From Armatimonadota bacterium (GTDB lineage: Bacteria; Armatimonadota; HRBIN16): a stretch of 64,000 bases of DNA. Of this stretch, positions 1 to 64,000 are shown piece after piece. Under the pieces are notes generated by a model. That model saw only the letters and a list, made by a program, of their open reading frames with translations. It had not been told where the DNA came from and did not search any database. Made by a program: the position numbers and the translations under genes. Every line of letters starts with the position of its first letter. Positions within the stretch are counted from its first letter, which is position 1. The DNA is taken from assembly GCA_026003195.1 (NCBI GenBank), contig BPGU01000001.1, forward strand, positions 605,398 to 669,397, written 5' to 3'.

Positions 1-831
1 CGATACTGGGTAGAGCAGGGCGCGGACGGCTGGCGGCTGGACGTGCCGAACGAGATCGACGATGATACCTTCTGGCGCGAGTTCCGGCAGGTGGTCAAAT
101 CCGCCAATCCCGACGCCTACATTGTGGGTGAAATCTGGAAAGACGCCAGGCGGTGGCTGCGGGGCGACCAGTTCGACGCGGTGATGAACTATCCCCTGCG
201 TGACCTGTGCGTGCAGTTCATTGCGGACAGGTCGATACAGGCTCCACAGTTTGCGCTCCGGTTACTTCGCCTCTTTCGGCGTTACCCCGCCGAAGCCACT
301 TACACCCTGCTCAACCTGCTGGGGAGCCACGACACCGCTCGCTGGCTGACGGTGTGCCGGGGCAACGTGCGCCGTGCGATGCTGGGCTACACGCTGCTGT
401 TCACCTTACCCGGAGCACCCTGTATCTACTATGGCGATGAGATCGGCATGGAGGGCGAAGCCGACCCGCACTGTCGCGCCTGCTTCCTGTGGGACCGGCG
501 CCGGTGGAACCGTCGCCTGCTGAAGCATATCCGTCAGATGGTCTCTCTACGCCAGAGTAGCACCGCCTGGCGCACGGGCAAGTTCGACATACTCTTCGCA
601 CAGGGAGATACGCTTGCCTACGCCCGCTGGGATGACGACGCCACGTTCCTCGTGTTGTTGAATAACGCCAGCCAGCCCTGGCAGCAACCTTTCTCTCAAC
701 ACAAACGGAAGTGGCCAGATGCCGTGCTGCAGGATGTGCAGGACGGAGCGGAGTATCCGGTGAAAAACGGCTGGGTGCAGGTTACTGTACCAGCTGATTC
801 GTATGCCATCTTCAGAGTGGCTCGAGGGTAG
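1..831 (+). CDS. GH13_20-type alpha-amylase family enzyme (neopullulanase/cyclomaltodextrinase-like), 5' truncated
   Basis: The open frame runs in from the window edge, so the N-terminal part of the barrel is missing. Visible in order are GH13 region II (GADGWRLDVPNE at the first 20 codons, Asp14 as expected nucleophile), region III (VGEIW, Glu44 as acid/base), region IV (LLGSHDTAR, Asp111), and a short beta-sandwich C-terminal domain after about residue 180. The wording of regions II-IV matches the neopullulanase/cyclomaltodextrinase subfamily, which hydrolyses alpha-1,4 (and some 1,6) bonds of maltodextrins, pullulan or cyclodextrins. Whether it has an N-terminal carbohydrate-binding domain or signal peptide cannot be seen. 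A GTG at base 43 is inside region II and cannot be the true start. Confidence 0.88.
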   Translation, partial: RYWVEQGADGWRLDVPNEIDDDTFWREFRQVVKSANPDAYIVGEIWKDARRWLRGDQFDAVMNYPLRDLCVQFIADRSIQAPQFALRLLRLFRRYPAEATYTLLNLLGSHDTARWLTVCRGNVRRAMLGYTLLFTLPGAPCIYYGDEIGMEGEADPHCRACFLWDRRRWNRRLLKHIRQMVSLRQSSTAWRTGKFDILFAQGDTLAYARWDDDATFLVLLNNASQPWQQPFSQHKRKWPDAVLQDVQDGAEYPVKNGWVQVTVPADSYAIFRVARG

Positions 832-951
832 GACGCTCTACCCTGTTTGGGTACACTGAGGTGCGCACTACGGCTCTGTTGTGATACGATTTGAGAATGA
901 CGCGAGGCTGTCTCGCCTCACCGTTATCAATTTGCAGGAGAAGAGCGAAAG

Positions 952-3585
952 ATGAAAGGTGTCCAGGCGATAATTGCACTAGGTGCTATAGCGGTAACGT
1001 CCGCACAAGCTCAGTCTTTCACTATCGCCGTGCAAGGCAAGCCGCGTTGCGTGATTGCCGTTTCCCAGAACGCGCCAGAAGAGGTCAAAACCTCCATCGC
1101 TACCGATCTGGCGCAGACTCTGCAAAAGGTGTATCGCGGAGACAGCATTCCCATCCAGAACCTGCCCGTGCAGCAACCTGCTATCATACTGGCTACCGCT
1201 CAAGACTTCCCCGAACTTGCTCAAAAACACAAACTGGCGGAACTCGGGCCGGAAGGCTACATCATCCGCACCGAGCCGAGACGACTGTGGCTGCTGGCGA
1301 ACACGGTGCAGGGGCTGCAGCACGCCGTGCAGGGGCTGTTGTACGAGATAGGCTGTCGCTGGTACTTCGCCGACCCGGTGTGGACGGTCATCCCGCATCA
1401 GCCTACCTTGCGCGTGCGGCTCAATCAGCGCGAACAACCTGCCCTCAATGACCGCGTCATCTGGTATACGTGGGGTGCGCCCACACCCACCCTCCGCCAA
1501 AACTATGAGGAGTGGTTCAAACGCAATCGTCAGGGCGGGCATTTTAAGGTGCGCGCAGGGCACGCTTACGACAATTACGTCCCCTACAAGGAGTTTGAGC
1601 AACACCCCGAATGGTTCGGGCTGGTGGATGGCAAGCGGCAGCCTCTGCAACTGTGCGTCAGCAACCCCGAAGTGCAGCAGCGCGTGATCGAGGGGGTACT
1701 GCGGTACTTCGAGAGCAACCCGAAGGAGCAGATGGTCTCGGTAGAACCCAACGACGGAGGTGGTCATTGCGAGTGCGAGAAATGCGCAGCCATCGGCAAC
1801 CCCAGTGACCAGGCGTTCTACCTTGCCAACCTGGCAGCGAAGGCGGTACGCGCCCGCTATCCCGATAAGTGGGTGGGGATACTCTCTTACGCCTTCCACA
1901 GCGAGCCTCCACGCTTCCCCATAGAGAAGGGCGTGTATGTGCAGGTGACCACCGGCTTTCGGTATACAAAGCTGAGTTTCGAGGAGCAGGTGAACCGCAT
2001 CCGTGACCTCGGTGCGGCTGTAGGGTTATACGACTACTACAGCGTGCCCGAATGGTCATGGGACTTGCCGGGTGCACCACAGGCGGCGCGTTTCTACACG
2101 CTGGCGGAAAACATCAAGCGTTACCACCAGATGGGCTTAGACACTGTCAGCACGCAGGCTTCCATCGACTGGATTACCAGCGGACCCGGTTACTGGATAG
2201 CGGCGCAGTTGATGTGGAACCCTAAACTGGATACCCGGGCGCTGGCTGAAGATTTCTTCCAGAAGGCTTTCGGCTCCGCAGCCAAGCCGATGAAGCGGTT
2301 GTATACCCGCTGGGCAAATGGCGAACGTTTGTCCTCGCGCGGTCTCAAGTTGGCATTGCAAGACCTGCAGGAGGCATACCGCCTGAGCGATGACCCACAG
2401 GTGCGCGCGAGACTGGATCAGGTAGCGGCGTATCTGCACTGGGTGCGCCTGTGGCTGGAGTATGACCGCGTGGCACGCTGGGACGAGTTTGGCAAACTGG
2501 TCTTTGACCCGCAGGAGGTGAAGAATCGCGCACGCGAACTGGTGCTGTATACCCGAAGCATTACCGATATGGGCTTGGTACACTCCTATTTCCACGTGTT
2601 CACCGGATGGTTTCGCTATCGGTTCGCAGGGCTGGAGAAGATACCCGGTTTCCAATGGGAACAGACGGAGGAGTGGAAGCGGGAGCCGGTGTCGCCTCCA
2701 CAGGCAGAAGCGATACGTCGCCACTTTGAGGATGACCTGCGTCGTCTGAGCGAACTGGTTCCCGAAGCGGTGGAGATACAGGGCAAACAGTTCACTGGCA
2801 AGCTGGTGCCGCTGGCGGAGCGACGTCCTCAAGCGGTGCAGGCGTGGGGCAGCGTGTCGCGTTCGCCGCTGTTTGTGGAGAGCGGTTTGCACCTGTTCCA
2901 AAGCGCAGGCAACGAGCAGTTGCGCCTGACCTACACCCCGTTTGATAGCGGTCACACGGTGGACTGTCGCTGGAGCCTGCAGATGGCGGATGGGCTTCCC
3001 ATCTCGCGGGGCTGGGTGAGAGCCGAACGCGGTCAACCTGCCACTCTCACAGCGCAACTGCCGGAGGCGGGCATTTACGTGCTCCATCCGGACACAGACT
3101 ACTGGAAGGCGGCGCAGCTGGAGTTTGACCGTCGTCCGCTTTCGGTATGGTGCGGTCGTGCGGACTTGCAGGGCAAACCACCTTTGCGTCTGTGGTTACC
3201 TCGTCTGGAGCAGCCGCTGTATTTCTATGTGCCAAAGGGCACGCGCCACTTTGTGATCGGCATTGTGGACGGCGGCTTCCCCCAGACAACGGTGGAGCTG
3301 CGCCTTGCGGACGGCACGGTGGTGCGACGCGAGAATATCCTCTCTGGCGACCAGCTGTGCATCATCGTCGACGAGGACAGGCGGCAGTACGGAGACATTG
3401 CGGAGATACCCAAACAAACGGTTCTGCCGTCTCAGCAGCTTTCTATTATCGTGCCGAAGGGAGCCGATGGGCAGGTGTGGTCGCTGTCGTTAAGCAGTTT
3501 GCGGTGCGTGGTGGAACTGTATGACGTGCCACCGTTTGTGGCACGCCACCCCTCCGAGTTGCTGGTGCCAGAGGATAGTCTGTAG
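952..3585 (+). CDS. Secreted DUF4838 protein (glycoside-hydrolase-like)
   Basis: An 877-residue protein with a signal peptide (MKGVQAIIALGAIAVTSAQA) and a purine-rich ribosome site (GGAGAAGAGCGAAAG) directly before the ATG. Residues about 30-160 resemble the N-terminal alpha/beta domain that precedes GH67/GH20-type barrels (GLQHAVQGLLYEIGCRWYF), and residues about 160-450 fit DUF4838, including the Cys-rich segment PNDGGGHCECEKC. The C-terminal 250 residues look beta-rich. DUF4838 proteins are common in polysaccharide-degrading bacteria and are usually called glycoside-hydrolase-like; substrate is not known. The neighbouring GH13 gene on the same strand ends 120 bases upstream, so shared transcription is possible but not shown. 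Confidence 0.8.
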   Translation: MKGVQAIIALGAIAVTSAQAQSFTIAVQGKPRCVIAVSQNAPEEVKTSIATDLAQTLQKVYRGDSIPIQNLPVQQPAIILATAQDFPELAQKHKLAELGPEGYIIRTEPRRLWLLANTVQGLQHAVQGLLYEIGCRWYFADPVWTVIPHQPTLRVRLNQREQPALNDRVIWYTWGAPTPTLRQNYEEWFKRNRQGGHFKVRAGHAYDNYVPYKEFEQHPEWFGLVDGKRQPLQLCVSNPEVQQRVIEGVLRYFESNPKEQMVSVEPNDGGGHCECEKCAAIGNPSDQAFYLANLAAKAVRARYPDKWVGILSYAFHSEPPRFPIEKGVYVQVTTGFRYTKLSFEEQVNRIRDLGAAVGLYDYYSVPEWSWDLPGAPQAARFYTLAENIKRYHQMGLDTVSTQASIDWITSGPGYWIAAQLMWNPKLDTRALAEDFFQKAFGSAAKPMKRLYTRWANGERLSSRGLKLALQDLQEAYRLSDDPQVRARLDQVAAYLHWVRLWLEYDRVARWDEFGKLVFDPQEVKNRARELVLYTRSITDMGLVHSYFHVFTGWFRYRFAGLEKIPGFQWEQTEEWKREPVSPPQAEAIRRHFEDDLRRLSELVPEAVEIQGKQFTGKLVPLAERRPQAVQAWGSVSRSPLFVESGLHLFQSAGNEQLRLTYTPFDSGHTVDCRWSLQMADGLPISRGWVRAERGQPATLTAQLPEAGIYVLHPDTDYWKAAQLEFDRRPLSVWCGRADLQGKPPLRLWLPRLEQPLYFYVPKGTRHFVIGIVDGGFPQTTVELRLADGTVVRRENILSGDQLCIIVDEDRRQYGDIAEIPKQTVLPSQQLSIIVPKGADGQVWSLSLSSLRCVVELYDVPPFVARHPSELLVPEDSL

Positions 3586-3632
3586 CCTGCGTAGTACTTT
3601 GTCAAATCTTTTCCTGAATTGGTATTGCCCCA

Positions 3633-3879
3633 GCGATTGAAAATCGCGGGCAACAGGAAACGAAACCTGCTGACGCAGGTTATCCACCCCCGAAGGGGGG
3701 GGTGCACGTTGCCCGCGACTTCCAGTCGCCGGGTGGTCTACAACAACCTGAGCGCAAGAGAAAAATATCGGTGAGTGTTTGCGGCTGAAGCCGCACCCCT
3801 TCAGACAAAGCCAGCCTTCGCTGGCTGGGTCAGCCCTGCGCAGGCAGGGCTCCGTTTGCGGGGGAACGGCTTCAGCCGC
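3633..3879. repeat. Cluster of nested GC-rich inverted repeats (REP/BIME-like) filling the 3586-3892 gap
   Basis: The 307-base gap holds no gene. A 22-base arm at 3633-3654 pairs with 3708-3729 (19 of 22 positions), enclosing small hairpins (CCTGC/GCAGG and a CACCCCC/GGGGGTG pair). A second unit has a perfect 13-bp pair, 3781-3793 with 3867-3879 (GCGGCTGAAGCCG and its complement), enclosing hairpins CCAGC/GCTGG and AGCCCTGC/GCAGGGCT. The cluster lies between two convergent genes, where such repeats often sit and may aid termination or mRNA stability. Copies elsewhere in the genome are expected but cannot be checked here. Confidence 0.7.
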
Positions 3880-3892
3880 AGCAGAGTACACC

Positions 3893-4675
3893 TCACTCCG
3901 TCACCAGAGGGATGAGACCTCCCTCCACTCGAACGGGGTCGTCGAGTTCCACCTCCACCCGTCCGAGGTAGCGTGCGTGGCATCCCGCCTGCACAATCGC
4001 TGTGCGCCCCTCCCGCAGGGGCTGCTCCAGCACGGAGTGGCTGTGCCCGCCCACAATCAGGTCTATGGACGGGGCAGCCTTCGCCAGTTCGATATCGCGT
4101 GTCAACCCGATGTGCGTCAGGGCAATCAGCAGGTGCACCTGAGGACGCAACTCTTCCGCCATCTCACAGCCGCGCCGGATGGGGTCCTCAAATACATACG
4201 CGCTCACATGCTGGCTGAGCATCCGTTCGGTAATCATCGGCACTGTCACACCAAAGATGCCCACTCGCCCCACGGGAGTATCCAGAATCACGTGCGACTG
4301 CACAGGCAGGCGGGCATCCCCCCGCGCGCGGATGTTGGCGCACAGCACAGGGAACCGTGCCCTGTTCAGGGTAGCCACAAAACCCGCCTCTGTGAAGTGG
4401 AACTCGCGGTTGCCGATGGTCATGGCATGGTAGCCAAGGTCGGACAGGATGTCCAGAATCGGCTCGCCCGACGGGTTGAAGGTGAGGTTGCCCGCGCCTA
4501 CTGCGTCGCCTGCATCCAGCAGCAGGATGTGACCGATTTCGGCGCCATCGGGGCGGGTTGCGTCCTCAGCGTCGCGTTCCCGTTGTAGCGCCTCACGCAG
4601 ACGTTCTGCACGCTCCGGTCGGCGGATCAAGCGGTTATGCAGGTCGTTGGTGTGCAGGAGGAGCAGCCGGCTCAC
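3893..4675 (-). CDS. Metallophosphoesterase, 5'-nucleotidase (UshA/YfkN)-like, catalytic domain only
   Basis: A 260-residue calcineurin-like phosphoesterase. Metal-binding blocks are visible: HTNDLHN at residue 8, LLLDAGDAVG, ALTHIG and GGHSHSVL. The usual GNHE block of the 5'-nucleotidase family reads GNREFH here, so the histidine that acts in catalysis is an arginine. The second, substrate-binding domain of 5'-nucleotidases is absent, giving about half the normal length. The GTG start overlaps the kdsC stop (GTGA), so it is translated with kdsC/kdsD in one operon. No signal peptide, hence probably cytoplasmic. Substrate unknown; activity is uncertain because of the His-to-Arg change. Confidence 0.75.
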   Translation of the reverse strand: MSRLLLLHTNDLHNRLIRRPERAERLREALQRERDAEDATRPDGAEIGHILLLDAGDAVGAGNLTFNPSGEPILDILSDLGYHAMTIGNREFHFTEAGFVATLNRARFPVLCANIRARGDARLPVQSHVILDTPVGRVGIFGVTVPMITERMLSQHVSAYVFEDPIRRGCEMAEELRPQVHLLIALTHIGLTRDIELAKAAPSIDLIVGGHSHSVLEQPLREGRTAIVQAGCHARYLGRVEVELDDPVRVEGGLIPLVTE

Positions 4676-5274
4676 GATGCGCTACCACCCTCGCGTCGCG
4701 ACTGCAGGTATTTCTCTATCGCCTGTTCCCACTCTCCGCGTGCCTTCAGCAGCCACTCGCATACCTCGCGCACCGCGCCGTTGCCTCCCGTCGCCTGCGT
4801 GGTGTAATGTGCACGCTCTTTGAGTTCGGGGGCAGCGTTGGCTACCGCGACACGCACGCCCACCGCTTCGAATGCAGGCAGATCATTCAAGTCGTCGCCC
4901 ACGTACAGCAGCTCATCCGCTTTCACCTCCCACTGCTGACGCAACTTCTCGATATGCGCTTTCTTGTCGCGTACGCCCTGATAGCACTCGGCAACCTTCA
5001 GCTCCGCCGCGCGGCGGGTCAGCGCCTCCGACACCCGTCCGGAGAGTATCACCACCCGTATGCCCGCATGGCGCAGCAGCTCGATACCCAGTCCGTCAGC
5101 GACGTGAAAGCGCTTGATTTCGCGCCCAGTGGGGTCGTAGTAGATGCCGCCATCGGTGAGCACGCCATCTACATCCAGAAACACTGCTTTCACCACCTGC
5201 AGCCTTTCCAGAATATCCGCTTGCGAAACCGGCAAGGCAGGTTGTGAACCTGCCCCTACGTGTGGTTGTGTCAT
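4672..5274 (-). CDS. kdsC: 3-deoxy-D-manno-octulosonate-8-phosphate phosphatase KdsC (HAD family)
   Basis: HAD-superfamily phosphatase with DxDG motif (FLDVDGVLTDGG), a Thr/Ser motif (VVILSGR), a conserved Lys region, and DDLNDL. It removes phosphate from Kdo-8-phosphate in lipopolysaccharide core synthesis, which agrees with kdsD two bases upstream. As drawn it has 200 residues. The first 26 residues are unlike the family and the DNA there resembles an intergenic repeat; an in-frame GTG at 5194-5196, preceded by AAAGG at good distance, would give a 174-residue protein of normal KdsC length starting MVKAVFLDVDG. The downstream phosphoesterase overlaps by four bases. Confidence 0.87.
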   Translation of the reverse strand: MTQPHVGAGSQPALPVSQADILERLQVVKAVFLDVDGVLTDGGIYYDPTGREIKRFHVADGLGIELLRHAGIRVVILSGRVSEALTRRAAELKVAECYQGVRDKKAHIEKLRQQWEVKADELLYVGDDLNDLPAFEAVGVRVAVANAAPELKERAHYTTQATGGNGAVREVCEWLLKARGEWEQAIEKYLQSRREGGSAS

Positions 5275-5276
5275 GG

Positions 5277-6239
5277 CTACACGATCCCCGTTCGTAACAG
5301 GTCTTTCAGCATCAGCATCCCGATGGGCTTGCGTTGCTCATCCAGCACGGGCATCTCGCCGATTTTCACCGGCAGGCTCTCGAACAGGTGTAACGCCTCT
5401 ATCGCCAGAGGGTTGCCCTCGATGACGTAGGGCGTGCAGGTCATCAGCTGCTCGGCGGGGCGGTCCAGGCTACCCACGTCGCGCAGCAGGTGTCGGCGGA
5501 TGTCGCCGTCGGTGATGATGCCTGCCAGTGTGCCATCGTCGTTCACGATGCACGCCGCCCCCGCGTTGGCTCGGGTGATAGCGAACAGCACATCGCGCAG
5601 AGGACGGTTTTTGGGCACTATCGCCACGCTATCCCCGGTGCGCATCACGTCGTGCACACGCAGCAACAACCGCCTGCCCAGTGTGCCCGCTGGATGGAAC
5701 ACCGCGAAGTCCTCAGGGGTAAAGCGTCGCTCCTGCATAACGGTGATCGCCAGCGCGTCGCCCATAGCCAGCATTGCCGTGGTGCTTGCCGTGGGCGCGA
5801 GGTTGAAGGGACACGCCTCCCGTTCCACCGATACGTCCAGTACCACGTCCGCCGCCTGTGCCAGCGTGGACTCGGTGCGCCCGACCATCGCGATGAGCTT
5901 CACGCCGATTCGCTTCAGCGCAGGCAGTATCGCCAGCAGTTCGTCTGTCTCTCCGCTGGTGGAGAGCGCCAGCACCACATCGTCGGTAGTGACCATGCCC
6001 AGGTCGCCGTGAACGCCCTCCGCAGGGTGCAGGAAGAAGCTGGGCGTGCCTGTGCTGGCAAAGGTGGCGGCAACCTTGCGGGCAATCGCGCCCGACTTGC
6101 CCATGCCCGTGGCGACCACTCTGCCTTTGCAGGAGAGAATCATCTGCACCGCCTGCACGAACCGCTCGTCCAGACGGTCTATCAGGCGCAGGATGCTCTG
6201 CGCCTCCGTGCGCAATACCTCTCTGGCTATATCTATCAT
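5277..6239 (-). CDS. kdsD: Arabinose-5-phosphate isomerase KdsD/KpsF
   Basis: A 320-residue protein with an N-terminal SIS sugar-isomerase domain (GMGKSGAIARKVAATFASTG, then HPAEGVHGDLG) and two C-terminal CBS domains (from about residues 205 and 270; DGDIRRHL is visible). This is the standard layout of KdsD, which turns ribulose-5-phosphate into arabinose-5-phosphate, the first step of Kdo synthesis. It heads a three-gene minus-strand operon with kdsC and a phosphoesterase. The ribosome site before the ATG is weak. Presence of the pathway implies a diderm envelope with LPS. Confidence 0.92.
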   Translation of the reverse strand: MIDIAREVLRTEAQSILRLIDRLDERFVQAVQMILSCKGRVVATGMGKSGAIARKVAATFASTGTPSFFLHPAEGVHGDLGMVTTDDVVLALSTSGETDELLAILPALKRIGVKLIAMVGRTESTLAQAADVVLDVSVEREACPFNLAPTASTTAMLAMGDALAITVMQERRFTPEDFAVFHPAGTLGRRLLLRVHDVMRTGDSVAIVPKNRPLRDVLFAITRANAGAACIVNDDGTLAGIITDGDIRRHLLRDVGSLDRPAEQLMTCTPYVIEGNPLAIEALHLFESLPVKIGEMPVLDEQRKPIGMLMLKDLLRTGIV

Positions 6240-6249
6240 CCCAAAGGCT

Positions 6250-6280
6250 ATTATACCAAGTCCGTAGCCACCCTGTGCAA
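6250..6280 (-). promoter_or_regulatory. Possible sigma-70 promoter of the kdsD-kdsC operon
   Basis: On the minus strand TTGCAC (6275-6280) is followed after 19 bases by TATAAT (6250-6255) with a TGG just before it. The -10 box is perfect, but the spacer is long. It ends 11 bases before the kdsD start codon, so the leader would be very short. Confidence 0.35.
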
Positions 6281-6510
6281 ACCGTTACCTACCCTGTGAT
6301 ACTATGGGAACCTCTCCCCCAGCCCCTCTTGATAATGGGCGACTATATCCTTCTGCACATGCCCACCCGGAAGCTGGGATTTCTGGCGGCTGGGAGTAGC
6401 CCACTGGTGGTTATGCCGGATAGGGACGCACCGGAAGAGAAAGAGCAGGCAATAGCCTGCAGGCGATTTTGATGCGTACCGCGAAAATCCCCACCGAGGG
6501 GGTGATTGCT

Positions 6511-7155
6511 ATGCAAGAAGTTGTCCGGGATCTCCTTGCGCAACGGGTGGTGGGCATTCTGCGCCTGCCGCAGTCCGACCTTGCCCTGCGCGCGCTGGAA
6601 GTAGCTATTGAACACGGTTTGCAAGCGGTGGAAGTCACCATGACCACGCCGAACGCCACCGAGATTCTGCGCGAGGCACGCAAGCGCTGGGATGGGAAAG
6701 CACTGGTTGGTGCGGGCACCGTTCTGGATGCCGAGAGTGCCGAGCAGGTGGTGGAGGCGGGAGCGCAGTTCGTGGTGTCGCCCATACTGGATGCCGGTAT
6801 GGTAGAAACCGCGCTGAAGGCGGGCGTTGTGCCTATCCCGGGCGTCTTTAGCCCCACGGAAATCGTGCAAGCCTATCGCCTGGGCGCACCCATCGTGAAG
6901 GTGTTCCCCGCAGTGACTCTGGGCACGGCGTTTTTCAAGGAGGTGAAGGCTCCTCTACCGCAGATACCGCTGATGGCGGTGGGTGGCTTGAATGCGCACA
7001 ACGCTGCCGAATACCTGCACGCAGGCGCGGACATGGTAGGGGTAGGCGGTGCACTCTTCCCAAAGGCGGCGATACTGGCAGGGGAGTTTGAGGGGGTGGC
7101 GCAGACGGCAGAAGCGCTGGCATCTCTGCGCCATCTGCATCTCGAGCACCTCTGA
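6511..7155 (+). CDS. eda: 2-dehydro-3-deoxyphosphogluconate (KDPG) aldolase / 4-hydroxy-2-oxoglutarate aldolase
   Basis: Class I aldolase of 214 residues. Seen are the Glu of AVEVTMTTP, the phosphate-binding VGAGTVLD, FVVSPILD, IPGVFSPTE and the Schiff-base lysine in IVKVFPA. The enzyme splits KDPG to pyruvate and glyceraldehyde-3-phosphate (Entner-Doudoroff pathway or uronate breakdown). The start is set at 6511 because GAGGGGGTG lies just upstream; an in-frame ATG at 6469 has no ribosome site. It stands alone; the next gene begins 33 bases later with its own -10-like TATAAT at 7163-7168. Confidence 0.88.
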   Translation: MQEVVRDLLAQRVVGILRLPQSDLALRALEVAIEHGLQAVEVTMTTPNATEILREARKRWDGKALVGAGTVLDAESAEQVVEAGAQFVVSPILDAGMVETALKAGVVPIPGVFSPTEIVQAYRLGAPIVKVFPAVTLGTAFFKEVKAPLPQIPLMAVGGLNAHNAAEYLHAGADMVGVGGALFPKAAILAGEFEGVAQTAEALASLRHLHLEHL

Positions 7156-7188
7156 AATCGGCTATAATAGAGCCAAGAGGTGATGCCG

Positions 7189-7872
7189 ATGGCGATCTCG
7201 CAGGCAAAGCAAACGGTACACTACCCTGTTTCGGACGGCAAACCAAAGGTGGAGACACCGGAACGTCTGGAGGCGATGTTATATCTGCTGGACGCGCTGA
7301 TGCTCCATTTCGCCGGGCGTGAGGATGTGTACGTGGCGGGGAATCAGTTCATGTACTGGGTGGAAGGCAACCCTTCTCAGCGCGTCGCGCCCGATGTGTA
7401 TGTGGTGTTTGGCGTGCCCAAACGCCCATGGCGCCCCACGTGGAAAGTATGGGAGATGGGCAAGGCGCCAGACGTGATTTTCGAACTGACCTCCCGCTCC
7501 ACTGCGCCGGAAGATTTGGGCAAAAAGTACCGGCTCTACCAGCGGCTGGGTGTGAAGGAGTACATCCTGATAGACGTGACGCGGGAGTACCTGATAGAGC
7601 CCGTGATTCTGCATCGTCTGGTGGGGCGTGGGTACCGGCAGATACCGAACGAGCGACCCAACGACCGCGAGTGGCGCGCACACAGCGAGCAGCTGGGGCT
7701 GACCGTCGTTGTGCGTGCGGAGGAGGAGGGGTACAAAGTGCGACTGTACGATCCGTCTCGGGGACGTGTTCTGCCTACGGTGATGGAACTGGCGGAACAA
7801 GCAGAAGAGATGCAAGCCCGTCTGCGCGAGCTGGAGGCGAAACTGCGCGAGAGAGAGGAGCAGGGAGAATGA
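7189..7872 (+). CDS. Uma2 family (DUF820) PD-(D/E)XK endonuclease-like protein
   Basis: A 227-residue member of the Uma2 family: the core shows a conserved Asp in VAPDVYVVFG, then DVIFELTSRST and the downstream lysine-containing strand KKYRLYQRLGVKEYILID, the usual nuclease-fold signature, and a C-terminal coiled coil (from about residue 200, EQAEEMQARLRELEAKLRE). Such proteins occur in many copies in cyanobacteria and Armatimonadota; function is unknown. Start chosen at 7189 because AAGAGGTGAT ends six bases before it; two earlier in-frame starts overlap that ribosome site. The stop overlaps the next start (ATGA), so the two genes are co-translated. Confidence 0.8.
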   Translation: MAISQAKQTVHYPVSDGKPKVETPERLEAMLYLLDALMLHFAGREDVYVAGNQFMYWVEGNPSQRVAPDVYVVFGVPKRPWRPTWKVWEMGKAPDVIFELTSRSTAPEDLGKKYRLYQRLGVKEYILIDVTREYLIEPVILHRLVGRGYRQIPNERPNDREWRAHSEQLGLTVVVRAEEEGYKVRLYDPSRGRVLPTVMELAEQAEEMQARLRELEAKLREREEQGE

Positions 7873-9431
7873 CCTATCGTGGCGTGGTGGTGGCGCGAAA
7901 CGGCGCGGTAGCTACTTCCCAACCGCTGGCGACAGCAGTGGGGCTCCACGTGCTACAAGAGGGCGGAAATTTTGTGGATGCCGCGCTGGCAATCAGCGCG
8001 GTGTTGACGGTGGTAGAGCCGTACAACAGCCATCTGGGCGGTGATGCGTTTGTCATCGTGTACGACGCCCGCACGCGCCAGACACATGCGCTGAACGCTT
8101 CCGGCCCCGCCCCGCGTGGAGCGACGCGCGAACACTTCCGAGACGGCATTCCTCTGCGCGGAATTGGGAGTGCCTCGGTGCCGGGGTTGGTTTCTGCATG
8201 GGCACTCTTGCAGGAGCGCTACGCCACACGCGAGCTCTCCGACCTGCTGCAGCCTGCCATCCGCTATGCACAACAGGGCTTCCCTGCAGGCTACCGATAC
8301 AGTCAGGTCTTCGCCTCACACGAGCAGGTACTCCGGCAGTTTCCCATCACCTGGCGCGAGCTGCTTCCCGATGGCGAACTGCCCTACCCGGGCAAGATGA
8401 TGACGCAACCGCAGCTCGGCTGGACGCTCAACCGCATCGCCACTGCCGGACCGATGGACTTCTACCGCGGCGAGATTGCCGAGCGCATCCTGCGACACTG
8501 CCAGCACCACGGCGGGCTGTTTACCGAAGAAGACCTTGCCCAGCCGCCCGCGGAGTGGCTGGAACCGCTTCGCGTGGAGTATCGTGGGTACACGTTGCAT
8601 GCCCAGCCGCCCGTTTCGCAGGGGCACATCCTCGCGCAGATGCTGAACCTGCTGGAAGGCTACGACCTGCGCAGCATGGGGGCGTTGAGCGCGCAGGTGA
8701 TCCACCTGCAGGTAGAAGCGAAAAAGCTCGCCTTCGCGGACAGGCATGCCTACCTCGGTGACCCGCGCTTCGTGGACGTGCCAATGGACATCTTGCTGAG
8801 CAAAGAGTATGCGCAGCGACGCAGGCAACAGATAGACCCGAACCGCGCCGCCGCCGACGTGACCGCGGGCGAGCTGGAACATGACACCACCTACTTCTGC
8901 GTGGTAGACCGCTGGGGCAACGCTATCTCCTTTATCCAGAGTATTTTTCACTCCTTCGGCTGTGCGGAGGTCGCAGAAGGCACGGGCATCCTGTTCAACA
9001 ACCGCATGACCGGCTTTTCCTTAGACCCTGACAGCCCCAATGTGCTGGAGCCGGGCAAGCGCACCGCACACACACTCAACGCCTACTTGCTGACGCGCGG
9101 CGACGATCTGGCTTTCGTGGGCGGCACGCCGGGTGGCGACGTGCAGGTGCAGAGCAACACGCAGATGATCTGCAACCTGATAGACTTCGGCATGAACCCG
9201 CAAGAGGCAGTGGAAGCCCCCCGCTGGCAACATGACCCGGAGGGACTGAAGATCGAACGTCGCGTTCCTGCGGACACTCTGCAGGCTCTGGAGCGCAAGG
9301 GGCATCGCGTGCTGTTGCTGCCCGAATGGGGACAGTCGGGTGCAGTGCAGGTGATCGCTGTACACCCGGAAAGCAAGGCTCTGCTGGCTGGCTCCGACCC
9401 CCGCTGTGACGGTCACGCAGCAGGGTGGTAA
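7869..9431 (+). CDS. Gamma-glutamyltransferase family protein (cytoplasmic, YwrD-like)
   Basis: A 520-residue Ntn-hydrolase. N-terminal block NFVDAALAISAVLTVVEPYN and the GG(T)PGGD block near residue 420 are classical for gamma-glutamyltranspeptidases. The autocleavage site and nucleophile is the threonine pair in HDTTYFCVVDRWGN (Thr340/341), as in the family, which makes the large and small subunits. There is no signal peptide, so it resembles the intracellular YwrD type rather than the secreted glutathione hydrolase; substrate is therefore uncertain. ATG overlaps the upstream Uma2 stop by four bases. Confidence 0.85.
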   Translation: MTYRGVVVARNGAVATSQPLATAVGLHVLQEGGNFVDAALAISAVLTVVEPYNSHLGGDAFVIVYDARTRQTHALNASGPAPRGATREHFRDGIPLRGIGSASVPGLVSAWALLQERYATRELSDLLQPAIRYAQQGFPAGYRYSQVFASHEQVLRQFPITWRELLPDGELPYPGKMMTQPQLGWTLNRIATAGPMDFYRGEIAERILRHCQHHGGLFTEEDLAQPPAEWLEPLRVEYRGYTLHAQPPVSQGHILAQMLNLLEGYDLRSMGALSAQVIHLQVEAKKLAFADRHAYLGDPRFVDVPMDILLSKEYAQRRRQQIDPNRAAADVTAGELEHDTTYFCVVDRWGNAISFIQSIFHSFGCAEVAEGTGILFNNRMTGFSLDPDSPNVLEPGKRTAHTLNAYLLTRGDDLAFVGGTPGGDVQVQSNTQMICNLIDFGMNPQEAVEAPRWQHDPEGLKIERRVPADTLQALERKGHRVLLLPEWGQSGAVQVIAVHPESKALLAGSDPRCDGHAAGW

Positions 9432-9451
9432 TGTCAGCAACTTGTGATGAA

Positions 9452-9531
9452 CCTCACCCCGTCCCTCTCCTGAGAGCAGAGGAGCGATTTGACCCTCCTT
9501 GCCTCGCAGGGAAAGGGGGGTGGGAGACAGG
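9452..9531. repeat. GC-rich intergenic repeat (type seen again near 15,090)
   Basis: The gap 9432-9679 begins with a C-rich/G-rich segment ending in CTCGCAGGG-AAAGGGGGGTGGGAG. A very similar segment ends near 15,150 (CTCGCAGGG-AAGGGGGGCGGGAG). Such text is noncoding in both places and looks like an interspersed repeat. Confidence 0.5.
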
Positions 9532-9623
9532 TTTTACGTCCAGCTCCCCGTAACTTTACTAACAGTAATATTGCCGTTTTTCGCCCACATGCTGCCAACA
9601 ACCGGTAATTTGTTCAGCGTCTC

Positions 9624-9639
9624 TGGCTTCGCTTTTGCA
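9624..9639 (+). promoter_or_regulatory. Candidate sigma-54 (RpoN) promoter before the PEP-CTERM gene
   Basis: TGGCTT-N5-TTGCA matches the -24/-12 consensus TGGCAC-N5-TTGCW with exact spacing between the GG and GC elements. It lies 41 bases before the start codon. PEP-CTERM genes are known to be under PrsK/PrsR-type sigma-54 control in other bacteria, which supports the call. Confidence 0.55.
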
Positions 9640-9679
9640 TTACATTAAGGGCGAGAACATTTGAAGGAGGTGCCTTCAC

Positions 9680-10507
9680 ATGGCAAGATTTCTATCGCGT
9701 CTCGCCCTGGCGGGCGTGCTGGGCTTGCTGCTAGTTGGCGGTTCGCAAGCAGCTACCTTTACGCTTACCCACAATGGATGGACGTATACTGAAGACATCG
9801 GATCTCAGGGGCTGGGCGGTTTTGTGGACCCCAACGGTGTAGACCACATGAACCAGAACTGGTGGTGGTTCCGCACCAGCGCGATGCAGAACGAAAAGCC
9901 TCTTTCTACTCTCGTCACTGGGGCGGGGATCGAACTGATTGGGACTAACGGAGCGCGGCTGCGATTCGTGGAATCAGGGCTGTTCTTCGAACTGCAGTAC
10001 ACCCTGACCGGCATCAGCCCTACGCTGGCGAAGGTAGATATTGACTGGAGCGTCAAGTCTGTTGGTCCCAATCTAGGCGTCAGCTTCTTCGCCTACACAG
10101 ACTTTGATCTGAACAATACGGTTAACGAAGGCACAGGCGTTCTGGTCAATCCGCAGACGGTGCGCTATGTAGACGGCACGACAGCTGCAGACGTTATCGC
10201 CAGCCAGACCGACTTGGTTGGCTACGAGGTTGCAGGGTGGCCTGGCTTGCGCGATCTGCTGAATGACGGTGCGGTTTACAACGTTTCCAACTCCGGCTTG
10301 CCCTTCGGACCAGGCGATATGACAAGCGTCTTCCAGTGGAGCGGCTCGGTCTCTCAGGGTGCACCTTTGTCGGGTACGTTGACCAAGGTCATTGACCTGG
10401 CATATAACCCGCCGCCACCCGGTCCCGTCATTCCCGAACCGGGCACCTGGGCGCTCATGCTGAGCGGTTTGATGCCGGTCGCTCTGCGCCTGCGCAAAAA
10501 GGCTTAA
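9680..10507 (+). CDS. PEP-CTERM sorting-domain protein, secreted
   Basis: A 275-residue exported protein. It has a signal peptide (hydrophobic residues 4-24), a beta-rich body of unknown function, and an exact C-terminal sorting signal: IPEPGTWALMLSG, a hydrophobic stretch, then basic RLRKKA. An exosortase, coded elsewhere, would cleave at the PEP motif and release or anchor the protein at the surface, usually with exopolysaccharide. A strong ribosome site (AAGGAGGTG) precedes the ATG, a sigma-54-like site lies upstream and a hairpin terminator downstream, so it is a single-gene unit. Confidence 0.85.
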   Translation: MARFLSRLALAGVLGLLLVGGSQAATFTLTHNGWTYTEDIGSQGLGGFVDPNGVDHMNQNWWWFRTSAMQNEKPLSTLVTGAGIELIGTNGARLRFVESGLFFELQYTLTGISPTLAKVDIDWSVKSVGPNLGVSFFAYTDFDLNNTVNEGTGVLVNPQTVRYVDGTTAADVIASQTDLVGYEVAGWPGLRDLLNDGAVYNVSNSGLPFGPGDMTSVFQWSGSVSQGAPLSGTLTKVIDLAYNPPPPGPVIPEPGTWALMLSGLMPVALRLRKKA

Positions 10508-10536
10508 CAGGTAAAAACACTTCCTTCCCTCCACAT

Positions 10537-10570
10537 CCCTCTCCTCAAGCAGGAGGGGGATTTCCTTTTG
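10537..10570 (+). terminator. Rho-independent terminator of the PEP-CTERM gene
   Basis: CCCTCTCCT (10537-10545), loop CAAGC, AGGAGGGGG (10551-10559), then ATTTCCTTTTG. The stem has one G-T pair; the T-run is broken by CC. Confidence 0.6.
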
Positions 10571-10617
10571 TAAGCGTCTTGGTGGTGAAATGCACACTGA
10601 AGTGTGCTACTACGAAC

Positions 10618-10650
10618 GGAGCTGGAGGGCGAGGCTCCTGCCGAGCCGTA
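10618..10650. repeat. Interspersed repeat, copy 1 of the GAGGCTCCTGCC family
   Basis: GGGCGAGGCTCCTGCCGAGC occurs here; the reverse complement, with one or two changes (GCTTGGCAGGAGCCTCGCCC), occurs at about 15,173-15,192. Both are intergenic. Confidence 0.5.
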
Positions 10651-10704
10651 CCCATTTGGTCGCGACGGAGCACCCTCCCTCCAATACTGCCGTTCAGCAG
10701 AAGA

Positions 10705-11016
10705 TTACCCCTGTCCGTTCACGTTCTGGACGTGGAAATCGAAATGGATAGGTTCATGCGTGGTCAGGTGGCGTTGAATCTCCTTCACGCGCACCGTATG
10801 CACACGGTCGGAGCCGTTTTGCAGGCTCAACTCCAGCACGGCGTTGCTCTTTCCACCCTGCTGCACGATGGCGTCTATCGTCTCACGCACGGGAACCAGC
10901 AGTTGCAGAGGTTCTATCCCTTTGCCGTAAAGGCTGGCGGTTGCGTAGCCTTTGCGCCGCCACTCCTTGCGCTGTCCTTTGGTCAAGCCGTGATGCACCA
11001 TTGCGCTAATTGCCAC
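10705..11016 (-). CDS. rplY: 50S ribosomal protein bL25, short form
   Basis: A 103-residue protein with the 5S rRNA-binding fold of L25/Ctc: a lysine/arginine-rich start (GQRKEWRRKGYA), SLYGKGIEPLQL, and the family block RVKEIQRHLTTHEPIHFDF. It lacks the C-terminal beta domain of Ctc-type L25, so is like the E. coli form. GTG at 11014-11016 is preferred because GGAGGT sits seven bases before it; the ATG at 11022 is only one base from that site. It binds 5S rRNA in the central protuberance. It is 26 bases downstream of copA on the same strand. Confidence 0.85.
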   Translation of the reverse strand: MAISAMVHHGLTKGQRKEWRRKGYATASLYGKGIEPLQLLVPVRETIDAIVQQGGKSNAVLELSLQNGSDRVHTVRVKEIQRHLTTHEPIHFDFHVQNVNGQG

Positions 11017-11042
11017 AGACATCACCTCCCTTGCCAAAGTGT

Positions 11043-13217
11043 TTAGACTGCACGACGCAAGCGCAGGGCGTTCGTGACCACCGATACCGAACTCAGGCTC
11101 ATCGCCAGCGCGGCGAGCATCGGGCTGAGATAGCCCATCGCCGCCAGAGGGATACCCAGTACATTATACACAAAGGCGAAAAAGAGGTTCTGGCGTATCG
11201 TGCGCACCGTGGCGTGTGACAGTTTCAGCGCGGTTGCCACCCCACGCAGGTCGCTGCCCAGCAAGGCGATGTCTGCGCTTTCCAGTGCCACGTCGGTACC
11301 TTCGCCCATCGCGATACCCACATCCGCCTGCGCCAGAGCAGGGGCATCGTTGATGCCGTCGCCCACGAAAGCCACCCTGTGCCTCTGACTTTGCAACTTC
11401 GCTACGGCTTCCGCCTTGCCCTGTGGTAGCACCTCTGCTAGTACCCGCTCCGGGCAGATGCCCACTTCCTGCGCGATGGCTTCCGCCACCACCCGCTGGT
11501 CGCCAGTGACCATCCATACCTCCAGACCCATTGCCTGTAGCCGGTCAACCGCTTCCCGTGCTGTCGGGTGCGGTTCATCACGCAGGGCAAGTACTCCCGT
11601 GACCTCATCATCCACCGCCACCAGCACCGTCGTGTACCCCTGTGATTGCAGAGCCTGTACCCTTTGCTGAGCCTGTGGGTGGATGGTTATTCCCTCTGCT
11701 TCGAGCAGACGCGCGGAGCCGACCGCCAGGCGACGCCCATCCACCTCCGCCAGCACGCCGCCACCAGCAACAGCGCGAAAGCCGTTCGTGGCGGGCACCG
11801 GTATCCTCTGTTCTTGTGCAAACTGCACAATCGCCTGCCCAAACGGGTGCGTGGAGCCAGACTCCGCCGCTGCTGCCAGCTTCAGCAGGTCTTCCTTTCC
11901 CATGCCGTTCCACGTTTCGATATGGTGCACCCGGGGTTTGCCGAGCGTCAGTGTGCCTGTTTTGTCCAGAAGCACGGTGTCCACCTGGCGAGCGCGTTCC
12001 AGGGTTTCCGCATCTTTGACCAGCACGCCCAGCTCCGCCCCTCTGCCTGTGCCCACCAGCACCGCTGTGGGCGTCGCCAGTCCTAACGCACATGGACAGG
12101 CAATGACCAGCACGCCCACTGCGTGTATCATCGCCACAGTGAAGCCTGCCTTCAGCACCAGCAACCATACCGCGAACGTGCCCAGCGCAATCAGCAGTAC
12201 CACCGGCACGAACACGGCAGCAACTGCGTCCGCCAGCCGCTGCACGGGAGCCTTCGCCTCCTGCGCCCGCTCCACCGCCCGCACAATTTGCGCCAGCAGG
12301 GTATCTGCCCCCACCCGATGCGCGCGAACCACCAGCACGCCGTCGGTATTCAGCGTGCCTGCCGCCACGCTATCGCCTGCGTGCTTCTCCACCGGCACGC
12401 TTTCGCCTGTGAGCATACTCTCGTCCACCGTGGCGAAGCCGTCTACCACCTCGCCGTCCACCGGTATCGCCTCGCCGCTGCGCACACACAGCAAGTCGCC
12501 TGCACGCACGGCGGACACGGGGATGCGCTCCTCCTTGCCGTCGTGGATTCGTGTGGCTTCCTGTGGCGCAAGGCGCATTAGCCGTTCAATCGCCTGGCGG
12601 GCGCGTCCCTTCGCCCGCGCCTCGAGATATTTGCCGAAGGTGACGAGCGTGATAATGACCGCCGCCGTCTCGTAGTACACTGCTCCATCTATCCAGAAGG
12701 TGGCGGCGAGGCTGTAGAAGTAGGCGGCGGATGTGCCCAGCACAATCAGCGTCTCCATGTTTGCGCTGCGTGCGCGGAGCGCGTACCACGCCTTTACATA
12801 GAACGGCGCGCCGATGAGGAACTGCACCGGGGTGGTGAGTGCCAGCAGGAGCAGTTTCAGCATGTAGGAAGGATGATGCACCGCCATGCTGAGCGCAAAC
12901 ACAGGCAAGGTCAGCAGTACACTCACCAGCAGGCGACGGCGGGCGTGATGCAACTCCTGTGCGGCATGTTCGGAGGGCAGGGGAGCAGGGGTTTCTTCGG
13001 TGATGGGCTGTGCGGTATATCCCGTCATCTCCACCGCTTGCAGCAGCTGTTCTATCTGCACGGATTGCGGGTCGGCGTGCACGGTCGCGCTCTCGGTGGC
13101 GAGGTTGACGATGGCCTCCTGCACGCCGGGCACCCTTTGGAGCGCGCGCTCCACCCGCGCCACACACGCCGCGCAGGTCATCCCTTCGATGTGTAAACGA
13201 ATCTCCTGTGGGGGCAT
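11043..13217 (-). CDS. copA: Copper-exporting P1B-type ATPase CopA
   Basis: A 724-residue pump. In order: one heavy-metal-associated domain with GMTCAAC, six to eight membrane segments, the actuator TGES (MLTGESVP), the transmembrane metal site [10 protein letters not shown], phosphorylation site DKTGTLT, the HP locus (STHPFGQAI), and [10 protein letters not shown]. The CPC motif with a MTCAAC domain indicates Cu(I) export. Start at the ATG 13217 has AAGG at a good distance; a TTG two codons upstream is an alternative. A 16-bp palindrome lies upstream in the spacer shared with the next gene. No CopZ or CsoR gene is adjacent. Confidence 0.92.
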
Positions 13218-13252
13218 CTCCAAGCCTTGATGGTGACAACTCCTGTAACCTC

Positions 13253-13282
13253 ATTATACCTGAACGACGCAAGCGCTTGCGT
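13253..13282. promoter_or_regulatory. Perfect 16-bp palindrome (LacI-type operator-like) overlapping copA promoter region
   Basis: ACGCAAGCGCTTGCGT at 13267-13282 is a perfect palindrome with the AANCGNTT core of LacI-family operators. On the minus strand a TATAAT (13253-13258) follows it toward copA, so the palindrome covers the -35 position. The divergent peptide-binding protein gene starts 88 bases on the other side, so either gene could be the target. Confidence 0.5.
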
Positions 13283-13369
13283 AGAGCATGGCATATATGC
13301 TAAACTTCCCCACAGATAGCGTCAGGGAATACCGTCTCGTACAGGACTTCGCAGGAGGTATGCTATAGC

Positions 13370-14989
13370 GTGCGACGATACGTCACTCTGCTTGTGGGAG
13401 CTCTGCTGGTGCTACCCTTTGCTGTGGGTTGTGGCAAGCGGCAGGCTTCTGCGCCGCCAGCTCAAAACGTGCTGCGTTATGCTCTCACGACCGAACCTAC
13501 CACCTTCGACCCCGCCCTGGTGCGTGATGGACCCACGATCGACATGCTCTTCCACGTGTTCGAGGGGCTGGTGCAATGGGATGAGAACAACCGCTTGCGT
13601 CCCAATCTGGCGGAGCACTGGGAGGTCAGCAACGGCGGACGTACCTACACCTTCCACCTGAAGCGCGGGGTGAAGTTCCACAACGGGCGCGAGGTGACCG
13701 CGGAGGACTTCAAATACTCCATCGAACGCGCCTGCGACCCCGAGCTGGCTTCGCCGGTGTCCGCTACCTACCTGAACGATATCGTGGGCGCGATGGACAA
13801 GTTGAACCGCAAAGCCAAAGAGGTGAAGGGTGTAGAGGTGGTGGACAAATACACCCTGCGTATCACTATCGATCACCCGAAGGCGTACTTCCTGGCGAAG
13901 CTCACATACCCCACCGCCTACGCGGTGTGCCGCGAGGCGATCGAGCAGGGTGGCGACGAGGTCAACGGCAGGCGCCTGCGCATCAATGAGCGGTGCGCCA
14001 TCGGCACGGGACCTTTTCGGGTAAGCCAGTATCTGCCCGGTTCCAAAGTGGTGCTGACCGCGAACAAGGACTATCATGGTGGCGCACCCAAACTGGACGG
14101 CATCGAGCGTCCCATTGTGCTGGATGCCAGCACTCGCCACGCCATGTATGAGCGAGGCGACCTGGACATTGTGGATGTGCAAAAAGGGGATTTACTGCGC
14201 GACCAGCAAGACCCGGTGCTGAGCAAAGAGCTGCACACCTTTGATCGCGCGGCAGTGTTTTACCTGGGGTTGAATCAGAACGTGTTCCCGCCGTTTCAAG
14301 ACCGTCGGGTGCGCCTTGCCTTAGCCTATGCTACCGATAAGGACGCTATTGTGAGAGTCGCGTTGATGGGCGTGCCGCAGAAGGCGAACGGTATCATCCC
14401 GCCGGGTGTGCTGGGGCACGACCCGGAGTTCCAGGGTATCCCGTACGACCCTGAGAAGGCGCGTCAATTGCTCGCGGAAGCGGGTTACCCCGGAGGCAGG
14501 GGCTTTCCCACCCTCACGTTAACCTTCCGCGAGAAGACGCCCGATCTGCGCCGTACTGCCGAGATGATCAAAGAGCAGTACCGCAAAGAACTGGGCATCA
14601 ACGTGGAACTGCGCGAGATGGAGTGGGGAGCGTTCCTGGACGCCTTAGACCGCAAGGAACTGCCTTTCGTCCACCTGCGCTGGGCGGCGGACTACCTGGA
14701 CGCGCAGAACTTCCTGTCGGTGATGCTACGTACCGGCGCGCCTGAGAACGTGGTGGGTTATAGCAACCCGCGCTTCGATGCACTGTGCGACCGGGCGGAC
14801 AGGGAACAGGACGAACAGAAACGTGTCCAGCTCTACCGCGAAGCGGAGCGGATTGCGGTGACGGAAGATGTGCCGTGGATCACCCTCTACTTCCAGCGCG
14901 ATGTGGAGCTAATCAAACCTTACGTGAAGGGCATCCGCGACTCGCTGATGGGTCACCTGCCACACGTGACCACATTCATAGAGCGGTGA
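13370..14989 (+). CDS. ABC transporter substrate-binding lipoprotein, OppA/DppA family (SBP_bac_5)
   Basis: A 539-residue extracytoplasmic solute-binding protein. The N-terminus is a lipoprotein signal with lipobox AVGC (Cys21). Family blocks are plain: LTTEPTTFDPALVRD, HVFEGLVQWDENN, LAEHWEVSNGGRTYTFHLK, VKFHNGREVTAEDFKYS and PPFQDRRVRLALAYATDK. Members deliver oligopeptides or other solutes to an ABC permease; the ligand is unknown. GTG start, with AGGAGGT about ten bases upstream. No permease or ATPase genes adjoin it, so its partner must be elsewhere. Confidence 0.88.
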   Translation: MRRYVTLLVGALLVLPFAVGCGKRQASAPPAQNVLRYALTTEPTTFDPALVRDGPTIDMLFHVFEGLVQWDENNRLRPNLAEHWEVSNGGRTYTFHLKRGVKFHNGREVTAEDFKYSIERACDPELASPVSATYLNDIVGAMDKLNRKAKEVKGVEVVDKYTLRITIDHPKAYFLAKLTYPTAYAVCREAIEQGGDEVNGRRLRINERCAIGTGPFRVSQYLPGSKVVLTANKDYHGGAPKLDGIERPIVLDASTRHAMYERGDLDIVDVQKGDLLRDQQDPVLSKELHTFDRAAVFYLGLNQNVFPPFQDRRVRLALAYATDKDAIVRVALMGVPQKANGIIPPGVLGHDPEFQGIPYDPEKARQLLAEAGYPGGRGFPTLTLTFREKTPDLRRTAEMIKEQYRKELGINVELREMEWGAFLDALDRKELPFVHLRWAADYLDAQNFLSVMLRTGAPENVVGYSNPRFDALCDRADREQDEQKRVQLYREAERIAVTEDVPWITLYFQRDVELIKPYVKGIRDSLMGHLPHVTTFIER

Positions 14990-15079
14990 GGTTCTGGCAC
15001 GCAAACAGCATCTGTACGCCCTGCTCCATATCTTCTCGCAAGCCGCAGGGGGTGAAATCACCCCCGCGCGAGGTCAAGA

Positions 15080-15203
15080 TCACCGTTGTCCCTTCTCCGA
15101 CGAGGGGGAGGGATCGCCGCTCCCCCTTCCCTCGCAGGGAAGGGGGGCGGGAGGTTAGGTCCAACACCAACGGCTTGGCAGGAGCCTCGCCCCCCAGAAC
15201 GGT
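15080..15203. repeat. GC-rich interspersed repeats in the 14990-15254 gap
   Basis: The 265-base gap contains no credible gene. It holds two repeat types also found elsewhere in the window: the CTCGCAGGGAAGGGGGGCGGG segment (compare 9,510) and the GCTTGGCAGGAGCCTCGCCC segment (reverse complement of 10,625). Confidence 0.5.
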
Positions 15204-15254
15204 ATTGCCATCCTGTTATTCTCAGAGCCATCAGGCTTGACGAACTACCGGTGG

Positions 15255-16142
15255 CTACAGACCCCATCGCTGGCGTGCCTCATCCACAGTCAGCACGCGC
15301 TCTTTGCCCAGCACCTCGTGTCCTTTCGGGTTCTCTCCTATCCACCGTTCATCGGCAGGCTCGTCCGCACGCTGGTAGCGGGTGTCGCAGCTGAGGCGGT
15401 AGGTATTGGTGACATTGTTCAAAGAGCCATGCAGGGTGAACATGCCGAAAATGATGGCATCGCCCGCTTCGAACTCAGTAGTCAGCCACCGACCGCCGAA
15501 CTTGTCCACCACCTCCACCGGGTCCTTGGAGAACCAACCGTCCACCCTGTCACGGTCTACGTCCACCCTGCCGTAGCTCTGCTTGAGCTGTTCAAGCCGG
15601 TGGGAGCCCTCCAGTATCGCCAGAGGTCCCTTTTCCAGAGGCACATCTCCCAGAGGCGTCCACATGGTGTACAGGTTGGTCGTACCTCTGCCCATGTAGA
15701 CGATGTCGTAATGCGCACCTGTAAACTCCCCCGTGCCCACTGCCCGCAACCATTTGTAGTGGAAGGTGATGGCAGGCGCGCCCAGAAAATCGCTGAAGAA
15801 CTGCATGACCTCGGGCGACTCGACCACCGCCAGAAACGCGGGGGTATGGGTGACCGCTTTCGCACCGCCTAGAAACGATCCACGCGCTCCCTCTGCAATC
15901 ACTCCCTCGTCCAGTGGATGGCGCATGTCGACCTGTCCGTTCGCCGCGAGGTTTTCCAGAAGTACTCGTCGCGCCGCTTTCACCTTCTGAGGGTCATGCA
16001 GACGCCGGAAGAGCAGGTAGCCGTCTTCTTGCATACGCGCTCGCAAAGCGTCCATATTGCCCATCAGCACATTGGCGTCACGTAAGGTACCCAGATACTT
16101 ACCGCCCATCTCCAGCTCGCGGATGCCCATGACTACCTTCAT
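15255..16142 (-). CDS. Phytanoyl-CoA dioxygenase (PhyH) family protein
   Basis: A 295-residue Fe(II)/2-oxoglutarate-dependent oxygenase-like protein. The His-x-Asp metal pair is in GAHYDIVYMG, the distal His in FTLHGSLNN and an Arg in SCDTRYQRADEP that would hold 2-oxoglutarate; LAILEGSHRL is also typical of PhyH. It would hydroxylate a small organic molecule; substrate unknown. The start at 16142 follows AAGGAG by nine bases; upstream in-frame ATGs lack spacing for that site. Stand-alone gene. Confidence 0.82.
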   Translation of the reverse strand: MKVVMGIRELEMGGKYLGTLRDANVLMGNMDALRARMQEDGYLLFRRLHDPQKVKAARRVLLENLAANGQVDMRHPLDEGVIAEGARGSFLGGAKAVTHTPAFLAVVESPEVMQFFSDFLGAPAITFHYKWLRAVGTGEFTGAHYDIVYMGRGTTNLYTMWTPLGDVPLEKGPLAILEGSHRLEQLKQSYGRVDVDRDRVDGWFSKDPVEVVDKFGGRWLTTEFEAGDAIIFGMFTLHGSLNNVTNTYRLSCDTRYQRADEPADERWIGENPKGHEVLGKERVLTVDEARQRWGL

Positions 16143-16253
16143 TTTTCTCATCTCCTTAGCAGAGAAAAAGATATGTTTCTTTATCATATCTAACTGTGAC
16201 CTTGAATTGCAATAGCAGCTATGCCCCGTATGCGCACTTTCCCAGTAGCACAG

Positions 16254-16289
16254 AAAAAAAGCCCTCTCCTCTTCATGGAGGAAAGGGCT
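16254..16289 (-). terminator. Rho-independent terminator after the ARPP-1/DUF6569 gene
   Basis: On the minus strand AGCCCTTTCCTCC, short loop, GGAGAGGGCT followed by TTTTTTT (16254-16260). It lies 20 bases after the stop of the gene transcribed leftward. Confidence 0.8.
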
Positions 16290-16308
16290 GGGAGATGAGA
16301 GACGTACA

Positions 16309-17316
16309 CTACCAGTAACGACGCAGGCGAGCCGAGGGACGGCTCAGGCTGGTAAACAGGTCAAAAGTATCGTCTGTACGCCCGTCTGGGGGCTCCGGTA
16401 ACGTAAAGGCGCACAGATGCACCGTTCTCTCGCGAGCCCACAAAGCAGCTCCAACCATCCCAGCTGCCCGCAAGCGCATGTCTTCGCCCTCTCCGGGTGA
16501 AGGGAACGCCTGTGCTTCTGCATGAGCGACACGATGCACGAAGTCGCTGGCGGCGCTACTGGTCAGCGGCGTGAACTCTGGCTGGAAGAAGCTAATAGCG
16601 TCCAGAGCCACACTGCGCAGCAGCTTGGGGAAAAGAAGGCGTAGCGTGTCCGCGTAGTCGAACACGTCCAGGCTGACAATGCGTCCGTTGATGGCGAACA
16701 GCGCTCCCACCTGACCGTCCCGCGGCTGGATGGCACGCTCGTAATCGCCCAGGGTCACCTCGTACTGCTCGTAGATGTCCGCCATCGCGCCCGTTGCGGA
16801 ACGGACCCCCATCTCTCGCTGGCGGTCAGCAATAACATTCCACAGGTCGCCCTGGTCGGCAAGCGGCTCGCCGGTCATTGCTCTGCGGTAGTATACCTGT
16901 TGGGACTTCCGTGCCCGGATCGTGGAGGGCATCGCCTGCCGAGAAGGGCGGAAGTGATGAGAAACATGATGCCACCGCCCCTGCTCCACACAGGTAACCG
17001 GAATGACGATGGTCTCCTCAGCCGGAACAAGGATGGTGAGGTTCACCACACGGTTCTGCTTGGCTCCAATCAGCTCCTCTCCGTCCACGATTAGAACGGC
17101 TTGCGGGGCGCGGTTGGAGACCTTCAAGCTGTTCACCACACCGCCTTCGTGCACTTCACTCACCGTCACCAGGTCTTGCTGCAGCGCCTGTTCCAGTGTG
17201 AGGTAATCCGGGGAACCCGTCGCACCGTCCAGCAGGGGAAACATGCTGAGGTTTTTGAAGGTCACCGGTTCGCCCAGCTGCAAGCGCAGCAATGCTTGAG
17301 TCACTTGCGTGTGCAT
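16309..17316 (-). CDS. ARPP-1/DUF6569 domain protein
   Basis: A 335-residue cytoplasmic protein. Blocks such as LTLEQALQQDLVTVSE, VLIVDGEELIGAKQNRVVN, and CVEQGRWHH are typical of the ARPP-1 (DUF6569) family. Function is unknown; the name comes from association with ADP-ribosylglycohydrolases in some genomes. Residues 35-70 carry the conserved Glu-rich loops. GGAGGG lies eight bases before the ATG; an ideal sigma-70 promoter precedes it and a terminator follows, so it is monocistronic and probably well expressed. Confidence 0.75.
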   Translation of the reverse strand: MHTQVTQALLRLQLGEPVTFKNLSMFPLLDGATGSPDYLTLEQALQQDLVTVSEVHEGGVVNSLKVSNRAPQAVLIVDGEELIGAKQNRVVNLTILVPAEETIVIPVTCVEQGRWHHVSHHFRPSRQAMPSTIRARKSQQVYYRRAMTGEPLADQGDLWNVIADRQREMGVRSATGAMADIYEQYEVTLGDYERAIQPRDGQVGALFAINGRIVSLDVFDYADTLRLLFPKLLRSVALDAISFFQPEFTPLTSSAASDFVHRVAHAEAQAFPSPGEGEDMRLRAAGMVGAALWARERTVHLCAFTLPEPPDGRTDDTFDLFTSLSRPSARLRRYW

Positions 17317-17348
17317 CTTGGCATCCCTCCTTGTTCAGAATTACCTTT

Positions 17349-17377
17349 ATTATACAAGATTTTGTCTCAAAAGTCAA
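17349..17377 (-). promoter_or_regulatory. Strong sigma-70 promoter of the ARPP-1/DUF6569 gene
   Basis: On the minus strand TTGACT (17372-17377), 17-base spacer, perfect TATAAT (17349-17354), 32 bases before the start codon, in an AT-rich island. Confidence 0.82.
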
Positions 17378-17448
17378 GTTCAAAGACATTAACTTAGATA
17401 AACAGACATTTTCATTCGTGCAAATGGCAGTTGTTAGCAGTTAACAAA

Positions 17449-18585
17449 TCACGTATTTTGTGCAAGAATGGCAACCACTTCCGAATCAGTTCGGTAAAGC
17501 AACACCGTGACCGCACGATCGCCTGCAGGTTTCCACTGGCGCACCAGCTGCTCGGGTGAAATGTCCACGCCGCGCTTTTTCACGGTGATCGGACCTGCCC
17601 GCAGGGCACGCAGGCGTTCGAACAGCCGTTTGCGCGAGTAGGGGAAATGCTCTATCCACCGATAGGCGCGGGCGAAGGGGGTAGCTACGTGGCGATTCGA
17701 GGTCAAATAGGCGATGCGGGGATGCAACAGGCAGGCGTCCAGCATCTCTGCCAGTTCGGGGAGAAGGTGTGCCGCCACAACCGCAGGGTCGGGGTCATAT
17801 ATCCATTCCATCGGGGAGTGTACCGGTGGGTCAGGTATACCAGTGGCTCTCAGCCGTGTTCCTTCCGGCAGTACCAGCGCGCTGTGCGGGATACCCTGTC
17901 TGCACTCTCCCAATGCCAGCAGCAATTCCCGACACTCTCCGTCTACAGAGAGGTACTCTCGCTCGCTATCCGGCGGTATGAACGAAAGGTGTAGTGTGGG
18001 GGTGGTCTTGACCAAAGCCCCCCGCACGCTCTTTGCCAGACCACATACCGTTGCCCAATCCGGTTGCCAGTCTTCTGGTGAGGACGACCGCCTGCCGCCT
18101 GTCCGTCGTGCCGGGTCCAGAAACAGGAAAGGAGCCTTCTCCAGCCGCAGATGCAATACATCCGCATGAATCAGGGAACAGCGAGAATCTACCCCATACA
18201 CCTGCACGTTGCGCTGGGCGAAGCGGATACAGAGTGCGTCGCGTTCCACCCCGGCGGTCTCACCACGCCCCGCCAGAGCGATGAGGTCGCCCCCGATGCC
18301 GCAACCGGCGTCCATGACCAGCACACCTTGCGGAAAGCGTGAGGCATGGTATAGAGCGACACTCTCGGAGGAACTCTGTTCTAACCCTTCGGGAGTAAAC
18401 CACATCTGCTCTGCGCGGGAGAACTTCCGTTTTGCCCGCTGGCGCAGGCGAATCTGTTGCACTGCCTGGGAAGCGATTTCGGGGGAAAACTCACGACGCA
18501 GCCATAACAACAGCGCTGTCTCATCCAGTTCGGGGCGCTGGGTGGCTCGCCGGATGGCTTCTTCTACCGATTGCAGATTCAGCAA
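17449..18585 (-). CDS. Class I SAM-dependent methyltransferase with THUMP-like domain
   Basis: A 378-residue protein. An N-terminal helical region (1-90) leads to a Rossmann methyltransferase with motif I VLMDAGCGIGGDLIALA (about residue 90), then FLFLDPARRTGGRR, the DPAR signature of this family; the last 70 residues (TVKKRGVDISPEQL, WKPAGD) fit the THUMP-like C-terminal domain. Relatives are thought to methylate RNA, in the trimethylguanosine-synthase/RsmD wider group; the target is not known. It starts right after the stop of the upstream membrane protein gene, so the two are co-transcribed. Confidence 0.8.
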   Translation of the reverse strand: MLNLQSVEEAIRRATQRPELDETALLLWLRREFSPEIASQAVQQIRLRQRAKRKFSRAEQMWFTPEGLEQSSSESVALYHASRFPQGVLVMDAGCGIGGDLIALAGRGETAGVERDALCIRFAQRNVQVYGVDSRCSLIHADVLHLRLEKAPFLFLDPARRTGGRRSSSPEDWQPDWATVCGLAKSVRGALVKTTPTLHLSFIPPDSEREYLSVDGECRELLLALGECRQGIPHSALVLPEGTRLRATGIPDPPVHSPMEWIYDPDPAVVAAHLLPELAEMLDACLLHPRIAYLTSNRHVATPFARAYRWIEHFPYSRKRLFERLRALRAGPITVKKRGVDISPEQLVRQWKPAGDRAVTVLLYRTDSEVVAILAQNT

Positions 18586-19047
18586 CTACCCCTCCCGACG
18601 GTTTTCCCATGCCGCCCAGTATGCGCTACCTTTGGGAAGCACAAATAACAGCATCACGACAGCGCTGGGCACGGCAAACATCAGGAAATCGGTCAGGGAT
18701 GCGCCTAAAAAGAAGAGCAACAATCCAAACACTGCGCAGGCTTCAGCCAAAGACAGCGCAATCAACGTGTGGGTGATGAACTGTCGGGGGGAGGGGATAC
18801 CTCCGGTGGTAGAAGCATATTCCCCATGCACGACAAGCCGTAATTGCGCCCACACTATTGAAGCAACCAGACAGGCGATACCGAGCAGGGTGATAGGCAG
18901 GCGCATCGCCTCCAGCCCGGGCGATACTGCACGTTCACCGCTCTGCTGCAGCATATAAGCCAGTACGCCGTACATCACCACCGAGCCCAGGAAAGCGAAC
19001 ACGATGGTCGCCCATGTCAAACGGTTGGAGGAGCTTTCCGGTATCAT
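18586..19047 (-). CDS. Small four-helix integral membrane protein, unknown function
   Basis: A 153-residue protein with four hydrophobic segments (about residues 12-32, 48-70, 91-112, 118-138) and no family I recognise. The start at 19047 is chosen because all upstream in-frame codons lie inside the selenocysteine tRNA gene. The stop is immediately followed by the methyltransferase start. The tRNA ends 24 bases upstream, so the gene may be transcribed through from the tRNA/ROK unit. Confidence 0.65.
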   Translation of the reverse strand: MIPESSSNRLTWATIVFAFLGSVVMYGVLAYMLQQSGERAVSPGLEAMRLPITLLGIACLVASIVWAQLRLVVHGEYASTTGGIPSPRQFITHTLIALSLAEACAVFGLLLFFLGASLTDFLMFAVPSAVVMLLFVLPKGSAYWAAWENRREG

Positions 19048-19070
19048 CTTTGCCTCGCGCCTCTGTGAGA

Positions 19071-19170
19071 TGGCGAGAGCGCGTGGGAATCGAACCCACC
19101 CGGGACGGGGGCAACCCACCCCGCAGACAGCTTTGAAGGCTGCGGAGGACACCAGTCCCCATGCGCTCTC
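19071..19170 (-). tRNA. selC: Selenocysteine tRNA (tRNA-Sec, anticodon TCA)
   Basis: The minus strand folds as a 100-base tRNA-Sec. An 8-bp acceptor stem pairs GAGAGCGC (19163-19170) with GCGCTCTC, followed by discriminator G and encoded CCA (19071-19073). The D arm is a 6-bp stem GGGGAC/GTCCTC with a 4-base loop, the anticodon loop is CTTCAAA with anticodon TCA, there is a long variable arm (CGGGG/CCCCG type), and a 5-bp T stem GTGGG-TTCGATT-CCCAC. The 8+5 acceptor/T arrangement and 6-bp D stem are hallmarks of bacterial SelC. The gene begins three bases after the ROK stop, so it is probably processed from that transcript. Confidence 0.93.
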
Positions 19171-19173
19171 GCG

Positions 19174-20127
19174 TTAATCTTCCAACCACAGGCAAACCGC
19201 TGCCAGGTCCTGCGCCCGATCGCCCAGCTGGGCGGGCACCACCTGCAGCACCTCGCGTACCCTGCTCCAGGCGTGCACCTCCAGCGCGCGGCGCAATGGT
19301 TCCAGCACCAGGTCACCCGCTTTGACGGCAATCGTGCCCAGCACCACCCGTTCGGGGTTCAGTATCTGCGCCACGTTGGCGATGCCGATGCCCATGTATG
19401 TTGCCGCCTCCGCCAGCACGAACCGCGCAAAGGTGTCGCCCTCCAGCGCTGCCTCTACCACGTGCTGGGCGGTGACCTCCTCGGGCGAGGTGCGCTGCCA
19501 CACGAGGCTTTCCGGCGAGTCGTCAGCAAGCTCTCTCGCGCGGCGGGCGATGGACGGTCCCGAAGCAAGCGCCTCCAGGCAACCGCGTTTCCCACATCCA
19601 CACGGCGGACCGTCCAGCAGCACGGTGGTGTGTCCGATCTCACCGGCGAGGTCATTCGTGCCGTGATAGAGCCTGCCGTCCAGTATCAGCCCGCCACCGA
19701 TACCTGTGCCCCACGTCATAAACACCATGTTGCGCGTGCCCCGCCCCGCACCGAAGCGGTGTTCTGCCAGCGCAGTGGCGTTGGCATCGTTTTCAAGGCG
19801 CGCAGGCAAACCGAAACGCTCTTCAAACAGCTGTCTGATAGGCACAGCGTCCCAGCCGGGCAGATTCGGCGGCGAGTAAACGATGCCTTTCTGGCTATCC
19901 AGCGGTCCCCCACACGAGATGCCGATGCCGCGTACCTGCTCGCGAGATACCCCTTCCAGGACCCGCTCGGTCATCTCGAACAGCTGCTGCACGACCACCT
20001 GCCAGCCTGCGTGGGCGCGGGTGGGCTGCCACTGCCGGGCGAGGATGTTGCCCTCCTCATCCGCCAGCACGCACGCCACTTTCGTGCCGCCGATGTCTAC
20101 CCCGACGATATAGGGCGTGTCCGCCAT
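19174..20127 (-). CDS. ROK family sugar kinase / glucokinase
   Basis: A 317-residue ROK protein without a DNA-binding domain, hence a kinase. Visible are the ATP-binding DIGGTKVACVL at the N-terminus, substrate loop ENDANATALAEH, TWGTGIGGGLILDG, the ROK signature with GEIGHTTV, and the zinc site CGCGKRGCLEALASG. It probably phosphorylates glucose or a related hexose or N-acetyl sugar; the exact sugar is not certain. ATG is two bases after the stop of the NIL-domain gene, with no own ribosome site, so it is translationally coupled. selC follows directly. Confidence 0.88.
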   Translation of the reverse strand: MADTPYIVGVDIGGTKVACVLADEEGNILARQWQPTRAHAGWQVVVQQLFEMTERVLEGVSREQVRGIGISCGGPLDSQKGIVYSPPNLPGWDAVPIRQLFEERFGLPARLENDANATALAEHRFGAGRGTRNMVFMTWGTGIGGGLILDGRLYHGTNDLAGEIGHTTVLLDGPPCGCGKRGCLEALASGPSIARRARELADDSPESLVWQRTSPEEVTAQHVVEAALEGDTFARFVLAEAATYMGIGIANVAQILNPERVVLGTIAVKAGDLVLEPLRRALEVHAWSRVREVLQVVPAQLGDRAQDLAAVCLWLED

Positions 20128-20129
20128 AG

Positions 20130-20384
20130 TTAACCAGGTTTTTGTTCGGGAAACAGCGACCTGTCTTCCGGTTCGATGATCATGCCGGTTGTTTGCAGCC
20201 ACGCTGTCGCCCGTTGTATCTCCTCGACAGAGCCTTCCAGCTCCACGTAGGCGTAGCCGCCGTCTTCGGTGAAGTTTGCCCGCTTGACGTTGACCACCAC
20301 GTTATAATCCTTGCCCAGCCGCCACAAGAACGGTTCCTGCACCTGCTCGGCGGTGGCTGTGATGAGCATTCTCAGCTTTGCCAT
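20130..20384 (-). CDS. Small NIL-domain protein
   Basis: An 84-residue single-domain protein of the ferredoxin-like NIL type (LTATAEQ-like first strand, GKDYNVVVNVKRANF, GGYAYVELEGS, AWLQTTGMIIE). In MetN the NIL domain binds methionine as a regulator; stand-alone copies are found near sulfur genes, but here it forms an operon with a ROK kinase. AGGAAGG before the ATG sets the start. Confidence 0.7.
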   Translation of the reverse strand: MAKLRMLITATAEQVQEPFLWRLGKDYNVVVNVKRANFTEDGGYAYVELEGSVEEIQRATAWLQTTGMIIEPEDRSLFPEQKPG

Positions 20385-20671
20385 GTGTCCTTCCTCGGTA
20401 GCATATCTCTGCACCAGATGTCGCCGCAGACCCCAGTAGACTGTTCAACATCGGGAGAGGTTCCACAGCCTACTAGCCGTTGCACCTCTGCATGATTTCT
20501 GCCTTTCCTGCGACGACTCCTGCAGGAGCAGGAAGCTCCTGGCTCGAAAGGGAATCAGCCGTACTGCCCGTATATGGCCGGAGTTTGAACAACATCCCCG
20601 TGCGATGTGATCGGGGTAACGTCGCTTTACAACGCTGGACAGAGTGGGGATGAAACTGTTAGAATGAAGAT
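20385..20671. other. Intergenic region with a 12-bp palindrome and no gene
   Basis: Between divergent genes. It holds CTCCTGCAGGAG (20517-20528) followed by GCAGGAAGCTCCTGG, which gives overlapping hairpins and resembles other intergenic repeats in the window. No RNA gene or ORF with a ribosome site is seen. Confidence 0.45.
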
Positions 20672-20687
20672 GGGCAAACAAGTTGCC
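20672..20687 (+). promoter_or_regulatory. Candidate sigma-54 promoter of the second PEP-CTERM gene
   Basis: GGGCAA-N5-TTGCC fits the -24/-12 layout (GG and GC elements correctly spaced), 33 bases before the start codon. The same bases form an inverted repeat GGGCAA/TTGCCC, so an operator or hairpin is the alternative reading. Confidence 0.42.
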
Positions 20688-20720
20688 CAGGGCTACAATA
20701 TATGAAAGGAGGCTTGTACT

Positions 20721-21872
20721 ATGCGAAACCGTGAGACTTTATCTCAATCACCTACCAGCCTGCTCCTCTTTCTGCTCACCATTTGCTTTCTGCTGGCTTA
20801 TCCGGCAGACGCGCAGCTATACCGGTGGACGGTGATTGACCTGCATCCACCTGGCGCGCAGCAATCCGCGCTTACCTGTATCTCGGCAAATGGGCAAGTG
20901 CAGGGAGGTTGGGCATTCTTCCCTGATGGCTACAAAGGCATTGTCTGTTACGGCAATGTCGGCTCATGGCAGGCATTCCATCCTGCCGGTGCGTCCTCGT
21001 CCGGGATCACCGCTCTGTCCGCAGATGGACATTTTAAGGCAGGCTTTGTCACCGTAAACGGTATCATGCGAGCCAGTATCTGGACAGAGGAGCCAAACAG
21101 CTGGACAAACCTGAGCGCGTCCATTGACGGCAACGCATGGGTTCAGGCTATTTCCCTGGATGGGAGCAAACAGGCGGGTACATATAGTCCATGGGGTACG
21201 GGGCAGCGACAGGGCGTGTTATGGTCGGGGAGTGAGGCGACGTGGGTAGACCTTCATCCTGCAGGCTTTTACTGGTCAGAGGTGCGAGCGATTTCCGCCA
21301 ACGGGACGGTGCAGGCGGGGTTTACCCAGCGCGAACCGAGCGACGGTTATCACGCTACCCTGTGGTTTGGCAATGCAGACAGCCGCCTCGACCTCCATCC
21401 GCCAGGAGCGCAGAGCTCAAAGGCGCTTGCGCTTTCCGCTGACGGAAGCGTACAAGGCGGTTGGGTAGACTGGAAGGCGGCTTTATGGTTTGGTAGTGCA
21501 GGGAGCTGGATATCGCTGAATCCTTCCGGCGCATCATACTCGGAGGTGCGTGGCATGACCGCAGACGGTAGCAAACAGGTCGGAGTGGTAGATGGTTATG
21601 CCGCACTGTGGTTTGGCAGTGCAGACAACTGGTTCAGCTTAGAGTCGGTGCTTCCTGCAGGCTACAGCGCTGCACAGGCAGCGGCGATTACCGAGGTGAA
21701 CGGAACCCTTTACATTGCAGGGTGGAGTCGTGCCGCTGGCTCTCCCTACACGCACGGCATACTGTGGATAGGCACGCCTGTGCCCGAACCCTCCGCCCTG
21801 TGCGGGGTAGCAATACCTCTATCTCTAATGGCGCTGGTTCGCTACCGGAGCAGGCGACAGCAGAGAGTTTGA
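20721..21872 (+). CDS. Exported repeat protein with PEP-CTERM-like C-terminus
   Basis: A 383-residue secreted protein with a signal peptide (hydrophobic 12-30). Residues 35-310 are about seven repeats of 38-42 residues of the kind W-x-DLHPxGA-x-S-A-x-A-x-S-A-D-G-x-x-Q-x-G, each ending in an ALWxGSxxSW segment, like HAF/beta-propeller-type extracellular repeats. The end shows VPEPSALCG, a hydrophobic stretch and RYRSRRQQR, a PEP-CTERM sorting signal. AAAGGAGG precedes the ATG. It is probably a surface protein; function unknown. Confidence 0.75.
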   Translation: MRNRETLSQSPTSLLLFLLTICFLLAYPADAQLYRWTVIDLHPPGAQQSALTCISANGQVQGGWAFFPDGYKGIVCYGNVGSWQAFHPAGASSSGITALSADGHFKAGFVTVNGIMRASIWTEEPNSWTNLSASIDGNAWVQAISLDGSKQAGTYSPWGTGQRQGVLWSGSEATWVDLHPAGFYWSEVRAISANGTVQAGFTQREPSDGYHATLWFGNADSRLDLHPPGAQSSKALALSADGSVQGGWVDWKAALWFGSAGSWISLNPSGASYSEVRGMTADGSKQVGVVDGYAALWFGSADNWFSLESVLPAGYSAAQAAAITEVNGTLYIAGWSRAAGSPYTHGILWIGTPVPEPSALCGVAIPLSLMALVRYRSRRQQRV

Positions 21873-21888
21873 CCGGGCAGGCGTATCG

Positions 21889-21918
21889 GGGATTGTCGCG
21901 CTGCGGCGCGACAATCCC
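21889..21918 (+). repeat. Perfect 12-bp hairpin after the PEP-CTERM gene
   Basis: GGGATTGTCGCG, six-base loop CTGCGG, CGCGACAATCCC. It begins 17 bases after the stop. There is no T-run, so it is not a standard terminator; it may stabilise the mRNA or be a repeat unit. Confidence 0.55.
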
Positions 21919-22093
21919 TAACCTCCTCCGCAAGTGTGCTTCCCTGCTCCGAGCCTTCCCATCGCCCTGGCTGCTCAAGACCAGGTGTCTGTACGGCTCG
22001 GGTGAACGCTCCCTGACAATCACCCATCAGGTGCAGGTTATTTACAAAGGGAACGCAAATTCTACTAATAAAAAAAATAACGGGAGGAGAACC

Positions 22094-22804
22094 ATGTGGC
22101 TGACGATATTGTTGCTGGCAGCTGCGACTGCGCAGGCAGATAAGCCGATAGAGACTGGTTTCCTGAACAGAACCTACACGAAGGAAGGCTTCACCATGCC
22201 CTACGTGGTGTACGTGCCGCGTGATTACACACCCACTCAAAAATACCCGGTCATTCTCTTCTTGCACGGGGCAGGCGAGCGTGGTAGCGACGGTTTGAGG
22301 CAGACTCAGATAGGCATTGGTTCGGCGATACGCTCGTACCCGGAGCGGTTTGCCTGTATCGTGGTCATGCCACAGTGTCCCGCCGACAAGTGGTGGAACG
22401 GCGAGGTGCTGGAGGCGGCGTATCAGTGCCTGCAGCAGACGATGAGAGAGTTCTCGTGCGACCCGAAGCGCGTATATCTGACGGGGTTGTCGATGGGCGG
22501 TTTTGGCAGCTGGGAGTTGCTGGGCAGATACCCTGACGCCTTCGCCGCAGCGATACCCATCTGCGGCAGAGGCAACCCCGCCGACGCAGAAAAGTTGAAG
22601 AACGTTCCGATATGGGTGTTTCACGGCGATGCAGACAACGTGGTACCACCCTCTTTCTCGCGGGAGATGGTGGAAGCCCTGAAGAAGGCAGGGTCCACTC
22701 TAGTGAAGTATACCGAGCTGCCCGGGATCGGGCATAACTCGTGGGACCCCGCCTACAATAGCGCGGAAGTCATCCGCTGGCTGCTGGAGCAAAAGAAGCC
22801 GTAG
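22094..22804 (+). CDS. Secreted alpha/beta-hydrolase (prolyl-oligopeptidase/LpqC-like esterase)
   Basis: A 236-residue hydrolase with a short signal peptide (MWLTILLLAAATAQA). The catalytic Ser is in GLSMGGFGSW, Asp in FHGDADNVVPP and His in GIGHNSWDP; the oxyanion region reads LHGAGERG. The family includes carboxylesterases, feruloyl esterases and PHB-depolymerase-like enzymes; here a cell-exterior esterase that trims plant polysaccharides is likely but unproved. GGGAGGAGA precedes this ATG; the reading frame stays open for 480 bases upstream but that part overlaps the previous gene in another frame. Confidence 0.83.
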   Translation: MWLTILLLAAATAQADKPIETGFLNRTYTKEGFTMPYVVYVPRDYTPTQKYPVILFLHGAGERGSDGLRQTQIGIGSAIRSYPERFACIVVMPQCPADKWWNGEVLEAAYQCLQQTMREFSCDPKRVYLTGLSMGGFGSWELLGRYPDAFAAAIPICGRGNPADAEKLKNVPIWVFHGDADNVVPPSFSREMVEALKKAGSTLVKYTELPGIGHNSWDPAYNSAEVIRWLLEQKKP

Positions 22805-22810
22805 CTGCCA

Positions 22811-24733
22811 CTACGTCTCCAGCGCGAAGTTCATCAGGAACAGCCAGCCGCGCGTGAGCAGTTCGGAGATGCCCAGAAACGTGCCGTAGATGCCGTTCAG
22901 ATACAGGCGAGGGTGCCACAGCTTGCCGCGTTTGAGCAATTGCCAGGCATCCTGCCATACGGCGCGTGACTGCCCCATGCGCAGGTGCAGATAGGTGAGA
23001 AACGCCACCACCTTCGCGATAGCACGTCTCTGACGCTGTACCTGCGCCTCCTTCGCCTGTGCGACGCTCTCACGCCACTCGGTAGCGCGTTTGGTCAGCC
23101 AGGTAGCGCGCCATATCTTCTCGAACATCAGTATCAGCTGGACGATCCGCCAGGACAGCTTGACCGTATCCTTGGTACGACGCCAGGCGTATGCCAGACG
23201 ACTCTCCACCGGAAAAGTGGAACGTCGCTCGGTGCGTCCCTTCAGCCGCCAGAAGCCGGTAATCATGGGATGCGCTTCTTCGCAGTGCGTCGCGTACGCA
23301 TACCATACTGCGTTTTTGAAGATGCCCCAGTACGATTCCGGCGTCGCCCGGTTGAGCACCTTTATCAGGTTTTCCACCGAGTAGAAACGCTTCCACGCTT
23401 CGCGGTAGACGTTGAACCACTCCTCTCTCGTCATGTTCGGGTGGTTTTGCGCAGCATGGAAGCTGTCATACTCATTGAAGTCGGAGCTCATCCATTCACC
23501 GCGTTTGGTCATCTCCAGATGGTCTACCGAGCCGGGCAGCGGAGTGAGCATGAAGAAACTCGCCTGGTCAGGTTGCACGACGTCCATCAACATCGTAATG
23601 TCACGCCGCACCGACTCCACCGTATCATGCGGGAAGCCGATGATGTAGCTGGTATGCACGGCGATGCCGTAGCGATGCCACGCCTGGATCATCTCCTCGT
23701 AGAAGTTGGTTTTGTTCTGCCCTTTGGATGCCGCTTTCAAGTTGTCGGCATTCAGGCTCTCCAGTCCAATGAACACCTGCGTGCACCCCGCTCGCGCCGC
23801 CATGTCCACAAAATCGGGGATACGGTATGAGGGCACGTCCACCTGCATCATGAAGGTAATGCGCATTCCTTCCTGCTCTCGCATGCGGATGAGCCGCTCA
23901 AAGATTTCGCGCCACTGCGGGTTGCGCGACATGTTGTCATCGGTGAAGAAGTAGTGCTTGATACGGGGATAGTGCTCGCGAACGTGCTTTTCGATCAGCT
24001 CGGGAGAACGGTAGCGCATGAAATTGCCCTGTACGTGGATAATCGTACAGAAGGAGCACTTGAATACGCAACCCCGCGAGGTATCCATCGTTCCAGCGTA
24101 GGGAAGCACGAACCGCTTCGCCACCGATTCGTCCACCAGAGGCGCCGCCCACTCTTTGGTGAGGTCTGGCAGGTCGCCCAGCCAGTAGACGGATTTCAGC
24201 TTCCCCTGTAGCGCGTCGCTCAGCACCTCTTCGGTGCGACCCTCCACCTCGCCGGCAAAAAGGCTGATACCCTCCTCGCGCAGCTGCTGCAGTTCGGGTG
24301 TCAATCCCAGCAGCGCCAGCGAGCCGCTCACGTGGAAGCCGCCGATAATCACCATCGCGCCCAGCTTTTTGAAGCGACGAGCCAGGTCTACCGCGCGGGG
24401 AAACTGGTTGGTCTGCACACCTACCAGCCCGACCAGCGTCGGCACGCCGGGAATGCCCCATCTGCGCATCACTTTCTCGGGCACTACCAGTTGAACGGTT
24501 TCGTCGATCAGGTGCACCTCGATGGGTATCCCCATTTTCTGCGCTGCATCGCGGAACAGACCGTTCAGTGCGTTGAGCGTGTTGGAGGGCAAAACGCCGC
24601 GTACATGATGGATCACGTAGCCGTCGTCGTCATACTTGGAAGGCTTTACCAGAATGACGTTCAATGCGGGTAAAATTCGTTCCATTTTCCTCCTGCCTTC
24701 TCTCATCCAGCCGATGCGGGGTGTACGAGACAT
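22811..24733 (-). CDS. B12-binding radical SAM protein
   Basis: A 640-residue enzyme. The N-terminal third is a cobalamin-binding Rossmann-like region (VIIGGFHVSGS), the middle a radical SAM barrel with the cluster motif CVFKCSFC at about residue 238 and TDDNMSRN, GLESLNADNLKAAS, YIIGFPHDT. The last 180 residues are helical, basic and unassigned. Class B radical SAM enzymes methylate unactivated carbons or rearrange natural products; the substrate is unknown. The start at 24733 has GGGGAGGT six bases upstream; a second ATG 48 bases inside (MERILP) also has AGGAGG but only three bases away. Confidence 0.8.
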   Translation of the reverse strand: MSRTPRIGWMREGRRKMERILPALNVILVKPSKYDDDGYVIHHVRGVLPSNTLNALNGLFRDAAQKMGIPIEVHLIDETVQLVVPEKVMRRWGIPGVPTLVGLVGVQTNQFPRAVDLARRFKKLGAMVIIGGFHVSGSLALLGLTPELQQLREEGISLFAGEVEGRTEEVLSDALQGKLKSVYWLGDLPDLTKEWAAPLVDESVAKRFVLPYAGTMDTSRGCVFKCSFCTIIHVQGNFMRYRSPELIEKHVREHYPRIKHYFFTDDNMSRNPQWREIFERLIRMREQEGMRITFMMQVDVPSYRIPDFVDMAARAGCTQVFIGLESLNADNLKAASKGQNKTNFYEEMIQAWHRYGIAVHTSYIIGFPHDTVESVRRDITMLMDVVQPDQASFFMLTPLPGSVDHLEMTKRGEWMSSDFNEYDSFHAAQNHPNMTREEWFNVYREAWKRFYSVENLIKVLNRATPESYWGIFKNAVWYAYATHCEEAHPMITGFWRLKGRTERRSTFPVESRLAYAWRRTKDTVKLSWRIVQLILMFEKIWRATWLTKRATEWRESVAQAKEAQVQRQRRAIAKVVAFLTYLHLRMGQSRAVWQDAWQLLKRGKLWHPRLYLNGIYGTFLGISELLTRGWLFLMNFALET

Positions 24734-24818
24734 GCCTGTACCTCCCCCTTCCGTCGCTTGATTGATTATAGGCGTTTGCCCGGCACAAAGTCAAGAGGAA
24801 ACAGGTGATTGGTGAGAG

Positions 24819-24846
24819 AAAAAAGCCCCCCGCTCGCGCAGGGGGC
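24819..24846 (-). terminator. Rho-independent terminator of the disulfide oxidoreductase gene
   Basis: On the minus strand GCCCCC, nine-base loop, GGGGGGC followed by six T. It lies just after the stop at 24865. Confidence 0.82.
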
Positions 24847-24864
24847 GAGGGTGCGCCTTTCGTG

Positions 24865-25569
24865 CTATGCCTTCACCAGCGCGTTTTCGAGGTAACGCAA
24901 GACCATATTGTCAGGCATCGCCCCTTCGAACTCCACCACTTCGTTGATGACGGTCTTGGGCACGCCGTATACGTTCCAGTCTTGGCTCAGCTGCTCGAAC
25001 TCCATCGCCTCGATCATCGAGCCCCGGATATTCGGGTTGACGAAGGCGAACTGGTGTGCCGTGAGCACCGCACGGGGGCAGTACGGACAGGTCGGCGTAA
25101 CGAATACCATCATGTCTATCGGCTTGTCGATTTTGGTCACCTCGTCTAGCACCTGCGGTGCCAGGTGGTGTTCGCCGGTAGAAATCATCAGGATATCCTC
25201 CAGCAGGGTGGCGAACTCGTAGCCGGCGGGGATGCCGTAGAATCGAATGCCATAGTCCACCTCTTCGCCGTTCTGCAAGCCGGTCAGCACGATGGCTGGT
25301 ACAAGGTAGCCCTGTCCATCCTGCTTCAGGTCGTATGCTGCTGCGCGCACAGGGTCGGTGTACGGGTCCACGAACTCTACCTGCAGTTTGTCATGCAGCT
25401 CTGCCAGTTCGCCCATCAGCTCGCGCAGCTCCGTGCAGAAGGCGCATTCCCGTCGCCCCGGCGCTATCAGGTTAGTGGCAGGCGCGAAGACGATCATCTT
25501 GACGGGGTGGACCATTTTGCTCAACCGCTCGCGCACCGCCGTCTTATCTTTGTCGGTCAGAATAGCCAT
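24865..25569 (-). CDS. Two-domain protein disulfide oxidoreductase (PDO, glutaredoxin-like)
   Basis: A 234-residue tandem of two thioredoxin folds. The first has the redox pair CAFC (about residue 43), the second CPYC (about residue 149), with the cis-proline segments VPAIV and VPKTV. This is the cytoplasmic PDO of thermophiles, which makes and repairs disulfides in intracellular proteins. GAGGAGGGAG precedes the ATG and a terminator follows, so it is a single-gene unit. No selenocysteine codon replaces either cysteine. Confidence 0.87.
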   Translation of the reverse strand: MAILTDKDKTAVRERLSKMVHPVKMIVFAPATNLIAPGRRECAFCTELRELMGELAELHDKLQVEFVDPYTDPVRAAAYDLKQDGQGYLVPAIVLTGLQNGEEVDYGIRFYGIPAGYEFATLLEDILMISTGEHHLAPQVLDEVTKIDKPIDMMVFVTPTCPYCPRAVLTAHQFAFVNPNIRGSMIEAMEFEQLSQDWNVYGVPKTVINEVVEFEGAMPDNMVLRYLENALVKA

Positions 25570-25722
25570 ATTCTTCTCCCTCCTCTGGCTCTCGTGGTTT
25601 CCATGAAGTTGGACTCCGATACCTGCTGAAGAGATTCATGACCGCTGAGGGAACATTTTTCGCGTCTGTATCGTCTACGAGGATGGTAAATCACTCCACT
25701 AATCCCAAAGGGAGGGACCGGT

Positions 25723-26286
25723 ATGTCTCGCCTTGTCTGGACGCTTGCACTGGTGCTGTGGAGTCTTCCGCTGTTTGCCCAGGAACAGATGTGCACCTAC
25801 CAGAAGTGCTACGGTTCTGGAACCCTGCTCATCACCAACATCCCCAGTACGGCTGGAACGATTGAAATGGCAGTGCGCAACATCCTGTGCCCGGAGGGGG
25901 TTACTCCTCCTGATGATCCACTGGCGGGCAAGCTGGTCTTCCGCACGGTGACGCTCGCAGCACCTGGCAGCTGGCCTCCCATCGCGCCGGTAACGGTGGT
26001 CATGCACGACGCCGAGCGGTACGCAATGGAGAAGCCGTTTGAGGCAACGTTCAGCGGACCAGCCACTGCGCACATCGGCTTTACCCGCAGGGGCATCAAG
26101 GGCACACTGAAGGTTACCGTCATCGACTGGCGCGACCCCACCGACGCACTGGGACCCAGCCTCATGCTGTTCGACACCGTTCAGATGACCTTCGTGCCTG
26201 AAAACTCCACGCTTCCTTACCAGCTGGAATGGCAGGGTATCGTGTGGAAGGGGGACCTGATTGTCTTTGAGCGCTGGGGCAGGTAA
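25723..26286 (+). CDS. Secreted protein of unknown function
   Basis: A 187-residue protein with a signal peptide cleaved after LPLFA. Early cysteines (MCTYQKCYG) may form a disulfide. The rest is beta-rich with no family I recognise. GGGAGGGACCGGT before ATG and a strong terminator after it indicate a real, monocistronic gene. Confidence 0.65.
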   Translation: MSRLVWTLALVLWSLPLFAQEQMCTYQKCYGSGTLLITNIPSTAGTIEMAVRNILCPEGVTPPDDPLAGKLVFRTVTLAAPGSWPPIAPVTVVMHDAERYAMEKPFEATFSGPATAHIGFTRRGIKGTLKVTVIDWRDPTDALGPSLMLFDTVQMTFVPENSTLPYQLEWQGIVWKGDLIVFERWGR

Positions 26287-26295
26287 GCTCTGCCC

Positions 26296-26330
26296 AGCCC
26301 CTGCACGGTTTTGTGCAGGGGCTTTTTTTG
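26296..26330 (+). terminator. Strong rho-independent terminator
   Basis: AGCCCCTGCAC, loop GGTTTT, GTGCAGGGGCT (perfect 11 bp) followed by TTTTTTGTTTT. Confidence 0.92.
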
Positions 26331-26387
26331 TTTTCTCTGCATGTGATACAATAGCGTCACCCTGGTAGATGTGAAGGAGCAGAGCCG

Positions 26388-27971
26388 ATGAAGGAAACCC
26401 GTTGTGACGTGTTGATTGTAGGCGGTGGAACCGGAGGCTGTGCCGCAGCAATGGCAGCTTCCAGCCTCGGTCTGAAAGTGGTGATGACCGAGGAGACCGA
26501 ATGGATTGGCGGGCAGCTGACCGCTCAAGCGGTGCCGCCTGACGAGCACCCGTGGATCGAAAGTTTTGGCTGTACGGCGCGCTATCGGCAGTACCGAAAC
26601 GCAGTACGCCAGTTCTACCGCGAGCATTACCCGCTTACCCCACAGGCTCGCAATCACCCGCGTCTGAACCCGGGCAACGGCTGGGTATCGCGCCTTTGCC
26701 ACGAACCGCGTGTGGGGCTGGCGGTGCTGAATGCCATGTTGCACTATGCCCGTACCGCCGGGCGGCTGGATGTGCGCCTGCACCGCAAGCCGATTTCTGC
26801 CGAGGTGGAAGGCGACAGGGTGCTCGCGGTGACCGTACGCAACTTGCACACTGGAGAGGAAGAGGTGATCCAGGCACGCTACGTGCTGGATGCTACCGAG
26901 CTGGGTGACCTGTTGCCGATGACCGGAACCGAGTACGTGGTGGGCGCGGAGTCGCAGCGCGAAACGGGAGAACCCCATGCGGTGGAGGGGGATGCACAGC
27001 CAGATAATGTGCAGGGAATCACCTGGTGCTTTGCGATGGCGTACGACCCCGATGGTGACCACACGATCGAAAAGCCCGCCCAGTACGAACGCTGGCGCGA
27101 GTACCAGCCCCCCTTCTGGCCCGACAGACTGCTCGGCTGGTACACTGCCCATCCGATAACGCTGGAAAAGACACGCTGGTTCCTTTTCCCGCACGAGTCC
27201 AGCAACCCGTATCGTTCCCTGTTTACCTACCGGCGCATCGTCTGCCGTGACCACTATCCACCGGAGCTTGCGCCGCATGAGGTGACCATCGTCAACTGGC
27301 CACAGAACGACTACTTTGTGGGTACGATCATCGACCAGCCCGAAGAGGTGGTGCGGCAGAGGCTGGAGGAGGCGCGACAGCTTTCGCTCAGCCTGCTCTA
27401 CTGGCTGCAGACGGAGGCGCCTCGTCCCGACGGCGGCATCGGCTATCCCGGTCTGTACCTGCGTCCCGACATCACCGGCACCGACGATGGGCTGGCGATG
27501 TATCCCTATATCCGCGAGTCCCGGCGCATCCGAGCCGTGTTCACCGTGACCGAGCATCACGTGGCGTCGGAACTGAACCCCGGCGCGGACAGGGCGCGAC
27601 CGTTCCACGATAGCGTGGGAGTGGGCTGTTACCGCATCGACCTGCATCCCAGCACCAACGGCACGAACTCCATCGACATCGGTGCGTTGCCTTTCCAGAT
27701 ACCGCTGGGTGCGCTGCTGCCGATAAGGATGCGTAACCTGTTGCCCGCCTGCAAGAATATTGGCACCACACATATCACCAATGGTTGCTTCCGACTGCAC
27801 CCGGTGGAGTGGAACATCGGCGAGGCGGCTGGTTTACTCGCCGCGTTTTGTATCCAGCGCAGCGCGGAGCCGCATCAGGTCAGGGAAGAGGAGAACTTAC
27901 TGACGGAGTATCAAAACCTGCTGCGGGCACAGGGGGTGGAGCTGGAGTGGCCGCAGACGCATCCGGTGTGA
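26388..27971 (+). CDS. FAD-dependent oxidoreductase (PF12831-type)
   Basis: A 527-residue flavoprotein. The dinucleotide fold is at the N-terminus (DVLIVGGGTGGCAAAMAAS) and EETEWIGGQLT follows; near the end ACKNIGTTHITNGCFRLHPVEWNIGEAAG is the typical FAD-contact block, written here as the stretch from about residue 450 to 480. Such FAD_oxidored proteins are often found in sugar or polyol catabolism of Armatimonadota and Planctomycetes; the substrate is unknown. The gene ends four bases before the converging rodA stop. Confidence 0.8.
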   Translation: MKETRCDVLIVGGGTGGCAAAMAASSLGLKVVMTEETEWIGGQLTAQAVPPDEHPWIESFGCTARYRQYRNAVRQFYREHYPLTPQARNHPRLNPGNGWVSRLCHEPRVGLAVLNAMLHYARTAGRLDVRLHRKPISAEVEGDRVLAVTVRNLHTGEEEVIQARYVLDATELGDLLPMTGTEYVVGAESQRETGEPHAVEGDAQPDNVQGITWCFAMAYDPDGDHTIEKPAQYERWREYQPPFWPDRLLGWYTAHPITLEKTRWFLFPHESSNPYRSLFTYRRIVCRDHYPPELAPHEVTIVNWPQNDYFVGTIIDQPEEVVRQRLEEARQLSLSLLYWLQTEAPRPDGGIGYPGLYLRPDITGTDDGLAMYPYIRESRRIRAVFTVTEHHVASELNPGADRARPFHDSVGVGCYRIDLHPSTNGTNSIDIGALPFQIPLGALLPIRMRNLLPACKNIGTTHITNGCFRLHPVEWNIGEAAGLLAAFCIQRSAEPHQVREEENLLTEYQNLLRAQGVELEWPQTHPV

Positions 27972-27975
27972 CCTG

Positions 27976-29076
27976 CTAAAACATCACCTCATACTGCTGG
28001 CGATGGATGGCTTGCATGTAGCCCAGAGCAAGAAAGCAGACAATCACCGCTGTGCCCCCGAAGCTCACGAAGGGCAGCCACACCCCTACTACAGGCAGGA
28101 TGCCAATGACCATGCCCGTGTTGACGATGACGTGGTAGGCAAAAAAGGTGGTGATTCCTGCTGCAATCAGGCGCACGTAGAGCCGATGTGACTGCAAAAT
28201 CAGGCGTGAGAAACGCCATAGCAGCACAGCGTACGCCGACAGCAAGGCGATACTGCCTGCGAATCCCGTCTCCTCCGCGACGACCGTAAAGATGAAGTCG
28301 GTATGTTGTTCGGGAATGAACAACAGCACGTTCTGTGTACCGTGAAACAACCCCTTACCGAACACCTGCCCAGAGCCCACCGCAATACGCGCCTGCAGAA
28401 TGTGGTAGCCCGAGCCGCGCGGGTCGCGCTGAGGGTTCAGGAAGGCAACCAGTCGGTTCTTCTGGTAGTCTTCCAGCACATCCAGGTGCCATAACGCGGT
28501 GAATGCCACAGCCCCCATCAGCACGACAACCCCAAGATGCTTCAGTTTCGCCCCCGCCAGCATCATCATCCCGAACCATATCGCGATGATGACCAGCGAG
28601 GTTCCCAGGTCGGGCTGTTTGAATATCAGCAGTACGGGAACGCCGATGTATAACAGCGATTTTGCCACTGTCCATGGTTCGCGGATTTTCTCCTCCCGGC
28701 TGGCAAGCCACGCCGCCAGTGTCAGGATGACAAAAATCTTTGCGATTTCAGAGGGCTGGAAATGAAAGCCTCCCGGAAGAGGGATCCAGCGTTGAGAACC
28801 CTTCGTGGTTTTACCGGCGATGTCTACGAGTACCAGCAGGGAGACGTTTATCCCGTAAAACCATTTCGTCCACCGTAGCCACGTTTGCACCGGCACAGAG
28901 GCGATCACAAACATCGCCACAATCCCGATGCCCATTGCGATGGCTTGTTTGCGCACGAAAAGCAGGCTGTCGCCCTGCGCCCGTCGTGCGCTGTCAATCA
29001 TCACCAGACCCACCGCACACAACAGCAGGGCTACCAGAATGGTCGTCCAGTCCAGTTCTCGGAGGTATTTTCTCAT
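27976..29076 (-). CDS. rodA: Rod-shape-determining peptidoglycan glycosyltransferase RodA (SEDS family)
   Basis: A 366-residue membrane protein with about ten helices. SEDS features: FHFQPSEIAKIFVILTLA after helix 3, the KQPDLGTSLVI block with the catalytic Asp, and GVWLPFVSFGGTAV near the end. RodA polymerises lipid II in the elongasome together with a class B PBP; no PBP2 or MreBCD gene is adjacent. A sigma-70 promoter lies just upstream. Confidence 0.92.
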   Translation of the reverse strand: MRKYLRELDWTTILVALLLCAVGLVMIDSARRAQGDSLLFVRKQAIAMGIGIVAMFVIASVPVQTWLRWTKWFYGINVSLLVLVDIAGKTTKGSQRWIPLPGGFHFQPSEIAKIFVILTLAAWLASREEKIREPWTVAKSLLYIGVPVLLIFKQPDLGTSLVIIAIWFGMMMLAGAKLKHLGVVVLMGAVAFTALWHLDVLEDYQKNRLVAFLNPQRDPRGSGYHILQARIAVGSGQVFGKGLFHGTQNVLLFIPEQHTDFIFTVVAEETGFAGSIALLSAYAVLLWRFSRLILQSHRLYVRLIAAGITTFFAYHVIVNTGMVIGILPVVGVWLPFVSFGGTAVIVCFLALGYMQAIHRQQYEVMF

Positions 29077-29091
29077 CCTCGTCTCACTTGC

Positions 29092-29120
29092 AGTGTACCC
29101 ACTTTGCTGCCAAACGACAA
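29092..29120 (-). promoter_or_regulatory. Sigma-70 promoter of rodA
   Basis: On the minus strand TTGTCG (29115-29120), 17-base spacer, TACACT (29092-29097), 15 bases before the rodA ATG. Confidence 0.55.
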
Positions 29121-29214
29121 GAGGAGTTGGTGGGGGCAGGTTGCATTTCGCTCTTGGTTGTGCGAAAATACGTATAGTCAGTCCAACAGTGTCTTTATGC
29201 AGGTGGAGCCCAGA

Positions 29215-29892
29215 ATGAACCGTTTAGAACTCGCCAAGCGCATTGACCACACCCTGCTTCGACCTACCGGCACCTGTGCGGATATTGAGCGGTTGTGTGA
29301 GGAGGCTCTGCAGTACCACTTCGCCAGCGTGTGTATCCAGCCGTGCTGGCTGAAAATAGCCGTGCGCTATCTGGAAGGGAGCGATGTTGCCGTGGGCACA
29401 GTGGTGGGGTTCCCATTGGGGGCGAACATGCCTGCGGTCAAGCTGTATGAGGCAGAACAGGCACTGGCGGCAGGCGCCACTGAACTGGACATGGTTATCG
29501 CCCTTCCCGCTTTGAAGTCGGGTGACTGGCGCACGGTGCACCACGAGATAGAGCAGATAGCCTCTTTGTGTCGCTCGGCAAAGCCTGCGGCAGTGCTGAA
29601 GGCGATTATTGAGTGCTGTTACCTGACGCAAGAAGAGAAGATTCAGGCAACGCGCGTGGTAGCGGAAAGCGGTGCGGATTTCGTCAAGACCTCTACCGGT
29701 TTCGGTGAAGGTGGAGCCACTATCGAGGATGTGCGACTGTTACGCTCCGCGGCGCCGCCTGCTCTCAAAGTGAAAGCGGCAGGGGGAATTCGCACGCTGA
29801 GCCTGGCGCTGGAACTGCTTCGGGCAGGCGCAGACCGCATCGGCACCAGCAGTGGGGTGACCCTGCTACAACAGATGGAGGAGGGAGCTTAG
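29215..29892 (+). CDS. deoC: Deoxyribose-phosphate aldolase
   Basis: A 225-residue class I aldolase. Seen are IDHTLLRPT, the catalytic region ATELDMVIALPALKSGDW, LKAIIECCYLT, the Schiff-base lysine in ADFVKTSTGFG and KAAGGIRTL. It splits 2-deoxyribose-5-phosphate to acetaldehyde and glyceraldehyde-3-phosphate in nucleoside salvage. GGAG lies seven bases before the ATG. recO begins directly after its stop. Confidence 0.93.
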   Translation: MNRLELAKRIDHTLLRPTGTCADIERLCEEALQYHFASVCIQPCWLKIAVRYLEGSDVAVGTVVGFPLGANMPAVKLYEAEQALAAGATELDMVIALPALKSGDWRTVHHEIEQIASLCRSAKPAAVLKAIIECCYLTQEEKIQATRVVAESGADFVKTSTGFGEGGATIEDVRLLRSAAPPALKVKAAGGIRTLSLALELLRAGADRIGTSSGVTLLQQMEEGA

Positions 29893-30633
29893 TTGCCGCC
29901 CGTCAACGTGCAGGCGATTGTGCTGCGCAGGCGTTCACTGGGCGAGGCGGACAAAGTGCTCACCCTCTTCACCCGCGAAATGGGTAAACTGTCTGCCATC
30001 GCCAAAGGGTCACGCAAACCCACCAGCAAGCTGGCGGGAGCCACCGAGACCTGTGTGCGAGCGCGTTTTCATCTGGCTCAGGGCAAGACCTTCTGGATAG
30101 TCACACAAGCTTCCGTAGAACGCGCACGGGCGCGTCTGCATCGCTTGCTGGTCAACGCCACCGCCGCACTCTACGCCTGCGAGCTGGTAGACTGTCTGCT
30201 GGAGGAGGGAGTGCCCGAGGAAGACCTCTTTGATCTCCTGTCGGGTACCCTGGACGAGCTGGAGAGCAGTGAACGTCCGATGTGGACTCTGTGCCTGCTG
30301 GAGAACGCCATCCTGCTGCAGCAGGGGTATACTCCCGTGCTGGACACCTGCGCCCGTTGCGGGAAGCCAGTGGATGCGGAGCAGATTGCCTTTCTACCCG
30401 GTGCAGGTGGAGTCTTGTGTGCTGCGTGTGTGCGGGCGGAAAATAACGTGGTGAATCTGTCGCGTCTGGCATGGCTCACGTGGCGTGTGCTGAACGCAAG
30501 TGGCCAGGTAGACTTTCCGGGAGAGCCCACAGCAACGGAACTGGAGTATGCTGTACACCTGCATCTGAGGTACCATCTGGATAGAGAGATGAGGAGCACG
30601 CAGGTGCTCTGGCAACTGCGGCAGGAGCTGTGA
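29893..30633 (+). CDS. recO: DNA repair protein RecO
   Basis: A 246-residue recombination mediator: N-terminal OB fold (VLRRRSLGEADKVLTLFT, GKLSAIAKGSRKPTSKLAG), helical middle and a C-terminal zinc motif CARCG-x15-CAAC. RecO works with RecR to load RecA on SSB-coated gaps. It uses a TTG start placed immediately after the deoC TAG, with GGAGGAGGG inside the end of deoC as ribosome site, so translation is coupled. Confidence 0.9.
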   Translation: MPPVNVQAIVLRRRSLGEADKVLTLFTREMGKLSAIAKGSRKPTSKLAGATETCVRARFHLAQGKTFWIVTQASVERARARLHRLLVNATAALYACELVDCLLEEGVPEEDLFDLLSGTLDELESSERPMWTLCLLENAILLQQGYTPVLDTCARCGKPVDAEQIAFLPGAGGVLCAACVRAENNVVNLSRLAWLTWRVLNASGQVDFPGEPTATELEYAVHLHLRYHLDREMRSTQVLWQLRQEL

Positions 30634-30644
30634 GGAGGAGAGGT

Positions 30645-32153
30645 ATGTTCCTGAAGGTTGTTCGTCTCATCCTGCAGGTGGCAGCCCTGACGCTTTGGGG
30701 GCTATCTGCCATCGTCTCTGCCCAGACCATCTTCGCCGAGCGTGTGGTGGAACATCGTCTGGCTAACGGGCTTCGCGTGCTGATCCTGCCCCGCAAGCAA
30801 TCGCCCACCTGTGCCTTTTACATCCTGCATCGCGTGGGGGGCGTTGATGAGGAGAGCGGACGCACCGGCGTGACACACCTGCTGGAGCATATGCTCTTTA
30901 AGGGAACGACCACCATCGGCACACGTGACTACGAGAAAGAGAAACCGATTTGGGACGAGATAGAACGCCTGCACGATGAACTGGAAGCGGAACGGACGAA
31001 AGGCGATGGGGCAGACAAACAGCGGATCGCCGAGCTGAGGCAACGCGAGCAGGAACTGCTGCAACAGGTGAGCCAGTGGTTGATACCGCAGGAGTATGAC
31101 CGCATTTTCGAGCGGGCAGGTAGCCCCGGCACGAACGCCTGGACATCCAACGATGTGACCGTGTACACCGTCAGCGTGCCAGCGAACCGCCTGGAGCTCG
31201 CTGCGCTCCTGCAGGCAGACCAGATGAGCCACCCCGTCTGGAGACAGTTCTATCAGGAACGCGATGTGGTGCTGGAAGAGCGTCGCCAAAGCGTGAACGA
31301 CAGTCCCGAAGGTGCGCTCTGGGAGGCTTTTCTGGCGACCGCTTTTCTGGTGCATCCGTATCGTAACCCCGTCATCGGCTGGGAGTCAGATGTTTCGCGC
31401 TTGCGTACGGCAGACATTGACCGCTTTTTCCGTGCCTACTATGCTCCGAACAACACCTGGCTGGCGGTGGTGGGAGATGTAGAGCCTGAACGGGTCATTG
31501 CGCTGGTGGAGAAATATTTCGGAGGCATCCCCGCTCAACCTCTGCCAGAGAGGCGCATTCCCGAAGAGCCCCCGCAGCGTGGCGTTCGGCGCGTGGTGGT
31601 GAAGATGCCTGCCAATCCGCAGATGCTGATGGGATTCCACAAGCCCAGTGCGCCCCACGAAGACGATGTGGTGTTCGAGGTGATACAGGGCATTCTCACA
31701 CGGGGACGCACCTCGCGACTGTACCGCGAGCTGGTGGAGAAGCAGAAAGTGGCGTTGAGCGTCTCTGCTTATTCCGTACCGGGTGACCGCTATCCCAATC
31801 TGTTCGTCATCGATGCCGTGCCACGCTATCCGCACACCGTACAGGAACTGGAGCAGGCAATCTGGCGTGAGATAGGACGGCTGCGCACCCAGCCGGTTAC
31901 CGAAGCGGAGCTGAACCGGATGCGTACCTGGGCGGAGGCGGATTTCATTCGGGAACTGCGTTCTAATGAGGGGATGGCAACCCAGCTGCTGTGGGCAGAC
32001 GCAGTGCTGGGCGACTGGCGTGAGCTGTTTCGCTTCGTGGAGCGCGTGCGCAAGGTGACCGCTCAGGATGTGATGCGTGTGGCGCGAAAGTACCTGCATC
32101 GGGAGAACTGCACCATCGCCGTGCTGGAACCCACATCGGAGGCAAGCCAATGA
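30645..32153 (+). CDS. M16B zinc metallopeptidase, catalytic subunit
   Basis: A 502-residue exported insulinase-family peptidase with signal peptide (to about residue 27, VSAQ). The inverted zinc motif HLLEH is at residues 78-82 with GVTHLLEHMLFKGT context; a further Glu about 75-80 residues later is expected as third ligand. An insertion of about 50 residues rich in Glu/Arg (residues 95-145) follows the motif. It overlaps the second M16 gene by ATGA, and the two likely form a heterodimer in the periplasm. Ribosome site GAGGAGGAGAGG. Confidence 0.88.
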   Translation: MFLKVVRLILQVAALTLWGLSAIVSAQTIFAERVVEHRLANGLRVLILPRKQSPTCAFYILHRVGGVDEESGRTGVTHLLEHMLFKGTTTIGTRDYEKEKPIWDEIERLHDELEAERTKGDGADKQRIAELRQREQELLQQVSQWLIPQEYDRIFERAGSPGTNAWTSNDVTVYTVSVPANRLELAALLQADQMSHPVWRQFYQERDVVLEERRQSVNDSPEGALWEAFLATAFLVHPYRNPVIGWESDVSRLRTADIDRFFRAYYAPNNTWLAVVGDVEPERVIALVEKYFGGIPAQPLPERRIPEEPPQRGVRRVVVKMPANPQMLMGFHKPSAPHEDDVVFEVIQGILTRGRTSRLYRELVEKQKVALSVSAYSVPGDRYPNLFVIDAVPRYPHTVQELEQAIWREIGRLRTQPVTEAELNRMRTWAEADFIRELRSNEGMATQLLWADAVLGDWRELFRFVERVRKVTAQDVMRVARKYLHRENCTIAVLEPTSEASQ

Positions 32154-33589
32154 GTAGAAGCCGTCGTGCTTTGTCCCCTGGGGAAGGGCGAGGTTTCGTC
32201 CGAGGCGTTTATTGCCTGGCGCTCACAGTGATCGCATGGTGCTTGTGCTGGACGGCAGACGCTTCCGTCCCACCTACCGGTATCGAGTACCCTCCCCTGC
32301 AGTATTCCCTGCCGAAGCCGGAACGCATCACGTTGCCGAACGGCGTGGTGGTCTACCTGCTGGAGGACCACGATCTGCCGCTGGTAGATGTGGAGGTGCG
32401 TCTGCGTGGAGGGCGGCTGTACGAGCCGACACAGAAAGCGGGGCTGAGTACCGTTTTCATACGAGCCTGGCGAAACGGAGGCACTCTTGCCCGCTCGCCA
32501 GAGGCGTTCCATACCGCCCTGGAGGACATGGCAGCGATTCTGGACATCACCGACGAGGGGGACACCATCGGCATCACCCTCTCCACACTGACGAGGGACT
32601 GGCGTAAAGGGCTGGGTTTGCTCGCGGAGTGGATACGAACTCCTGCGTTTCACGAGGAGCAAGTGAACCTGGCGAAGGCGCGTACCATCGAGGAGATCCG
32701 GCGTCGTCACGACGATATCGCAGGAATCGCCAGCCGGGAGTTTGCCGGACTGGTGTACGGGGTAGACCACCCGCTGGGACGGTTGCCCACTGTACAAACG
32801 GTTCAGAGGATAACGCGCCGTGATCTGCTGGAATGGCACCGCAAGCTGGTGACGCCTCGCAACCTCTGGATCGCGGTCACTGGTGACATCGATCGGCGGG
32901 CGGTGCTCGAGGAGATACGTCGGTTGTTTGGTCACTGGAACGGCACTCAGCCTGCGCTGCCTCCGGTTCCGTTGCCCAAAGAGCGGAGCGCCGTGATGGG
33001 TTTCATTGCGAAGCAGGCAGAGCAAGCGCATGTGCGCGTGGGGCATTTGGGGGTGCCTCGCGGCATTCCTGAGCGTGCTGCGCTGGACGTGCTGAACTAC
33101 ATCCTGGGCGGGTCATTCACCTCACGACTCACCCAGGAGATACGCGATAAACGAGGGCTGGCTTATGCGGTGTGGAGCAGCTTCGCGCCTGCCAATCCGA
33201 GAGGGCTGTTTGTGATGGGATGTCAGACCAAAAGCGAGTCGGCGGAGGAGGTTATCCAGCAGATGAAGGAACAGGCGCGTCGCCTCACCGAGGAGCCACC
33301 CAGCGAGGAAGAGCTGCAGCAGGCGAAGGAAAGCCTCATCAACTCCTTTGTCTTCCGCTTCCCGACGGCGAGTGATGCTGTCTCCGCGCAGATGCTTCTG
33401 GAAATACACGGACTGCCCCATGACACCTATGATACCTACATCACGCGCGTACAGGCGGTTACCGCGCAGGACGTGCTGGCGGTGGCGCGAAAGACTATCC
33501 ATCCTGACCGCCTGATGGTGCTGGTTGTTGGCGACGGCAAAAGACTGGCACAGGTGGCAGCGCAGGCGAAGCGGCTACAGGCAAGGTAA
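32150..33589 (+). CDS. M16-family peptidase homologue, non-catalytic partner
   Basis: A 479-residue M16 homologue with an uncleaved-looking or atypical signal region (hydrophobic 22-38). At the place of HxxEH it reads GLSTVFIRAWRNGG, so zinc ligands are absent; the C-terminal half keeps the family's glycine-rich loop and LRD-like segments (GGSFTSRLTQEIRDKRGLAYAV). Bacterial M16B enzymes work as active/inactive pairs, and this one overlaps the active gene by four bases. Confidence 0.85.
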   Translation: MSRSRRALSPGEGRGFVRGVYCLALTVIAWCLCWTADASVPPTGIEYPPLQYSLPKPERITLPNGVVVYLLEDHDLPLVDVEVRLRGGRLYEPTQKAGLSTVFIRAWRNGGTLARSPEAFHTALEDMAAILDITDEGDTIGITLSTLTRDWRKGLGLLAEWIRTPAFHEEQVNLAKARTIEEIRRRHDDIAGIASREFAGLVYGVDHPLGRLPTVQTVQRITRRDLLEWHRKLVTPRNLWIAVTGDIDRRAVLEEIRRLFGHWNGTQPALPPVPLPKERSAVMGFIAKQAEQAHVRVGHLGVPRGIPERAALDVLNYILGGSFTSRLTQEIRDKRGLAYAVWSSFAPANPRGLFVMGCQTKSESAEEVIQQMKEQARRLTEEPPSEEELQQAKESLINSFVFRFPTASDAVSAQMLLEIHGLPHDTYDTYITRVQAVTAQDVLAVARKTIHPDRLMVLVVGDGKRLAQVAAQAKRLQAR

Positions 33590-33610
33590 ATGATGGAGGA
33601 AGGCGAACGG

Positions 33611-34108
33611 ATGACCATTCTCGGCTTCGATCCCGGCACAGCCATCACAGGCTACGGCGTTTTGCGGCAGGAGGGGCAGAAGCTGAAGGCGTTGACCTTC
33701 GGTTGTATCACCACGCCTGCCAATCTCGCCGCGCCCCGCCGACTGCAGCGCATCTACGAAGAGGTCTGCCGTTTGCTGGAGGAATACCAGCCGGATGTGG
33801 TGGTCACCGAGAGGCTCTTTTTTAACCGCAACGAGACCACCGCGCTGAGCGTGGGGCGAACGATAGGGGTCATTCTGCTGGCGGTAGCACAGCGGGATGT
33901 CGAGTGGGTGGAGTATACACCGTTACAGGTCAAAACGACAGTGGTCGGCTACGGTGGTGCGGAAAAAAAGCAGATACAGTATATGGTCACGAAGCTGCTG
34001 GGGCTCTCCGAAACACCCAAGCCCGATGATGCTGCCGACGCACTTGCGGTGGCATTGTGCCATGCGCACAGCGCGTGGGCGAGGGGACTGGAAGCGCGCG
34101 GGAGGTAA
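33611..34108 (+). CDS. ruvC: Holliday junction endodeoxyribonuclease RuvC
   Basis: A 165-residue RNase-H-fold resolvase: ILGFDPGTAITGYG (first Asp), VVTERLFFNRN (Glu), and the C-terminal acidic pair in KPDDAADALAVALCH; GYGGAEKKQIQYMV is the DNA-contact region. It cuts Holliday junctions with RuvAB, whose genes are not adjacent. The start at 33611 begins at the usual RuvC N-terminus; a frame extension of seven codons is possible. Confidence 0.93.
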   Translation: MTILGFDPGTAITGYGVLRQEGQKLKALTFGCITTPANLAAPRRLQRIYEEVCRLLEEYQPDVVVTERLFFNRNETTALSVGRTIGVILLAVAQRDVEWVEYTPLQVKTTVVGYGGAEKKQIQYMVTKLLGLSETPKPDDAADALAVALCHAHSAWARGLEARGR

Positions 34109-34115
34109 ACCGGAA

Positions 34116-34334
34116 ATGGATGTGCTACGCATTCTGATATGGGTGCTGGGTGGACTGGTTATCGTGATGCTGGTGTGGCGAGTGGTGCGGCTGGCGCGAC
34201 TGCTGGAGAGGCGTATCGAGGAGTACGATGAAAAGGAACGTTCGGAGGTGGAACGCAATCTGTTTGCCGAGCTGTCGGAGCTCTACTCTCAGGAACCTCC
34301 CCAAAGAGGTGACGGCAAGCCGCGGCGTTTGTAA
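34116..34334 (+). CDS. Small single-pass membrane protein
   Basis: A 72-residue protein: one membrane helix (residues 4-26) and a charged coiled-coil tail (LERRIEEYDEKERSEVERN). GGAGGT lies nine bases before ATG and the gene is seven bases after ruvC, so it belongs to that operon. Its last 46 bases overlap the converging deacetylase gene. No family recognised. Confidence 0.55.
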   Translation: MDVLRILIWVLGGLVIVMLVWRVVRLARLLERRIEEYDEKERSEVERNLFAELSELYSQEPPQRGDGKPRRL

Positions 34335-35116
34335 GAAGCCATCTCAATCGCCGACTGCTGCATATCCTTCCACATCTCCTCTACAGTGACGAACCGATAA
34401 CCCCGCCGACGCATCTCCCTTACGAACTCAGGAAGCACCTCCACGGTCTGGGGGACTTTCTCGTGCAACAGGATGATGCTGCCCGGTCTCACGTGCGCGA
34501 ACAGTCGCTGCCGGAGTGTTTTGGCGGATGGTCGCTTATAATCAGCAGGGTCGTCTGTCCACATAACTGTCACGTAGCCACTGAACTGGGCCACCTGTCG
34601 CACTACGTGGTTGGTCATACCGCCGGGCGGACGGATAAAACGTGGCACACGTCCTGTGACGCGCCATATCGCTGCGGCACCCGCTTCTATTTCTTTCTGC
34701 ACCATGCCCAGAGGCATCTGGCTCAGACGCAGATGATGGTAGGTATGATTTTCCACCTCATGTCCGTCTTCCACCATCTGGCGCACCAGTTCGGGGTAGC
34801 GGTCTACGTTCTCGCCCACCACAAAAAAGGTCGCACGCACCCCCAGACGACGCAGGGTCTTCAACAGCATGGGCGTGTGATAAGGATGAGGACCGTCATC
34901 GAAGGTGAGGGCAATCCATTGGCGTGCAGGATTGCCGTGATACATCTTCGCGGTGCGTAACTGCTCCATCATCTGTTGAATGTCGTACGGAAACCCACTG
35001 TTTGCAGGAAACTCGGTGGGCTGGTGGAGTTGCTTCCACCACAGTGTGGCGACAACCACCACCAGCACGATGTTGAGCGTCCAGATCATGAGGGCAGTTC
35101 GTGTCATGAGTTTCAT
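34289..35116 (-). CDS. Polysaccharide deacetylase (NodB homology, CE4)
   Basis: A 275-residue membrane-anchored enzyme: N-terminal helix (residues 7-26), then NodB motifs TFDDGPHP (Asp pair), HTYHH (zinc His), RPPGG and a C-terminal SIILLHE. It removes N-acetyl groups from peptidoglycan or another amino-sugar polymer at the outer face of the inner membrane. Stand-alone. Confidence 0.87.
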   Translation of the reverse strand: MKLMTRTALMIWTLNIVLVVVVATLWWKQLHQPTEFPANSGFPYDIQQMMEQLRTAKMYHGNPARQWIALTFDDGPHPYHTPMLLKTLRRLGVRATFFVVGENVDRYPELVRQMVEDGHEVENHTYHHLRLSQMPLGMVQKEIEAGAAAIWRVTGRVPRFIRPPGGMTNHVVRQVAQFSGYVTVMWTDDPADYKRPSAKTLRQRLFAHVRPGSIILLHEKVPQTVEVLPEFVREMRRRGYRFVTVEEMWKDMQQSAIEMASYKRRGLPSPLWGGS

Positions 35117-35259
35117 CTTATTTTCATTTTACCCTAAGAGGCTTCGGGTGTGGATATATTCTCTGCGCGGATTACCGTGTTGCGACCGCGAGCAGAAAAG
35201 GAACTTCTCCGTCCAGGAGCAAACCTTCATACGAAGTACTTTGCGAGAAGGAGGCAACG

Positions 35260-36330
35260 ATGCCGAAGTTTCGGGTTGGCTTCATCGGCACAGGGCGCAA
35301 ACCGGAGCGTCCCAGCCGTCTCGGTTTCGCAATGGCATACGCCCATGCCGAGGGTTACAAGAATCTGCCAGATTGTGAGCTGGTCGCTTGCGCAGACATT
35401 ATCGAAGAGAACGCAAGAGCCTTTGCCGCCACTTACGGCATTACCAGCGTCTACACCAGCCACCGGGAGATGCTGGAAAAGGAGCAACTGGACATCGTCA
35501 GCATCTGTACCTGGCCTATGACGCACGCCCAGCTGGTGATAGATTGCGCGGTGGCAGGTGTGAAAGCGGTTCATTGTGAAAAGCCGATGGACTACACCTG
35601 GGGCGCAGCGCGACTGATGGCACAGGAGTGCGAGAGGCGTGGGGTACGGCTGACCTTCAACCACCAGCGACGCTTTGGCAAGCCCTTCCGCATGGCGAAA
35701 AAGCTGCTGGATGAGGGTGTGGTAGGCGCATTAGTGCGCGTGGAGTTTGGCGCGGGGAACCTGTACGACTACGGCTCACACAACTTCGACATGTGCAACT
35801 ACTTCAATAACGAATCTCCCGCCGAGTGGGTGATAGCGCAGATTGATTATCGCACGGAGAATCTCATCTTCGGCACGCACAACGAGAATCAGGCGTACGC
35901 CCTGTGGAAATATCCCAACGGCGTGTGGGGAGTGGCATCCACAGGTGCGGGCGCGAAGCTGGTGGGAGCGCATCATCGTATCATCGGCAGCGATGGGTTG
36001 ATCGAACTGGGTAGTATGGAACCCGGCGCGCCCGCGCTGCGATACCGCCGATTCGGCAAAGGCGAATGGGAAGTGGTGGACTGCGGCAATGAGGATATGC
36101 ACGGCCCAGGCTATATCGACCGCGCCATCGCCGACATTGTGGCTGCTTTGCGTGAGGGACGTGAGTCCGAACTGTGTGCCCGCAACGCACTGAACGCCAC
36201 CGAGATCATCTTCGCCTGCTACGAATCGGTGCGTCGGCGCGGACGGGTGGACCTGCCGCTGACTATTACGGACAATCCGCTGGTGGACTTGATAGAGCGG
36301 GGAGAGATACAGCCTGAATCCGAAGGATAG
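35260..36330 (+). CDS. Gfo/Idh/MocA family oxidoreductase
   Basis: A 356-residue NAD(P)-dependent sugar dehydrogenase-like protein: Rossmann start VGFIGTGRK (variant GxGxx(G/A)), CEKPMDYTW with the conserved Glu-Lys-Pro, and a C-terminal alpha/beta substrate domain with GSDGLIELGS. The sugar substrate is unknown. GAAGGAGG precedes the ATG. It sits upstream of two glycoside-hydrolase-like genes but is separated from them by 157 bases. Confidence 0.87.
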   Translation: MPKFRVGFIGTGRKPERPSRLGFAMAYAHAEGYKNLPDCELVACADIIEENARAFAATYGITSVYTSHREMLEKEQLDIVSICTWPMTHAQLVIDCAVAGVKAVHCEKPMDYTWGAARLMAQECERRGVRLTFNHQRRFGKPFRMAKKLLDEGVVGALVRVEFGAGNLYDYGSHNFDMCNYFNNESPAEWVIAQIDYRTENLIFGTHNENQAYALWKYPNGVWGVASTGAGAKLVGAHHRIIGSDGLIELGSMEPGAPALRYRRFGKGEWEVVDCGNEDMHGPGYIDRAIADIVAALREGRESELCARNALNATEIIFACYESVRRRGRVDLPLTITDNPLVDLIERGEIQPESEG

Positions 36331-36487
36331 GTCTGTTTCGCCCTAGACGAACGCTGAGAAGCGTGTGCACTGCTGAGGGCGCGGGGGCTTCCATCGCTCT
36401 GCGTACTCCGCGCTCTCTGCGGTGAGATGTCTTTGAAAGTGGCGACGGCAATCCCCTGTCCTCCGCAAGGGAGGTGTACGAATCGCA

Positions 36488-39400
36488 ATGTGGATTATCA
36501 CCACTGTAATGCTGGCTATGACCATCTTTGCTGTGCCGACGCAAGCGCAGGTAGCATGGCATACCAGCCTCTGGGGAGCCAACGGCGGCGTCTGGAACAC
36601 TCGTGTGCCCGTGGTGCTAATGAACACTACTGCCGCCGAGATGAACGGCTATGCGCTGAGGTTGCGCATCGGCAAGGGAGAGGGAGAATTACCCCTGGAG
36701 GGTCAGGCTCGCGACAGGTTGCGCGTATGTAGTGAGGCGGGCATAGAGTATCTGTACCAGGTGGTATCCTCGCGTCGCGATTCCGCGCTGCGTCAGGGGG
36801 ATGAAATCTGCTTCGCAGTAGACGTGCCTGCCGGTAAGAAGGAAACCGTTTATATCTACGCAGGCAATCCGAATGCGCTTCCTGTGGACCTGTGGGAGAT
36901 ACACACCACCCTGCGCAACGGCAGCTTTGAGGAAGGGGACACCGCGCCAGCGCACTGGAACACAGGGCTTACTTCGCCGGCGCATCTGGCGATTTACCGT
37001 CGGAACGAAGGAAGGAACGGTGGTGCCTGTGTCTACCATCGAGTACAGGCGGGAGCTACTCCGCAGTGGGTGCAGTGGTCGCAGGGAAACATTCTGGTTA
37101 CGCCCGGGCGACGTTATGTGCTGCGCGGTTGGGTGCGCGCCCGCAACGCAAAGGGGCAAGTGGGCTATTACGTGCATGTGAACGGTGTTCGCCCGCAGAT
37201 GGTGAACATCGTGCAGAGCGCAGGGGGAGGAACCTACGACTGGCGACAGGTGGAGATACGTTTTGAGGTTCCTGCGGGCGGACAGACCGCTACTATCGGC
37301 ACGGTGCTGTACGGCGAGGGCGAAGCGTGGTACGATGACCTGACTCTGGAAGTGGAGGAGGGCAGCGCGTTGGCGGTGCAGTGGCGTGTTCTACCTGTAG
37401 AGCGGATGAATCTGAAGAGGGCGCCTGTCAGGCAGGTAGCCTGGCGTTCAGAGTGGCTGGTTCGGGCATCCGTGGTCGTACGCCACTTTGGCGAGTCTCC
37501 CACGCAGAAGGCGGTGATGGTGTCATTACCCCGCGCGGTGCACCTGGTGCGGCGGCTGACGGGGAGTGTGCAGCTGCCCCTGCGCGCTCAGGTGGTGGAC
37601 TCGGCAAGTGGTCAAACTCTGCCCGCTATCTGGGTGGACGGCTGGCTCTATTTCGCGGCGCGCCTACAGCCGCAGTCGGAGCATCGCTTTGAGGTTTTTC
37701 TCTCCCGCGAACCCGCTGGCAGTGAGTGGTTACGCGCGTATGAACAGATGTTACACAGCGCGATGAACCTCGCGCAGGAGGGAGATTTCGAATCGCGTGA
37801 GCGCACCCTGCAGCTCTGGTCGGCAAGCGGCGAGGCGACAGGCACCGACGGATTCACTGCTGAGGTAGTCTCTCCTGGCAAGTTCGGCAGCAATGCCCTG
37901 CGCCTGCATGTTCCCCCAGAGCGGAAAGCGGATTGGCTGGGCTGGCGGCTGTTGAATGTACCTGTACAGCCCTCCTCGCGCTACCTGTACGCGGCGTGGG
38001 TGAAAACAGAAGGCATCACGGGTGGCAGCGTGGACATCCACGGGCACTTCAAGACGGCGGAGAATGCCCTGTCCCAGCAAGCACCTTTCTTCTCCAGCGG
38101 GCGTCGGTTAACGGGAGACAACGACTGGACGCTTTGCGCCTCCCAAATCGTTACCCCTTCTGACGTGCACCACGTGGAACTGCACCTGACCATGAATGTA
38201 CACGGTACCGTGTGGCATGATGGTGTGCTGTTCGTGCCGGTGGAGGAGGGGACGGTCACGCAGGTACACACAAACCCCGCCCTGTTGCCCGGGCGTTCTC
38301 TGGCACTGTGGCAGGTGAACCCGCTGGTGAAGGTGTTCCCGGACGACCCGCCGCGCCCTGTCAGCCAGCAGCTGCACATCGAATGCGCCCGCAACGAGTG
38401 GGAACCCGTACAGGTTGCTCTCTGGAGCAGGCAACCGCTACAGGGCGTCACGGTGAGCGTTTCACCGCTCCGACACGCTTCGGGGGCAATACTGCCGGCG
38501 CCCCGGCTCTATCGTGTGCAAACGGTGCCGGTGGACGTGCCTACGAACTACTACGTCAGCCGCTTGCCAGGGTACTGCCGACATGTGCCAAGAGGAACTC
38601 CCTCCTGTGATGGCTGGGCAGGCGAGTGGCCCGACCCGATGGTACCCTTGAAAACGTTCCACTTGCCTGCTGGGCGCACGCAGGCGTTGTGGATAGACTG
38701 CTATGTGCCTGCGCACGCTCCCGCAGGAGAGTATCGGGGCATGGTCACCGTGCAGGCATCCGGGAAGAGGCTGATGCAGGTTCCGCTACGGGTGACCGTT
38801 TGGAACTTCACTCTGCCCAGGCGCAGCCACCTGCGCATCGTGTACGACCTGCGTTCGGGACCGGGCTGGGACGTCACCGCTGGCGAAGACCCCGAGATGC
38901 TGAAGCGCTGGTATCGCCTGATGGCGGAGCATCGGGTGAACCCCGACGTGGTGCTTCCTGCGCCAGAGTTCCGATACGAGAACGGGCAAGTGACGATGGA
39001 TACTTCGCGCTTCGAGCCGATGGCGCGCTACTGCTTTGAGGATCTGGGATTCAACCACTGCTACACCCCGTGGCTGTTCTACGCGATGGGCTGGGCGTAT
39101 CCGCTCCCTTCCAAGTTCGGTCTTCAGCCGCGCACGCCGGAATACGAGAGAGCGTTGCAGGACGCCTACCGTCAACTGGTGGACTTCTTCACCCGCAACG
39201 GTTGGCGAGACCGCCTCGTGTACTACCTCTCTGATGAGCCGCATCTGAACAACCGGCAGGTGGTGGAGGATTTGCGTTACTTCATCGGTATCATCAAACC
39301 GGTTGCGCCCGATGTGCCCATCTTTTCCAGCACCTGGTACCACTCGCCGGACATGGACGGTTACCTGACGATGTGGGGTATCGGGCAGTACGGCGTGTTT

Positions 39401-39967
39401 CCGGTACAGAAGATGCGAGAGCGACGCGCTGCAGGCGACCGCCTGCTTTTCACTACTGATGGTCAACAGTGCCTCGATACACCCTACCTTGCCACCGAGC
39501 GGCTGTTGCCTCTTTATTGCTTCGTGTACGACGTAGAGGGGTACGAGTTCTGGGGATTCTCCTGGTGGACATACAATCCCTGGCAGAAAGGCTGGCACCA
39601 GTATATCTCTCAGAGCGACCAGGGACAGGAGTTCTACTGGATACGCTACCCCAACGGCGACGGCTATATCGCCTACCCGGGCGAACCCGTCGGCAGCAAG
39701 GAGCCGTTGCCCAGTATCCGCCTGAAAGCGGTGCGCGAGGGAGCGGAAGATTACGAGTACTACCTGTTGTGGAAGCAGGCAGTGGAGCAGGCGCGGCAGG
39801 CGGGCAAAGAGGTGTCCGCAGCGGGGGCACTGCAGAAGCGGATGGAGTCCCTCGTGTCTATCCCAAACGCCGGCGGTCTGCGCTCTACGCAGATTCTCCC
39901 CGACCCGGACGCGGTGTATCGTCTGAGAAGGGAGATTGCCAGGCAAATCCTGCAATGGAGGCGTTAA
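36488..39967 (+). CDS. Large secreted GH123-like (DUF4091) protein
   Basis: A 1159-residue protein with signal peptide (to VPTQA). Residues 20-120 are a beta domain, 130-290 and 410-600 carry carbohydrate-binding-like jelly rolls (FEEGDTAPAHWNTG; FESRERTLQLWSASG), and residues about 790-1155 form a DUF4091/GH123-type catalytic region with the Asp-Glu pair in LSDEPHLNN (Asp916-Glu917). GH123 enzymes are substrate-assisted beta-N-acetylgalactosaminidases; whether this protein has that activity is not established. The GH51-like gene begins one base after the stop, so they form an operon. Confidence 0.78.
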   Translation: MWIITTVMLAMTIFAVPTQAQVAWHTSLWGANGGVWNTRVPVVLMNTTAAEMNGYALRLRIGKGEGELPLEGQARDRLRVCSEAGIEYLYQVVSSRRDSALRQGDEICFAVDVPAGKKETVYIYAGNPNALPVDLWEIHTTLRNGSFEEGDTAPAHWNTGLTSPAHLAIYRRNEGRNGGACVYHRVQAGATPQWVQWSQGNILVTPGRRYVLRGWVRARNAKGQVGYYVHVNGVRPQMVNIVQSAGGGTYDWRQVEIRFEVPAGGQTATIGTVLYGEGEAWYDDLTLEVEEGSALAVQWRVLPVERMNLKRAPVRQVAWRSEWLVRASVVVRHFGESPTQKAVMVSLPRAVHLVRRLTGSVQLPLRAQVVDSASGQTLPAIWVDGWLYFAARLQPQSEHRFEVFLSREPAGSEWLRAYEQMLHSAMNLAQEGDFESRERTLQLWSASGEATGTDGFTAEVVSPGKFGSNALRLHVPPERKADWLGWRLLNVPVQPSSRYLYAAWVKTEGITGGSVDIHGHFKTAENALSQQAPFFSSGRRLTGDNDWTLCASQIVTPSDVHHVELHLTMNVHGTVWHDGVLFVPVEEGTVTQVHTNPALLPGRSLALWQVNPLVKVFPDDPPRPVSQQLHIECARNEWEPVQVALWSRQPLQGVTVSVSPLRHASGAILPAPRLYRVQTVPVDVPTNYYVSRLPGYCRHVPRGTPSCDGWAGEWPDPMVPLKTFHLPAGRTQALWIDCYVPAHAPAGEYRGMVTVQASGKRLMQVPLRVTVWNFTLPRRSHLRIVYDLRSGPGWDVTAGEDPEMLKRWYRLMAEHRVNPDVVLPAPEFRYENGQVTMDTSRFEPMARYCFEDLGFNHCYTPWLFYAMGWAYPLPSKFGLQPRTPEYERALQDAYRQLVDFFTRNGWRDRLVYYLSDEPHLNNRQVVEDLRYFIGIIKPVAPDVPIFSSTWYHSPDMDGYLTMWGIGQYGVFPVQKMRERRAAGDRLLFTTDGQQCLDTPYLATERLLPLYCFVYDVEGYEFWGFSWWTYNPWQKGWHQYISQSDQGQEFYWIRYPNGDGYIAYPGEPVGSKEPLPSIRLKAVREGAEDYEYYLLWKQAVEQARQAGKEVSAAGALQKRMESLVSIPNAGGLRSTQILPDPDAVYRLRREIARQILQWRR

Positions 39968-39968
39968 G

Positions 39969-41924
39969 ATGCCACCTCTACAGGCGCGTGTCACTCTTTT
40001 CGTGGACAGAGCTGTTGGCAAGGTGAACCGCTGGGTCTTCGGCAACAACATGCTGGGATATCAAAAGGGCGGCTGGCCTTATGCGGAACCGATATACCAT
40101 GACCGCGGGGCGGGAATCTGGGACCCGGAGCGTAGACGCCCCGTACCGGAGATGGTCGCTCTGGCAAAAAACGTCGGATTAAGCGTGGCGCGCTATCCGG
40201 GCGGGTGCGGTGTACATCTGTTCGACTGGAAAAAGACGGTGGGACCGCTGGAGGCACGACCGGAGCAGCTGTTCGGCTTGCCGGAGTTTCTGCAATGCTG
40301 TGAGGCAATGGGGGCAGTACCCCTGATCACTCTCGCCGATTATCACGGCACAGCGCAGGACGCAGCCGACATGGTGGAGTACCTGAACGCCCCAGCCGAT
40401 GCGCGGCACCCCTGGGCGCAGCTGCGGGCAAAGGATGGGAGACGTCAATCGTGGAATGTGCGGTGGTTCGAATACGGTAACGAGACGGAACATGGTGACC
40501 ACGTGTCACGTCGTATGTCGCCCACCGAGTATGCCCAGAACTACCTGCAGTACCGTCGGGCAATGAAAGCAGTGGACCCTCGTATCCAACTGGGGGCGGT
40601 GGTAGCGACGGGTTTTCCCCGCCTGGATGACTGGGCGCGTCCTGTGCTGGATATCCTGGGTAAGGAGGTGGATTTCGTCATCCACCACAGCTACATCCCT
40701 CAGTACTCTCGCGAGGACGGAGTGCCGCCAGCGGAGGAGCTGTTCGCGCTGGCGTTCGCCTGCCCCGACCAGATTCAGAGTTACTACGACGACCTGCGCC
40801 GGCTGTTACAAGAGACCACCGGCAGAGACAACGTGCCCATTGCCGTTACCGAATTCAACGGGCACTTTGTGCAGGAGAAGCCTGTGCCGTATCGCCATAC
40901 GCTGGGCAACGCTCTGCTCAATGCTGAGATGTTGCGGGTGTTCCTGAACCCGAAGAACCATATCCTTATGGCGAATTTCTGGCAGTTTTGCAACGAGTAC
41001 TGGGGGATGGTGAAAGGCTACACCCACCTGGGCGAGCGGCTGGTCAAGCGTCCACAGTACTACCCCTTTGAGCTCTACCACCACCACTTCGGCGACGAAC
41101 TGATAGAGGTGCAGGTCGAGTCTCCCCGTTTCGAGGTGGATAGCGGTTACGGGGTAGCTCCAGCGCGAGGGAAGGGGCAGCGCGGCGGCGCTGTCGGTGT
41201 ACCTGTTAAACCTGCGGAGGGGTGGAGGATCCAGCCCCTTGCCGGTGTGGAACAGAGGCTGGACAACGGCGTGCTGGCGGTGGAGTTTTGCAAGGGGGAG
41301 GACATCAATTACTACCATGCACGGGTGGTGCTTCCCGCAAAACCGAATACGCTTTACCGCCTGAGCGGATGGGTGAAGACGGAAAATCTCCGCTCCAGCC
41401 GGGGGGCTTGTTTCCAGATTGGCGATGCGCGTGGCTGGCTGGCAACTCGCTCTGCGGCGATTACTCCCGAAATTACCGGCACGTCCGGCTGGACACGGGT
41501 GGAGGTAGAATACCGCACCCTGCCCGACACACGCGAGGTGGAAGTGCTGGCGCGTCGCCTGGAAGGCGGAGGGACGGTATCCGGCAAGGCATGGTATCGC
41601 GATGTGCAGATTCAAGAGGTAGTTCCCCGCGCTTTCCCTGCTGTGCCCTACCTTTCCGCGATTGCCAGTCGCAGGGGACGGCAAAGAGCATACGCGATAA
41701 TGGTCAACAAGCATCTGAGTTTGCCTTTGCAGGTGGAGGTAGAGGTGCGAGGCATCTCCCCTCGCGATGCGGCGTTGTGGGTACTTTCCGGCGAGCGAGT
41801 GGATTCCACAAACGAACAGAACCCGAACGCGGTTGGCGTGACGCATCGTGCTCTGGGCAAGGTGGGGCATCGCTTCAACGTGGAACTGCCTCCACACTCC
41901 ATGGCAGCGTTACAGATAGAGTGA
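39969..41924 (+). CDS. GH51-like alpha-L-arabinofuranosidase family protein
   Basis: A 651-residue clan GH-A enzyme. The barrel shows RYPGGCGVHLFDWKKTVGP, the acid/base Glu172 in YGNETEHG and the nucleophile Glu295 in VTEFNGHF. The C-terminal part has a beta domain and a carbohydrate-binding-like region (LPAKPNTLYRLSGWVKTE). No signal peptide is seen with the ATG at 39969, so it may be cytoplasmic; an alternative start 33 bases upstream gives none either. It is in an operon with the GH123-like gene, suggesting joint attack on a branched glycan. Confidence 0.78.
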   Translation: MPPLQARVTLFVDRAVGKVNRWVFGNNMLGYQKGGWPYAEPIYHDRGAGIWDPERRRPVPEMVALAKNVGLSVARYPGGCGVHLFDWKKTVGPLEARPEQLFGLPEFLQCCEAMGAVPLITLADYHGTAQDAADMVEYLNAPADARHPWAQLRAKDGRRQSWNVRWFEYGNETEHGDHVSRRMSPTEYAQNYLQYRRAMKAVDPRIQLGAVVATGFPRLDDWARPVLDILGKEVDFVIHHSYIPQYSREDGVPPAEELFALAFACPDQIQSYYDDLRRLLQETTGRDNVPIAVTEFNGHFVQEKPVPYRHTLGNALLNAEMLRVFLNPKNHILMANFWQFCNEYWGMVKGYTHLGERLVKRPQYYPFELYHHHFGDELIEVQVESPRFEVDSGYGVAPARGKGQRGGAVGVPVKPAEGWRIQPLAGVEQRLDNGVLAVEFCKGEDINYYHARVVLPAKPNTLYRLSGWVKTENLRSSRGACFQIGDARGWLATRSAAITPEITGTSGWTRVEVEYRTLPDTREVEVLARRLEGGGTVSGKAWYRDVQIQEVVPRAFPAVPYLSAIASRRGRQRAYAIMVNKHLSLPLQVEVEVRGISPRDAALWVLSGERVDSTNEQNPNAVGVTHRALGKVGHRFNVELPPHSMAALQIE

Positions 41925-41991
41925 ACACCTGTCCTGCGTGAAGAAGCCGCTGTGCCGTATAGAGTATAATGAGAGCGAGGGGGTGAAGAGC

Positions 41992-42795
41992 ATGGCAAGT
42001 CCTTTTCCCGGTATGGACCCGTATCTGGAGGACAAGTCGCTCTGGAACGACGTGCACCATAGCATGACCACATATATCCGCAACGCGCTACAGCGGCAGG
42101 TGCGCCCGCGATATAGCGTGCGCATTGAGGAGCGCGTGTACGTGCAGGAGGTATCTCGGGAGATTGTGCCCGACGTTTCGGTGCTGCAGCGCGCGCCGCG
42201 TCGGGAGGATGAGCCGGGCGTCGCTGTGCTGGAGGAGACCTGTGACCCCCCTCTGGTGTTGCACGTTGAAGAGCAGCTCCACACCGAAGGCGTTATTCAC
42301 ATTCTGGACCGCACACGCGAGATGCGTCTGGTGACGGTGATGGAGCTGCTCAGCCCGACCAATAAGGAGCCGGGCTCCAAAGGGTGGGAGCTGTACAAGC
42401 GCAAGCAGGAGGAGATTCTGCGAAGCGATGTGCATCTGGTGGAGATAGACCTGCTGCGTGGCGGCGAGTATGTGCTTGCTCCACCTTACCATCGGCTTGT
42501 GCAAGAGATAGGCACGAGCTGGCATTACCTCATCAGTATCAGCCGCGCCGACATGCCCTACGACTTCCTGCTGTATCCACGCACGGTGCGTGACCGCTTG
42601 CCTCGCATTCCCATTCCGCTGGCTATCGGTGACCGGGATGCCGTGCTGGACCTGCAGGCGGTGCTCCAGCAGTGCTACGAAGACGGCGCGTACGAAGATG
42701 TGGTCGATTACCGTCGGGAGCCTCCTCCGCCACCCTTCAGTGCGGAAGACTCTGCCTGGATCGAACAGCTGCTCCGGGAGACAGGGCGACGATAA
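41992..42795 (+). CDS. DUF4058 family protein
   Basis: A 267-residue cytoplasmic protein with the DUF4058 N-terminal signature SPFPGMDPYLEDKSLW, VMELLSPTNKEPG and EIDLLRGG, a PD-(D/E)XK-like core by appearance (LSPxNK). Function unknown; multiple copies occur in cyanobacteria and Armatimonadota. GAGGGGGTG before the ATG; a TATAAT lies at 41965-41970. Confidence 0.8.
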   Translation: MASPFPGMDPYLEDKSLWNDVHHSMTTYIRNALQRQVRPRYSVRIEERVYVQEVSREIVPDVSVLQRAPRREDEPGVAVLEETCDPPLVLHVEEQLHTEGVIHILDRTREMRLVTVMELLSPTNKEPGSKGWELYKRKQEEILRSDVHLVEIDLLRGGEYVLAPPYHRLVQEIGTSWHYLISISRADMPYDFLLYPRTVRDRLPRIPIPLAIGDRDAVLDLQAVLQQCYEDGAYEDVVDYRREPPPPPFSAEDSAWIEQLLRETGRR

Positions 42796-42807
42796 AACCA
42801 CAAAAAC

Positions 42808-42870
42808 ACAAAAAAAGAGCCCCATCTGAGTGCGTCGCGGCACTCTCGACAGGGCATGGAGGGCTTTTTC
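42808..42870. terminator. Bidirectional terminator between convergent genes
   Basis: A hairpin with outer arms AGCCC (42817) and GGGCT (42861) and an inner stem GAGTGC/GCACTC. T-runs flank it on both strands (GGGCTTTTTCC forward; GGGCTCTTTTTTTG reverse). Confidence 0.65.
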
Positions 42871-42883
42871 CAGAAACGCAAGC

Positions 42884-43075
42884 CTACTGTCCCTCTTTCT
42901 GCTCTTCGCGCGTTTGTCCGTAAGTAGGCGGCGTCTGCTGGTTGTTCTGCTGCTGGTTGATAGTGGCTGGCGGTGCTCCGGGGGGTGGTCCAGGTTTATC
43001 CGCGCAGCTGCTCAACACAACAGCGGTCAGGAGGGTCATCAGTATCGCCAGTATTCTGAAGAAGGTGCGTTCCAT
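42884..43075 (-). CDS. Small lipoprotein
   Basis: A 63-residue protein with a lipoprotein signal (MERTFF, hydrophobic 8-22, lipobox VLSSC) and a proline/glutamine-rich tail. GGGAG seven bases before ATG. It is 15 bases after the prepilin-like gene and likely co-transcribed; its function is unknown. Confidence 0.6.
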   Translation of the reverse strand: MERTFFRILAILMTLLTAVVLSSCADKPGPPPGAPPATINQQQNNQQTPPTYGQTREEQKEGQ

Positions 43076-43090
43076 CACCACACTCCCTTT

Positions 43091-43918
43091 TTAGGGCCAG
43101 CCCTGATCGTCGCCCAGCAGACCGTCGCGCCACAGGCGTGCCATCGGCGGACTAATGGCGAAGCGACCTTCGTAGCTCTTGAACCACTCGTAGCGATACC
43201 ACTTGGCGTGCCCATCGGCAAAGGTGCAGTTGATACCACCGTTGTGTCGCCCCGAGAGCTGGTCAAAGACCTGATTCCACGTGGTGCCGCCCGGTTCAAT
43301 GTAAGGTCCGTTATTGGGGCTGTACGGGTTGGTATCGGGAGGAACATCTTCGGAACCGCTGCGAGACTCGGCGATGACGATGAGGTCGGCAGTGGTCTCC
43401 CAGCCAGCCTCGTTGTGCTCGTAGCCGCTGTAGCTGGTGCGGTTGTAGCCGTAGTTGGCGATGAGCTCTTCGTTCTTCGCGTAGTTGCCGTAAATGATGG
43501 GGGCAGGTTTGGAGCAGCCTCGTGCGGTGCGCACGCTGGCAGGTACGTTGCCCGGGAAGGTGCCTACCAGCTTCACGTAGGGTGCATCGTCGCCCCATGT
43601 CAAACAGCCGTCGTCAGCAGTGAACTCGATCATTTGCGGTCGCGGAGCCGACGACTGCGGGCAGATGAAAATGTCCCAGCTCTTGATGTACGGCTGGAGA
43701 GGAATGTGCCACTCCCACCAGTTGAATACGAAGAAGCCATCGTAGTCCTGCGCATACATGCGCATTGCGGTACCCAGCTGGCGGGTGTTGCTCAGACAGC
43801 TCGCTGCGCGCGCCTTTGCCCGCGCCTGTGAGAAGACGGGGAACAGGATCGCTGCCAGTATCGCGATAATCGCGATCACCACCAGCAGCTCAATCAGTGT
43901 GAAAGCCACACGTTTCAT
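43091..43918 (-). CDS. Type IV pilin-like (prepilin) protein, DUF1559/H-X9-DG type
   Basis: A 275-residue protein with the prepilin leader and first helix ([19 protein letters not shown]; cleavage expected before the Phe, Glu5 present), then a globular domain ending in [10 protein letters not shown], the H-x9-DG-type signature of DUF1559. Such proteins are abundant in Planctomycetes and Armatimonadota as pseudopilin-like surface proteins. AAGGAGG precedes ATG. Confidence 0.88.
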
Positions 43919-44051
43919 GACATGTCCTCCTTCTCAGAGTTTATCAGCCACAGTGTATCAGGCGCAGTTTAAGGGCGTGTTGTGAGGGTGTTAAGTGAGT
44001 GTTAAAGGCTGGGCGGGATAGGGAATAACCTTCTGGAGGTGTGTACAGGAG

Positions 44052-44432
44052 ATGATGAACCGTGCTGTGCAACCGTTGCTGGAGCTGCGCGAGAACGAAC
44101 TCGTTCATCACGGGCTTGCCAGACAGCAGGAGGCTCTATTTGCCTACGCGCAGGAGGACGACACTGCCAGCGTGTACGACCTTTACAGCCAGGCGGTAGG
44201 CTCCGCTGTGCTGATACCCAGCTGGGATGGCGATGCCCATCGATATTACCTGATGACTCATCTGAGCGAGGTACAGTGGCTGCAGCGCGAGGACGACGAA
44301 GCTGTCGTCCTGTGGGATTTTCGCAACGAAGCAGTGGTTGTCGTGCGCCTGCAAGATGGGCGCTTCAACACGCGTGTGTTCACCAGCACCATCGAGTGCG
44401 AGGAAGCGGTGCCCGTCAGTGCGGTAGCATGA
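44052..44432 (+). CDS. Hypothetical protein
   Basis: A 126-residue, acidic, soluble protein, no family recognised. It starts at one of two tandem ATGs (44052 or 44055) after GGAGGTGTGTACAGGAG. Sequence is rich in Glu, Asp and Val, with alternating beta strands in the second half (AVVVVRLQDG). Confidence 0.5.
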   Translation: MMNRAVQPLLELRENELVHHGLARQQEALFAYAQEDDTASVYDLYSQAVGSAVLIPSWDGDAHRYYLMTHLSEVQWLQREDDEAVVLWDFRNEAVVVVRLQDGRFNTRVFTSTIECEEAVPVSAVA

Positions 44433-44511
44433 GAGAGCGTATCTCTGGGCGGACGGAGCATCGCCTTCCCAATTGCCTCGCCCAGGGCGACGCTCCGCCT
44501 TGACCGTTGTC

Positions 44512-46287
44512 CTACACCGTCGGCAGCCCCATGGCTTTCAGCCATGTCTGCAGCTTGGCAATGCGTTCGGCGTCGCGCGAAGGCAGCGCCAGCGGTCGCC
44601 CTCGGCAGTCTACCATCAGTCCTACCACACCACCTTCTGCAGTGACGGTGAGAGGTTTGCCTCGTCCTGCACCCACATCGAACGCACGGGTGGGGCGGAT
44701 TTCCACCTCCATCTTCTCTCCCTCGCGGAGGGGGAACACGCGCAGTTCGCCAAAGCGCATCTGGTGCGTTTCCCCTGCAATGCGCAGGGTGCACACCTCG
44801 TCGCCCTCTTTGGTGGTGCCTACCGGTGCGATGCACGTGCCCAGAATCACCAGACAGTCGCGTTCGAACACCTCGGTCGCCGCCTCGGGATGGATGGTGG
44901 AGAGCACGCCCAGCTGTGGCATCATGAAGATAGAGTCCACCGTCAGCATGGTTACGCCCTCGGGTTGATAGGCGTCCATCATCATCAGCGCCGCTTGCGC
45001 CCGACGTGGAGCATGGCTGAGCACACCGCCGCTGCCCACAATCATGTCCAGCTCCATCATGTTGACCAGCGTCTTGCCTGTGTCTTCCTGCGTCAACGCC
45101 TCGCCGATGGTGCGCTGCTGCTGGACACCCTTCAGCCCGCGCGCCAGCGACTTGTGATGTTCGAACGCCAGGCGCAATGCCTCCCGTGCCACCGCCTGCT
45201 CCACGTACAGGTCCTCCAGCGTCTGCGGGATGGTCGTGGGGCGTATCATCTTGTTGCGCAGGCGGTTGCGCAGGTTGCGCTCGTCGATATCGAAGGGTAA
45301 CCAGCGACGAATGTTTGCCACGCCTGTCTCCACGAGCACGTTGCAGATAGAGTAGCTCATTCCCAAGTTGGCACTGACCGTGCGGTTGTACACGCCGCCG
45401 AATACGGAGAACACGTCTGTGGTGGCTCCGCCGATGTCCACGCCCAGGATGTCGATGCCGCGCATTTCGGCGATAGTCTGCATAATCTTGCCGACGGCGT
45501 TGGGGGTGGACATAATGTCCGCGCTGGTCCAGCTGAGCAGCTTGCTGTAGCCGGGCGCCTGCTGCATCACGTGCTCGAGGAACAGCTCGTGGATGGCTTC
45601 GCGGGCGGGACCCAGGTTCTCCCGCTCCAGTGTGGGGCGCAGGTTGTCCACAATGCGCAGGTCTACCTTGCCGTCCAGCAGTTGTTTCACCGGCTCGCGA
45701 GCGTCTTTGTTGCCTGCGAAGATGACAGGCAGGCGCATTCCACCCAGGCGTGGGCGAGGGTCTGCCGCCACCAGCATTTCTGCGAGTTCCACCAGGTGGG
45801 TGATGGTTCCGCCATCGGTTCCGCCTGACATCAGGATCATATCGGGGCGCAGCTGGCGGATGCGCTGCACTTTTTCGTAGTCCTTGCGCCCGTCGTCCAC
45901 GGCGATCACATCCATGATGATCGCTCCTGCGCCCAGCGCCGCGCGCTGTGCGCTTTCCGCCGACATGACCTTCACCACACCCGCAACCGTCATCTGCAAA
46001 CCACCGCCTGCGCTGGAGGTGGAGAGGTAGGCGTCGACGCCGGTGCAATCATCGATTTGCGGGGTGAGTATTTTGCCTTCCCGAATGAACGACCTGCCCG
46101 TCAGCTCTTCCAGCTCCCGCACGGCGTTGAGCACGCCAACGGTCACGTCATCGAAGGGGGCTTCGACGGTGGTGGGGGCTTCACCTCGGGCGATCAGGCG
46201 ATAGCCCTCCGGTTTCTTCTCTATCAATATCGCTTTTGTGGTGGTACTCCCACAGTCTGTGGCGAGAATAGAACGGATTTCCGGCAT
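44512..46287 (-). CDS. MutL/GlmL-type ATPase (glutamate mutase L family), B12-mutase partner
   Basis: A 591-residue actin/Hsp70-like ATPase of the MutL family: phosphate loops LATDCGSTTTKAI (start) and GVDIGGATTDVFS (middle), SGGTDGG, IFAGNKDA and SSAGGGL. Relatives reactivate adenosylcobalamin-dependent amino-acid mutases (for example glutamate or ornithine mutase). No mutase subunit is in this window. The ribosome site AGGAG is rather far (about 11 bases) from the ATG. A near-perfect promoter lies upstream. Confidence 0.83.
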   Translation of the reverse strand: MPEIRSILATDCGSTTTKAILIEKKPEGYRLIARGEAPTTVEAPFDDVTVGVLNAVRELEELTGRSFIREGKILTPQIDDCTGVDAYLSTSSAGGGLQMTVAGVVKVMSAESAQRAALGAGAIIMDVIAVDDGRKDYEKVQRIRQLRPDMILMSGGTDGGTITHLVELAEMLVAADPRPRLGGMRLPVIFAGNKDAREPVKQLLDGKVDLRIVDNLRPTLERENLGPAREAIHELFLEHVMQQAPGYSKLLSWTSADIMSTPNAVGKIMQTIAEMRGIDILGVDIGGATTDVFSVFGGVYNRTVSANLGMSYSICNVLVETGVANIRRWLPFDIDERNLRNRLRNKMIRPTTIPQTLEDLYVEQAVAREALRLAFEHHKSLARGLKGVQQQRTIGEALTQEDTGKTLVNMMELDMIVGSGGVLSHAPRRAQAALMMMDAYQPEGVTMLTVDSIFMMPQLGVLSTIHPEAATEVFERDCLVILGTCIAPVGTTKEGDEVCTLRIAGETHQMRFGELRVFPLREGEKMEVEIRPTRAFDVGAGRGKPLTVTAEGGVVGLMVDCRGRPLALPSRDAERIAKLQTWLKAMGLPTV

Positions 46288-46334
46288 ATCAAGCGCTACT
46301 CCTGAAACAGGATGTTCGTCAGAATCCAACGGTA

Positions 46335-46363
46335 ATAATATCGGTATCTCGCAGTTTTGTCAA
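46335..46363 (-). promoter_or_regulatory. Strong sigma-70 promoter of the MutL-family gene
   Basis: On the minus strand TTGACA (46358-46363), 17-base spacer, TATTAT (46335-46340). It marks host DNA up to at least 46363, 60 bases from the phage recombinase start codon. Confidence 0.8.
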
Positions 46364-46422
46364 GCAGGGAGGAAGGAAAGAAAAAGAGTAGAATAAAATA
46401 TACTCAAATGAGGTGATGCTTT

Positions 46423-47655
46423 ATGAGATATTGGGGAGTGGACATAGGGAAAGAAGTGATTGTCGGTGTAGCCAGAGATGAGACTGGGCAGATTGTTGCC
46501 AGGCATACGGCAAAAAACGATGCGGACTTAGCCAAAAAGATAGACCCTGAAGATACTGTGGCGTGCGAATGGACAGGCGGGCGAGGCAGAATCTTTCTGG
46601 AAACGCTCTGGTCAAAAGGCGCCAGACATCTCTACATCTACAAAGGCAACCTCAGGGCTGACCGTCAGCATCTCGGCTACATGCGCAAAGGTGACTTGCC
46701 CGACGCTGAAACCATCTCGTATGCAGTATGGGCGTCTTTTCAGCCGAACATACCGTTTCGTCCAAACGCGCTGATGAATTACCTCGACATGCGAGAGGTG
46801 TATGAACTGCGCGTAGATCTGGGCGTTGCAGAACAATACACAAAGGAGAGACTGCGCTGGCAGCAAAGGCGAGAGGCATTATTGGCAAAGGGGCTTCCTG
46901 CCACTGTCTATGCCACAACACTCTCCTTCCTCCAGCAGCAAGAAGAGGAATCATGGAACACCCTTCGCCGGAAGTGCATGCAAAACGAAAGCGTCGTGGA
47001 AGTCATGCGCATCCTGCTCCACTTTTTCCCGCGAGGCGACAGAGCGGTGATCAAGTTAGCTCTCCATATTGCACCGTTGGAGAGGTTTAGTTCTGAATCT
47101 GCCTTGCAGCGTTACTGTGGAGTGTTGCCTGAAAGCGCTGAAAGCGGTGGGCACATCATCTATCGCAAACGCGGGCGCAGTGGGAGCAAGCAAGCACGGG
47201 TAGCCATGTATCAGCTGCTGATGCCCAGCATTACCATCGGCAACGGGGTAAACGGAAGCAGGCGCGGGAAGTGGCGCGATTATTACGACAAGTTAAGGCG
47301 CAGGCTATCAGATGGTGAGGCATGGATACGCATGATGTATCGCTTACTGCATCTGGTTTGGAAAGCTTACAGACGAGGTGAATACCAGCAACCACTACCG
47401 GCAGAGCGCAGGCAGTCGAGACACGCACGCAAACTGGCACTTCAGCAAGAGGTTTTAGAAAAGGTACTTCAGGGTTACGACGACAACTCCATAGCGCGTT
47501 TACTTGGCATAAGCCCAAGCACCATCACTAAGTGGAAGCGCAGAGACGACGTTTTCTGGAAGAGATACGAAGCTGCCAAGAAGGCATTCCTTGAAGAGCA
47601 AATGCGCAATCCAAATACCACACAGGAGGCATCACAGGATGCACACCATCAGTGA
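46423..47655 (+). CDS. IS110-like DEDD recombinase with C-terminal helix-turn-helix
   Basis: A 410-residue recombinase. The RuvC-like DEDD residues are visible: Asp7 (GVDIGKE), Glu49 (CEWTGG), Asp91 and Asp94 (KGDLPDAE), followed by a coiled-coil stretch (125-200) and the Transposase_20-type domain with LQRYCGVLPESAESGG, Ser241 being the expected conserved serine. Unlike typical IS110 proteins it ends with a helix-turn-helix (about residues 345-372, DNSIARLLGISPSTITKWKR) and a charged tail. The gene overlaps the next phage gene by 17 bases. It may act as the phage's integrase. A passenger insertion sequence is the alternative. Confidence 0.8.
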   Translation: MRYWGVDIGKEVIVGVARDETGQIVARHTAKNDADLAKKIDPEDTVACEWTGGRGRIFLETLWSKGARHLYIYKGNLRADRQHLGYMRKGDLPDAETISYAVWASFQPNIPFRPNALMNYLDMREVYELRVDLGVAEQYTKERLRWQQRREALLAKGLPATVYATTLSFLQQQEEESWNTLRRKCMQNESVVEVMRILLHFFPRGDRAVIKLALHIAPLERFSSESALQRYCGVLPESAESGGHIIYRKRGRSGSKQARVAMYQLLMPSITIGNGVNGSRRGKWRDYYDKLRRRLSDGEAWIRMMYRLLHLVWKAYRRGEYQQPLPAERRQSRHARKLALQQEVLEKVLQGYDDNSIARLLGISPSTITKWKRRDDVFWKRYEAAKKAFLEEQMRNPNTTQEASQDAHHQ

Positions 47656-47842
47656 CATGCTCCGCGACGCGCTGTATTACCTCACGGAGAGCGAGATGAA
47701 CGAAGGCTTGCGTGCAAAGCAACTGCGAGCAGAAGCAATGCACCACCTCACCGGCGCGCTCAAGGAAGTGATAATGGTAGAGAACGCGCTGGCGAAGATA
47801 ATCCACGAGCAAGGGGAGGCGCGCTATGAAGGCACCGATTGA
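47639..47842 (+). CDS. Small phage early protein, unknown
   Basis: A 67-residue helical, charged protein (MHTISDMLRDALYYLTESE). GGAGG lies nine bases before ATG, inside the recombinase gene's end, so translation follows the recombinase. No family recognised. Confidence 0.55.
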   Translation: MHTISDMLRDALYYLTESEMNEGLRAKQLRAEAMHHLTGALKEVIMVENALAKIIHEQGEARYEGTD

Positions 47843-48005
47843 ATGGTTTTGCTGGGACTACGAAGACGACCAGGTTCGGGATGCTCTGCGGATGATAGAA
47901 GAGCGTCGGCGATTGGAACAGCACAACGGCTACCTGCTGCGGCTCCTCTGCTGGATGCTGGCAGCAACATGGTTCGTAGCCATACTCCATAGCCTCTGGA
48001 GGTGA
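47826..48005 (+). CDS. Small single-pass membrane protein of phage early region
   Basis: A 59-residue protein, not long enough to appear in many gene lists: an acidic/aromatic N-terminus (IEWFCWDYEDD), charged middle and one membrane helix near the end (residues 38-57). GGGGAGG precedes the ATG at six bases and the start overlaps the previous gene by 17 bases. Confidence 0.55.
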   Translation: MKAPIEWFCWDYEDDQVRDALRMIEERRRLEQHNGYLLRLLCWMLAATWFVAILHSLWR

Positions 48006-48008
48006 GAG

Positions 48009-48278
48009 ATGATGCGTTCAGACTGGCAGCTGGAACTGGGCATAGACGAGAAAGAGTTGCACATTATGTCTCCCTGGTTTGCGCTGGCGGAGTTCAACGG
48101 TTGGCGAAAACCATACCCGGCAGTCGACCTGCGCGGGCTACACAGGGAAGAAGCGCTCGCCCGAATGCACCAGATAGCCGACTACTACACCCTCAGAGGC
48201 TGGCGCGTTGTCTGGATATGGAAGGAGGCACAAGATGAAGTACACGACCGAGCAGAAGATTCAGGCATTACGCCGTGA
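48009..48278 (+). CDS. Phage early protein with Smr-like start motif
   Basis: An 89-residue protein. The stretch AVDLRGLHREEALARM resembles the DLHG-like beginning of Smr nuclease domains, but the HGKG motif that should follow is absent, so the resemblance may be chance. GGAGGTGAGAG before ATG. It overlaps the next gene by 44 bases. Confidence 0.5.
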   Translation: MMRSDWQLELGIDEKELHIMSPWFALAEFNGWRKPYPAVDLRGLHREEALARMHQIADYYTLRGWRVVWIWKEAQDEVHDRAEDSGITP

Positions 48279-49410
48279 AATCGCCTTGAGAAAGAACGTC
48301 TACAAAAGGCGGATAGCAGAAGGCAAGATGACGGAGGAACAGGCGCAGAATGAAATAGCCATCATGGAAGAGATTCTGGAAGAATACATCCGCCTCACCT
48401 CTTCATGCGCGGTAGACATAGAATCTCGTCTGGACGCCTTTCTCACGCAGCAAGTGGAAAAGGCACGGGAGCGGGGTTCTGCCTGCGTTGTCCCCAGTGC
48501 CCAGATACTGGAAGCAACCGGATGCGCCCCACGCCAGTTAGGCGCACTCATGCAGGCAAGAGGTTGGGTGCGCGTCTGGATATCGGCGGGCACGCGCGGC
48601 TGGATGTTACCCGTCAGCCGTGTATCCGAATCAGACTCCAACAGTAAACCGATTACTGTTGATGCTGCTGTTAACAGTAAACCGATTACTGTTGATGCTG
48701 CTGTTAACAGTAAACCTGTTACTGTTGATGCTGCTGTTAACAGTAAACCGATTACTGTTGATGATTCCGAATCAGGCTCCAACAGTAAACCCGTTACTGT
48801 TGAAGCACCGGCTAACAGTAAAAGTGTTACTGTTGAATCTCCGGCTAACAGTAAACCCGTTACTGTTGATGCGGGCATTAACAGTAAAAGCGTTACTGTT
48901 GATGATTCCGAATCAGGCTCCAACAGTAAAGCCGTAACTGTGGAGTGTGACCACAGGCTCACCGCCTTGCGCGACCTTGCCCAGCGCATGGACGTGTATT
49001 TGTGGAAACACCTCGCACTGCAGATGGTAGAAAAGATTGAGCAAGAGCGTGTATCGCTCTGTGCTCGCTGCACGCTGGTGAAGAACACCGTGCTCTCCAC
49101 GCGCTACGGCTTCACGGCAGAAGACATGCGCAAAGCGGTTTTGGACGTGCTGGCAAAGAAACCGGAGATGACCCCCCCCACCGAAGACATCTTTGCCCTC
49201 ATTCCTGAAGAGGTGCGCGCGGAATCAGATGTCGTGGTGGAGATTCTGAATCTTCTCGGTGGCGTCGCTTCGCAGGCACAGTTAGAGAAGTCACTGCGCA
49301 AGCGTGGTTACAAACAGCCCTACGACGTTCTCCTGCGTGTCAAGCCCGTGCTTTCGGATTTCGTCAACGTCACTCGCGGGAGTGATGGCGAAGTTTGGAA
49401 GTTGAGATAA
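48235..49410 (+). CDS. Candidate phage replication initiator with in-gene iteron array
   Basis: A 391-residue protein. N-terminus: coiled-coil (1-60) and a winged helix-turn-helix-like region (about 85-128, VPSAQILEATGCAPRQLGAL). Residues 136-236 are a low-complexity linker of 11-residue units (NSKPITVDAAV) coded by nine palindromic DNA repeats. C-terminus (240-391): helices and a second winged-helix-like domain (LGGVASQAQLEKSLRKRG). The layout (DNA-binding N-terminus, linker with DNA repeats, C-terminal domain) is like lambda O, whose gene contains the origin. AAGGAGG sets the ATG at 48235. Function is an inference; no helicase loader was found nearby. Confidence 0.6.
   Translation: MKYTTEQKIQALRREIALRKNVYKRRIAEGKMTEEQAQNEIAIMEEILEEYIRLTSSCAVDIESRLDAFLTQQVEKARERGSACVVPSAQILEATGCAPRQLGALMQARGWVRVWISAGTRGWMLPVSRVSESDSNSKPITVDAAVNSKPITVDAAVNSKPVTVDAAVNSKPITVDDSESGSNSKPVTVEAPANSKSVTVESPANSKPVTVDAGINSKSVTVDDSESGSNSKAVTVECDHRLTALRDLAQRMDVYLWKHLALQMVEKIEQERVSLCARCTLVKNTVLSTRYGFTAEDMRKAVLDVLAKKPEMTPPTEDIFALIPEEVRAESDVVVEILNLLGGVASQAQLEKSLRKRGYKQPYDVLLRVKPVLSDFVNVTRGSDGEVWKLR
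48640..48942 (+). repeat. Nine 21-bp palindromic iterons (AACAGTAA-N5-TTACTGTT) inside a coding region
   Basis: Copies begin at 48640, 48673, 48706, 48739, 48781, 48814, 48847, 48880 and 48922. Spacing is 33 bases except two steps of 42 bases, which insert a DDSESGS-type unit. Arms are invariant in copies 1-8 while the five central bases vary; copy 9 has two changes in its right arm. The arms force T-ending codons (AGT, ATT/GTT, ACT, GTT) that are not needed for the protein, so DNA-level selection is likely. Confidence 0.9.
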
Positions 49411-49437
49411 GAAAATAACTGAGAGGGAGGTGGAAGG

Positions 49438-49716
49438 ATGAAAATCGTACAGATTGAAGAGCAAATTGACCTGCCACCAATTAACCCGCAACGGAGCGGG
49501 CATTCCGTCCGAAAATGGCAGGTGCAAACTGAAGACGGTTTGCCTGTTGTAAGCATCGAGGTTGAACAAGCGTGGAGCACTGGGTATTCTGTGTACGAGA
49601 AAGAGTACTACCTGCACGATTTTGGTGTTAGCGTGAAGCTTTCCATCAGGAACGGCACGAACGGCAGGAAGCAGATTTTAACGGTAACCCGGGGTGACAG
49701 AACAATTTACCTGTAG
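49438..49716 (+). CDS. Small hypothetical phage protein
   Basis: A 92-residue beta-rich protein with no recognised family. GGGAGGTGGAAGG before ATG. Confidence 0.5.
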   Translation: MKIVQIEEQIDLPPINPQRSGHSVRKWQVQTEDGLPVVSIEVEQAWSTGYSVYEKEYYLHDFGVSVKLSIRNGTNGRKQILTVTRGDRTIYL

Positions 49717-49742
49717 TTCTCACAACTCCAGAGGAGGTAAAC

Positions 49743-50015
49743 ATGGTAAAGTACGAACAACTAGGGACAGACGTTTTCTGTTCGTTCCAGATTGATGATG
49801 GCTCAATCTGTACCGGCGTGGTGCTCGCAGACCGACGGAGGTTCGGCGTCGAGCAAACGCTGATACTCCGTATTGGGGGAGAAAGAGGGGGCAGCGAATA
49901 CTTCCTTGTTACCAAAGACATCAACACGAAGGTTGAGCCTGTCTCTGAGGAGCAGGTAACACAGTTCCTGAACGAGTGCTACCCGGAGGAAATCAGCGAG
50001 ATAGTAAGGAGGTGA
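49743..50015 (+). CDS. Small hypothetical phage protein
   Basis: A 90-residue protein, beta strands then a short helical C-terminus (EEQVTQFLNECYPEE). AGAGGAGGTAAAC before ATG is an excellent ribosome site. No family recognised. Confidence 0.5.
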   Translation: MVKYEQLGTDVFCSFQIDDGSICTGVVLADRRRFGVEQTLILRIGGERGGSEYFLVTKDINTKVEPVSEEQVTQFLNECYPEEISEIVRR

Positions 50016-50110
50016 TGCCCCTTCCTCCTTTACAAAACTGGACAAAATTGAACAAGTTATCTTACAAAACGCTTCAGACGGCAACGTCTATCGGGGCGAT
50101 TTAGTAGACG

Positions 50111-50422
50111 ATGCTGAAACATTTGCTCCGAAACAACCCACCCTTCAGCGACTCGTTAGGCGAGCAGGTATTGCGTGAGTATATGCGCATCCACCGCGGG
50201 GCGGTGGATGCGCTGTGCCAGATGGGCTGTGACCGCGAAGACGTGGAGCAAGACCTGCGCATCCATCTCTGGAGGCAGTGGGAACGTTACGAGTCCGGCA
50301 GCATCAGTTTGCAGCAATGGCTCAGTTGGCGCATGCGTCACAAAATAAGGAGCATGTTGAGGAATGAGCAGAAACGCAGTCGAATTCGTACATGTCCTCT
50401 GGACATCGAAGACTCACAGTGA
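50111..50422 (+). CDS. Sigma-70 region 2-like phage protein
   Basis: A 103-residue helical protein. CDREDVEQDLRIHLWRQWERY-like text (split: DREDVEQDLRIHLW, then SISLQQWLSWRMRHKIRSML) matches the pattern of sigma-70 region 2 (acidic loop, W-x-x-R-M-R). No region 4 follows. Start codon lacks a clear ribosome site. It could drive late transcription or bind core polymerase, and sits just before terminase, where phage late regulators are often found. Confidence 0.5.
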   Translation: MLKHLLRNNPPFSDSLGEQVLREYMRIHRGAVDALCQMGCDREDVEQDLRIHLWRQWERYESGSISLQQWLSWRMRHKIRSMLRNEQKRSRIRTCPLDIEDSQ

Positions 50423-50681
50423 CGCAGCACGCCGTCTCGGCATCAGTCGCACCACCTTCTACAACCGCCTGCGTTCTCCGGCGGTACAGCGCATGATTGA
50501 GGAGATATCGCAGGCGCAGCAGGCACTGCTCACCCTGCGCGAGGCGGAGTTATACGACACGGCGTTACAATCCCTTGCCGACCTTGCCCAGCATGCAGAA
50601 GACCCTCAGGTGCGCATCGAGGCATGTCGCGAACTCATCAAGCATTGCAGGCTTCGGGATGTGTGGGAAATTAGTGAGTGA
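50364..50681 (+). CDS. Terminase small subunit
   Basis: A 105-residue protein with an N-terminal helix-turn-helix (SDAARRLGISRTTFYNRLRSPAVQ) and a helical remainder, the pattern of small terminase subunits that recognise pac/cos DNA. GAGGA lies just before the ATG; it overlaps the previous gene by 59 bases and terminase large by four (GTGA). Confidence 0.75.
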   Translation: MSRNAVEFVHVLWTSKTHSDAARRLGISRTTFYNRLRSPAVQRMIEEISQAQQALLTLREAELYDTALQSLADLAQHAEDPQVRIEACRELIKHCRLRDVWEISE

Positions 50682-51919
50682 ATCGGCGTCGTTTAACAAG
50701 GGAAGCCTTTTTACGCTGTGTAGGCGAATACCATTCTGGTCAGCTGCGGATATGGCAACAGCGAGGCGATGCGCGATTTACCATTCTGCGTTGTGGGCGA
50801 CGTTTCGGCAAGACATCCCTGTTAGCGCGAGAGCTCTTGTGGACGGTGCTCAGAGGGGGCAAAGCGTGGTGGATAGCGCCTCGCCACGCGCTGTGCCGTA
50901 TCGGCTTCAGTTACGTTGAAAAGTTGTCCTGCAATCTTCCCGTATCCATTCGGCAACGAATACGCTTCTGGCGCAGTGCTCCTTACCGCATTCGCTACGG
51001 GCGAGGCGAAGCCGAGTTTTACTCCACCTCCAACCCCGACAACTTGCAAGGTGAAGGCAACGACCTGGTGATTTTTGACGAGGCAGCGACCGAAGAGGAT
51101 GGGGATCTGATTGTAGACCAGTATATCCTTCCCACCTTGTTAGACCGTCACGGCAAGCTGATTATCGCCAGCACGCCCAAGGGCAGGAACTGGTTTGCCG
51201 AATGGTGCGCTCGCCCTGAGTTTGTAGAGTTAGTCGCCACCACCTACGACAACCCCCTCATAGACCGAGCCGACATCGACGCAATGCGTGAGCGCATGAC
51301 GGAGCAGGCGTTTCGCCAGGAGATTTTGGCGGAGATAGTGGAGGAGACTGGCAGGTATTGGGACGTACTGCCCGTTGCCAGCGACTGGGAAGTGACAGGC
51401 GAAGCAGAAGTGTGCGGAATAGACTGGGGCATAGCCAGTCCGTTCGCGGCGGTATGGCTGTTCCGCAGAGGCGAAGAGGTGCACGTCCTGCACGAGGTCT
51501 ACGGTTCTGGTATGGACGCCGACGTGCAGGCGAAGTTAATATTGCGCGGTCCGCGGGCGAAGCGATATGTATGCGACCCCTCCACGCCGGAGCACGTGTT
51601 GCGGGTATGGCACAACGCAGGCTTACATCCACAGCCTGGCTCGCGCGACAGGGTAGGCGGCTGGATGCTCTTGCGCATCATGATACGCGACGGTCACCTG
51701 CGCGTGCATCCACGCTGTTTCAACCTCTTACGCGAATTTGAAGAGGCGCAGGTGGACCCTCGCGCTCCCAGCGATATAGTGAATGACGACCACGCTCTGG
51801 ACGCTCTCCGCTACGCTATCATAGCCTTGCCTCCGTCGCGCAAGCAGAGGCAGATGAGCGTAGAGGAGTGGCTACGGGTTCGGGCGCGCAGGGAGTATCT
51901 CAGGAGAACGGGCTCATGA
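50678..51919 (+). CDS. Terminase large subunit
   Basis: A 413-residue packaging motor: Walker A CGRRFGKT (residues 39-46), Walker B LVIFDEAAT, a coupling motif (IIASTPKG), and the RNase-H nuclease domain with the first Asp in GIDWGIASP and a late acidic cluster in NDDHALDALRYAI. It pumps DNA into the prohead through the portal and cuts the concatemer. GTG start overlaps the small subunit stop. Confidence 0.92.
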   Translation: MNRRRLTREAFLRCVGEYHSGQLRIWQQRGDARFTILRCGRRFGKTSLLARELLWTVLRGGKAWWIAPRHALCRIGFSYVEKLSCNLPVSIRQRIRFWRSAPYRIRYGRGEAEFYSTSNPDNLQGEGNDLVIFDEAATEEDGDLIVDQYILPTLLDRHGKLIIASTPKGRNWFAEWCARPEFVELVATTYDNPLIDRADIDAMRERMTEQAFRQEILAEIVEETGRYWDVLPVASDWEVTGEAEVCGIDWGIASPFAAVWLFRRGEEVHVLHEVYGSGMDADVQAKLILRGPRAKRYVCDPSTPEHVLRVWHNAGLHPQPGSRDRVGGWMLLRIMIRDGHLRVHPRCFNLLREFEEAQVDPRAPSDIVNDDHALDALRYAIIALPPSRKQRQMSVEEWLRVRARREYLRRTGS

Positions 51920-52182
51920 CATTCACCTATCGCTGTTGGCAATGTGGATATTGGGACGCGGAGCATCCAATCGGCAAAGCGCCTTCGCGCATGGAATGTC
52001 CCCGTTGTGGGGCGATAAGCCTGCGGTGTTACAGCTCCTTTTTGTTCTCGGTGCGTCGTGGGCGCACGGACCTGGACGGTTCACATCTGCCCGAAACCCC
52101 TGGTGAGAAAGCCTACTGGCGGGAGCGTGCCGGAGTAGACGTAGACAGGATACAGGTGGCAGTAGATGGCTTTCGGCAATGA
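51916..52182 (+). CDS. Zinc-ribbon protein between terminase and portal
   Basis: An 88-residue protein with CWQC and CPRC pairs (16-20 residues apart) forming a FmdB-like zinc ribbon at the N-terminus and a charged tail. ATG overlaps the terminase stop by ATGA; its end overlaps the portal start by 17 bases. Function unknown. Confidence 0.65.
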   Translation: MTFTYRCWQCGYWDAEHPIGKAPSRMECPRCGAISLRCYSSFLFSVRRGRTDLDGSHLPETPGEKAYWRERAGVDVDRIQVAVDGFRQ

Positions 52183-53374
52183 ATACACCCGCGCGCTGCA
52201 ACAGGCGAAAGAACACCAGCGACTGTGGCGGCAGAAGATTCAGCGGCTGCGCGAGATACTGGCAGGGGTTCCTCGTGGTCAACAGTTATCCCTTAGTGTG
52301 GAAGAAACGCAAACTAACTATGCGCTACTCAACGTTACGCTCAAAGCATTTGCGCTCACGCGCAACATTCGCGGTACGCGAGTCATCTTTCACAACGCAC
52401 CACGCGAGATAGAGTATTGGTTCAACGATGATGTCAAGGGCGTGGCGGTACAGGATTTTCAGGACATGCTCAAAGACCGCTTCGGTTGCGGTATGGGCGT
52501 GCTGGGTATTGGGAGTGATGGCGGTTCGTTTATCCAGTATATAGACCCGTTGGATGTCTGGTGGGACCCCGATTTTGGCTATCGGTCGCCTTCATGGGTC
52601 ATCCGACGCATCCGTCGCGCTCGCAGGGTGGTGTATGAGTACTGGGATACAAACACCCATGCTTTTTTTAATGAAAGCGAAGGCGTGCTGCATGAAGAAG
52701 AGAACCCTCTGCGTATCATTCCGATACGGTTTCTGGAAAACATCTACAGCGTGCCGGGCATTGATTTCCCCAGGAGCGACACCGAGCAGGTCATAGCTCC
52801 ACAGAATCTGATCAGCGAGGCGTTACGGTCTCTGATAGACCAGGCGCGCCGTGGTGTTGGTTTTTTCGAGTATCAAATATCCGCTGTCGATCCTCTGGAG
52901 ATAGAGAAACTGAAAGAGCCTGGCGAGCAATTCGTCGGCACCGAAACCGGCAATGCCATTACCCCCAAAATCACTCCACCACCATCTCCGGAGTGGCTCA
53001 ACATCATCACGATAGCAAAGAACGACATCGACGCACTGAGTGGTGTTTCGGAGTATCTGCGTGGCGCGATGCCCGTTGCCAACAACCTGAAATTTGCGAC
53101 GCAGGTACTGGCGGTGATTGGTTCGCAAAACATGCGCATAGATGCGGACTGGGTGCCCGTCAAGGAGTTGTTGGAGTGGGCTGCATACGTGTGGCTCTCA
53201 GTTGCCCATGTCAACCGGGAACGACACAGAGTGAACGATATAGTTATTGACGCCAGCACGATAGACATATCGCAGGTCAGCGTGAAATGTGAGGAGGATG
53301 AGAATGCGTTTTCCGTTTCTTCGGTCGGAATCACTCCCGACGACATTGCCAGCACCTTCGCCGGAGGCTCCTGA
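52166..53374 (+). CDS. Portal protein
   Basis: A 402-residue protein placed right after terminase, with a portal-like pattern: early helical/Trp region (YNLQ-type start), FGCGMGVLGIGSDGGSF, IDPLDVWWDPDFG, then helical segments and a long C-terminal part with NLKFATQVLAVIG. Portals form the DNA entry ring. No signal or membrane segment. The assignment rests on position and on the PLDVWWDP segment; sequence identity cannot be checked here. Confidence 0.75.
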   Translation: MAFGNEYTRALQQAKEHQRLWRQKIQRLREILAGVPRGQQLSLSVEETQTNYALLNVTLKAFALTRNIRGTRVIFHNAPREIEYWFNDDVKGVAVQDFQDMLKDRFGCGMGVLGIGSDGGSFIQYIDPLDVWWDPDFGYRSPSWVIRRIRRARRVVYEYWDTNTHAFFNESEGVLHEEENPLRIIPIRFLENIYSVPGIDFPRSDTEQVIAPQNLISEALRSLIDQARRGVGFFEYQISAVDPLEIEKLKEPGEQFVGTETGNAITPKITPPPSPEWLNIITIAKNDIDALSGVSEYLRGAMPVANNLKFATQVLAVIGSQNMRIDADWVPVKELLEWAAYVWLSVAHVNRERHRVNDIVIDASTIDISQVSVKCEEDENAFSVSSVGITPDDIASTFAGGS

Positions 53375-53726
53375 CCAGCCCGACGCCGATGAGCGCGCTC
53401 AGGCGGTTGAGGCTCTAATTGCACAGATAGAGTCGGCAGCGTCTGAAGGACCTGAGGCAGTTGCAGAGCTTTTCGAGACGATGGCTGCGTACATCCGGCT
53501 GGCAATGATGACGCCCGAACAATGGGCTGAACTCTTTCAGCGTTCGCTGCAAGAGGTGACACAGCAGGAGAAGCCTGAGCCGGTTACAGAGAAAGAGGAA
53601 CAGTCAGCACCACAGGAACCACAGCAGGAAATGAAGACTGAATCCGTTCGCGAGCGAATCTTCTCCCCTCGCTCCGCGTCCAGCCGCACGCGTGGACAAA
53701 GCCTGCGTGAGATCCTGAATCTGTAA
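53304..53726 (+). CDS. Acidic protein, possible capsid scaffold
   Basis: A 140-residue protein: proline/alanine-rich, acidic middle (VEALIAQIESAASEG...), Gln/Glu-rich linker and basic C-terminus (RSASSRTRGQSLREIL). Position between portal and capsid, acidity and predicted helix fit a scaffolding protein. GAGGAGG before ATG; it overlaps the end of the portal gene by 71 bases. Confidence 0.5.
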   Translation: MRFPFLRSESLPTTLPAPSPEAPDQPDADERAQAVEALIAQIESAASEGPEAVAELFETMAAYIRLAMMTPEQWAELFQRSLQEVTQQEKPEPVTEKEEQSAPQEPQQEMKTESVRERIFSPRSASSRTRGQSLREILNL

Positions 53727-53738
53727 GGAGGATAGAGA

Positions 53739-54665
53739 ATGGCAATCAACTTTGACAGCAGTCTTTACGCAACCGCCGTAGGTCAATGGCTATCGGAGAA
53801 CTTCGAACCGCAGTTCGCGCGCCTGCGTTCAGTGTTTGCCAAACTGCAGACGGACGGCGCCATCAAGGTAGGTGGAGCCTACCTGCTCGCTCCTGTCAGC
53901 AAAGACAAAAACCCGAGCGTGCAGGGAGTGGCGAACTTCGCATCGGCGATGTCCATCCCCGCAGACCAGGGCGTCGGCGCGCAGTATAACTGGTCCTGGT
54001 ATGAAGGATTGACCGCCATCAACAAAGCGGAGGAGATGGCTACCGAAGGCGAAGCCGCCATGGTGGACCTGCTCGAATCCCGTTTGAACGAGACCATTGC
54101 GAGTTTTGTGGAGGTGGTCAACACCGACCTGTTCTCGACCACCGACGCCTCCCAGAGCAAAATCGCTGGGCTGCCCTATGCTCTGGACACCACCGGCTCC
54201 TTCGGCGGTATCGACCGTAGCACCAACACCTGGTGGCAGGCGCAAAACGAGAGTGCGGTAGGAGCCGTCACGCTTGCCAAAATCAACCGCATGTATAACA
54301 AATGCCAGAGCAGAGGAGGCACCCCACCGTCCCTGATTGTCATGCCAGAAGACATCTTCGGCAGCTACGAATCGCTTTTGCAGGCATCCCAGCAGTTTGT
54401 CAAGGACGGCAAACTGGCAGATCTGGGATTTACCGCATACCTGCACAAAGGCGCCACCGTGCTGTTTGACAACGCTTGCCCTGCTGGCACGGTGTTGTAT
54501 GTCAACACACGGCACACTTACCTGGTAGCAATGAGCAAACAGCCGGACGCCGTTCCTGTGCAGTTCCCTGACCGTCCGGTCAAAGGCTATTTGCACACCT
54601 GGGCGATTGCTCTGGTGAGCAGGCGGTTGAACGCCAACGGAAGGCAAACAGGCGTCACACCGTAA
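53739..54665 (+). CDS. Major capsid protein (HK97-like fold, by position)
   Basis: A 308-residue protein after the scaffold-like gene, with AAGGAGG before ATG. Features seen: N-terminal helix (SSLYATAVGQWLSENFEP), GVQGVANFASAM, ESRLNETIASFVEVVNTDLF, a P-domain-like LIVMPEDIFGSYESLL and C-terminal TWAIALVSRR. These fit phage major capsids of short-tailed types. Copies would form the procapsid with the portal. Confidence 0.8.
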   Translation: MAINFDSSLYATAVGQWLSENFEPQFARLRSVFAKLQTDGAIKVGGAYLLAPVSKDKNPSVQGVANFASAMSIPADQGVGAQYNWSWYEGLTAINKAEEMATEGEAAMVDLLESRLNETIASFVEVVNTDLFSTTDASQSKIAGLPYALDTTGSFGGIDRSTNTWWQAQNESAVGAVTLAKINRMYNKCQSRGGTPPSLIVMPEDIFGSYESLLQASQQFVKDGKLADLGFTAYLHKGATVLFDNACPAGTVLYVNTRHTYLVAMSKQPDAVPVQFPDRPVKGYLHTWAIALVSRRLNANGRQTGVTP

Positions 54666-55261
54666 TGGCACGCTATGCGCATTACGACCGCGATTACAGG
54701 GAGTTACAGTTTCGGGCGGGCATCGGGCGGTTACAGGTGGCGGTCAACGATGTGGGAGAGATAACCGAGGTATCCATTACGCCCACCGCGCCGGTCTCAC
54801 CCGATGCCCGCCCGCACATTGCCGACGTGGTCTTGTCGCCGTCTCTTGCGGTCAAAGGGGACGGACGCTGGATAGGCTGGGAATGGTTCTGCGATACCGG
54901 CACCGATTACGTCGTCACATACAAACGCGACGGGGTGCAGCAACAGATAAACGTCTCAGCCTTGCCTGCTCCTCCCGATGGTATCGGTAGCGCGGAAAGC
55001 GTGTTTTCTCCCTTGCATACGGGGGTGTTTATAGAACGCCGTCGCGTTCGCCTGGAAGGGGCATATCCATCGGGGGGCTTCCATCTGCAAGATGTAGATG
55101 ATGAATCTACGGCGCTGGTCAGCGCCATGTGCGATGACTACTACGTCGGCTTCATACAAGAGAGGCTGAGGCTATACAACAAGAGCAACTATAACGAGGT
55201 GAGCGCAGGGCAGAACATTAGCACAGATGTTTTGCTGCTGTTTGTACACCACCAACTGTGA
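54665..55261 (+). CDS. Phage structural protein, unknown
   Basis: A 198-residue beta-rich protein starting at ATG that overlaps the capsid stop by one base. No family recognised. Position suggests head decoration or head-tail connection. Confidence 0.5.
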   Translation: MARYAHYDRDYRELQFRAGIGRLQVAVNDVGEITEVSITPTAPVSPDARPHIADVVLSPSLAVKGDGRWIGWEWFCDTGTDYVVTYKRDGVQQQINVSALPAPPDGIGSAESVFSPLHTGVFIERRRVRLEGAYPSGGFHLQDVDDESTALVSAMCDDYYVGFIQERLRLYNKSNYNEVSAGQNISTDVLLLFVHHQL

Positions 55262-55275
55262 AGGAGGGGACCACC

Positions 55276-56301
55276 ATGCCATTTCCTGACCGTATCATAG
55301 AACCTGCAACACAAGTGGTGGATTTTCTATCAGACGACTTCAACTCCACGCTGGAGCAGTGGGATGTCGTTTCTGGTAGCCCTGCTGTTGCCAGCAGCCA
55401 GCTGACCATCGCCAGCGGGACGGTACTGCTCAGCAAGAAGTCGTTCGAGCCCCCGTGTCTGCTGGAAGTGGTGGAGACGATGACCGCCCGTGCGTCCACC
55501 GACAGCTTCCGCTTCGGCTTCTACATGGACGACAACAACCTGGTGGAGTGGGGTGCGACGAGCACTGCCAGCAGCAACATGGATGCACGGATGAGCGCAG
55601 GTGGTGTGGCGAGCGACCAGACAGGTATCAACGTCGGTGCGTCCAACAACTCCTACCGGCTTGCCAGCATCTACGTCGGTCTCGGTGAAACGGTGTGGGC
55701 GTATCGCAACATCAACAGCCAGGTAGTCCGAAACGAAGTGTACCGCTACATTGAGCACGGCATCCCCGAAGGTCCGTTCCGCATTCGGCTGGCAGGTCTT
55801 GCTGGCACGTCTACGTTGAAGGTGCATCGGGTAACGGCGTATCAGCTGGCGGACGTCATTGTGCCAGGTGCGCTGGGGCATCACGTGGACGGGATGGCTA
55901 TCCCTGTGCGGTTGACCAACACGCCGTTCATGGCTACGCCGAGCAATGCGCAGTTAAGCATCGCGCAGGTCTCTTCGTCGGATACGTTCTCGTCGCTGGC
56001 AGCAGGCAGTGTCGGCACAGGTTCCAGCCGTTACGGTTATCTGGAGCAGTGCCACGTGCAGGCGTATGTGACAGGTGACCAGCCCTTCACGGCGTGGCTG
56101 GAAGCGCAGGTGGACGGCAGCAACTGGCAGGTCATCTGGTATGGCACTGCTACCGACGCCACGACGGATGCGGTGCAGCGTTACTATGCCGTCTCGCCCA
56201 TCATGCAGCTATTGGGCAGCCGAAACTTCCGCGTGAAGGTGAAGAACAACGGCGCATCGGCAGGTAACTTCAGGGCGAACATCTGCTTCACTTCCCTGTA
56301 G
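55276..56301 (+). CDS. Phage structural protein with lectin-like N-terminal domain
   Basis: A 341-residue protein. Residues 15-200 read like a concanavalin/LamG sandwich (DFNSTLEQWDVVSG, FRFGFYMDDNNLVEWG), and the C-terminal part is beta-rich with FTAWLEAQVDGSNW. AAGGAGGGG precedes ATG at 55276. A receptor-binding or decoration role is possible. Confidence 0.5.
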   Translation: MPFPDRIIEPATQVVDFLSDDFNSTLEQWDVVSGSPAVASSQLTIASGTVLLSKKSFEPPCLLEVVETMTARASTDSFRFGFYMDDNNLVEWGATSTASSNMDARMSAGGVASDQTGINVGASNNSYRLASIYVGLGETVWAYRNINSQVVRNEVYRYIEHGIPEGPFRIRLAGLAGTSTLKVHRVTAYQLADVIVPGALGHHVDGMAIPVRLTNTPFMATPSNAQLSIAQVSSSDTFSSLAAGSVGTGSSRYGYLEQCHVQAYVTGDQPFTAWLEAQVDGSNWQVIWYGTATDATTDAVQRYYAVSPIMQLLGSRNFRVKVKNNGASAGNFRANICFTSL

Positions 56302-56311
56302 GAGGGCTGAG

Positions 56312-56485
56312 ATGAAGAAGTTACTGAAGCCGTTCATTATCCGATGGCTGGACGAACGGGCGTTGAGGTTACCGTATTCTGTTCGGCAGCGGATTGCCGA
56401 CAGGTTGAAGGTGGACACCGCACTGGTGTTCGCCGTGGAAGAAGCGATTCGTGAACACATCATCCAACAGGTGAAGGAGTGGTGA
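56312..56485 (+). CDS. Small helical phage protein
   Basis: A 57-residue basic/helical protein (MKKLLKPFIIRWLDERALRL). GGAGGGCTGAG before ATG. The next gene starts two bases after its stop. Function unknown. Confidence 0.5.
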   Translation: MKKLLKPFIIRWLDERALRLPYSVRQRIADRLKVDTALVFAVEEAIREHIIQQVKEW

Positions 56486-56487
56486 GG

Positions 56488-56691
56488 ATGCGAGCGTACG
56501 TGAAGGCTGTGGGTACGAACATCACGCTGGTCAACATCGACACCGGTGAGAAGTTCAACGTCAGTCCGACGGCGATTCAGAAGCTGTTCGGTGAAGAGCT
56601 GAAGGAAGGCGAAGTGTGGGAGTTCCGCTGCAGCAGGCTGGACGACATCGCGGAGACCTTCCGCAAGTGGCAGGCAGTCTCGCAAGCGTAG
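56488..56691 (+). CDS. Small phage protein
   Basis: A 67-residue beta-rich protein (MRAYVKAVGTNITLV, EGEVWEFRCSRLDDIA). AAGGAG lies eight bases upstream. Lies before the holin gene; function unknown. Confidence 0.5.
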   Translation: MRAYVKAVGTNITLVNIDTGEKFNVSPTAIQKLFGEELKEGEVWEFRCSRLDDIAETFRKWQAVSQA

Positions 56692-56700
56692 GTGGTAAGG

Positions 56701-57093
56701 ATGCAATCGTGGACATGGAAGTCCATAGCAGCTTCTGTGATTGCAATGTTCACAGCAGCACTGGGTGGTTGGGATGCGCTGGCGCAGGCGATGATTGCCT
56801 GTATAGCGTTGGACGTAGTAGCAGGATTGATACGAGCTGGCGCAGAGTGCAAGCTGAACAGTTCGGTGATGCGCAAGGGGCTGTACCGCAAGGGCGCATA
56901 CTTCGTGGCTGTGCTTCTTGCTGTGCTGCTGGACAGGTCACTCTTCCACGCCGCGCCCGCCTGCAGGACACTCGTCATCAGCTACATCATCGTGAACGAG
57001 TCGCTATCAATACTGGAGCACTTAGCCGCGCTTGGTGTGCCCATCCCAGAACAGGTCAAGGACATGCTTCTGAAGATACGAGAGAAGCAGTGA
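56701..57093 (+). CDS. Phage holin (holin_4-like, TcdE/BhlA group)
   Basis: A 130-residue protein with two to three membrane segments (about 12-35, 68-88, 95-115). The pattern ALDVVAGLIRAG, then RKGLYRKGAYF, IVNESLSILEHLAALGVPIPEQV is characteristic of phage holin families that release the lysin. Start set at 56701; an earlier GTG is nine bases upstream. It is followed by the amidase. Confidence 0.78.
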   Translation: MQSWTWKSIAASVIAMFTAALGGWDALAQAMIACIALDVVAGLIRAGAECKLNSSVMRKGLYRKGAYFVAVLLAVLLDRSLFHAAPACRTLVISYIIVNESLSILEHLAALGVPIPEQVKDMLLKIREKQ

Positions 57094-57099
57094 TGCGGT

Positions 57100-57216
57100 G
57101 TGGACGACTTGCTGTTGACCATTACCGTCAAGATGGTTCTCTCCTTCATCGGCGGCTGGTTACTCGGATTCGTGGCAGGATTGACGTTCAATGTTCAAGA
57201 CGGTAGTCAAGAATAG
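57100..57216 (+). CDS. Possible second small membrane protein of lysis cassette
   Basis: A 38-residue frame with GTG start, one membrane helix (residues 11-29, KMVLSFIGGWLLGFVAGLTF) between holin and amidase; its last 26 bases overlap the amidase gene. Ribosome site is weak. Could be a spanin-like or holin-associated protein, or not expressed. Confidence 0.32.
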   Translation: MDDLLLTITVKMVLSFIGGWLLGFVAGLTFNVQDGSQE

Positions 57217-57646
57217 CCCAAACCATTCCGATCGTGGTGGAGTAACGGTAGATACCATCATGGTTCACTCCACCGGCGGTTCTCTACGTGGCAGTTTGGA
57301 GTGGTTGTGCAATCCCAACAGCAAGGTCTCTGCCCATTACCTGATTGCACGTGATGGTACGGTATACAAGCTGGTTCCTACCGGCAGGGCGGCGTGGCAT
57401 GCGGGTAAGTGTAGAGTGCCTGATGCGAATCGCAGGTCAATAGGCATCGAGATGGAGCAACTCTACGGTGATGAGTGGACGGAAGCACAGCGAGAGACTC
57501 TGCTTCGTCTCATCGCCGTGCTGAAGCGTGCAGTACCTTCCATCAAGTATCTCGTCGGGCATCGGGAATGGAACAGTAGCAAGATTGATCCGTATCGGAT
57601 GGATATGGACGAACTCAGGAAGCAGACTGGACTGGAGAAGCTATGA
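57191..57646 (+). CDS. N-acetylmuramoyl-L-alanine amidase (endolysin)
   Basis: A 151-residue single-domain amidase (Amidase_2/T7 lysozyme-like). His26 (MVHSTGG), AHYLIARDG, GRAAWHAGK, IEMEQLYG and VGHREW with KIDP provide the zinc site and catalytic residues. It cuts the MurNAc-L-Ala bond of peptidoglycan after holin opens the membrane. No cell-wall-binding domain. Confidence 0.87.
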   Translation: MFKTVVKNSPNHSDRGGVTVDTIMVHSTGGSLRGSLEWLCNPNSKVSAHYLIARDGTVYKLVPTGRAAWHAGKCRVPDANRRSIGIEMEQLYGDEWTEAQRETLLRLIAVLKRAVPSIKYLVGHREWNSSKIDPYRMDMDELRKQTGLEKL

Positions 57647-58386
57647 CCACAGCAAGACGGTTCGGGCGCATCATCAAGAGTGGCGACATCTTGTTCGGTG
57701 ATGCCGATTATCCGTGTACGGTAAGCGTTGGTGGCATCAGACTGACGCGGCAGGGTACGGACGATTATGTGCGGTTCCGCGTCCCCGATACCAGCTGCCC
57801 AGCACTACCAGAGCCGAACACCCCGCTGGACGATGGGCAGGCGGATGTGGCGGAGCCGAACCGGTGGAATATCTACGGTCAACCGGATACGCAGAACAAG
57901 TGGAAGCTGCTGGAGAGCCGTGACAAGATTGAGCTGAACTACACCGTCTATCCAGGCGACTTCGTGATTGAAGTGGTAAGCAGCTACATCAGTAAGACGG
58001 GCACCAACACGGGCAGCCCGGGCTACTTGACGTTTGATGGTATCTGCTTGACATTCACTGTGGGAAACTACGTGTATGGCATTGGCGTCGGCTGGGCTGT
58101 GCATCATGGCGTCGTTGAGGTGCCCTGGGGTGGTTCCGAAGGGCGCGCTATCTGGTGGTTTATCGCCACTACCAATGGTGGAAAACTCGCCACTGGTGAG
58201 TACATGATACCAGCTTCTCAAACCGATGTGCGCTATCGTGTGCAGCGCAGTGGTAGCCAGTTGCGGTTCGGCTGGCTGAATAGTAACGGGCAGTGGAATT
58301 ACAGCAACTACATGAGCGTCGGAAGCGGAGAAATCAGCGTAACGTTTGAAGGTGTTCGCATTACGGACGGTGGGCCACAGGTATGA
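57643..58386 (+). CDS. Phage structural protein with beta-sandwich character
   Basis: A 247-residue beta-rich protein overlapping the amidase by ATGA. Text such as VRYRVQRSGSQLRFGWLNSN resembles concanavalin-like or fibre proteins (SQLRF, NGQW). Likely virion surface or tail-tip protein. Confidence 0.5.
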   Translation: MTTARRFGRIIKSGDILFGDADYPCTVSVGGIRLTRQGTDDYVRFRVPDTSCPALPEPNTPLDDGQADVAEPNRWNIYGQPDTQNKWKLLESRDKIELNYTVYPGDFVIEVVSSYISKTGTNTGSPGYLTFDGICLTFTVGNYVYGIGVGWAVHHGVVEVPWGGSEGRAIWWFIATTNGGKLATGEYMIPASQTDVRYRVQRSGSQLRFGWLNSNGQWNYSNYMSVGSGEISVTFEGVRITDGGPQV

Positions 58387-58901
58387 AGACTTACAGCTGG
58401 CATAGTGCAGGTGGTTCTCTCAGCGATACATACGATGTGGTCGCGCAGGTCACGAACATCACTACCGTTAGCGGTGCGCCAGCCAGCGTAACCGTCACCA
58501 CTCCGGTTATGGACATGGGTAAGAGCATGAACTGCACTGTGCAGCAAGTGCCCAGCACAGGCACTCTGGAGTGGCGGGCGAGCGATACGCCTTTTACCGA
58601 GAACGGTAGCAGCCCACCCTGGAACAATCCAGACGGGAACTACCGCTACTGGCAGGCGCGAGTGACGTGGACAGACGCGAATCAGCTGTTGGAGCGGGTG
58701 GAGTTCGTTTCCGCAGAGCCGATAATAGCCCGCGTACGGTACTCAGCCCTGGGCTGGCTGATATATCACCGGAACGTATCTGCACCCTATCGCCCTGTAG
58801 AGAAGCCCGTTGGCGGAGTACCGTACAGCATAGAACAACAGGGCGATTCAGTGCAGTGGCAGGGCGATGCGGCTGAATACATCACCACGAGGGACGCCTG
58901 A
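58383..58901 (+). CDS. Phage structural protein, unknown
   Basis: A 172-residue beta-rich protein (Thr/Val-rich strands), starting in ATGA overlap with the previous gene. No family recognised; probably a tail or fibre accessory protein. Confidence 0.45.
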   Translation: MKTYSWHSAGGSLSDTYDVVAQVTNITTVSGAPASVTVTTPVMDMGKSMNCTVQQVPSTGTLEWRASDTPFTENGSSPPWNNPDGNYRYWQARVTWTDANQLLERVEFVSAEPIIARVRYSALGWLIYHRNVSAPYRPVEKPVGGVPYSIEQQGDSVQWQGDAAEYITTRDA

Positions 58902-59482
58902 TGGCATGGAGCGAAACGTATATCAATCAGATTATCCAGCACCTGGTCAGGCACGACGCCGATCCGGCAGAGCTACAATCTGACTACGTGCGCATCGGCT
59001 TCGAGCGTCTCGCACTAGAAGCGCCCGTCTTCGAACTTACGAACAACATCAACATAGTTGCCCTGCAGCGCACCTACGATCTCGGCAACATACACCTTGT
59101 GACCGAAGTCAAATTAGACGGTCAGCAGATACCCCGTCTGGGCAAAGAAAACTATCCCTCTCAATCCTGGTATCAGCGTGGGCAGCTTCTGGTGCTGAAC
59201 TGGGAGCCGGGCAGCGCAGGAGTATTGACCGTCACGGGCTTTGGCGTTCCCGCCACCATAGACGGTCTCACCACACAGCCGGAGAAGTTACTTCAGCGGG
59301 CGGTAGCCTTAGCCGCTGCTTCTGAGTTTTTAAAAACGTATGGCGACGCCCGCGCCCTGGCGCGCGCGGGCGTCTACGAGCAGATGTTCGCTCGCATTGT
59401 CCAGCATCTCAAACGACGATACAACACCCCGCTGGAGCGAACAGATAGACAACGAGCGAGCAGGGAGATACCGCTAATATGA
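58901..59482 (+). CDS. Putative head-tail adaptor (short-tailed phage type)
   Basis: A 193-residue protein with helical N-terminus (SETYINQIIQHLVRHD), a beta middle and a helical end. It precedes a large tail-like protein, the place of the gp4/gp11-type adaptors of P22/T7. ATG overlaps the previous stop. Assignment by position only. Confidence 0.45.
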   Translation: MAWSETYINQIIQHLVRHDADPAELQSDYVRIGFERLALEAPVFELTNNINIVALQRTYDLGNIHLVTEVKLDGQQIPRLGKENYPSQSWYQRGQLLVLNWEPGSAGVLTVTGFGVPATIDGLTTQPEKLLQRAVALAAASEFLKTYGDARALARAGVYEQMFARIVQHLKRRYNTPLERTDRQRASREIPLI

Positions 59483-61347
59483 AAGAACTCCTTCTGCGCG
59501 GTCACCGTCCGGGCGATGTGTATCCGTCCACAGCAGTGGATGTGGATGTCGCCGGCAGTGCAATAGTCCCGCGTCCATCCGCGCAGTTGCTCTTTGCTTC
59601 ACCGGTTGGCAGCGTCCTCGGTGCATATCACGATGCACCCACCGGCAAATATCTGATGGTAACGCGCAGTGGCACCACCAATTACCTGTACTTGCGCAGT
59701 GGCACCACCAATGTGCAACTGGCATCATGGACAGAGGCAGTCGCCGATGGCGTTATCTCCTTCGTGCCACTCGCCGACCGCGTAGTGGTAGTCTGTCGTT
59801 CGCGCATCTTCCTGGTAGACACTACCGGCGACACAGCCATACAGGTCACCAAACCATCTGCGCCGTCCGGCGTCACCGCCACCGCGAAGCAAGAATACAT
59901 CACCCTGTCCGGTTCACTCGCTTCCCAATCGGATCGCGCCACAGTGACTTACAATGCACCCTACTTCACTGTAGACGACAACACCACAGACAACATTGCG
60001 GGCGCATACCAGCAGCTGTACGCATCCGGTCAGGTAGATGTATCCCATTGCGATGACGCATGGCTTCGGGTGGAATCCTACGACACTGAGTTGCTCTCCC
60101 CGTCTACAGTGTCGCCCATTCAGGACACGCGCACAGGCAATCAGGACTTCTACGCGGGGCTGCCTACAGATGTGAAAGTTAGAGGTTGGGTGCAGATGCC
60201 CCTGACGCAGGCAAAACTGATTGGCGTGCATTTCTTTGTGCAAATGGGCTCGGTCACAGTACACGAGCGTCTATACTTCACCCCGCGCACACGCCCGGAG
60301 AAATATCGTGTCGTCAGCGTGCAGAACGGTTTTGAGAGCGACTACCAGGAGGTAACGGTCAGCATCAACACGCTGAACTGTCCCACTCCCGGAGGCTACG
60401 TAGTGGACTTTACCAATCTGCCATCAGGCACGTGGCGAATCTACAGGCAAGATTCCGCGGGCGACTGGCGTCTGGTTGCCGAAGGCACGGGCAGCACATA
60501 TACTGACCGTAAACGCGAAGAGGAGCTCGGCGAGAAATGGTTCGAACCCGTCTATCCTTACGCAGGCGGCATTGGCGCAGTGGGGTGGCAGAATCGCATT
60601 GTGCTTAACGACGGGGCAGGAAAGTTATACATATCGCAACCGGGCGAATATGCATGGCGAGACGACAGCGACATCCTTCAACTCCCTTCCCGATTGCTCG
60701 GCATGGCAACCATCGGAGGCAGGCTCTACCTGAACCACAGCGGAGCCTGGTGGGAACTGATAGGCTCGCCGGGCGCATGGATGCAGCGCACAGTATTGCC
60801 GGGCACATGCCCTAAGCCGGCACTGGGCATCTACCAGTCCAACAGCGCGCTGGTTGCGGAAGGCAGGCTCTATCTCCCCATAGCCGGGCAGTGGACAGAG
60901 GTAGACCTGCAAGATACCCACCTGTGGGCAACAGACGTTTATCAGGGCATGGCAGCATCAGGCACATCGTGTGTATACGTCTTGCAGCGTGGCAGATGGG
61001 TCAAGTGGAACGAGAACGCCTTAGCGATATGGTATACGAATCAAAGATATGAGATAGCCAAAAGCGACGGTGTTTACGCGCTCAACGGCTCGCGGGTGAG
61101 CACAGGGCAAATCTTAGAAACCGTCCCCATGCTTCAGCGGGTGAATACCGTGCGCATCTACGTCGACGGTGTCGGTAGCATAAACGCATCGCTCAACGGC
61201 AGCACACCAGAAACATGGACATTGCCGTTCTACCGCGACCGCTGGCGCGTAGAGGATTGGGAGTGGGCACTGACGCTATCGCTATCCAGCAACGCGCAGA
61301 TTCGTCGCATCCTGATAGACGCGGAGGTATCCAGCAGCTATGGCTAA
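59479..61347 (+). CDS. Large tail-like protein (tubular/stabilisation type)
   Basis: A 622-residue beta-rich protein, overlapping the adaptor by ATGA. Contains a fibronectin-like linker (SAPSGVTATAKQ), repeated beta-propeller-like segments (GRLYLNHSGAWWELIGSPG, GRLYLPIAGQWTEV) and a 19-base direct DNA repeat at 59664-59682 and 59694-59712 coding RSGTTN twice. Such proteins form the tail tube or DNA plug of podoviruses (P22 gp10, T7 gp12). The assignment is by length, position and beta-rich text. Confidence 0.5.
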   Translation: MKELLLRGHRPGDVYPSTAVDVDVAGSAIVPRPSAQLLFASPVGSVLGAYHDAPTGKYLMVTRSGTTNYLYLRSGTTNVQLASWTEAVADGVISFVPLADRVVVVCRSRIFLVDTTGDTAIQVTKPSAPSGVTATAKQEYITLSGSLASQSDRATVTYNAPYFTVDDNTTDNIAGAYQQLYASGQVDVSHCDDAWLRVESYDTELLSPSTVSPIQDTRTGNQDFYAGLPTDVKVRGWVQMPLTQAKLIGVHFFVQMGSVTVHERLYFTPRTRPEKYRVVSVQNGFESDYQEVTVSINTLNCPTPGGYVVDFTNLPSGTWRIYRQDSAGDWRLVAEGTGSTYTDRKREEELGEKWFEPVYPYAGGIGAVGWQNRIVLNDGAGKLYISQPGEYAWRDDSDILQLPSRLLGMATIGGRLYLNHSGAWWELIGSPGAWMQRTVLPGTCPKPALGIYQSNSALVAEGRLYLPIAGQWTEVDLQDTHLWATDVYQGMAASGTSCVYVLQRGRWVKWNENALAIWYTNQRYEIAKSDGVYALNGSRVSTGQILETVPMLQRVNTVRIYVDGVGSINASLNGSTPETWTLPFYRDRWRVEDWEWALTLSLSSNAQIRRILIDAEVSSSYG

Positions 61348-61540
61348 AGCATGGATTCAGAAGGCAATTAAACGTCCGGGCGCATTTCGTGAAAAAGCAA
61401 AGCGGGCTGGTATGAGCACACAGTCCTACGCACGAAAAGTTATACGTTCGCCACGTCGCTATGACGTACGTACAGTGAGGCAGGCTCATTTGGCGATTAC
61501 TCTTATGGGCATGAGACGAAATAGGAGGAGAAAGCGATGA
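61340..61540 (+). CDS. Small basic phage protein
   Basis: A 66-residue highly basic protein (AWIQKAIKRPGAFREKAKR) overlapping the previous gene by eight bases. The WIQKAIK-x-PGA start is seen in many phage proteins of unknown role. Confidence 0.6.
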   Translation: MAKAWIQKAIKRPGAFREKAKRAGMSTQSYARKVIRSPRRYDVRTVRQAHLAITLMGMRRNRRRKR

Positions 61541-61686
61541 TTCTTTTGGACACGGAGCCGGAGCGAGACGCACTGAACAACATATTGCAGCTGTTGTGGA
61601 GACAGATACAGCAGCTGCAAAAGCGCGTGGAGGAGCTGGAGGAATGGCGAATTGGGGTCCGTTCGAATTCGTCCGCAGGGCGGTAA
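61537..61686 (+). CDS. Small coiled-coil phage protein
   Basis: A 49-residue protein with a heptad-rich helix (LNNILQLLWRQIQQLQKRVEEL), ATGA overlap with the previous stop and GGAGGAGAAAGCG before ATG. Overlaps the next gene by 43 bases. Confidence 0.5.
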   Translation: MILLDTEPERDALNNILQLLWRQIQQLQKRVEELEEWRIGVRSNSSAGR

Positions 61687-62405
61687 CACTGCCCCAAAGT
61701 TATAACTCCCTTTCGGACATTGCCCGTGCACCTTTGGGAGCAATTGGCAACGCGCTGCCGTATATTGCGATCGCCTCCGGCATGGGTTGGATTAAGATAC
61801 CGGGCGTGCCCGGCGGTTGGCTGAAGGGGGGCATCGGCAAGGTCAGTTTGGGGTCACTGTCTCAGTGGGTAAAGAAGAACCCTGCTCAGGCAGCCCTGCT
61901 CGGCGCAGGACTGTACAACGCTTATCAAAGCAGTCAGGAGCGCGCTCGCGCCGAAGGCGCACTGGGCAACGTACAAAACATCTACGCGCAGCTGCTTGCC
62001 CAATCTTTGCCGTTCGCATCCGCGCTGTCTCAGGCGAGGCTTTTCGCACTGGGGCAAGCAATGAATCAGCCCGACACCGCCATCGCCCAGGCACACAAAG
62101 CGCTGGACGCACAACTGCAGAACATCAACCGCATCCAGTCGCTCAGCGGGCTACGCTCCCTTAGCGCGGACAGAATGCGCGCACAAGCGTTAGCAAACTT
62201 CGCCGGTCAGGTGATGGCGTTGCGCAACAGCACGCCGTGGCAACGTCTGGCATACTTACTGAACGCAGGCACCGGCTACGACGCAGGCTCGCTCGCAGGG
62301 CTAACCGGCTTATCGCAGCAGAAACTTGCCGGTGCGTCCATGCTCGAATCCCAGACACTCAGCGCCCTTGCGTCCATACTGCCGTACATCCTGGAAGAGA
62401 TATAG
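61644..62405 (+). CDS. Candidate internal/ejection protein
   Basis: A 253-residue protein: hydrophobic, glycine-rich N-terminal half (GAIGNALPYIAIASG, GGWLKGGIGK) then Ala/Gln-rich helices (AEGALGNVQNIYAQLLAQ). The layout fits a DNA-ejection (pilot) protein of short-tailed phages. GGAGGAGCTGGAGG lies just upstream. Confidence 0.4.
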   Translation: MANWGPFEFVRRAVTLPQSYNSLSDIARAPLGAIGNALPYIAIASGMGWIKIPGVPGGWLKGGIGKVSLGSLSQWVKKNPAQAALLGAGLYNAYQSSQERARAEGALGNVQNIYAQLLAQSLPFASALSQARLFALGQAMNQPDTAIAQAHKALDAQLQNINRIQSLSGLRSLSADRMRAQALANFAGQVMALRNSTPWQRLAYLLNAGTGYDAGSLAGLTGLSQQKLAGASMLESQTLSALASILPYILEEI

Positions 62406-62414
62406 GAGGCAAAC

Positions 62415-62654
62415 ATGTCCAGAAAATCACAACCCAGCATCCAAGAGTATGAGCCGTTCATCATCACCGGCGAGGCAGTAGGTCGTGGAGCCAGCCTTGC
62501 GGTGCGCGTCTCGCCGGGCGAATACGTCAGCGTGCCCGCACATTTGCTCCCGCAAGACATCCGTGAAGGCGACCGCATTCGCATCGAAGTGCGCGTCGCC
62601 ATCGCGCGTCACACGCAGGAGACAGAAGATGATGCAAGCGCAGATACCAGATGA
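62415..62654 (+). CDS. Small phage protein
   Basis: A 79-residue beta-rich protein (FIITGEAVGRGASLAVRVSPG), AGGAGGCAAAC before ATG. Function unknown. Confidence 0.5.
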   Translation: MSRKSQPSIQEYEPFIITGEAVGRGASLAVRVSPGEYVSVPAHLLPQDIREGDRIRIEVRVAIARHTQETEDDASADTR

Positions 62655-63723
62655 ACTGCTCAAGGCTTTGACTGCAGAGCCGGTCAAACCCTCCGGCAAG
62701 CAATGGTTGGGCAGTGCGCTGGGCGCGATGCTTTTCCGGAGAGGAACTCCCGACTTCCTCACTGCTCCGCTCCGATGGGCAAACTCCCAGAATGCGCTAC
62801 GGCAAGCGCAAGCGCGGCTGGCTCTGGACGCCATGCTAAAGATGGCAGGGCTGGGCATAGAGCAAGCCAAAGCCAACGCGCCCATAGAGGTTGCCCGCAT
62901 TCGCGAGGAAGGAGCAACCGCGCGCTCCCGCGAGCAGCTAGATCTAGAGAGACAGAAGCTGCAACAGGTGGAGATACCCAAATCGGAGGCAGAGAAAGCG
63001 CGCATAGAGGCTCAGACCGCCGAGACGATACAACGCACACAGCTATCTCCACGCGAGCGATACACAAGATTGGCAGAACAATATGCGCAATATCTCGGTA
63101 GTGAACGCTACACCCCGCAAGGTGACGAAGCATTTCGCCGCGCCCTTTCCATGCTTGCCGAAGAGATTGGCGCAGAACCTCCGACCTCCGAGCAACCGCC
63201 TCAACCCTCGCCGGTGCAGGCGAAGACACAGGCGGAAACGGAACTCACCAGAGAACGTGCTACCACCGAGCGAGAACTGCGCGAACCTCGCAGGCAGCAG
63301 ATTCAGGCGCGCACCAACCTCATCAAAGCCGAAACGCTACTTGCTGCTCGCCGTGCCGACGAGGTGTCAGCCAACATTAGCGCGCTCAGGCAGCGCGTTG
63401 CTCAGGGATGGGCAAACGTCAACCTGCGTGCGCGAGGGCTTGCCCTCGCGCACCAGACTGCCAACGACAAACTGCTGATGGGTCTTTTGCGCAATGCTTC
63501 CGCCACGGTGCAGAACATCGACGCACAGATTGCAGAACTGAGGAAAGCCAAAGCGCAACTGCAGTATCCAATGGGCAGTGGCGGTGCGGGCATGCCTGCC
63601 TATGATCCTGGCGAACTGGATGCCCTTATCCGCGAACTGCAGCAACAGCGAGATGCCAATGCAGGTATCATCCAGTTAGGCAGCATGGCACTGCAGAAAC
63701 TGCAGCAGAGGTTGAAGCAATGA
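62629..63723 (+). CDS. Long coiled-coil internal phage protein
   Basis: A 364-residue protein dominated by Arg/Glu/Gln-rich coiled coils (residues 90-300, ARIREEGATARSREQLDLER) with a short Gly/Pro linker near residue 330. Too short for a tape measure of a long tail; a pilot/ejection protein is likely. Start 62629 follows AGGAG; overlaps the previous gene by 26 bases. Confidence 0.45.
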   Translation: MMQAQIPDELLKALTAEPVKPSGKQWLGSALGAMLFRRGTPDFLTAPLRWANSQNALRQAQARLALDAMLKMAGLGIEQAKANAPIEVARIREEGATARSREQLDLERQKLQQVEIPKSEAEKARIEAQTAETIQRTQLSPRERYTRLAEQYAQYLGSERYTPQGDEAFRRALSMLAEEIGAEPPTSEQPPQPSPVQAKTQAETELTRERATTERELREPRRQQIQARTNLIKAETLLAARRADEVSANISALRQRVAQGWANVNLRARGLALAHQTANDKLLMGLLRNASATVQNIDAQIAELRKAKAQLQYPMGSGGAGMPAYDPGELDALIRELQQQRDANAGIIQLGSMALQKLQQRLKQ

Positions 63724-64000
63724 AGCGCACGCCACAGCAAACACAGTTTGCGCGGCAGGCTTTGCAGTTCTTCCTGAAACTCTACGAAGGCAAGCCGTTG
63801 CCCGAAGGAGCACAATTGCTCTCAGTTTTGCAACGTGTTTTCTTTCCGGGCAAGCGCAAACTGAGCGCAGAGGAGGCGCGCTGGGTAGCTCAGCAATTGA
63901 TTGAATCGCGCCGTCCGTCGCTGGCAGGCACGCTCTGGCGCATCATCACCCGTCCCGAAGATGCTCGTCCCGAAGCGGACATCACCCGCCCGGCGCGAGA
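63720..64000 (+). CDS. Phage protein, 3' truncated by window
   Basis: A frame of 93 residues still open at the edge, beginning in ATGA overlap with the coiled-coil gene. Basic, helical (FARQALQFFLKLYEGK). Function not recognisable; likely continues the internal-protein block. Confidence 0.5.
   Translation, partial: MKRTPQQTQFARQALQFFLKLYEGKPLPEGAQLLSVLQRVFFPGKRKLSAEEARWVAQQLIESRRPSLAGTLWRIITRPEDARPEADITRPAR

What the first reader, a model, noticed from the sequence alone, without database searches (positions are those of the whole stretch)
46423..47655. IS110-like DEDD recombinase as first gene of a phage operon, in place of an integrase
All four DEDD residues and the conserved serine (Ser241) of the Transposase_20 domain are present, yet the gene overlaps the next early phage gene by 17 bases, has an extra C-terminal helix-turn-helix and stands at the phage-host boundary. 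No tyrosine or serine integrase is visible. A phage that integrates with an IS110-type enzyme would be new to me.
Basis: partly seen in the sequence, partly recalled or inferred. Interest (0 to 1): 0.86.

Follow-up and report, generated by a model that had tools for sequence, protein, structure and literature searches.

The report
RNA-guided integrase of a tailed prophage
A small tailed virus living in a bacterial chromosome appears to have inserted itself with a "bridge RNA" recombinase, an enzyme known from jumping genes. A guide RNA at the far end of the virus spells out the one place in the host genome where the virus sits.

Summary
The gene at 46423-47655 is a very divergent IS110-family (DEDD) recombinase. 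It is the first gene of a 20,331-bp prophage with SU10-like podovirus genes. The prophage starts at window 46343 and ends 2.7 kb past the right edge (L002:6070). A related species (G002) has the uninterrupted site, so both ends are fixed to within the 4 bp TATC shared by the two junctions. Whole-genome profile searches find no tyrosine or serine recombinase in the element. The gene is the only IS110-type one in this genome.

The right-end noncoding DNA carries a two-loop structured RNA resembling an IS110 bridge RNA. One loop holds 10-nt and 8-nt guides matching the two sides of the insertion target. The other holds a 7-nt match to the phage's own left end. The 16-mer spelled by the target guides occurs exactly once in each of four congeners, always at this site, and nowhere else in ten genomes.

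I conclude this is an RNA-guided phage integrase. Filamentous phages with IS110-type enzymes are known. I found no tailed phage with one and no phage bridge RNA in the library searched. The RNA seems antisense to the recombinase gene. Nothing has been shown experimentally.

The parts
46339..46342 (.). Left junction: TATC shared by both junctions and by the empty site (core, probably TC)
   Evidence: Empty-site alignment with G002:C9
46343..46422 (.). Left end (LE) of the element, 80 bp; starts GGTATC, the right-donor sequence read by the guide RNA. Contains TTGTCAAGCAG (46357-46367), which is inverted relative to CTGCTTGACAA in the right end and is an outward TTGACA -35 box
46423..47655 (+). 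IS110-family DEDD recombinase, 410 aa, with a C-terminal HTH extension; proposed phage integrase
   Evidence: only Transposase_20 gene in the genome
47639..47842 (+). Next phage gene (67 aa), overlapping the recombinase gene by 17 bp, with AGGAGG inside the recombinase gene
50364..51919 (+). Terminase small-subunit-like gene (50364-50681) and terminase large subunit (50678-51919)
52166..54665 (+). SU10-like portal (52166-53374), scaffold-like ORF, major capsid protein (53739-54665)
56692..57646 (+). Holin and N-acetylmuramoyl-L-alanine amidase (lysis)
58901..59482 (+). SU10 adaptor (head-tail) protein
46343..64000 (.). Part of the prophage inside the window; the whole element is C1:651740-672070 (20,331 bp). 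The remaining parts lie beyond the right edge, in L002 coordinates (L002 x = C1 666000+x): terminator-like stem 5619-5642 (-); proposed bridge RNA about 5872 to 5619 (-), with 5' stem-loop 5855-5807, target-binding loop 5806-5745 (left target guide UAAUAAUAUC 5799-5790, right target guide UAUUGGGA 5762-5755) and donor-binding loop 5744 to about 5660 (possible left donor guide AAACGUC 5722-5716, weak; right donor guide AUACCGA 5683-5677); promoter TTGACA-17-TATAGT 5988-6016 (+); right junction TATC 6071-6074; host Nuo-like operon from 6211

Best explanation
The prophage integrates with its own IS110-type DEDD recombinase, guided by a bridge RNA. On infection or excision the genome is a circle in which the right end (guide RNA gene, promoter) abuts the left end (80 bp, then the recombinase gene), so the two parts lie next to each other although they are 19 kb apart in the prophage. 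The target loop of the RNA pairs with TAATAATATC / TCCCAATA, the promoter region of a host MutL/GlmL-like gene. The donor loop pairs with TCGGTAT at the phage end. The enzyme exchanges strands at the shared core (TC within TATC). Shown here: element boundaries, gene content, absence of another recombinase, and guide matches. Inferred: RNA expression and strand, loop assignment, catalysis, circular form, and present activity.
For: An empty site in G002 ends exactly at both junctions, with 4 bp shared. No PF00589 or PF00239 match lies in the element, and the gene is the only PF02371 gene in the genome, with none in six congeners. Translational overlap with a phage gene. Paired target guides of 10 + 8 nt in the right-end noncoding DNA: 0 of 91,910 host sites score as high, 1 of 40,000 permuted targets does, and it is the best place in the whole element. 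The guide-spelled 16-mer occurs once per genome in four congeners, always at this locus. The two loops align as UGUGGCUyUAUnnnGAAGUCCG, with nnn = UGG (target CCA) and ACC (donor GGT). The RNA is more stable than shuffles (z = -4.86). The same finder, run on an IS1111-family control (IS4321), put its best score on the transposase strand in the published top-then-bottom order, though only one point above the next solution (PMC11187229).
Against: There is a single example, with no homologue close enough for covariation. The left donor guide is weak. The RNA lies antisense to the recombinase, unlike described IS110/IS1111 elements, and its only candidate promoter (TTGACA-17-TAGTTT across the circle junction) is mediocre. 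The protein is well below NCBIfam's IS110 cut-offs (57.4 vs 140 bits). No expression or excision data.
Confidence: 0.86

Rival explanations
1. Passenger insertion sequence: an IS110-type element landed at the end of a prophage that originally integrated by another, now lost, enzyme.
For: IS110-type elements do sit inside phage records as passengers (one search lists several, e.g. IS4321-like genes).
Against: The empty site lacks the whole 20.3 kb, not a 1.5-kb IS. The guide RNA lies at the opposite end from the gene, and its guides read the outer junctions of the prophage. The gene is translationally overlapped with the next phage gene. No other IS110-type gene exists in this genome or in six congeners.
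Confidence: 0.03
2. The integrase is right, but the guide RNA is transcribed on the recombinase strand (IS1111-like) with mirrored guide geometry.
For: In described IS110 and IS1111 elements the RNA is on the transposase strand (PMC11187229, PMC11208160). Location in the right end is IS1111-like. The plus strand also folds stably (z = -3.5).
Against: In IS621 and in the IS4321 control, both guides carry the core at their 3' ends. Only the minus strand here does so (scores 18 vs 6). On the minus strand the order 5' stem-loop, target loop, donor loop, terminator fits IS621.
Confidence: 0.12
3. The DEDD enzyme is a Piv-like invertase or a RuvC-like resolvase of phage DNA, and integration used a host recombinase (for example XerCD).
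For: IS110-family Piv is an invertase (PMC11187229). Some filamentous phages use host XerCD (cited in PMC11209303).
Against: The junction is TATC in a promoter. The guides match the chromosome target and the phage end, not an invertible segment.
Confidence: 0.04
4. The element integrated this way but is now a defective remnant (only 20 kb, no replication genes recognised).
For: Small size and many genes without assignment.
Against: Packaging, capsid, adaptor and lysis genes, the recombinase and both ends are intact. This rival does not exclude the best explanation.
Confidence: 0.3

Closest known systems
IS110 group bridge-RNA recombinases (IS621; PMC11208160)
   Same: DEDD + Ser recombinase; two-loop RNA with left and right guides for target and donor; both guides carry the core dinucleotide; left-target guide first; no long target duplication.
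   Different: RNA is in the right end and apparently antisense to the gene; 19 kb of phage genes lie between gene and RNA; C-terminal HTH extension; very divergent protein.
IS1111 group / seekRNA elements (PMC11187229)
   Same: Short left end, long right end carrying the RNA; an 11-bp inverted repeat pair near the ends.
   Different: Guide order is bottom-then-top rather than top-then-bottom; RNA strand; the inverted repeats lie 14 and 76 bp from the core, not 7 and 3; protein 410 aa rather than 330-350.
Filamentous phages with IS110-type transposases (Neisseria Nf; Thermus phiOH16/Zuza, PMC11437467; Acinetobacter Af1, PMC11209303)
   Same: IS110-type gene at one end of an integrated phage genome, proposed to act as integrase.
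   Different: Single-stranded-DNA inoviruses of 6-8 kb; I found no guide RNA reported for them; the present phage has tailed-phage genes (terminase, portal, SU10-like capsid).
Tyrosine or serine integrases of temperate tailed phages
   Same: Single-site integration at the end of the phage genome.
   Different: Target chosen by protein-DNA recognition. Contigs G230:C47 and G027:C66, which share only the capsid gene with this phage, carry a tyrosine and a serine recombinase 12-14 kb from it.

Membership tests
IS110 family (bridge-RNA DEDD recombinases) | RuvC-like DEDD domain with D, E, D, D | tested here: met
   D7, E49, D91, D94; PF01548 E = 1.8e-6, 28.3 bits against a cut-off of 29
IS110 family (bridge-RNA DEDD recombinases) | Transposase_20 domain with G--P----SG | tested here: met
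   G233, P236, S241, G242; 32.8 bits against a cut-off of 21.3
IS110 family (bridge-RNA DEDD recombinases) | NCBIfam IS110 equivalog score | tested here: not met
   57.4 against 140 and 44.4 against 180 bits; a distant member, not an equivalog
IS110 family (bridge-RNA DEDD recombinases) | Noncoding RNA with two guides matching the target | tested here: met
   10 + 8 nt
IS110 family (bridge-RNA DEDD recombinases) | Second loop matching the element's own ends (donor) | tested here: inconclusive
   Right donor guide of 7 nt matches at the homologous position; left donor guide only AAAC..TC
IS110 family (bridge-RNA DEDD recombinases) | Short core shared by both junctions, no long target duplication | tested here: met
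   TATC at both junctions and once in the empty site
IS110 family (bridge-RNA DEDD recombinases) | Circular intermediate | not testable with these tools
   No reads or cells
IS110 group proper | RNA in the left end, on the transposase strand | tested here: not met
   RNA in the right end, minus strand by guide geometry
IS1111 group | Subterminal inverted repeats of 11-13 bp, 7 and 3 bp from the ends | tested here: not met
   11-bp pair CTGCTTGACAA / TTGTCAAGCAG, but 76 and 14 bp from the core
IS1111 group | Guide order top strand then bottom strand on the transposase strand | tested here: not met
   Order is left target then right target on the antisense strand; the IS4321 control shows the IS1111 order
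Tailed phages (Caudoviricetes) | Terminase large subunit, portal, HK97-type capsid genes | tested here: met
   TerL phrog_2 E = 1.6e-40; capsid phrog_9953 E = 1.2e-29 and SU10_MCP; weak SU10 portal (0.015); SU10 adaptor

The most novel reading that the evidence does not exclude
A tailed phage uses a bridge RNA, transcribed antisense to its recombinase, as a programmable attachment-site reader, with a junction-dependent switch. In the circle, the left end's TTGACA pairs with a -10 in the right end and could drive the guide RNA, while the right end's strong promoter drives the recombinase. After integration both promoters are separated from those genes, and the same TTGACA lies 17 bp from the host gene's own -10, rebuilding the host promoter that was split. 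Lysogeny would then be self-limiting and harmless to the target gene.
Probability: 0.35. Interest if true: 0.93.

Novelty: new variant of a known kind. Interest (0 to 1): 0.86.

Why it matters
Temperate tailed phages are known to choose attachment sites through protein integrases. A guide RNA would make the site rewritable by a few base changes. It would show bridge recombination moving a natural 20-kb cargo, and it would put the RNA and the enzyme in an arrangement not described for IS110 or IS1111. The case is directly testable, because the site, guides, ends and empty locus are all in hand.

Tried and rejected
Close relatives of the recombinase: none in IMG/VR, INPHARED (18), GTDB genome contigs (30) or 290 other genomes of the phylum, apart from two ordinary IS110-like genes matching in part at 27-29% identity (17, 24); one weak plasmid hit (31).

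Relatives of phage proteins: IMG/VR scans with the terminase (25), capsid (26), sigma-like (63), 759-aa (87) and portal (88) proteins gave nothing useful.

RNA relatives: DNA search of the guide-RNA region in 151 genomes (57) and two-loop motif scans (83, 84) found no second copy, so no covariation test or RNA model was possible. Rfam gave no match (38).

AlphaFold2 on the single sequence was unusable (pLDDT 37.6) and was not interpreted. Sequence search of solved structures found nothing.

Defence-system profiles gave only weak matches (33), not pursued.

Considered and rejected: passenger IS (see rivals); simple IS1111 membership (repeats and guide order do not fit); attachment at a tRNA gene (no tRNA near the junctions). 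The 11-bp inverted repeat may reflect two promoter -35 boxes rather than recombinase sites, so I gave it little weight.

Full report
OBSERVATION. The window is G000:C1:605398-669397. The ORF at 46423-47655 is intact and encodes 410 aa. It has D7, E49, D91, D94 and the G233--P236----S241-G242 motif. Pfam finds Transposase_20 over its cut-off, DEDD_Tnp_IS110 just under its cut-off (28.3 vs 29 bits), and a separate C-terminal helix-turn-helix. PHROGs gives an IS110-like transposase family over residues 3-324 (E = 3.3e-16). NCBIfam's IS110 models match at 57 and 44 bits, far below their cut-offs, so this is a distant family member. The next gene starts at 47639, so the overlap is 17 bp, with an AGGAGG inside the recombinase gene.

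ELEMENT. Downstream are a terminase small-subunit-like protein, terminase large subunit, SU10-like portal (weak) and capsid, holin, amidase, and an SU10 adaptor. Phage-like ORFs continue past the window to C1:671610, ending with a small sigma-region-4-like gene. Then come 460 bp of noncoding DNA and the host Nuo-like operon at C1:672211. Profile searches of the whole genome place 14 tyrosine-recombinase matches and one serine-recombinase match elsewhere, none in C1:651740-672070.

EMPTY SITE. In the congener G002 the left and right flanks are contiguous. The alignment reads CAGAATCCAACGGTAATAATATC/CCAATATTGTGCGG. The occupied site reads ...AATAATATC-GGTATCTCGCAG... on the left and ...CTTCTTAAAC-TATCCCAATATGG... 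on the right. Both junctions share TATC. The element is 20,331 bp, from window 46343 to C1:672070 (L002:6070), and the recombinase start codon lies 80 bp inside the left end.

GUIDE RNA. I searched the noncoding DNA for matches to target and donor. The two longest matches to the target, one per strand sense, are TCCCAATA (right target, starting at the core) and GATATTATTA (complement of the left target ending at the core). They lie 27 nt apart in the right end. Read on the minus strand they form a left guide UAAUAAUAUC and a right guide UAUUGGGA, both with the core at the 3' end. This is the IS621 arrangement, in which the left target guide pairs with the bottom strand, the right guide with the top strand, and the core is included in both (PMC11208160). 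A few dozen bases further on, the same framework recurs: UGUGGCU-U-UAU-UGG-GAAGUCCG in the first loop, UGUGGCU-C-UAU-ACC-GAAGUCCG in the second. The variable triplet UGG pairs with CCA of the target, and ACC pairs with GGT of the phage end (TCGGTAT). The second loop is therefore the donor loop. Its left guide is weak (AAAC..TC only). The order 5' stem-loop, target loop, donor loop, terminator on the minus strand fits IS621. The RNA is more stable than dinucleotide shuffles (z = -4.86, 0 of 200). In the unconstrained minimum-energy fold, parts of the two target guides pair with each other, so the open-loop picture is inferred rather than predicted.

CHANCE. Scoring paired guides with this geometry, the real target gets 18 (10 + 8). 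None of 91,910 host positions exceeds 17, and 1 of 40,000 composition-permuted targets reaches 18. On the recombinase strand the score is 6. Across the whole element this is the best location. The 16-mer spelled by the guides, TAATAATATCCCAATA, was then searched with one mismatch allowed in ten genomes of the genus. It occurs exactly once in each of four congeners, each time at this same locus, and nowhere else; in G000 it is absent because the site is occupied. As a positive control, the same finder run on IS4321, an IS1111-family element, put its best score (14) on the transposase strand in right-then-left order. That is the published IS1111 order (PMC11187229), although the next solution scored 13.

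REGULATION (inference). A strong promoter, TTGACA-17-TATAGT with an extended TG, lies in the right end and points outward. In a circle it would read into the recombinase gene. The insertion falls in the spacer of the promoter of the leftward MutL/GlmL-like gene. TTGACT-17-TATTAT is seen in G002 and in the rebuilt G000 empty site, and the same region is recognisable in the congeners aligned. The phage left end supplies TTGACA 17 bp from the host -10, so the promoter appears to be rebuilt. In the circle this TTGACA would face TAGTTT across the junction and might drive the guide RNA. That promoter is mediocre and unproven.

RELATIVES. No close relative of the recombinase or RNA was found in the collections searched. 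Prophage contigs sharing a distant capsid gene carry ordinary integrases: tyrosine in G230:C47, serine in G027:C66. Integrated filamentous phages with an IS110-type gene at one end are described (PMC11437467, PMC11209303). In the open-access library searched, I found no tailed phage described as using one, and no phage bridge RNA. Subscription literature and preprints were not covered.

JUDGEMENT. That the element integrates with its own DEDD recombinase guided by this RNA is, in my view, about 86% likely. The antisense orientation is likely but needs RNA data. The filing is: a distant IS110-family enzyme, not a standard IS110-group or IS1111-group element, acting as the integrase of a podovirus-like prophage.

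Noticed in passing
window 50111-50422 and L002:5374-5610 (C1:671374-671610): The phage encodes a sigma region-2-like protein and, as its last gene, a separate sigma region-4-like protein: possibly a split phage sigma factor.
   Followed up: partly
L002:5953-5975: Three TTGAC repeats spaced 10 bp apart just upstream of the right-end promoter; a possible binding site for the recombinase's HTH or a regulator.
   Followed up: no
window 46388-46407: GAGTAGAATAAAATATACTC, an imperfect palindrome just before the recombinase start; operator candidate.
   Followed up: no
window 48235-49410: Phage gene with tandem peptide repeats of the NSKPITVDAAV type.
   Followed up: no
L002:5988-6016: In the prophage the strong right-end promoter points outward towards the host Nuo-like operon starting at L002:6211 and may raise its expression.
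   Followed up: no
L003, C1:686000-702400: CRISPR-like locus with several cas-like genes and repeats whose translation gives YEPTYKGLK, some 15-30 kb right of the prophage.
   Followed up: no
window 19071-19170 (-): tRNA-Sec (anticodon TCA) predicted by ARAGORN.
   Followed up: no

Follow-up and report, generated by a model that had tools for sequence, protein, structure and literature searches.

Does the row of palindromic repeats inside one gene of the 64,000-nt stretch of Armatimonadota DNA analysed here (hereafter the window) mark the replication origin of the mobile element that carries it? The initial annotation, made from the letters alone, proposed an origin placed as in the λ O gene. 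Pattern and repeat scans found the nine units inside the gene exactly where they had been annotated, at 48640-48942 on the forward strand. They are 21-bp iterons of the form AACAGTAA-N5-TTACTGTT; eight match perfectly (48640-48660, 48673-48693, 48706-48726, 48739-48759, 48781-48801, 48814-48834, 48847-48867 and 48880-48900), and the ninth (48922-48942) departs from the pattern at two positions of the right arm (TAACTGTG), so that "invariant", the word first used for the arms, is slightly too strong. The described recurrence every 33 nt (twice 42), near whole helical turns, was reproduced: start-to-start spacings are 33, 33, 33, 42, 33, 33, 33 and 42 nt, or 3.1 and 4.0 turns at 10.5 bp per turn. 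All nine units share one codon phase, in agreement with their having been called in frame, and are translated as NSK[P/S/A][I/V]TV. Units 1 and 2 are identical over their full length, and three of the spacers are identical. Chance is ruled out as the source of the array, since the expectation for the window at up to three mismatches is 0.05 and none of 100 shuffles contained nine units. The array forms one contiguous block that is 55-59% AT, flanked within 500 nt by DNA of 34-54% AT and by no AT-rich tract, and the suggested GC-skew check found no turn of the cumulative skew there.

The gene (48235-49410, +; 391 aa) begins 6 nt after a GGAGG sequence and is marked as a candidate initiator gene by its array and by the synonymous-shuffle test described below. 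Both ends of its product had been thought to resemble winged helices. This is borne out for a stretch of 79 residues adjoining the array on its upstream side (aa 57-135; 48403-48639, +), which AlphaFold2, given this stretch alone, models as a winged helix of order H-E-H-H-E-E (pLDDT 86.2, pTM 0.73); the N-terminus (48235-48402, +) is instead modelled as a helical hairpin. VIA-align places the predicted winged helix at Z 5.6-6.8 to winged-helix proteins among others, a general fold level; MarR regulators, CtsR and Orc subunits are among its structural neighbours, all at modest Z, and Foldseek returned no match to it at E ≤ 0.001. The C-terminal region (48943-49407, +) has no relatives in the homologue searches and is modelled too poorly to call, as is the whole protein (pLDDT 53). 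No Pfam, PHROG, NCBIfam or PDB sequence match assigns the protein to an initiator family, the O family included, so that the label "phage initiator-like" finds no backing from protein families, and the Pfam scan detected no ATPase, PrimPol or AAA_25 domain in it.

Orthologues were sought in 291 genomes of the phylum, in viral contigs and in phage records, and none was found; the matches in the 291 genomes were the protein's own genome, the linker only of a protein in the sister genome G006, and two weak N-terminal matches (G135 and G186) that looked unrelated on inspection. The hairpin has a partial relative closer to home. The first 66 aa are 55% identical to a stand-alone 67-aa gene on contig C8 of G000, and this small gene lies beside an O-like initiator belonging to a third prophage of the host. 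The O-like gene (L006:91-936) matches phrog_9773 at 1e-5 and carries about four direct repeats (CTCCGAACYAGTTGCGAGA) after its N-terminal part (direct score 68 versus a null maximum of 34; inverted repeats not significant).

The gene belongs to a prophage-type element of 20,331 bp (46343-66673) that crosses the window end at 64000. Its ends are exact, as they are defined by the empty site in the sibling genome G003, and the junctions share a 3-4 nt core (TATC). Family scans identified terminase, portal, head and lysis genes, all on the forward strand: small terminase subunit (50364-50681; phrog_2538, 1.4e-4), large terminase subunit (50678-51919; phrog_2, 1.6e-40), portal protein (52166-53374; phrog_1216, 3.2e-4), major head protein (53739-54665; phrog_9953, 1.2e-29) and amidase endolysin (57191-57646; phrog_1794, 1e-22). 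A small sigma-70 region-2-like protein (50111-50422, +) adjoins the small terminase and is common to the second element discussed below (44-54% identity; copies at G006:C2:1195023-1195352 and G000:C1:542851-543201). The scans covered 21 of the element's proteins and recognised no helicase, primase or polymerase in this set. The array is the strongest repeat of the element, with 430 8-mer pairs in its best 300-nt segment versus 17 in the best segment elsewhere.

The same sites occur in a different gene. In G006, an 811-aa protein that is unrelated to the window protein, with PrimPol and AAA_25 domains confirmed by Pfam, has four perfect units in its linker, read in the same codon phase; a 41-nt block of the window array (48892-48932, +) is identical to the linker of this PrimPol gene in G006 and in G000, and the two elements reside in one genome. 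Since the window protein has no orthologue, the suggested search of related initiator genes could be made only on these units, and there the arms are kept. Within the 4.58-Mb host genome the sites are confined to two genes, one of them a replication gene: perfect copies are the eight of the array and one at C1:540330 in the second element, and allowing two mismatches adds, besides the ninth unit, one further and unrelated place. A host regulon is ruled out, as no perfect sites lie elsewhere in the host genome. Pattern matches in Methanogenium and Trichormus genome contigs are not in arrays and were judged to be chance, and the viral contigs gave no match.

Besides the sigma-region-2-like protein, the two elements have in common a large protein of weak similarity, with little else detected. 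The second element of G000 is near-identical to that of G006, with a linker garbled by small insertions; its frame-breaking 6-nt centres were dropped as proof of a DNA-only role because insertions are scattered relative to G006 through the same stretch (L001:1389-1521; G000:C1 ~540.2-540.4 kb), and the frame breaks are probably assembly noise. The G006 linker also holds the word CGGAA(A/C)C in both orientations, and CGGAAACTA belongs to this PrimPol gene's own word set. Those words lie between the palindromes and the winged helix, which the palindromes do not touch, so the palindromes may serve another reader there.

Arrays of short words placed after a winged helix proved to be widespread among relatives of the G006 protein, which a search at E ≤ 1e-8 found in 39 of the 291 genomes; directly behind the winged helix, their genes carry, likewise in both orientations, TGTAGAA, GTAGACA, TTCTCAA, CGGTGAA, ATTCTCA and other words. 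Synonymous shuffling (200 shuffles) was applied to 26 relatives, the window gene and four window controls; of the 30 loci with a PrimPol match, L038, L074, L078, L080 and L088 lay outside this test owing to cut or short ORFs (L078 entered the whole-locus analysis below instead), and L094 had no usable ORF for the match. Eleven genes were classed as AAA_25 with linker, by Pfam for the five scanned and by match position for the others. All 11 exceeded every shuffle in direct repeats and 10 did so in inverted repeats (L066 being the exception), with the peak at the linker. The eight genes classed by eye as D5-type stayed within the shuffles for direct and inverted repeats alike. Of the seven other genes, L082 and L086 exceeded them in both and L089 in direct repeats, and among the controls the large terminase was just above its shuffles in the direct measure (25 versus 24). 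The AAA_25 gene of pATHE01, an 8.3-kb free plasmid of Caldicellulosiruptor bescii, likewise has an in-gene array in both orientations (inverted 97 versus a null maximum of 30; direct 147 versus 64). It differs from the window gene in its word, its PrimPol/AAA_25 protein and the cysteine-rich end that follows the linker, and the accessible part of PMC3643907 contains no mapping of its origin.

In a whole-locus scan of 12 further relatives, the array falls on or closely follows the stop codon downstream of the winged helix in five (L082, with 11-nt spacing; L078; L095, a Tsukamurella plasmid; L096; L099), and none was seen 3′ of the winged helix at L079, L087, L089, L090, L097, L098 and L100. 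Viral contigs scanned with an alignment of the AAA_25-winged-helix region yielded 96 relatives, and 80 of them were retained (L195-L198 were left out of the locus analyses). The strongest repeat exceeded all 20 shuffles in 64 of the 80, and in 54 it also lay between -60 and +320 nt of the estimated winged-helix end, an interval that makes up about a tenth of the scanned stretch; the other 26 do not follow this position rule. By midpoint, 19 of the 54 arrays are in the ORF, 34 after the stop and one in a locus without a stop, with L154 and L177 counted as coding by midpoint and starting after the stop on inspection. Dereplication at 80% identity dropped 22 loci and kept 58. In 12 of these no peak rises above the shuffles; of the 46 that are significant, 38 have the peak near the winged-helix end (11 coding, two of which begin past the stop on inspection, and 27 non-coding) and eight have it elsewhere. 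Spacing is a multiple of three in all nine coding arrays with direct pairs and in 20 of 27 non-coding ones, so the 9-nt habit seems intrinsic to the arrays and would ease reading-through. A literature search that covered few subscription papers found no published description of iterons inside PrimPol/AAA_25 genes.

Layout, neighbors and constraint on the DNA (treated below) together point to an initiator that has no helicase of its own and an origin inside its gene, and it is quite probable that the window array is the iteron origin of the 20.3-kb prophage, read by the winged helix of the protein in whose gene it lies. The array would then act in cis as a DNA site within the very gene that encodes its initiator. 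The winged helix coded just upstream would bind the 21-bp palindromes, probably as one dimer per site, the DNA could be wrapped or melted by the nine bound copies, and recruitment of the host helicase and primase would fall to the N- or C-terminal parts of the protein, a step proposed because neither enzyme was recognised in the element; for the C-terminal region in particular we infer a role in helicase or loader recruitment. As the ORF reads through the site, unit spacing is held to multiples of three and the linker becomes a series of NSKxVTV repeats. The assignments of the protein as initiator, of the winged helix as reader and of the array as origin are inferred together. The candidate status given to the origin by the initial annotation gains from the AAA_25 comparison and from the O-like initiator of the third prophage with its in-gene repeats.

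The layout matches one already known, of which the window array would by analogy be a variant. According to the portions available of PMC7466680 and PMC6022878, the λ origin lies mid O gene with four iterons, and Stx phages have six, with an O longer by 13 residues; the number of iterons in O varies and alters protein length in frame (PMC7466680, in the part available). The window gene is like λ and Stx O in having its iterons inside the gene, in having in-gene repeats constrained as DNA and in coding for a predicted DNA-binding domain before the repeats, so the likeness to λ O that had been pointed out stands. Unlike λ, it has nine 21-bp palindromes at 33/42-nt spacing, no adjoining AT-rich melting tract, no sequence relation that was found and an extra N-terminal hairpin.

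A second parallel is the rep-ori region of SaPI and PICI elements and SCCmec Cch2, where iterons directly follow the code for a C-terminal DNA-binding domain (PMC6092414, PMC7581432). As far as the sections available of these papers describe them, a PICI origin directly follows the initiator gene on its 3′ side and consists of two sets of iterons with an AT-rich region between them (PMC6092414), and the C-terminal domain of SaPI Rep, like Cch2, reads the 3′ origin site (PMC7581432). AAA_25 relatives share this layout, some with an AT-rich middle, and L192-L194 (words, then an AT-rich stretch, then inverted words) match the published PICI origins. Whereas the SaPI/PICI origin comes after the gene, in the window gene and several AAA_25 genes the ORF runs through the array; the initiator of a rep-ori replicon is moreover a helicase or primase-helicase, a domain the window protein lacks, and the window array is one contiguous block, not two iteron sets. 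To the PrimPol plus AAA_25 (RepA-type) initiators the window gene is tied by the same 21-bp sites in G006 and G000 and by their word arrays after the winged helix, but it has neither of their domains. In PolpTN2, a winged helix has been speculated to be the origin reader (PMC5862659, from the part available).

The main competitor is that the palindromes are operators or a partition or incompatibility/copy-control site, and the protein a winged-helix regulator that binds them. A 21-bp dyad would suit a dimeric regulator, MarR-type regulators are among the nearest folds, and in the PrimPol gene the palindromes adjoin another word array that itself resembles the origin proper. However, nine sites some 400 nt into a gene are unlike an operator, and the AAA_25 pattern, taken with published analogues whose origins, in the parts available of PMC6092414 and PMC7581432, occupy that same place, favors origins; we regard a regulatory site as unlikely, if still the first alternative to consider.

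Reading of the words by the adjacent winged helix is suggested by comparisons in which both change together. Between G006 and G001, whose words differ, the protein match is about 90% over PrimPol and AAA_25, falls in the winged helix (14/28 and 8/20) and the linker (5/16), and rises again over the cysteine-rich end. The pair L075/L076 behaves in the same way; in L062/L063 both the winged helix and the words have stayed similar. Pairs with 55-75% AAA identity, which are not independent of one another, were drawn from 63 loci: 9 of the 11 whose winged helices are at least 50% identical have a repeated word in common, against 5 of 15 at 35-50% and none of 19 below 35%; words thus appear to co-vary with the winged helix, differing where it differs. 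This bears on a joint proposal, which we advance tentatively and rate at somewhat under even chances: winged-helix initiators are swappable cassettes with their own 3′ origin words, and the 21-bp iteron set has been transferred between initiator genes that are unrelated and belong to two prophages of the same host. Winged helix and sites would travel together, so that the origin could be read off the gene, and after the move of the iterons one prophage could fire, tax or block replication of the other.

Exchange of sites between the elements could also mean that their reader comes from the other element or from a helper, and that the window array is a case of iteron piracy or a decoy. The 41-nt block identical in two unrelated genes of elements resident in one genome fits such a history, as do the sigma-like protein common to both elements and the want of a recognised helicase, primase or polymerase in the window element. 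The window protein nonetheless has its own winged helix beside the sites, and the exchanged block could stem from passive recombination, which makes a foreign reader rather improbable, more so than the regulatory site.

Whether the repeats matter as DNA at all was judged from 13 units, the nine of the window gene and the four of the G006 PrimPol gene. Their arms are changed at 2 of 208 sites and their centres at 20 of 65 (Fisher 4e-12), and the 12-nt spacers of the six 33-nt window units at 14 of 72 (1.5e-7 against the arms); as the units are related by duplication the counted sites are not fully independent, and it is the contrast of arms with the rest that counts. Threonine is encoded by ACT in 13 of 13 units and in 1 of 15 cases elsewhere in the window gene, in accord with the remark that the arms keep T-ending codons. 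Synonymous shuffles of the gene gave a mean of 20 and a maximum of 50 inverted 7-mer pairs versus 188 observed, and a mean of 54 and a maximum of 96 direct pairs versus 434 observed; neither observed count was reached in any of 200 shuffles. Constraint on the iteron arms as DNA, which had been argued from third codon bases, is thus supported at the sequence level. The contrary view, that the array is a repeat linker kept at the protein level with DNA identity due merely to recent duplication or gene conversion, can point to the three identical spacers as a sign that part of the array is young; but changes avoid the arms and gather in centre and spacer, synonymous shuffles fail to reproduce the repeats, and comparable arrays lie outside ORFs at AAA_25-type loci, so that it has very little left in its favor.

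An array acting as RNA, with hairpins or TIGR-like guide units for the nearby IS110-family protein, is the least credible reading, for although each unit would form an 8-bp stem with a 5-nt loop, an IS110-type gene lies 1 kb upstream, and TIGR units are likewise repeats of 8-12 nt (PMC12045711, in the portion available), a TIGR array consists of two alternating repeats with ~9-nt variable spacers beside a Nop-domain gene, whereas the window array has 5-nt centres and 12/21-nt, partly identical spacers, repeats its first unit unchanged in the second, contains no CTGA, lies wholly inside an ORF and, in the second element, has its counterpart next to a gene that by eye resembles a tyrosine recombinase and not IS110.

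If the origin reading is true, origins of a large and mostly unmapped class of mobile elements could be located from sequence alone, winged-helix specificity could be predicted from the adjacent words, and the window gene would be an example of DNA sites dictating a protein linker. An iteron set common to unrelated initiators would also allow cross-talk in replication between prophages of one host to be tested directly.

The IS110-family DEDD transposase with C-terminal HTH (46423-47655, +) at the left end of the element matches Pfam Transposase_20 (9.5e-8) and DEDD_Tnp_IS110 (1.8e-6) and NCBIfam transpos_IS110 (1.3e-15, under that family's curated cut-off), and is the sole recombinase recognised in the 20.3 kb. 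A tailed-phage-type prophage whose only recognised recombinase is of this RNA-guided class is a candidate case of IS110-type phage integration. Both-orientation arrays close behind the winged-helix code of AAA_25 initiators, within the ORF or beyond it, were seen at L026:16700-19135, L062-L066, L072, L075, L076, L081, L084, L093 and the viral loci L115-L194, and a 1006-aa PrimPol-type gene of another class (L086:593-3613) has an array near codon 874 beyond both shuffle nulls. Downstream of the window, at ~79500-97000 (L022, L023), the ORF list includes genes that by eye resemble CRISPR-Cas, together with an array whose repeat translates in frame as GYEPTYKGLK.
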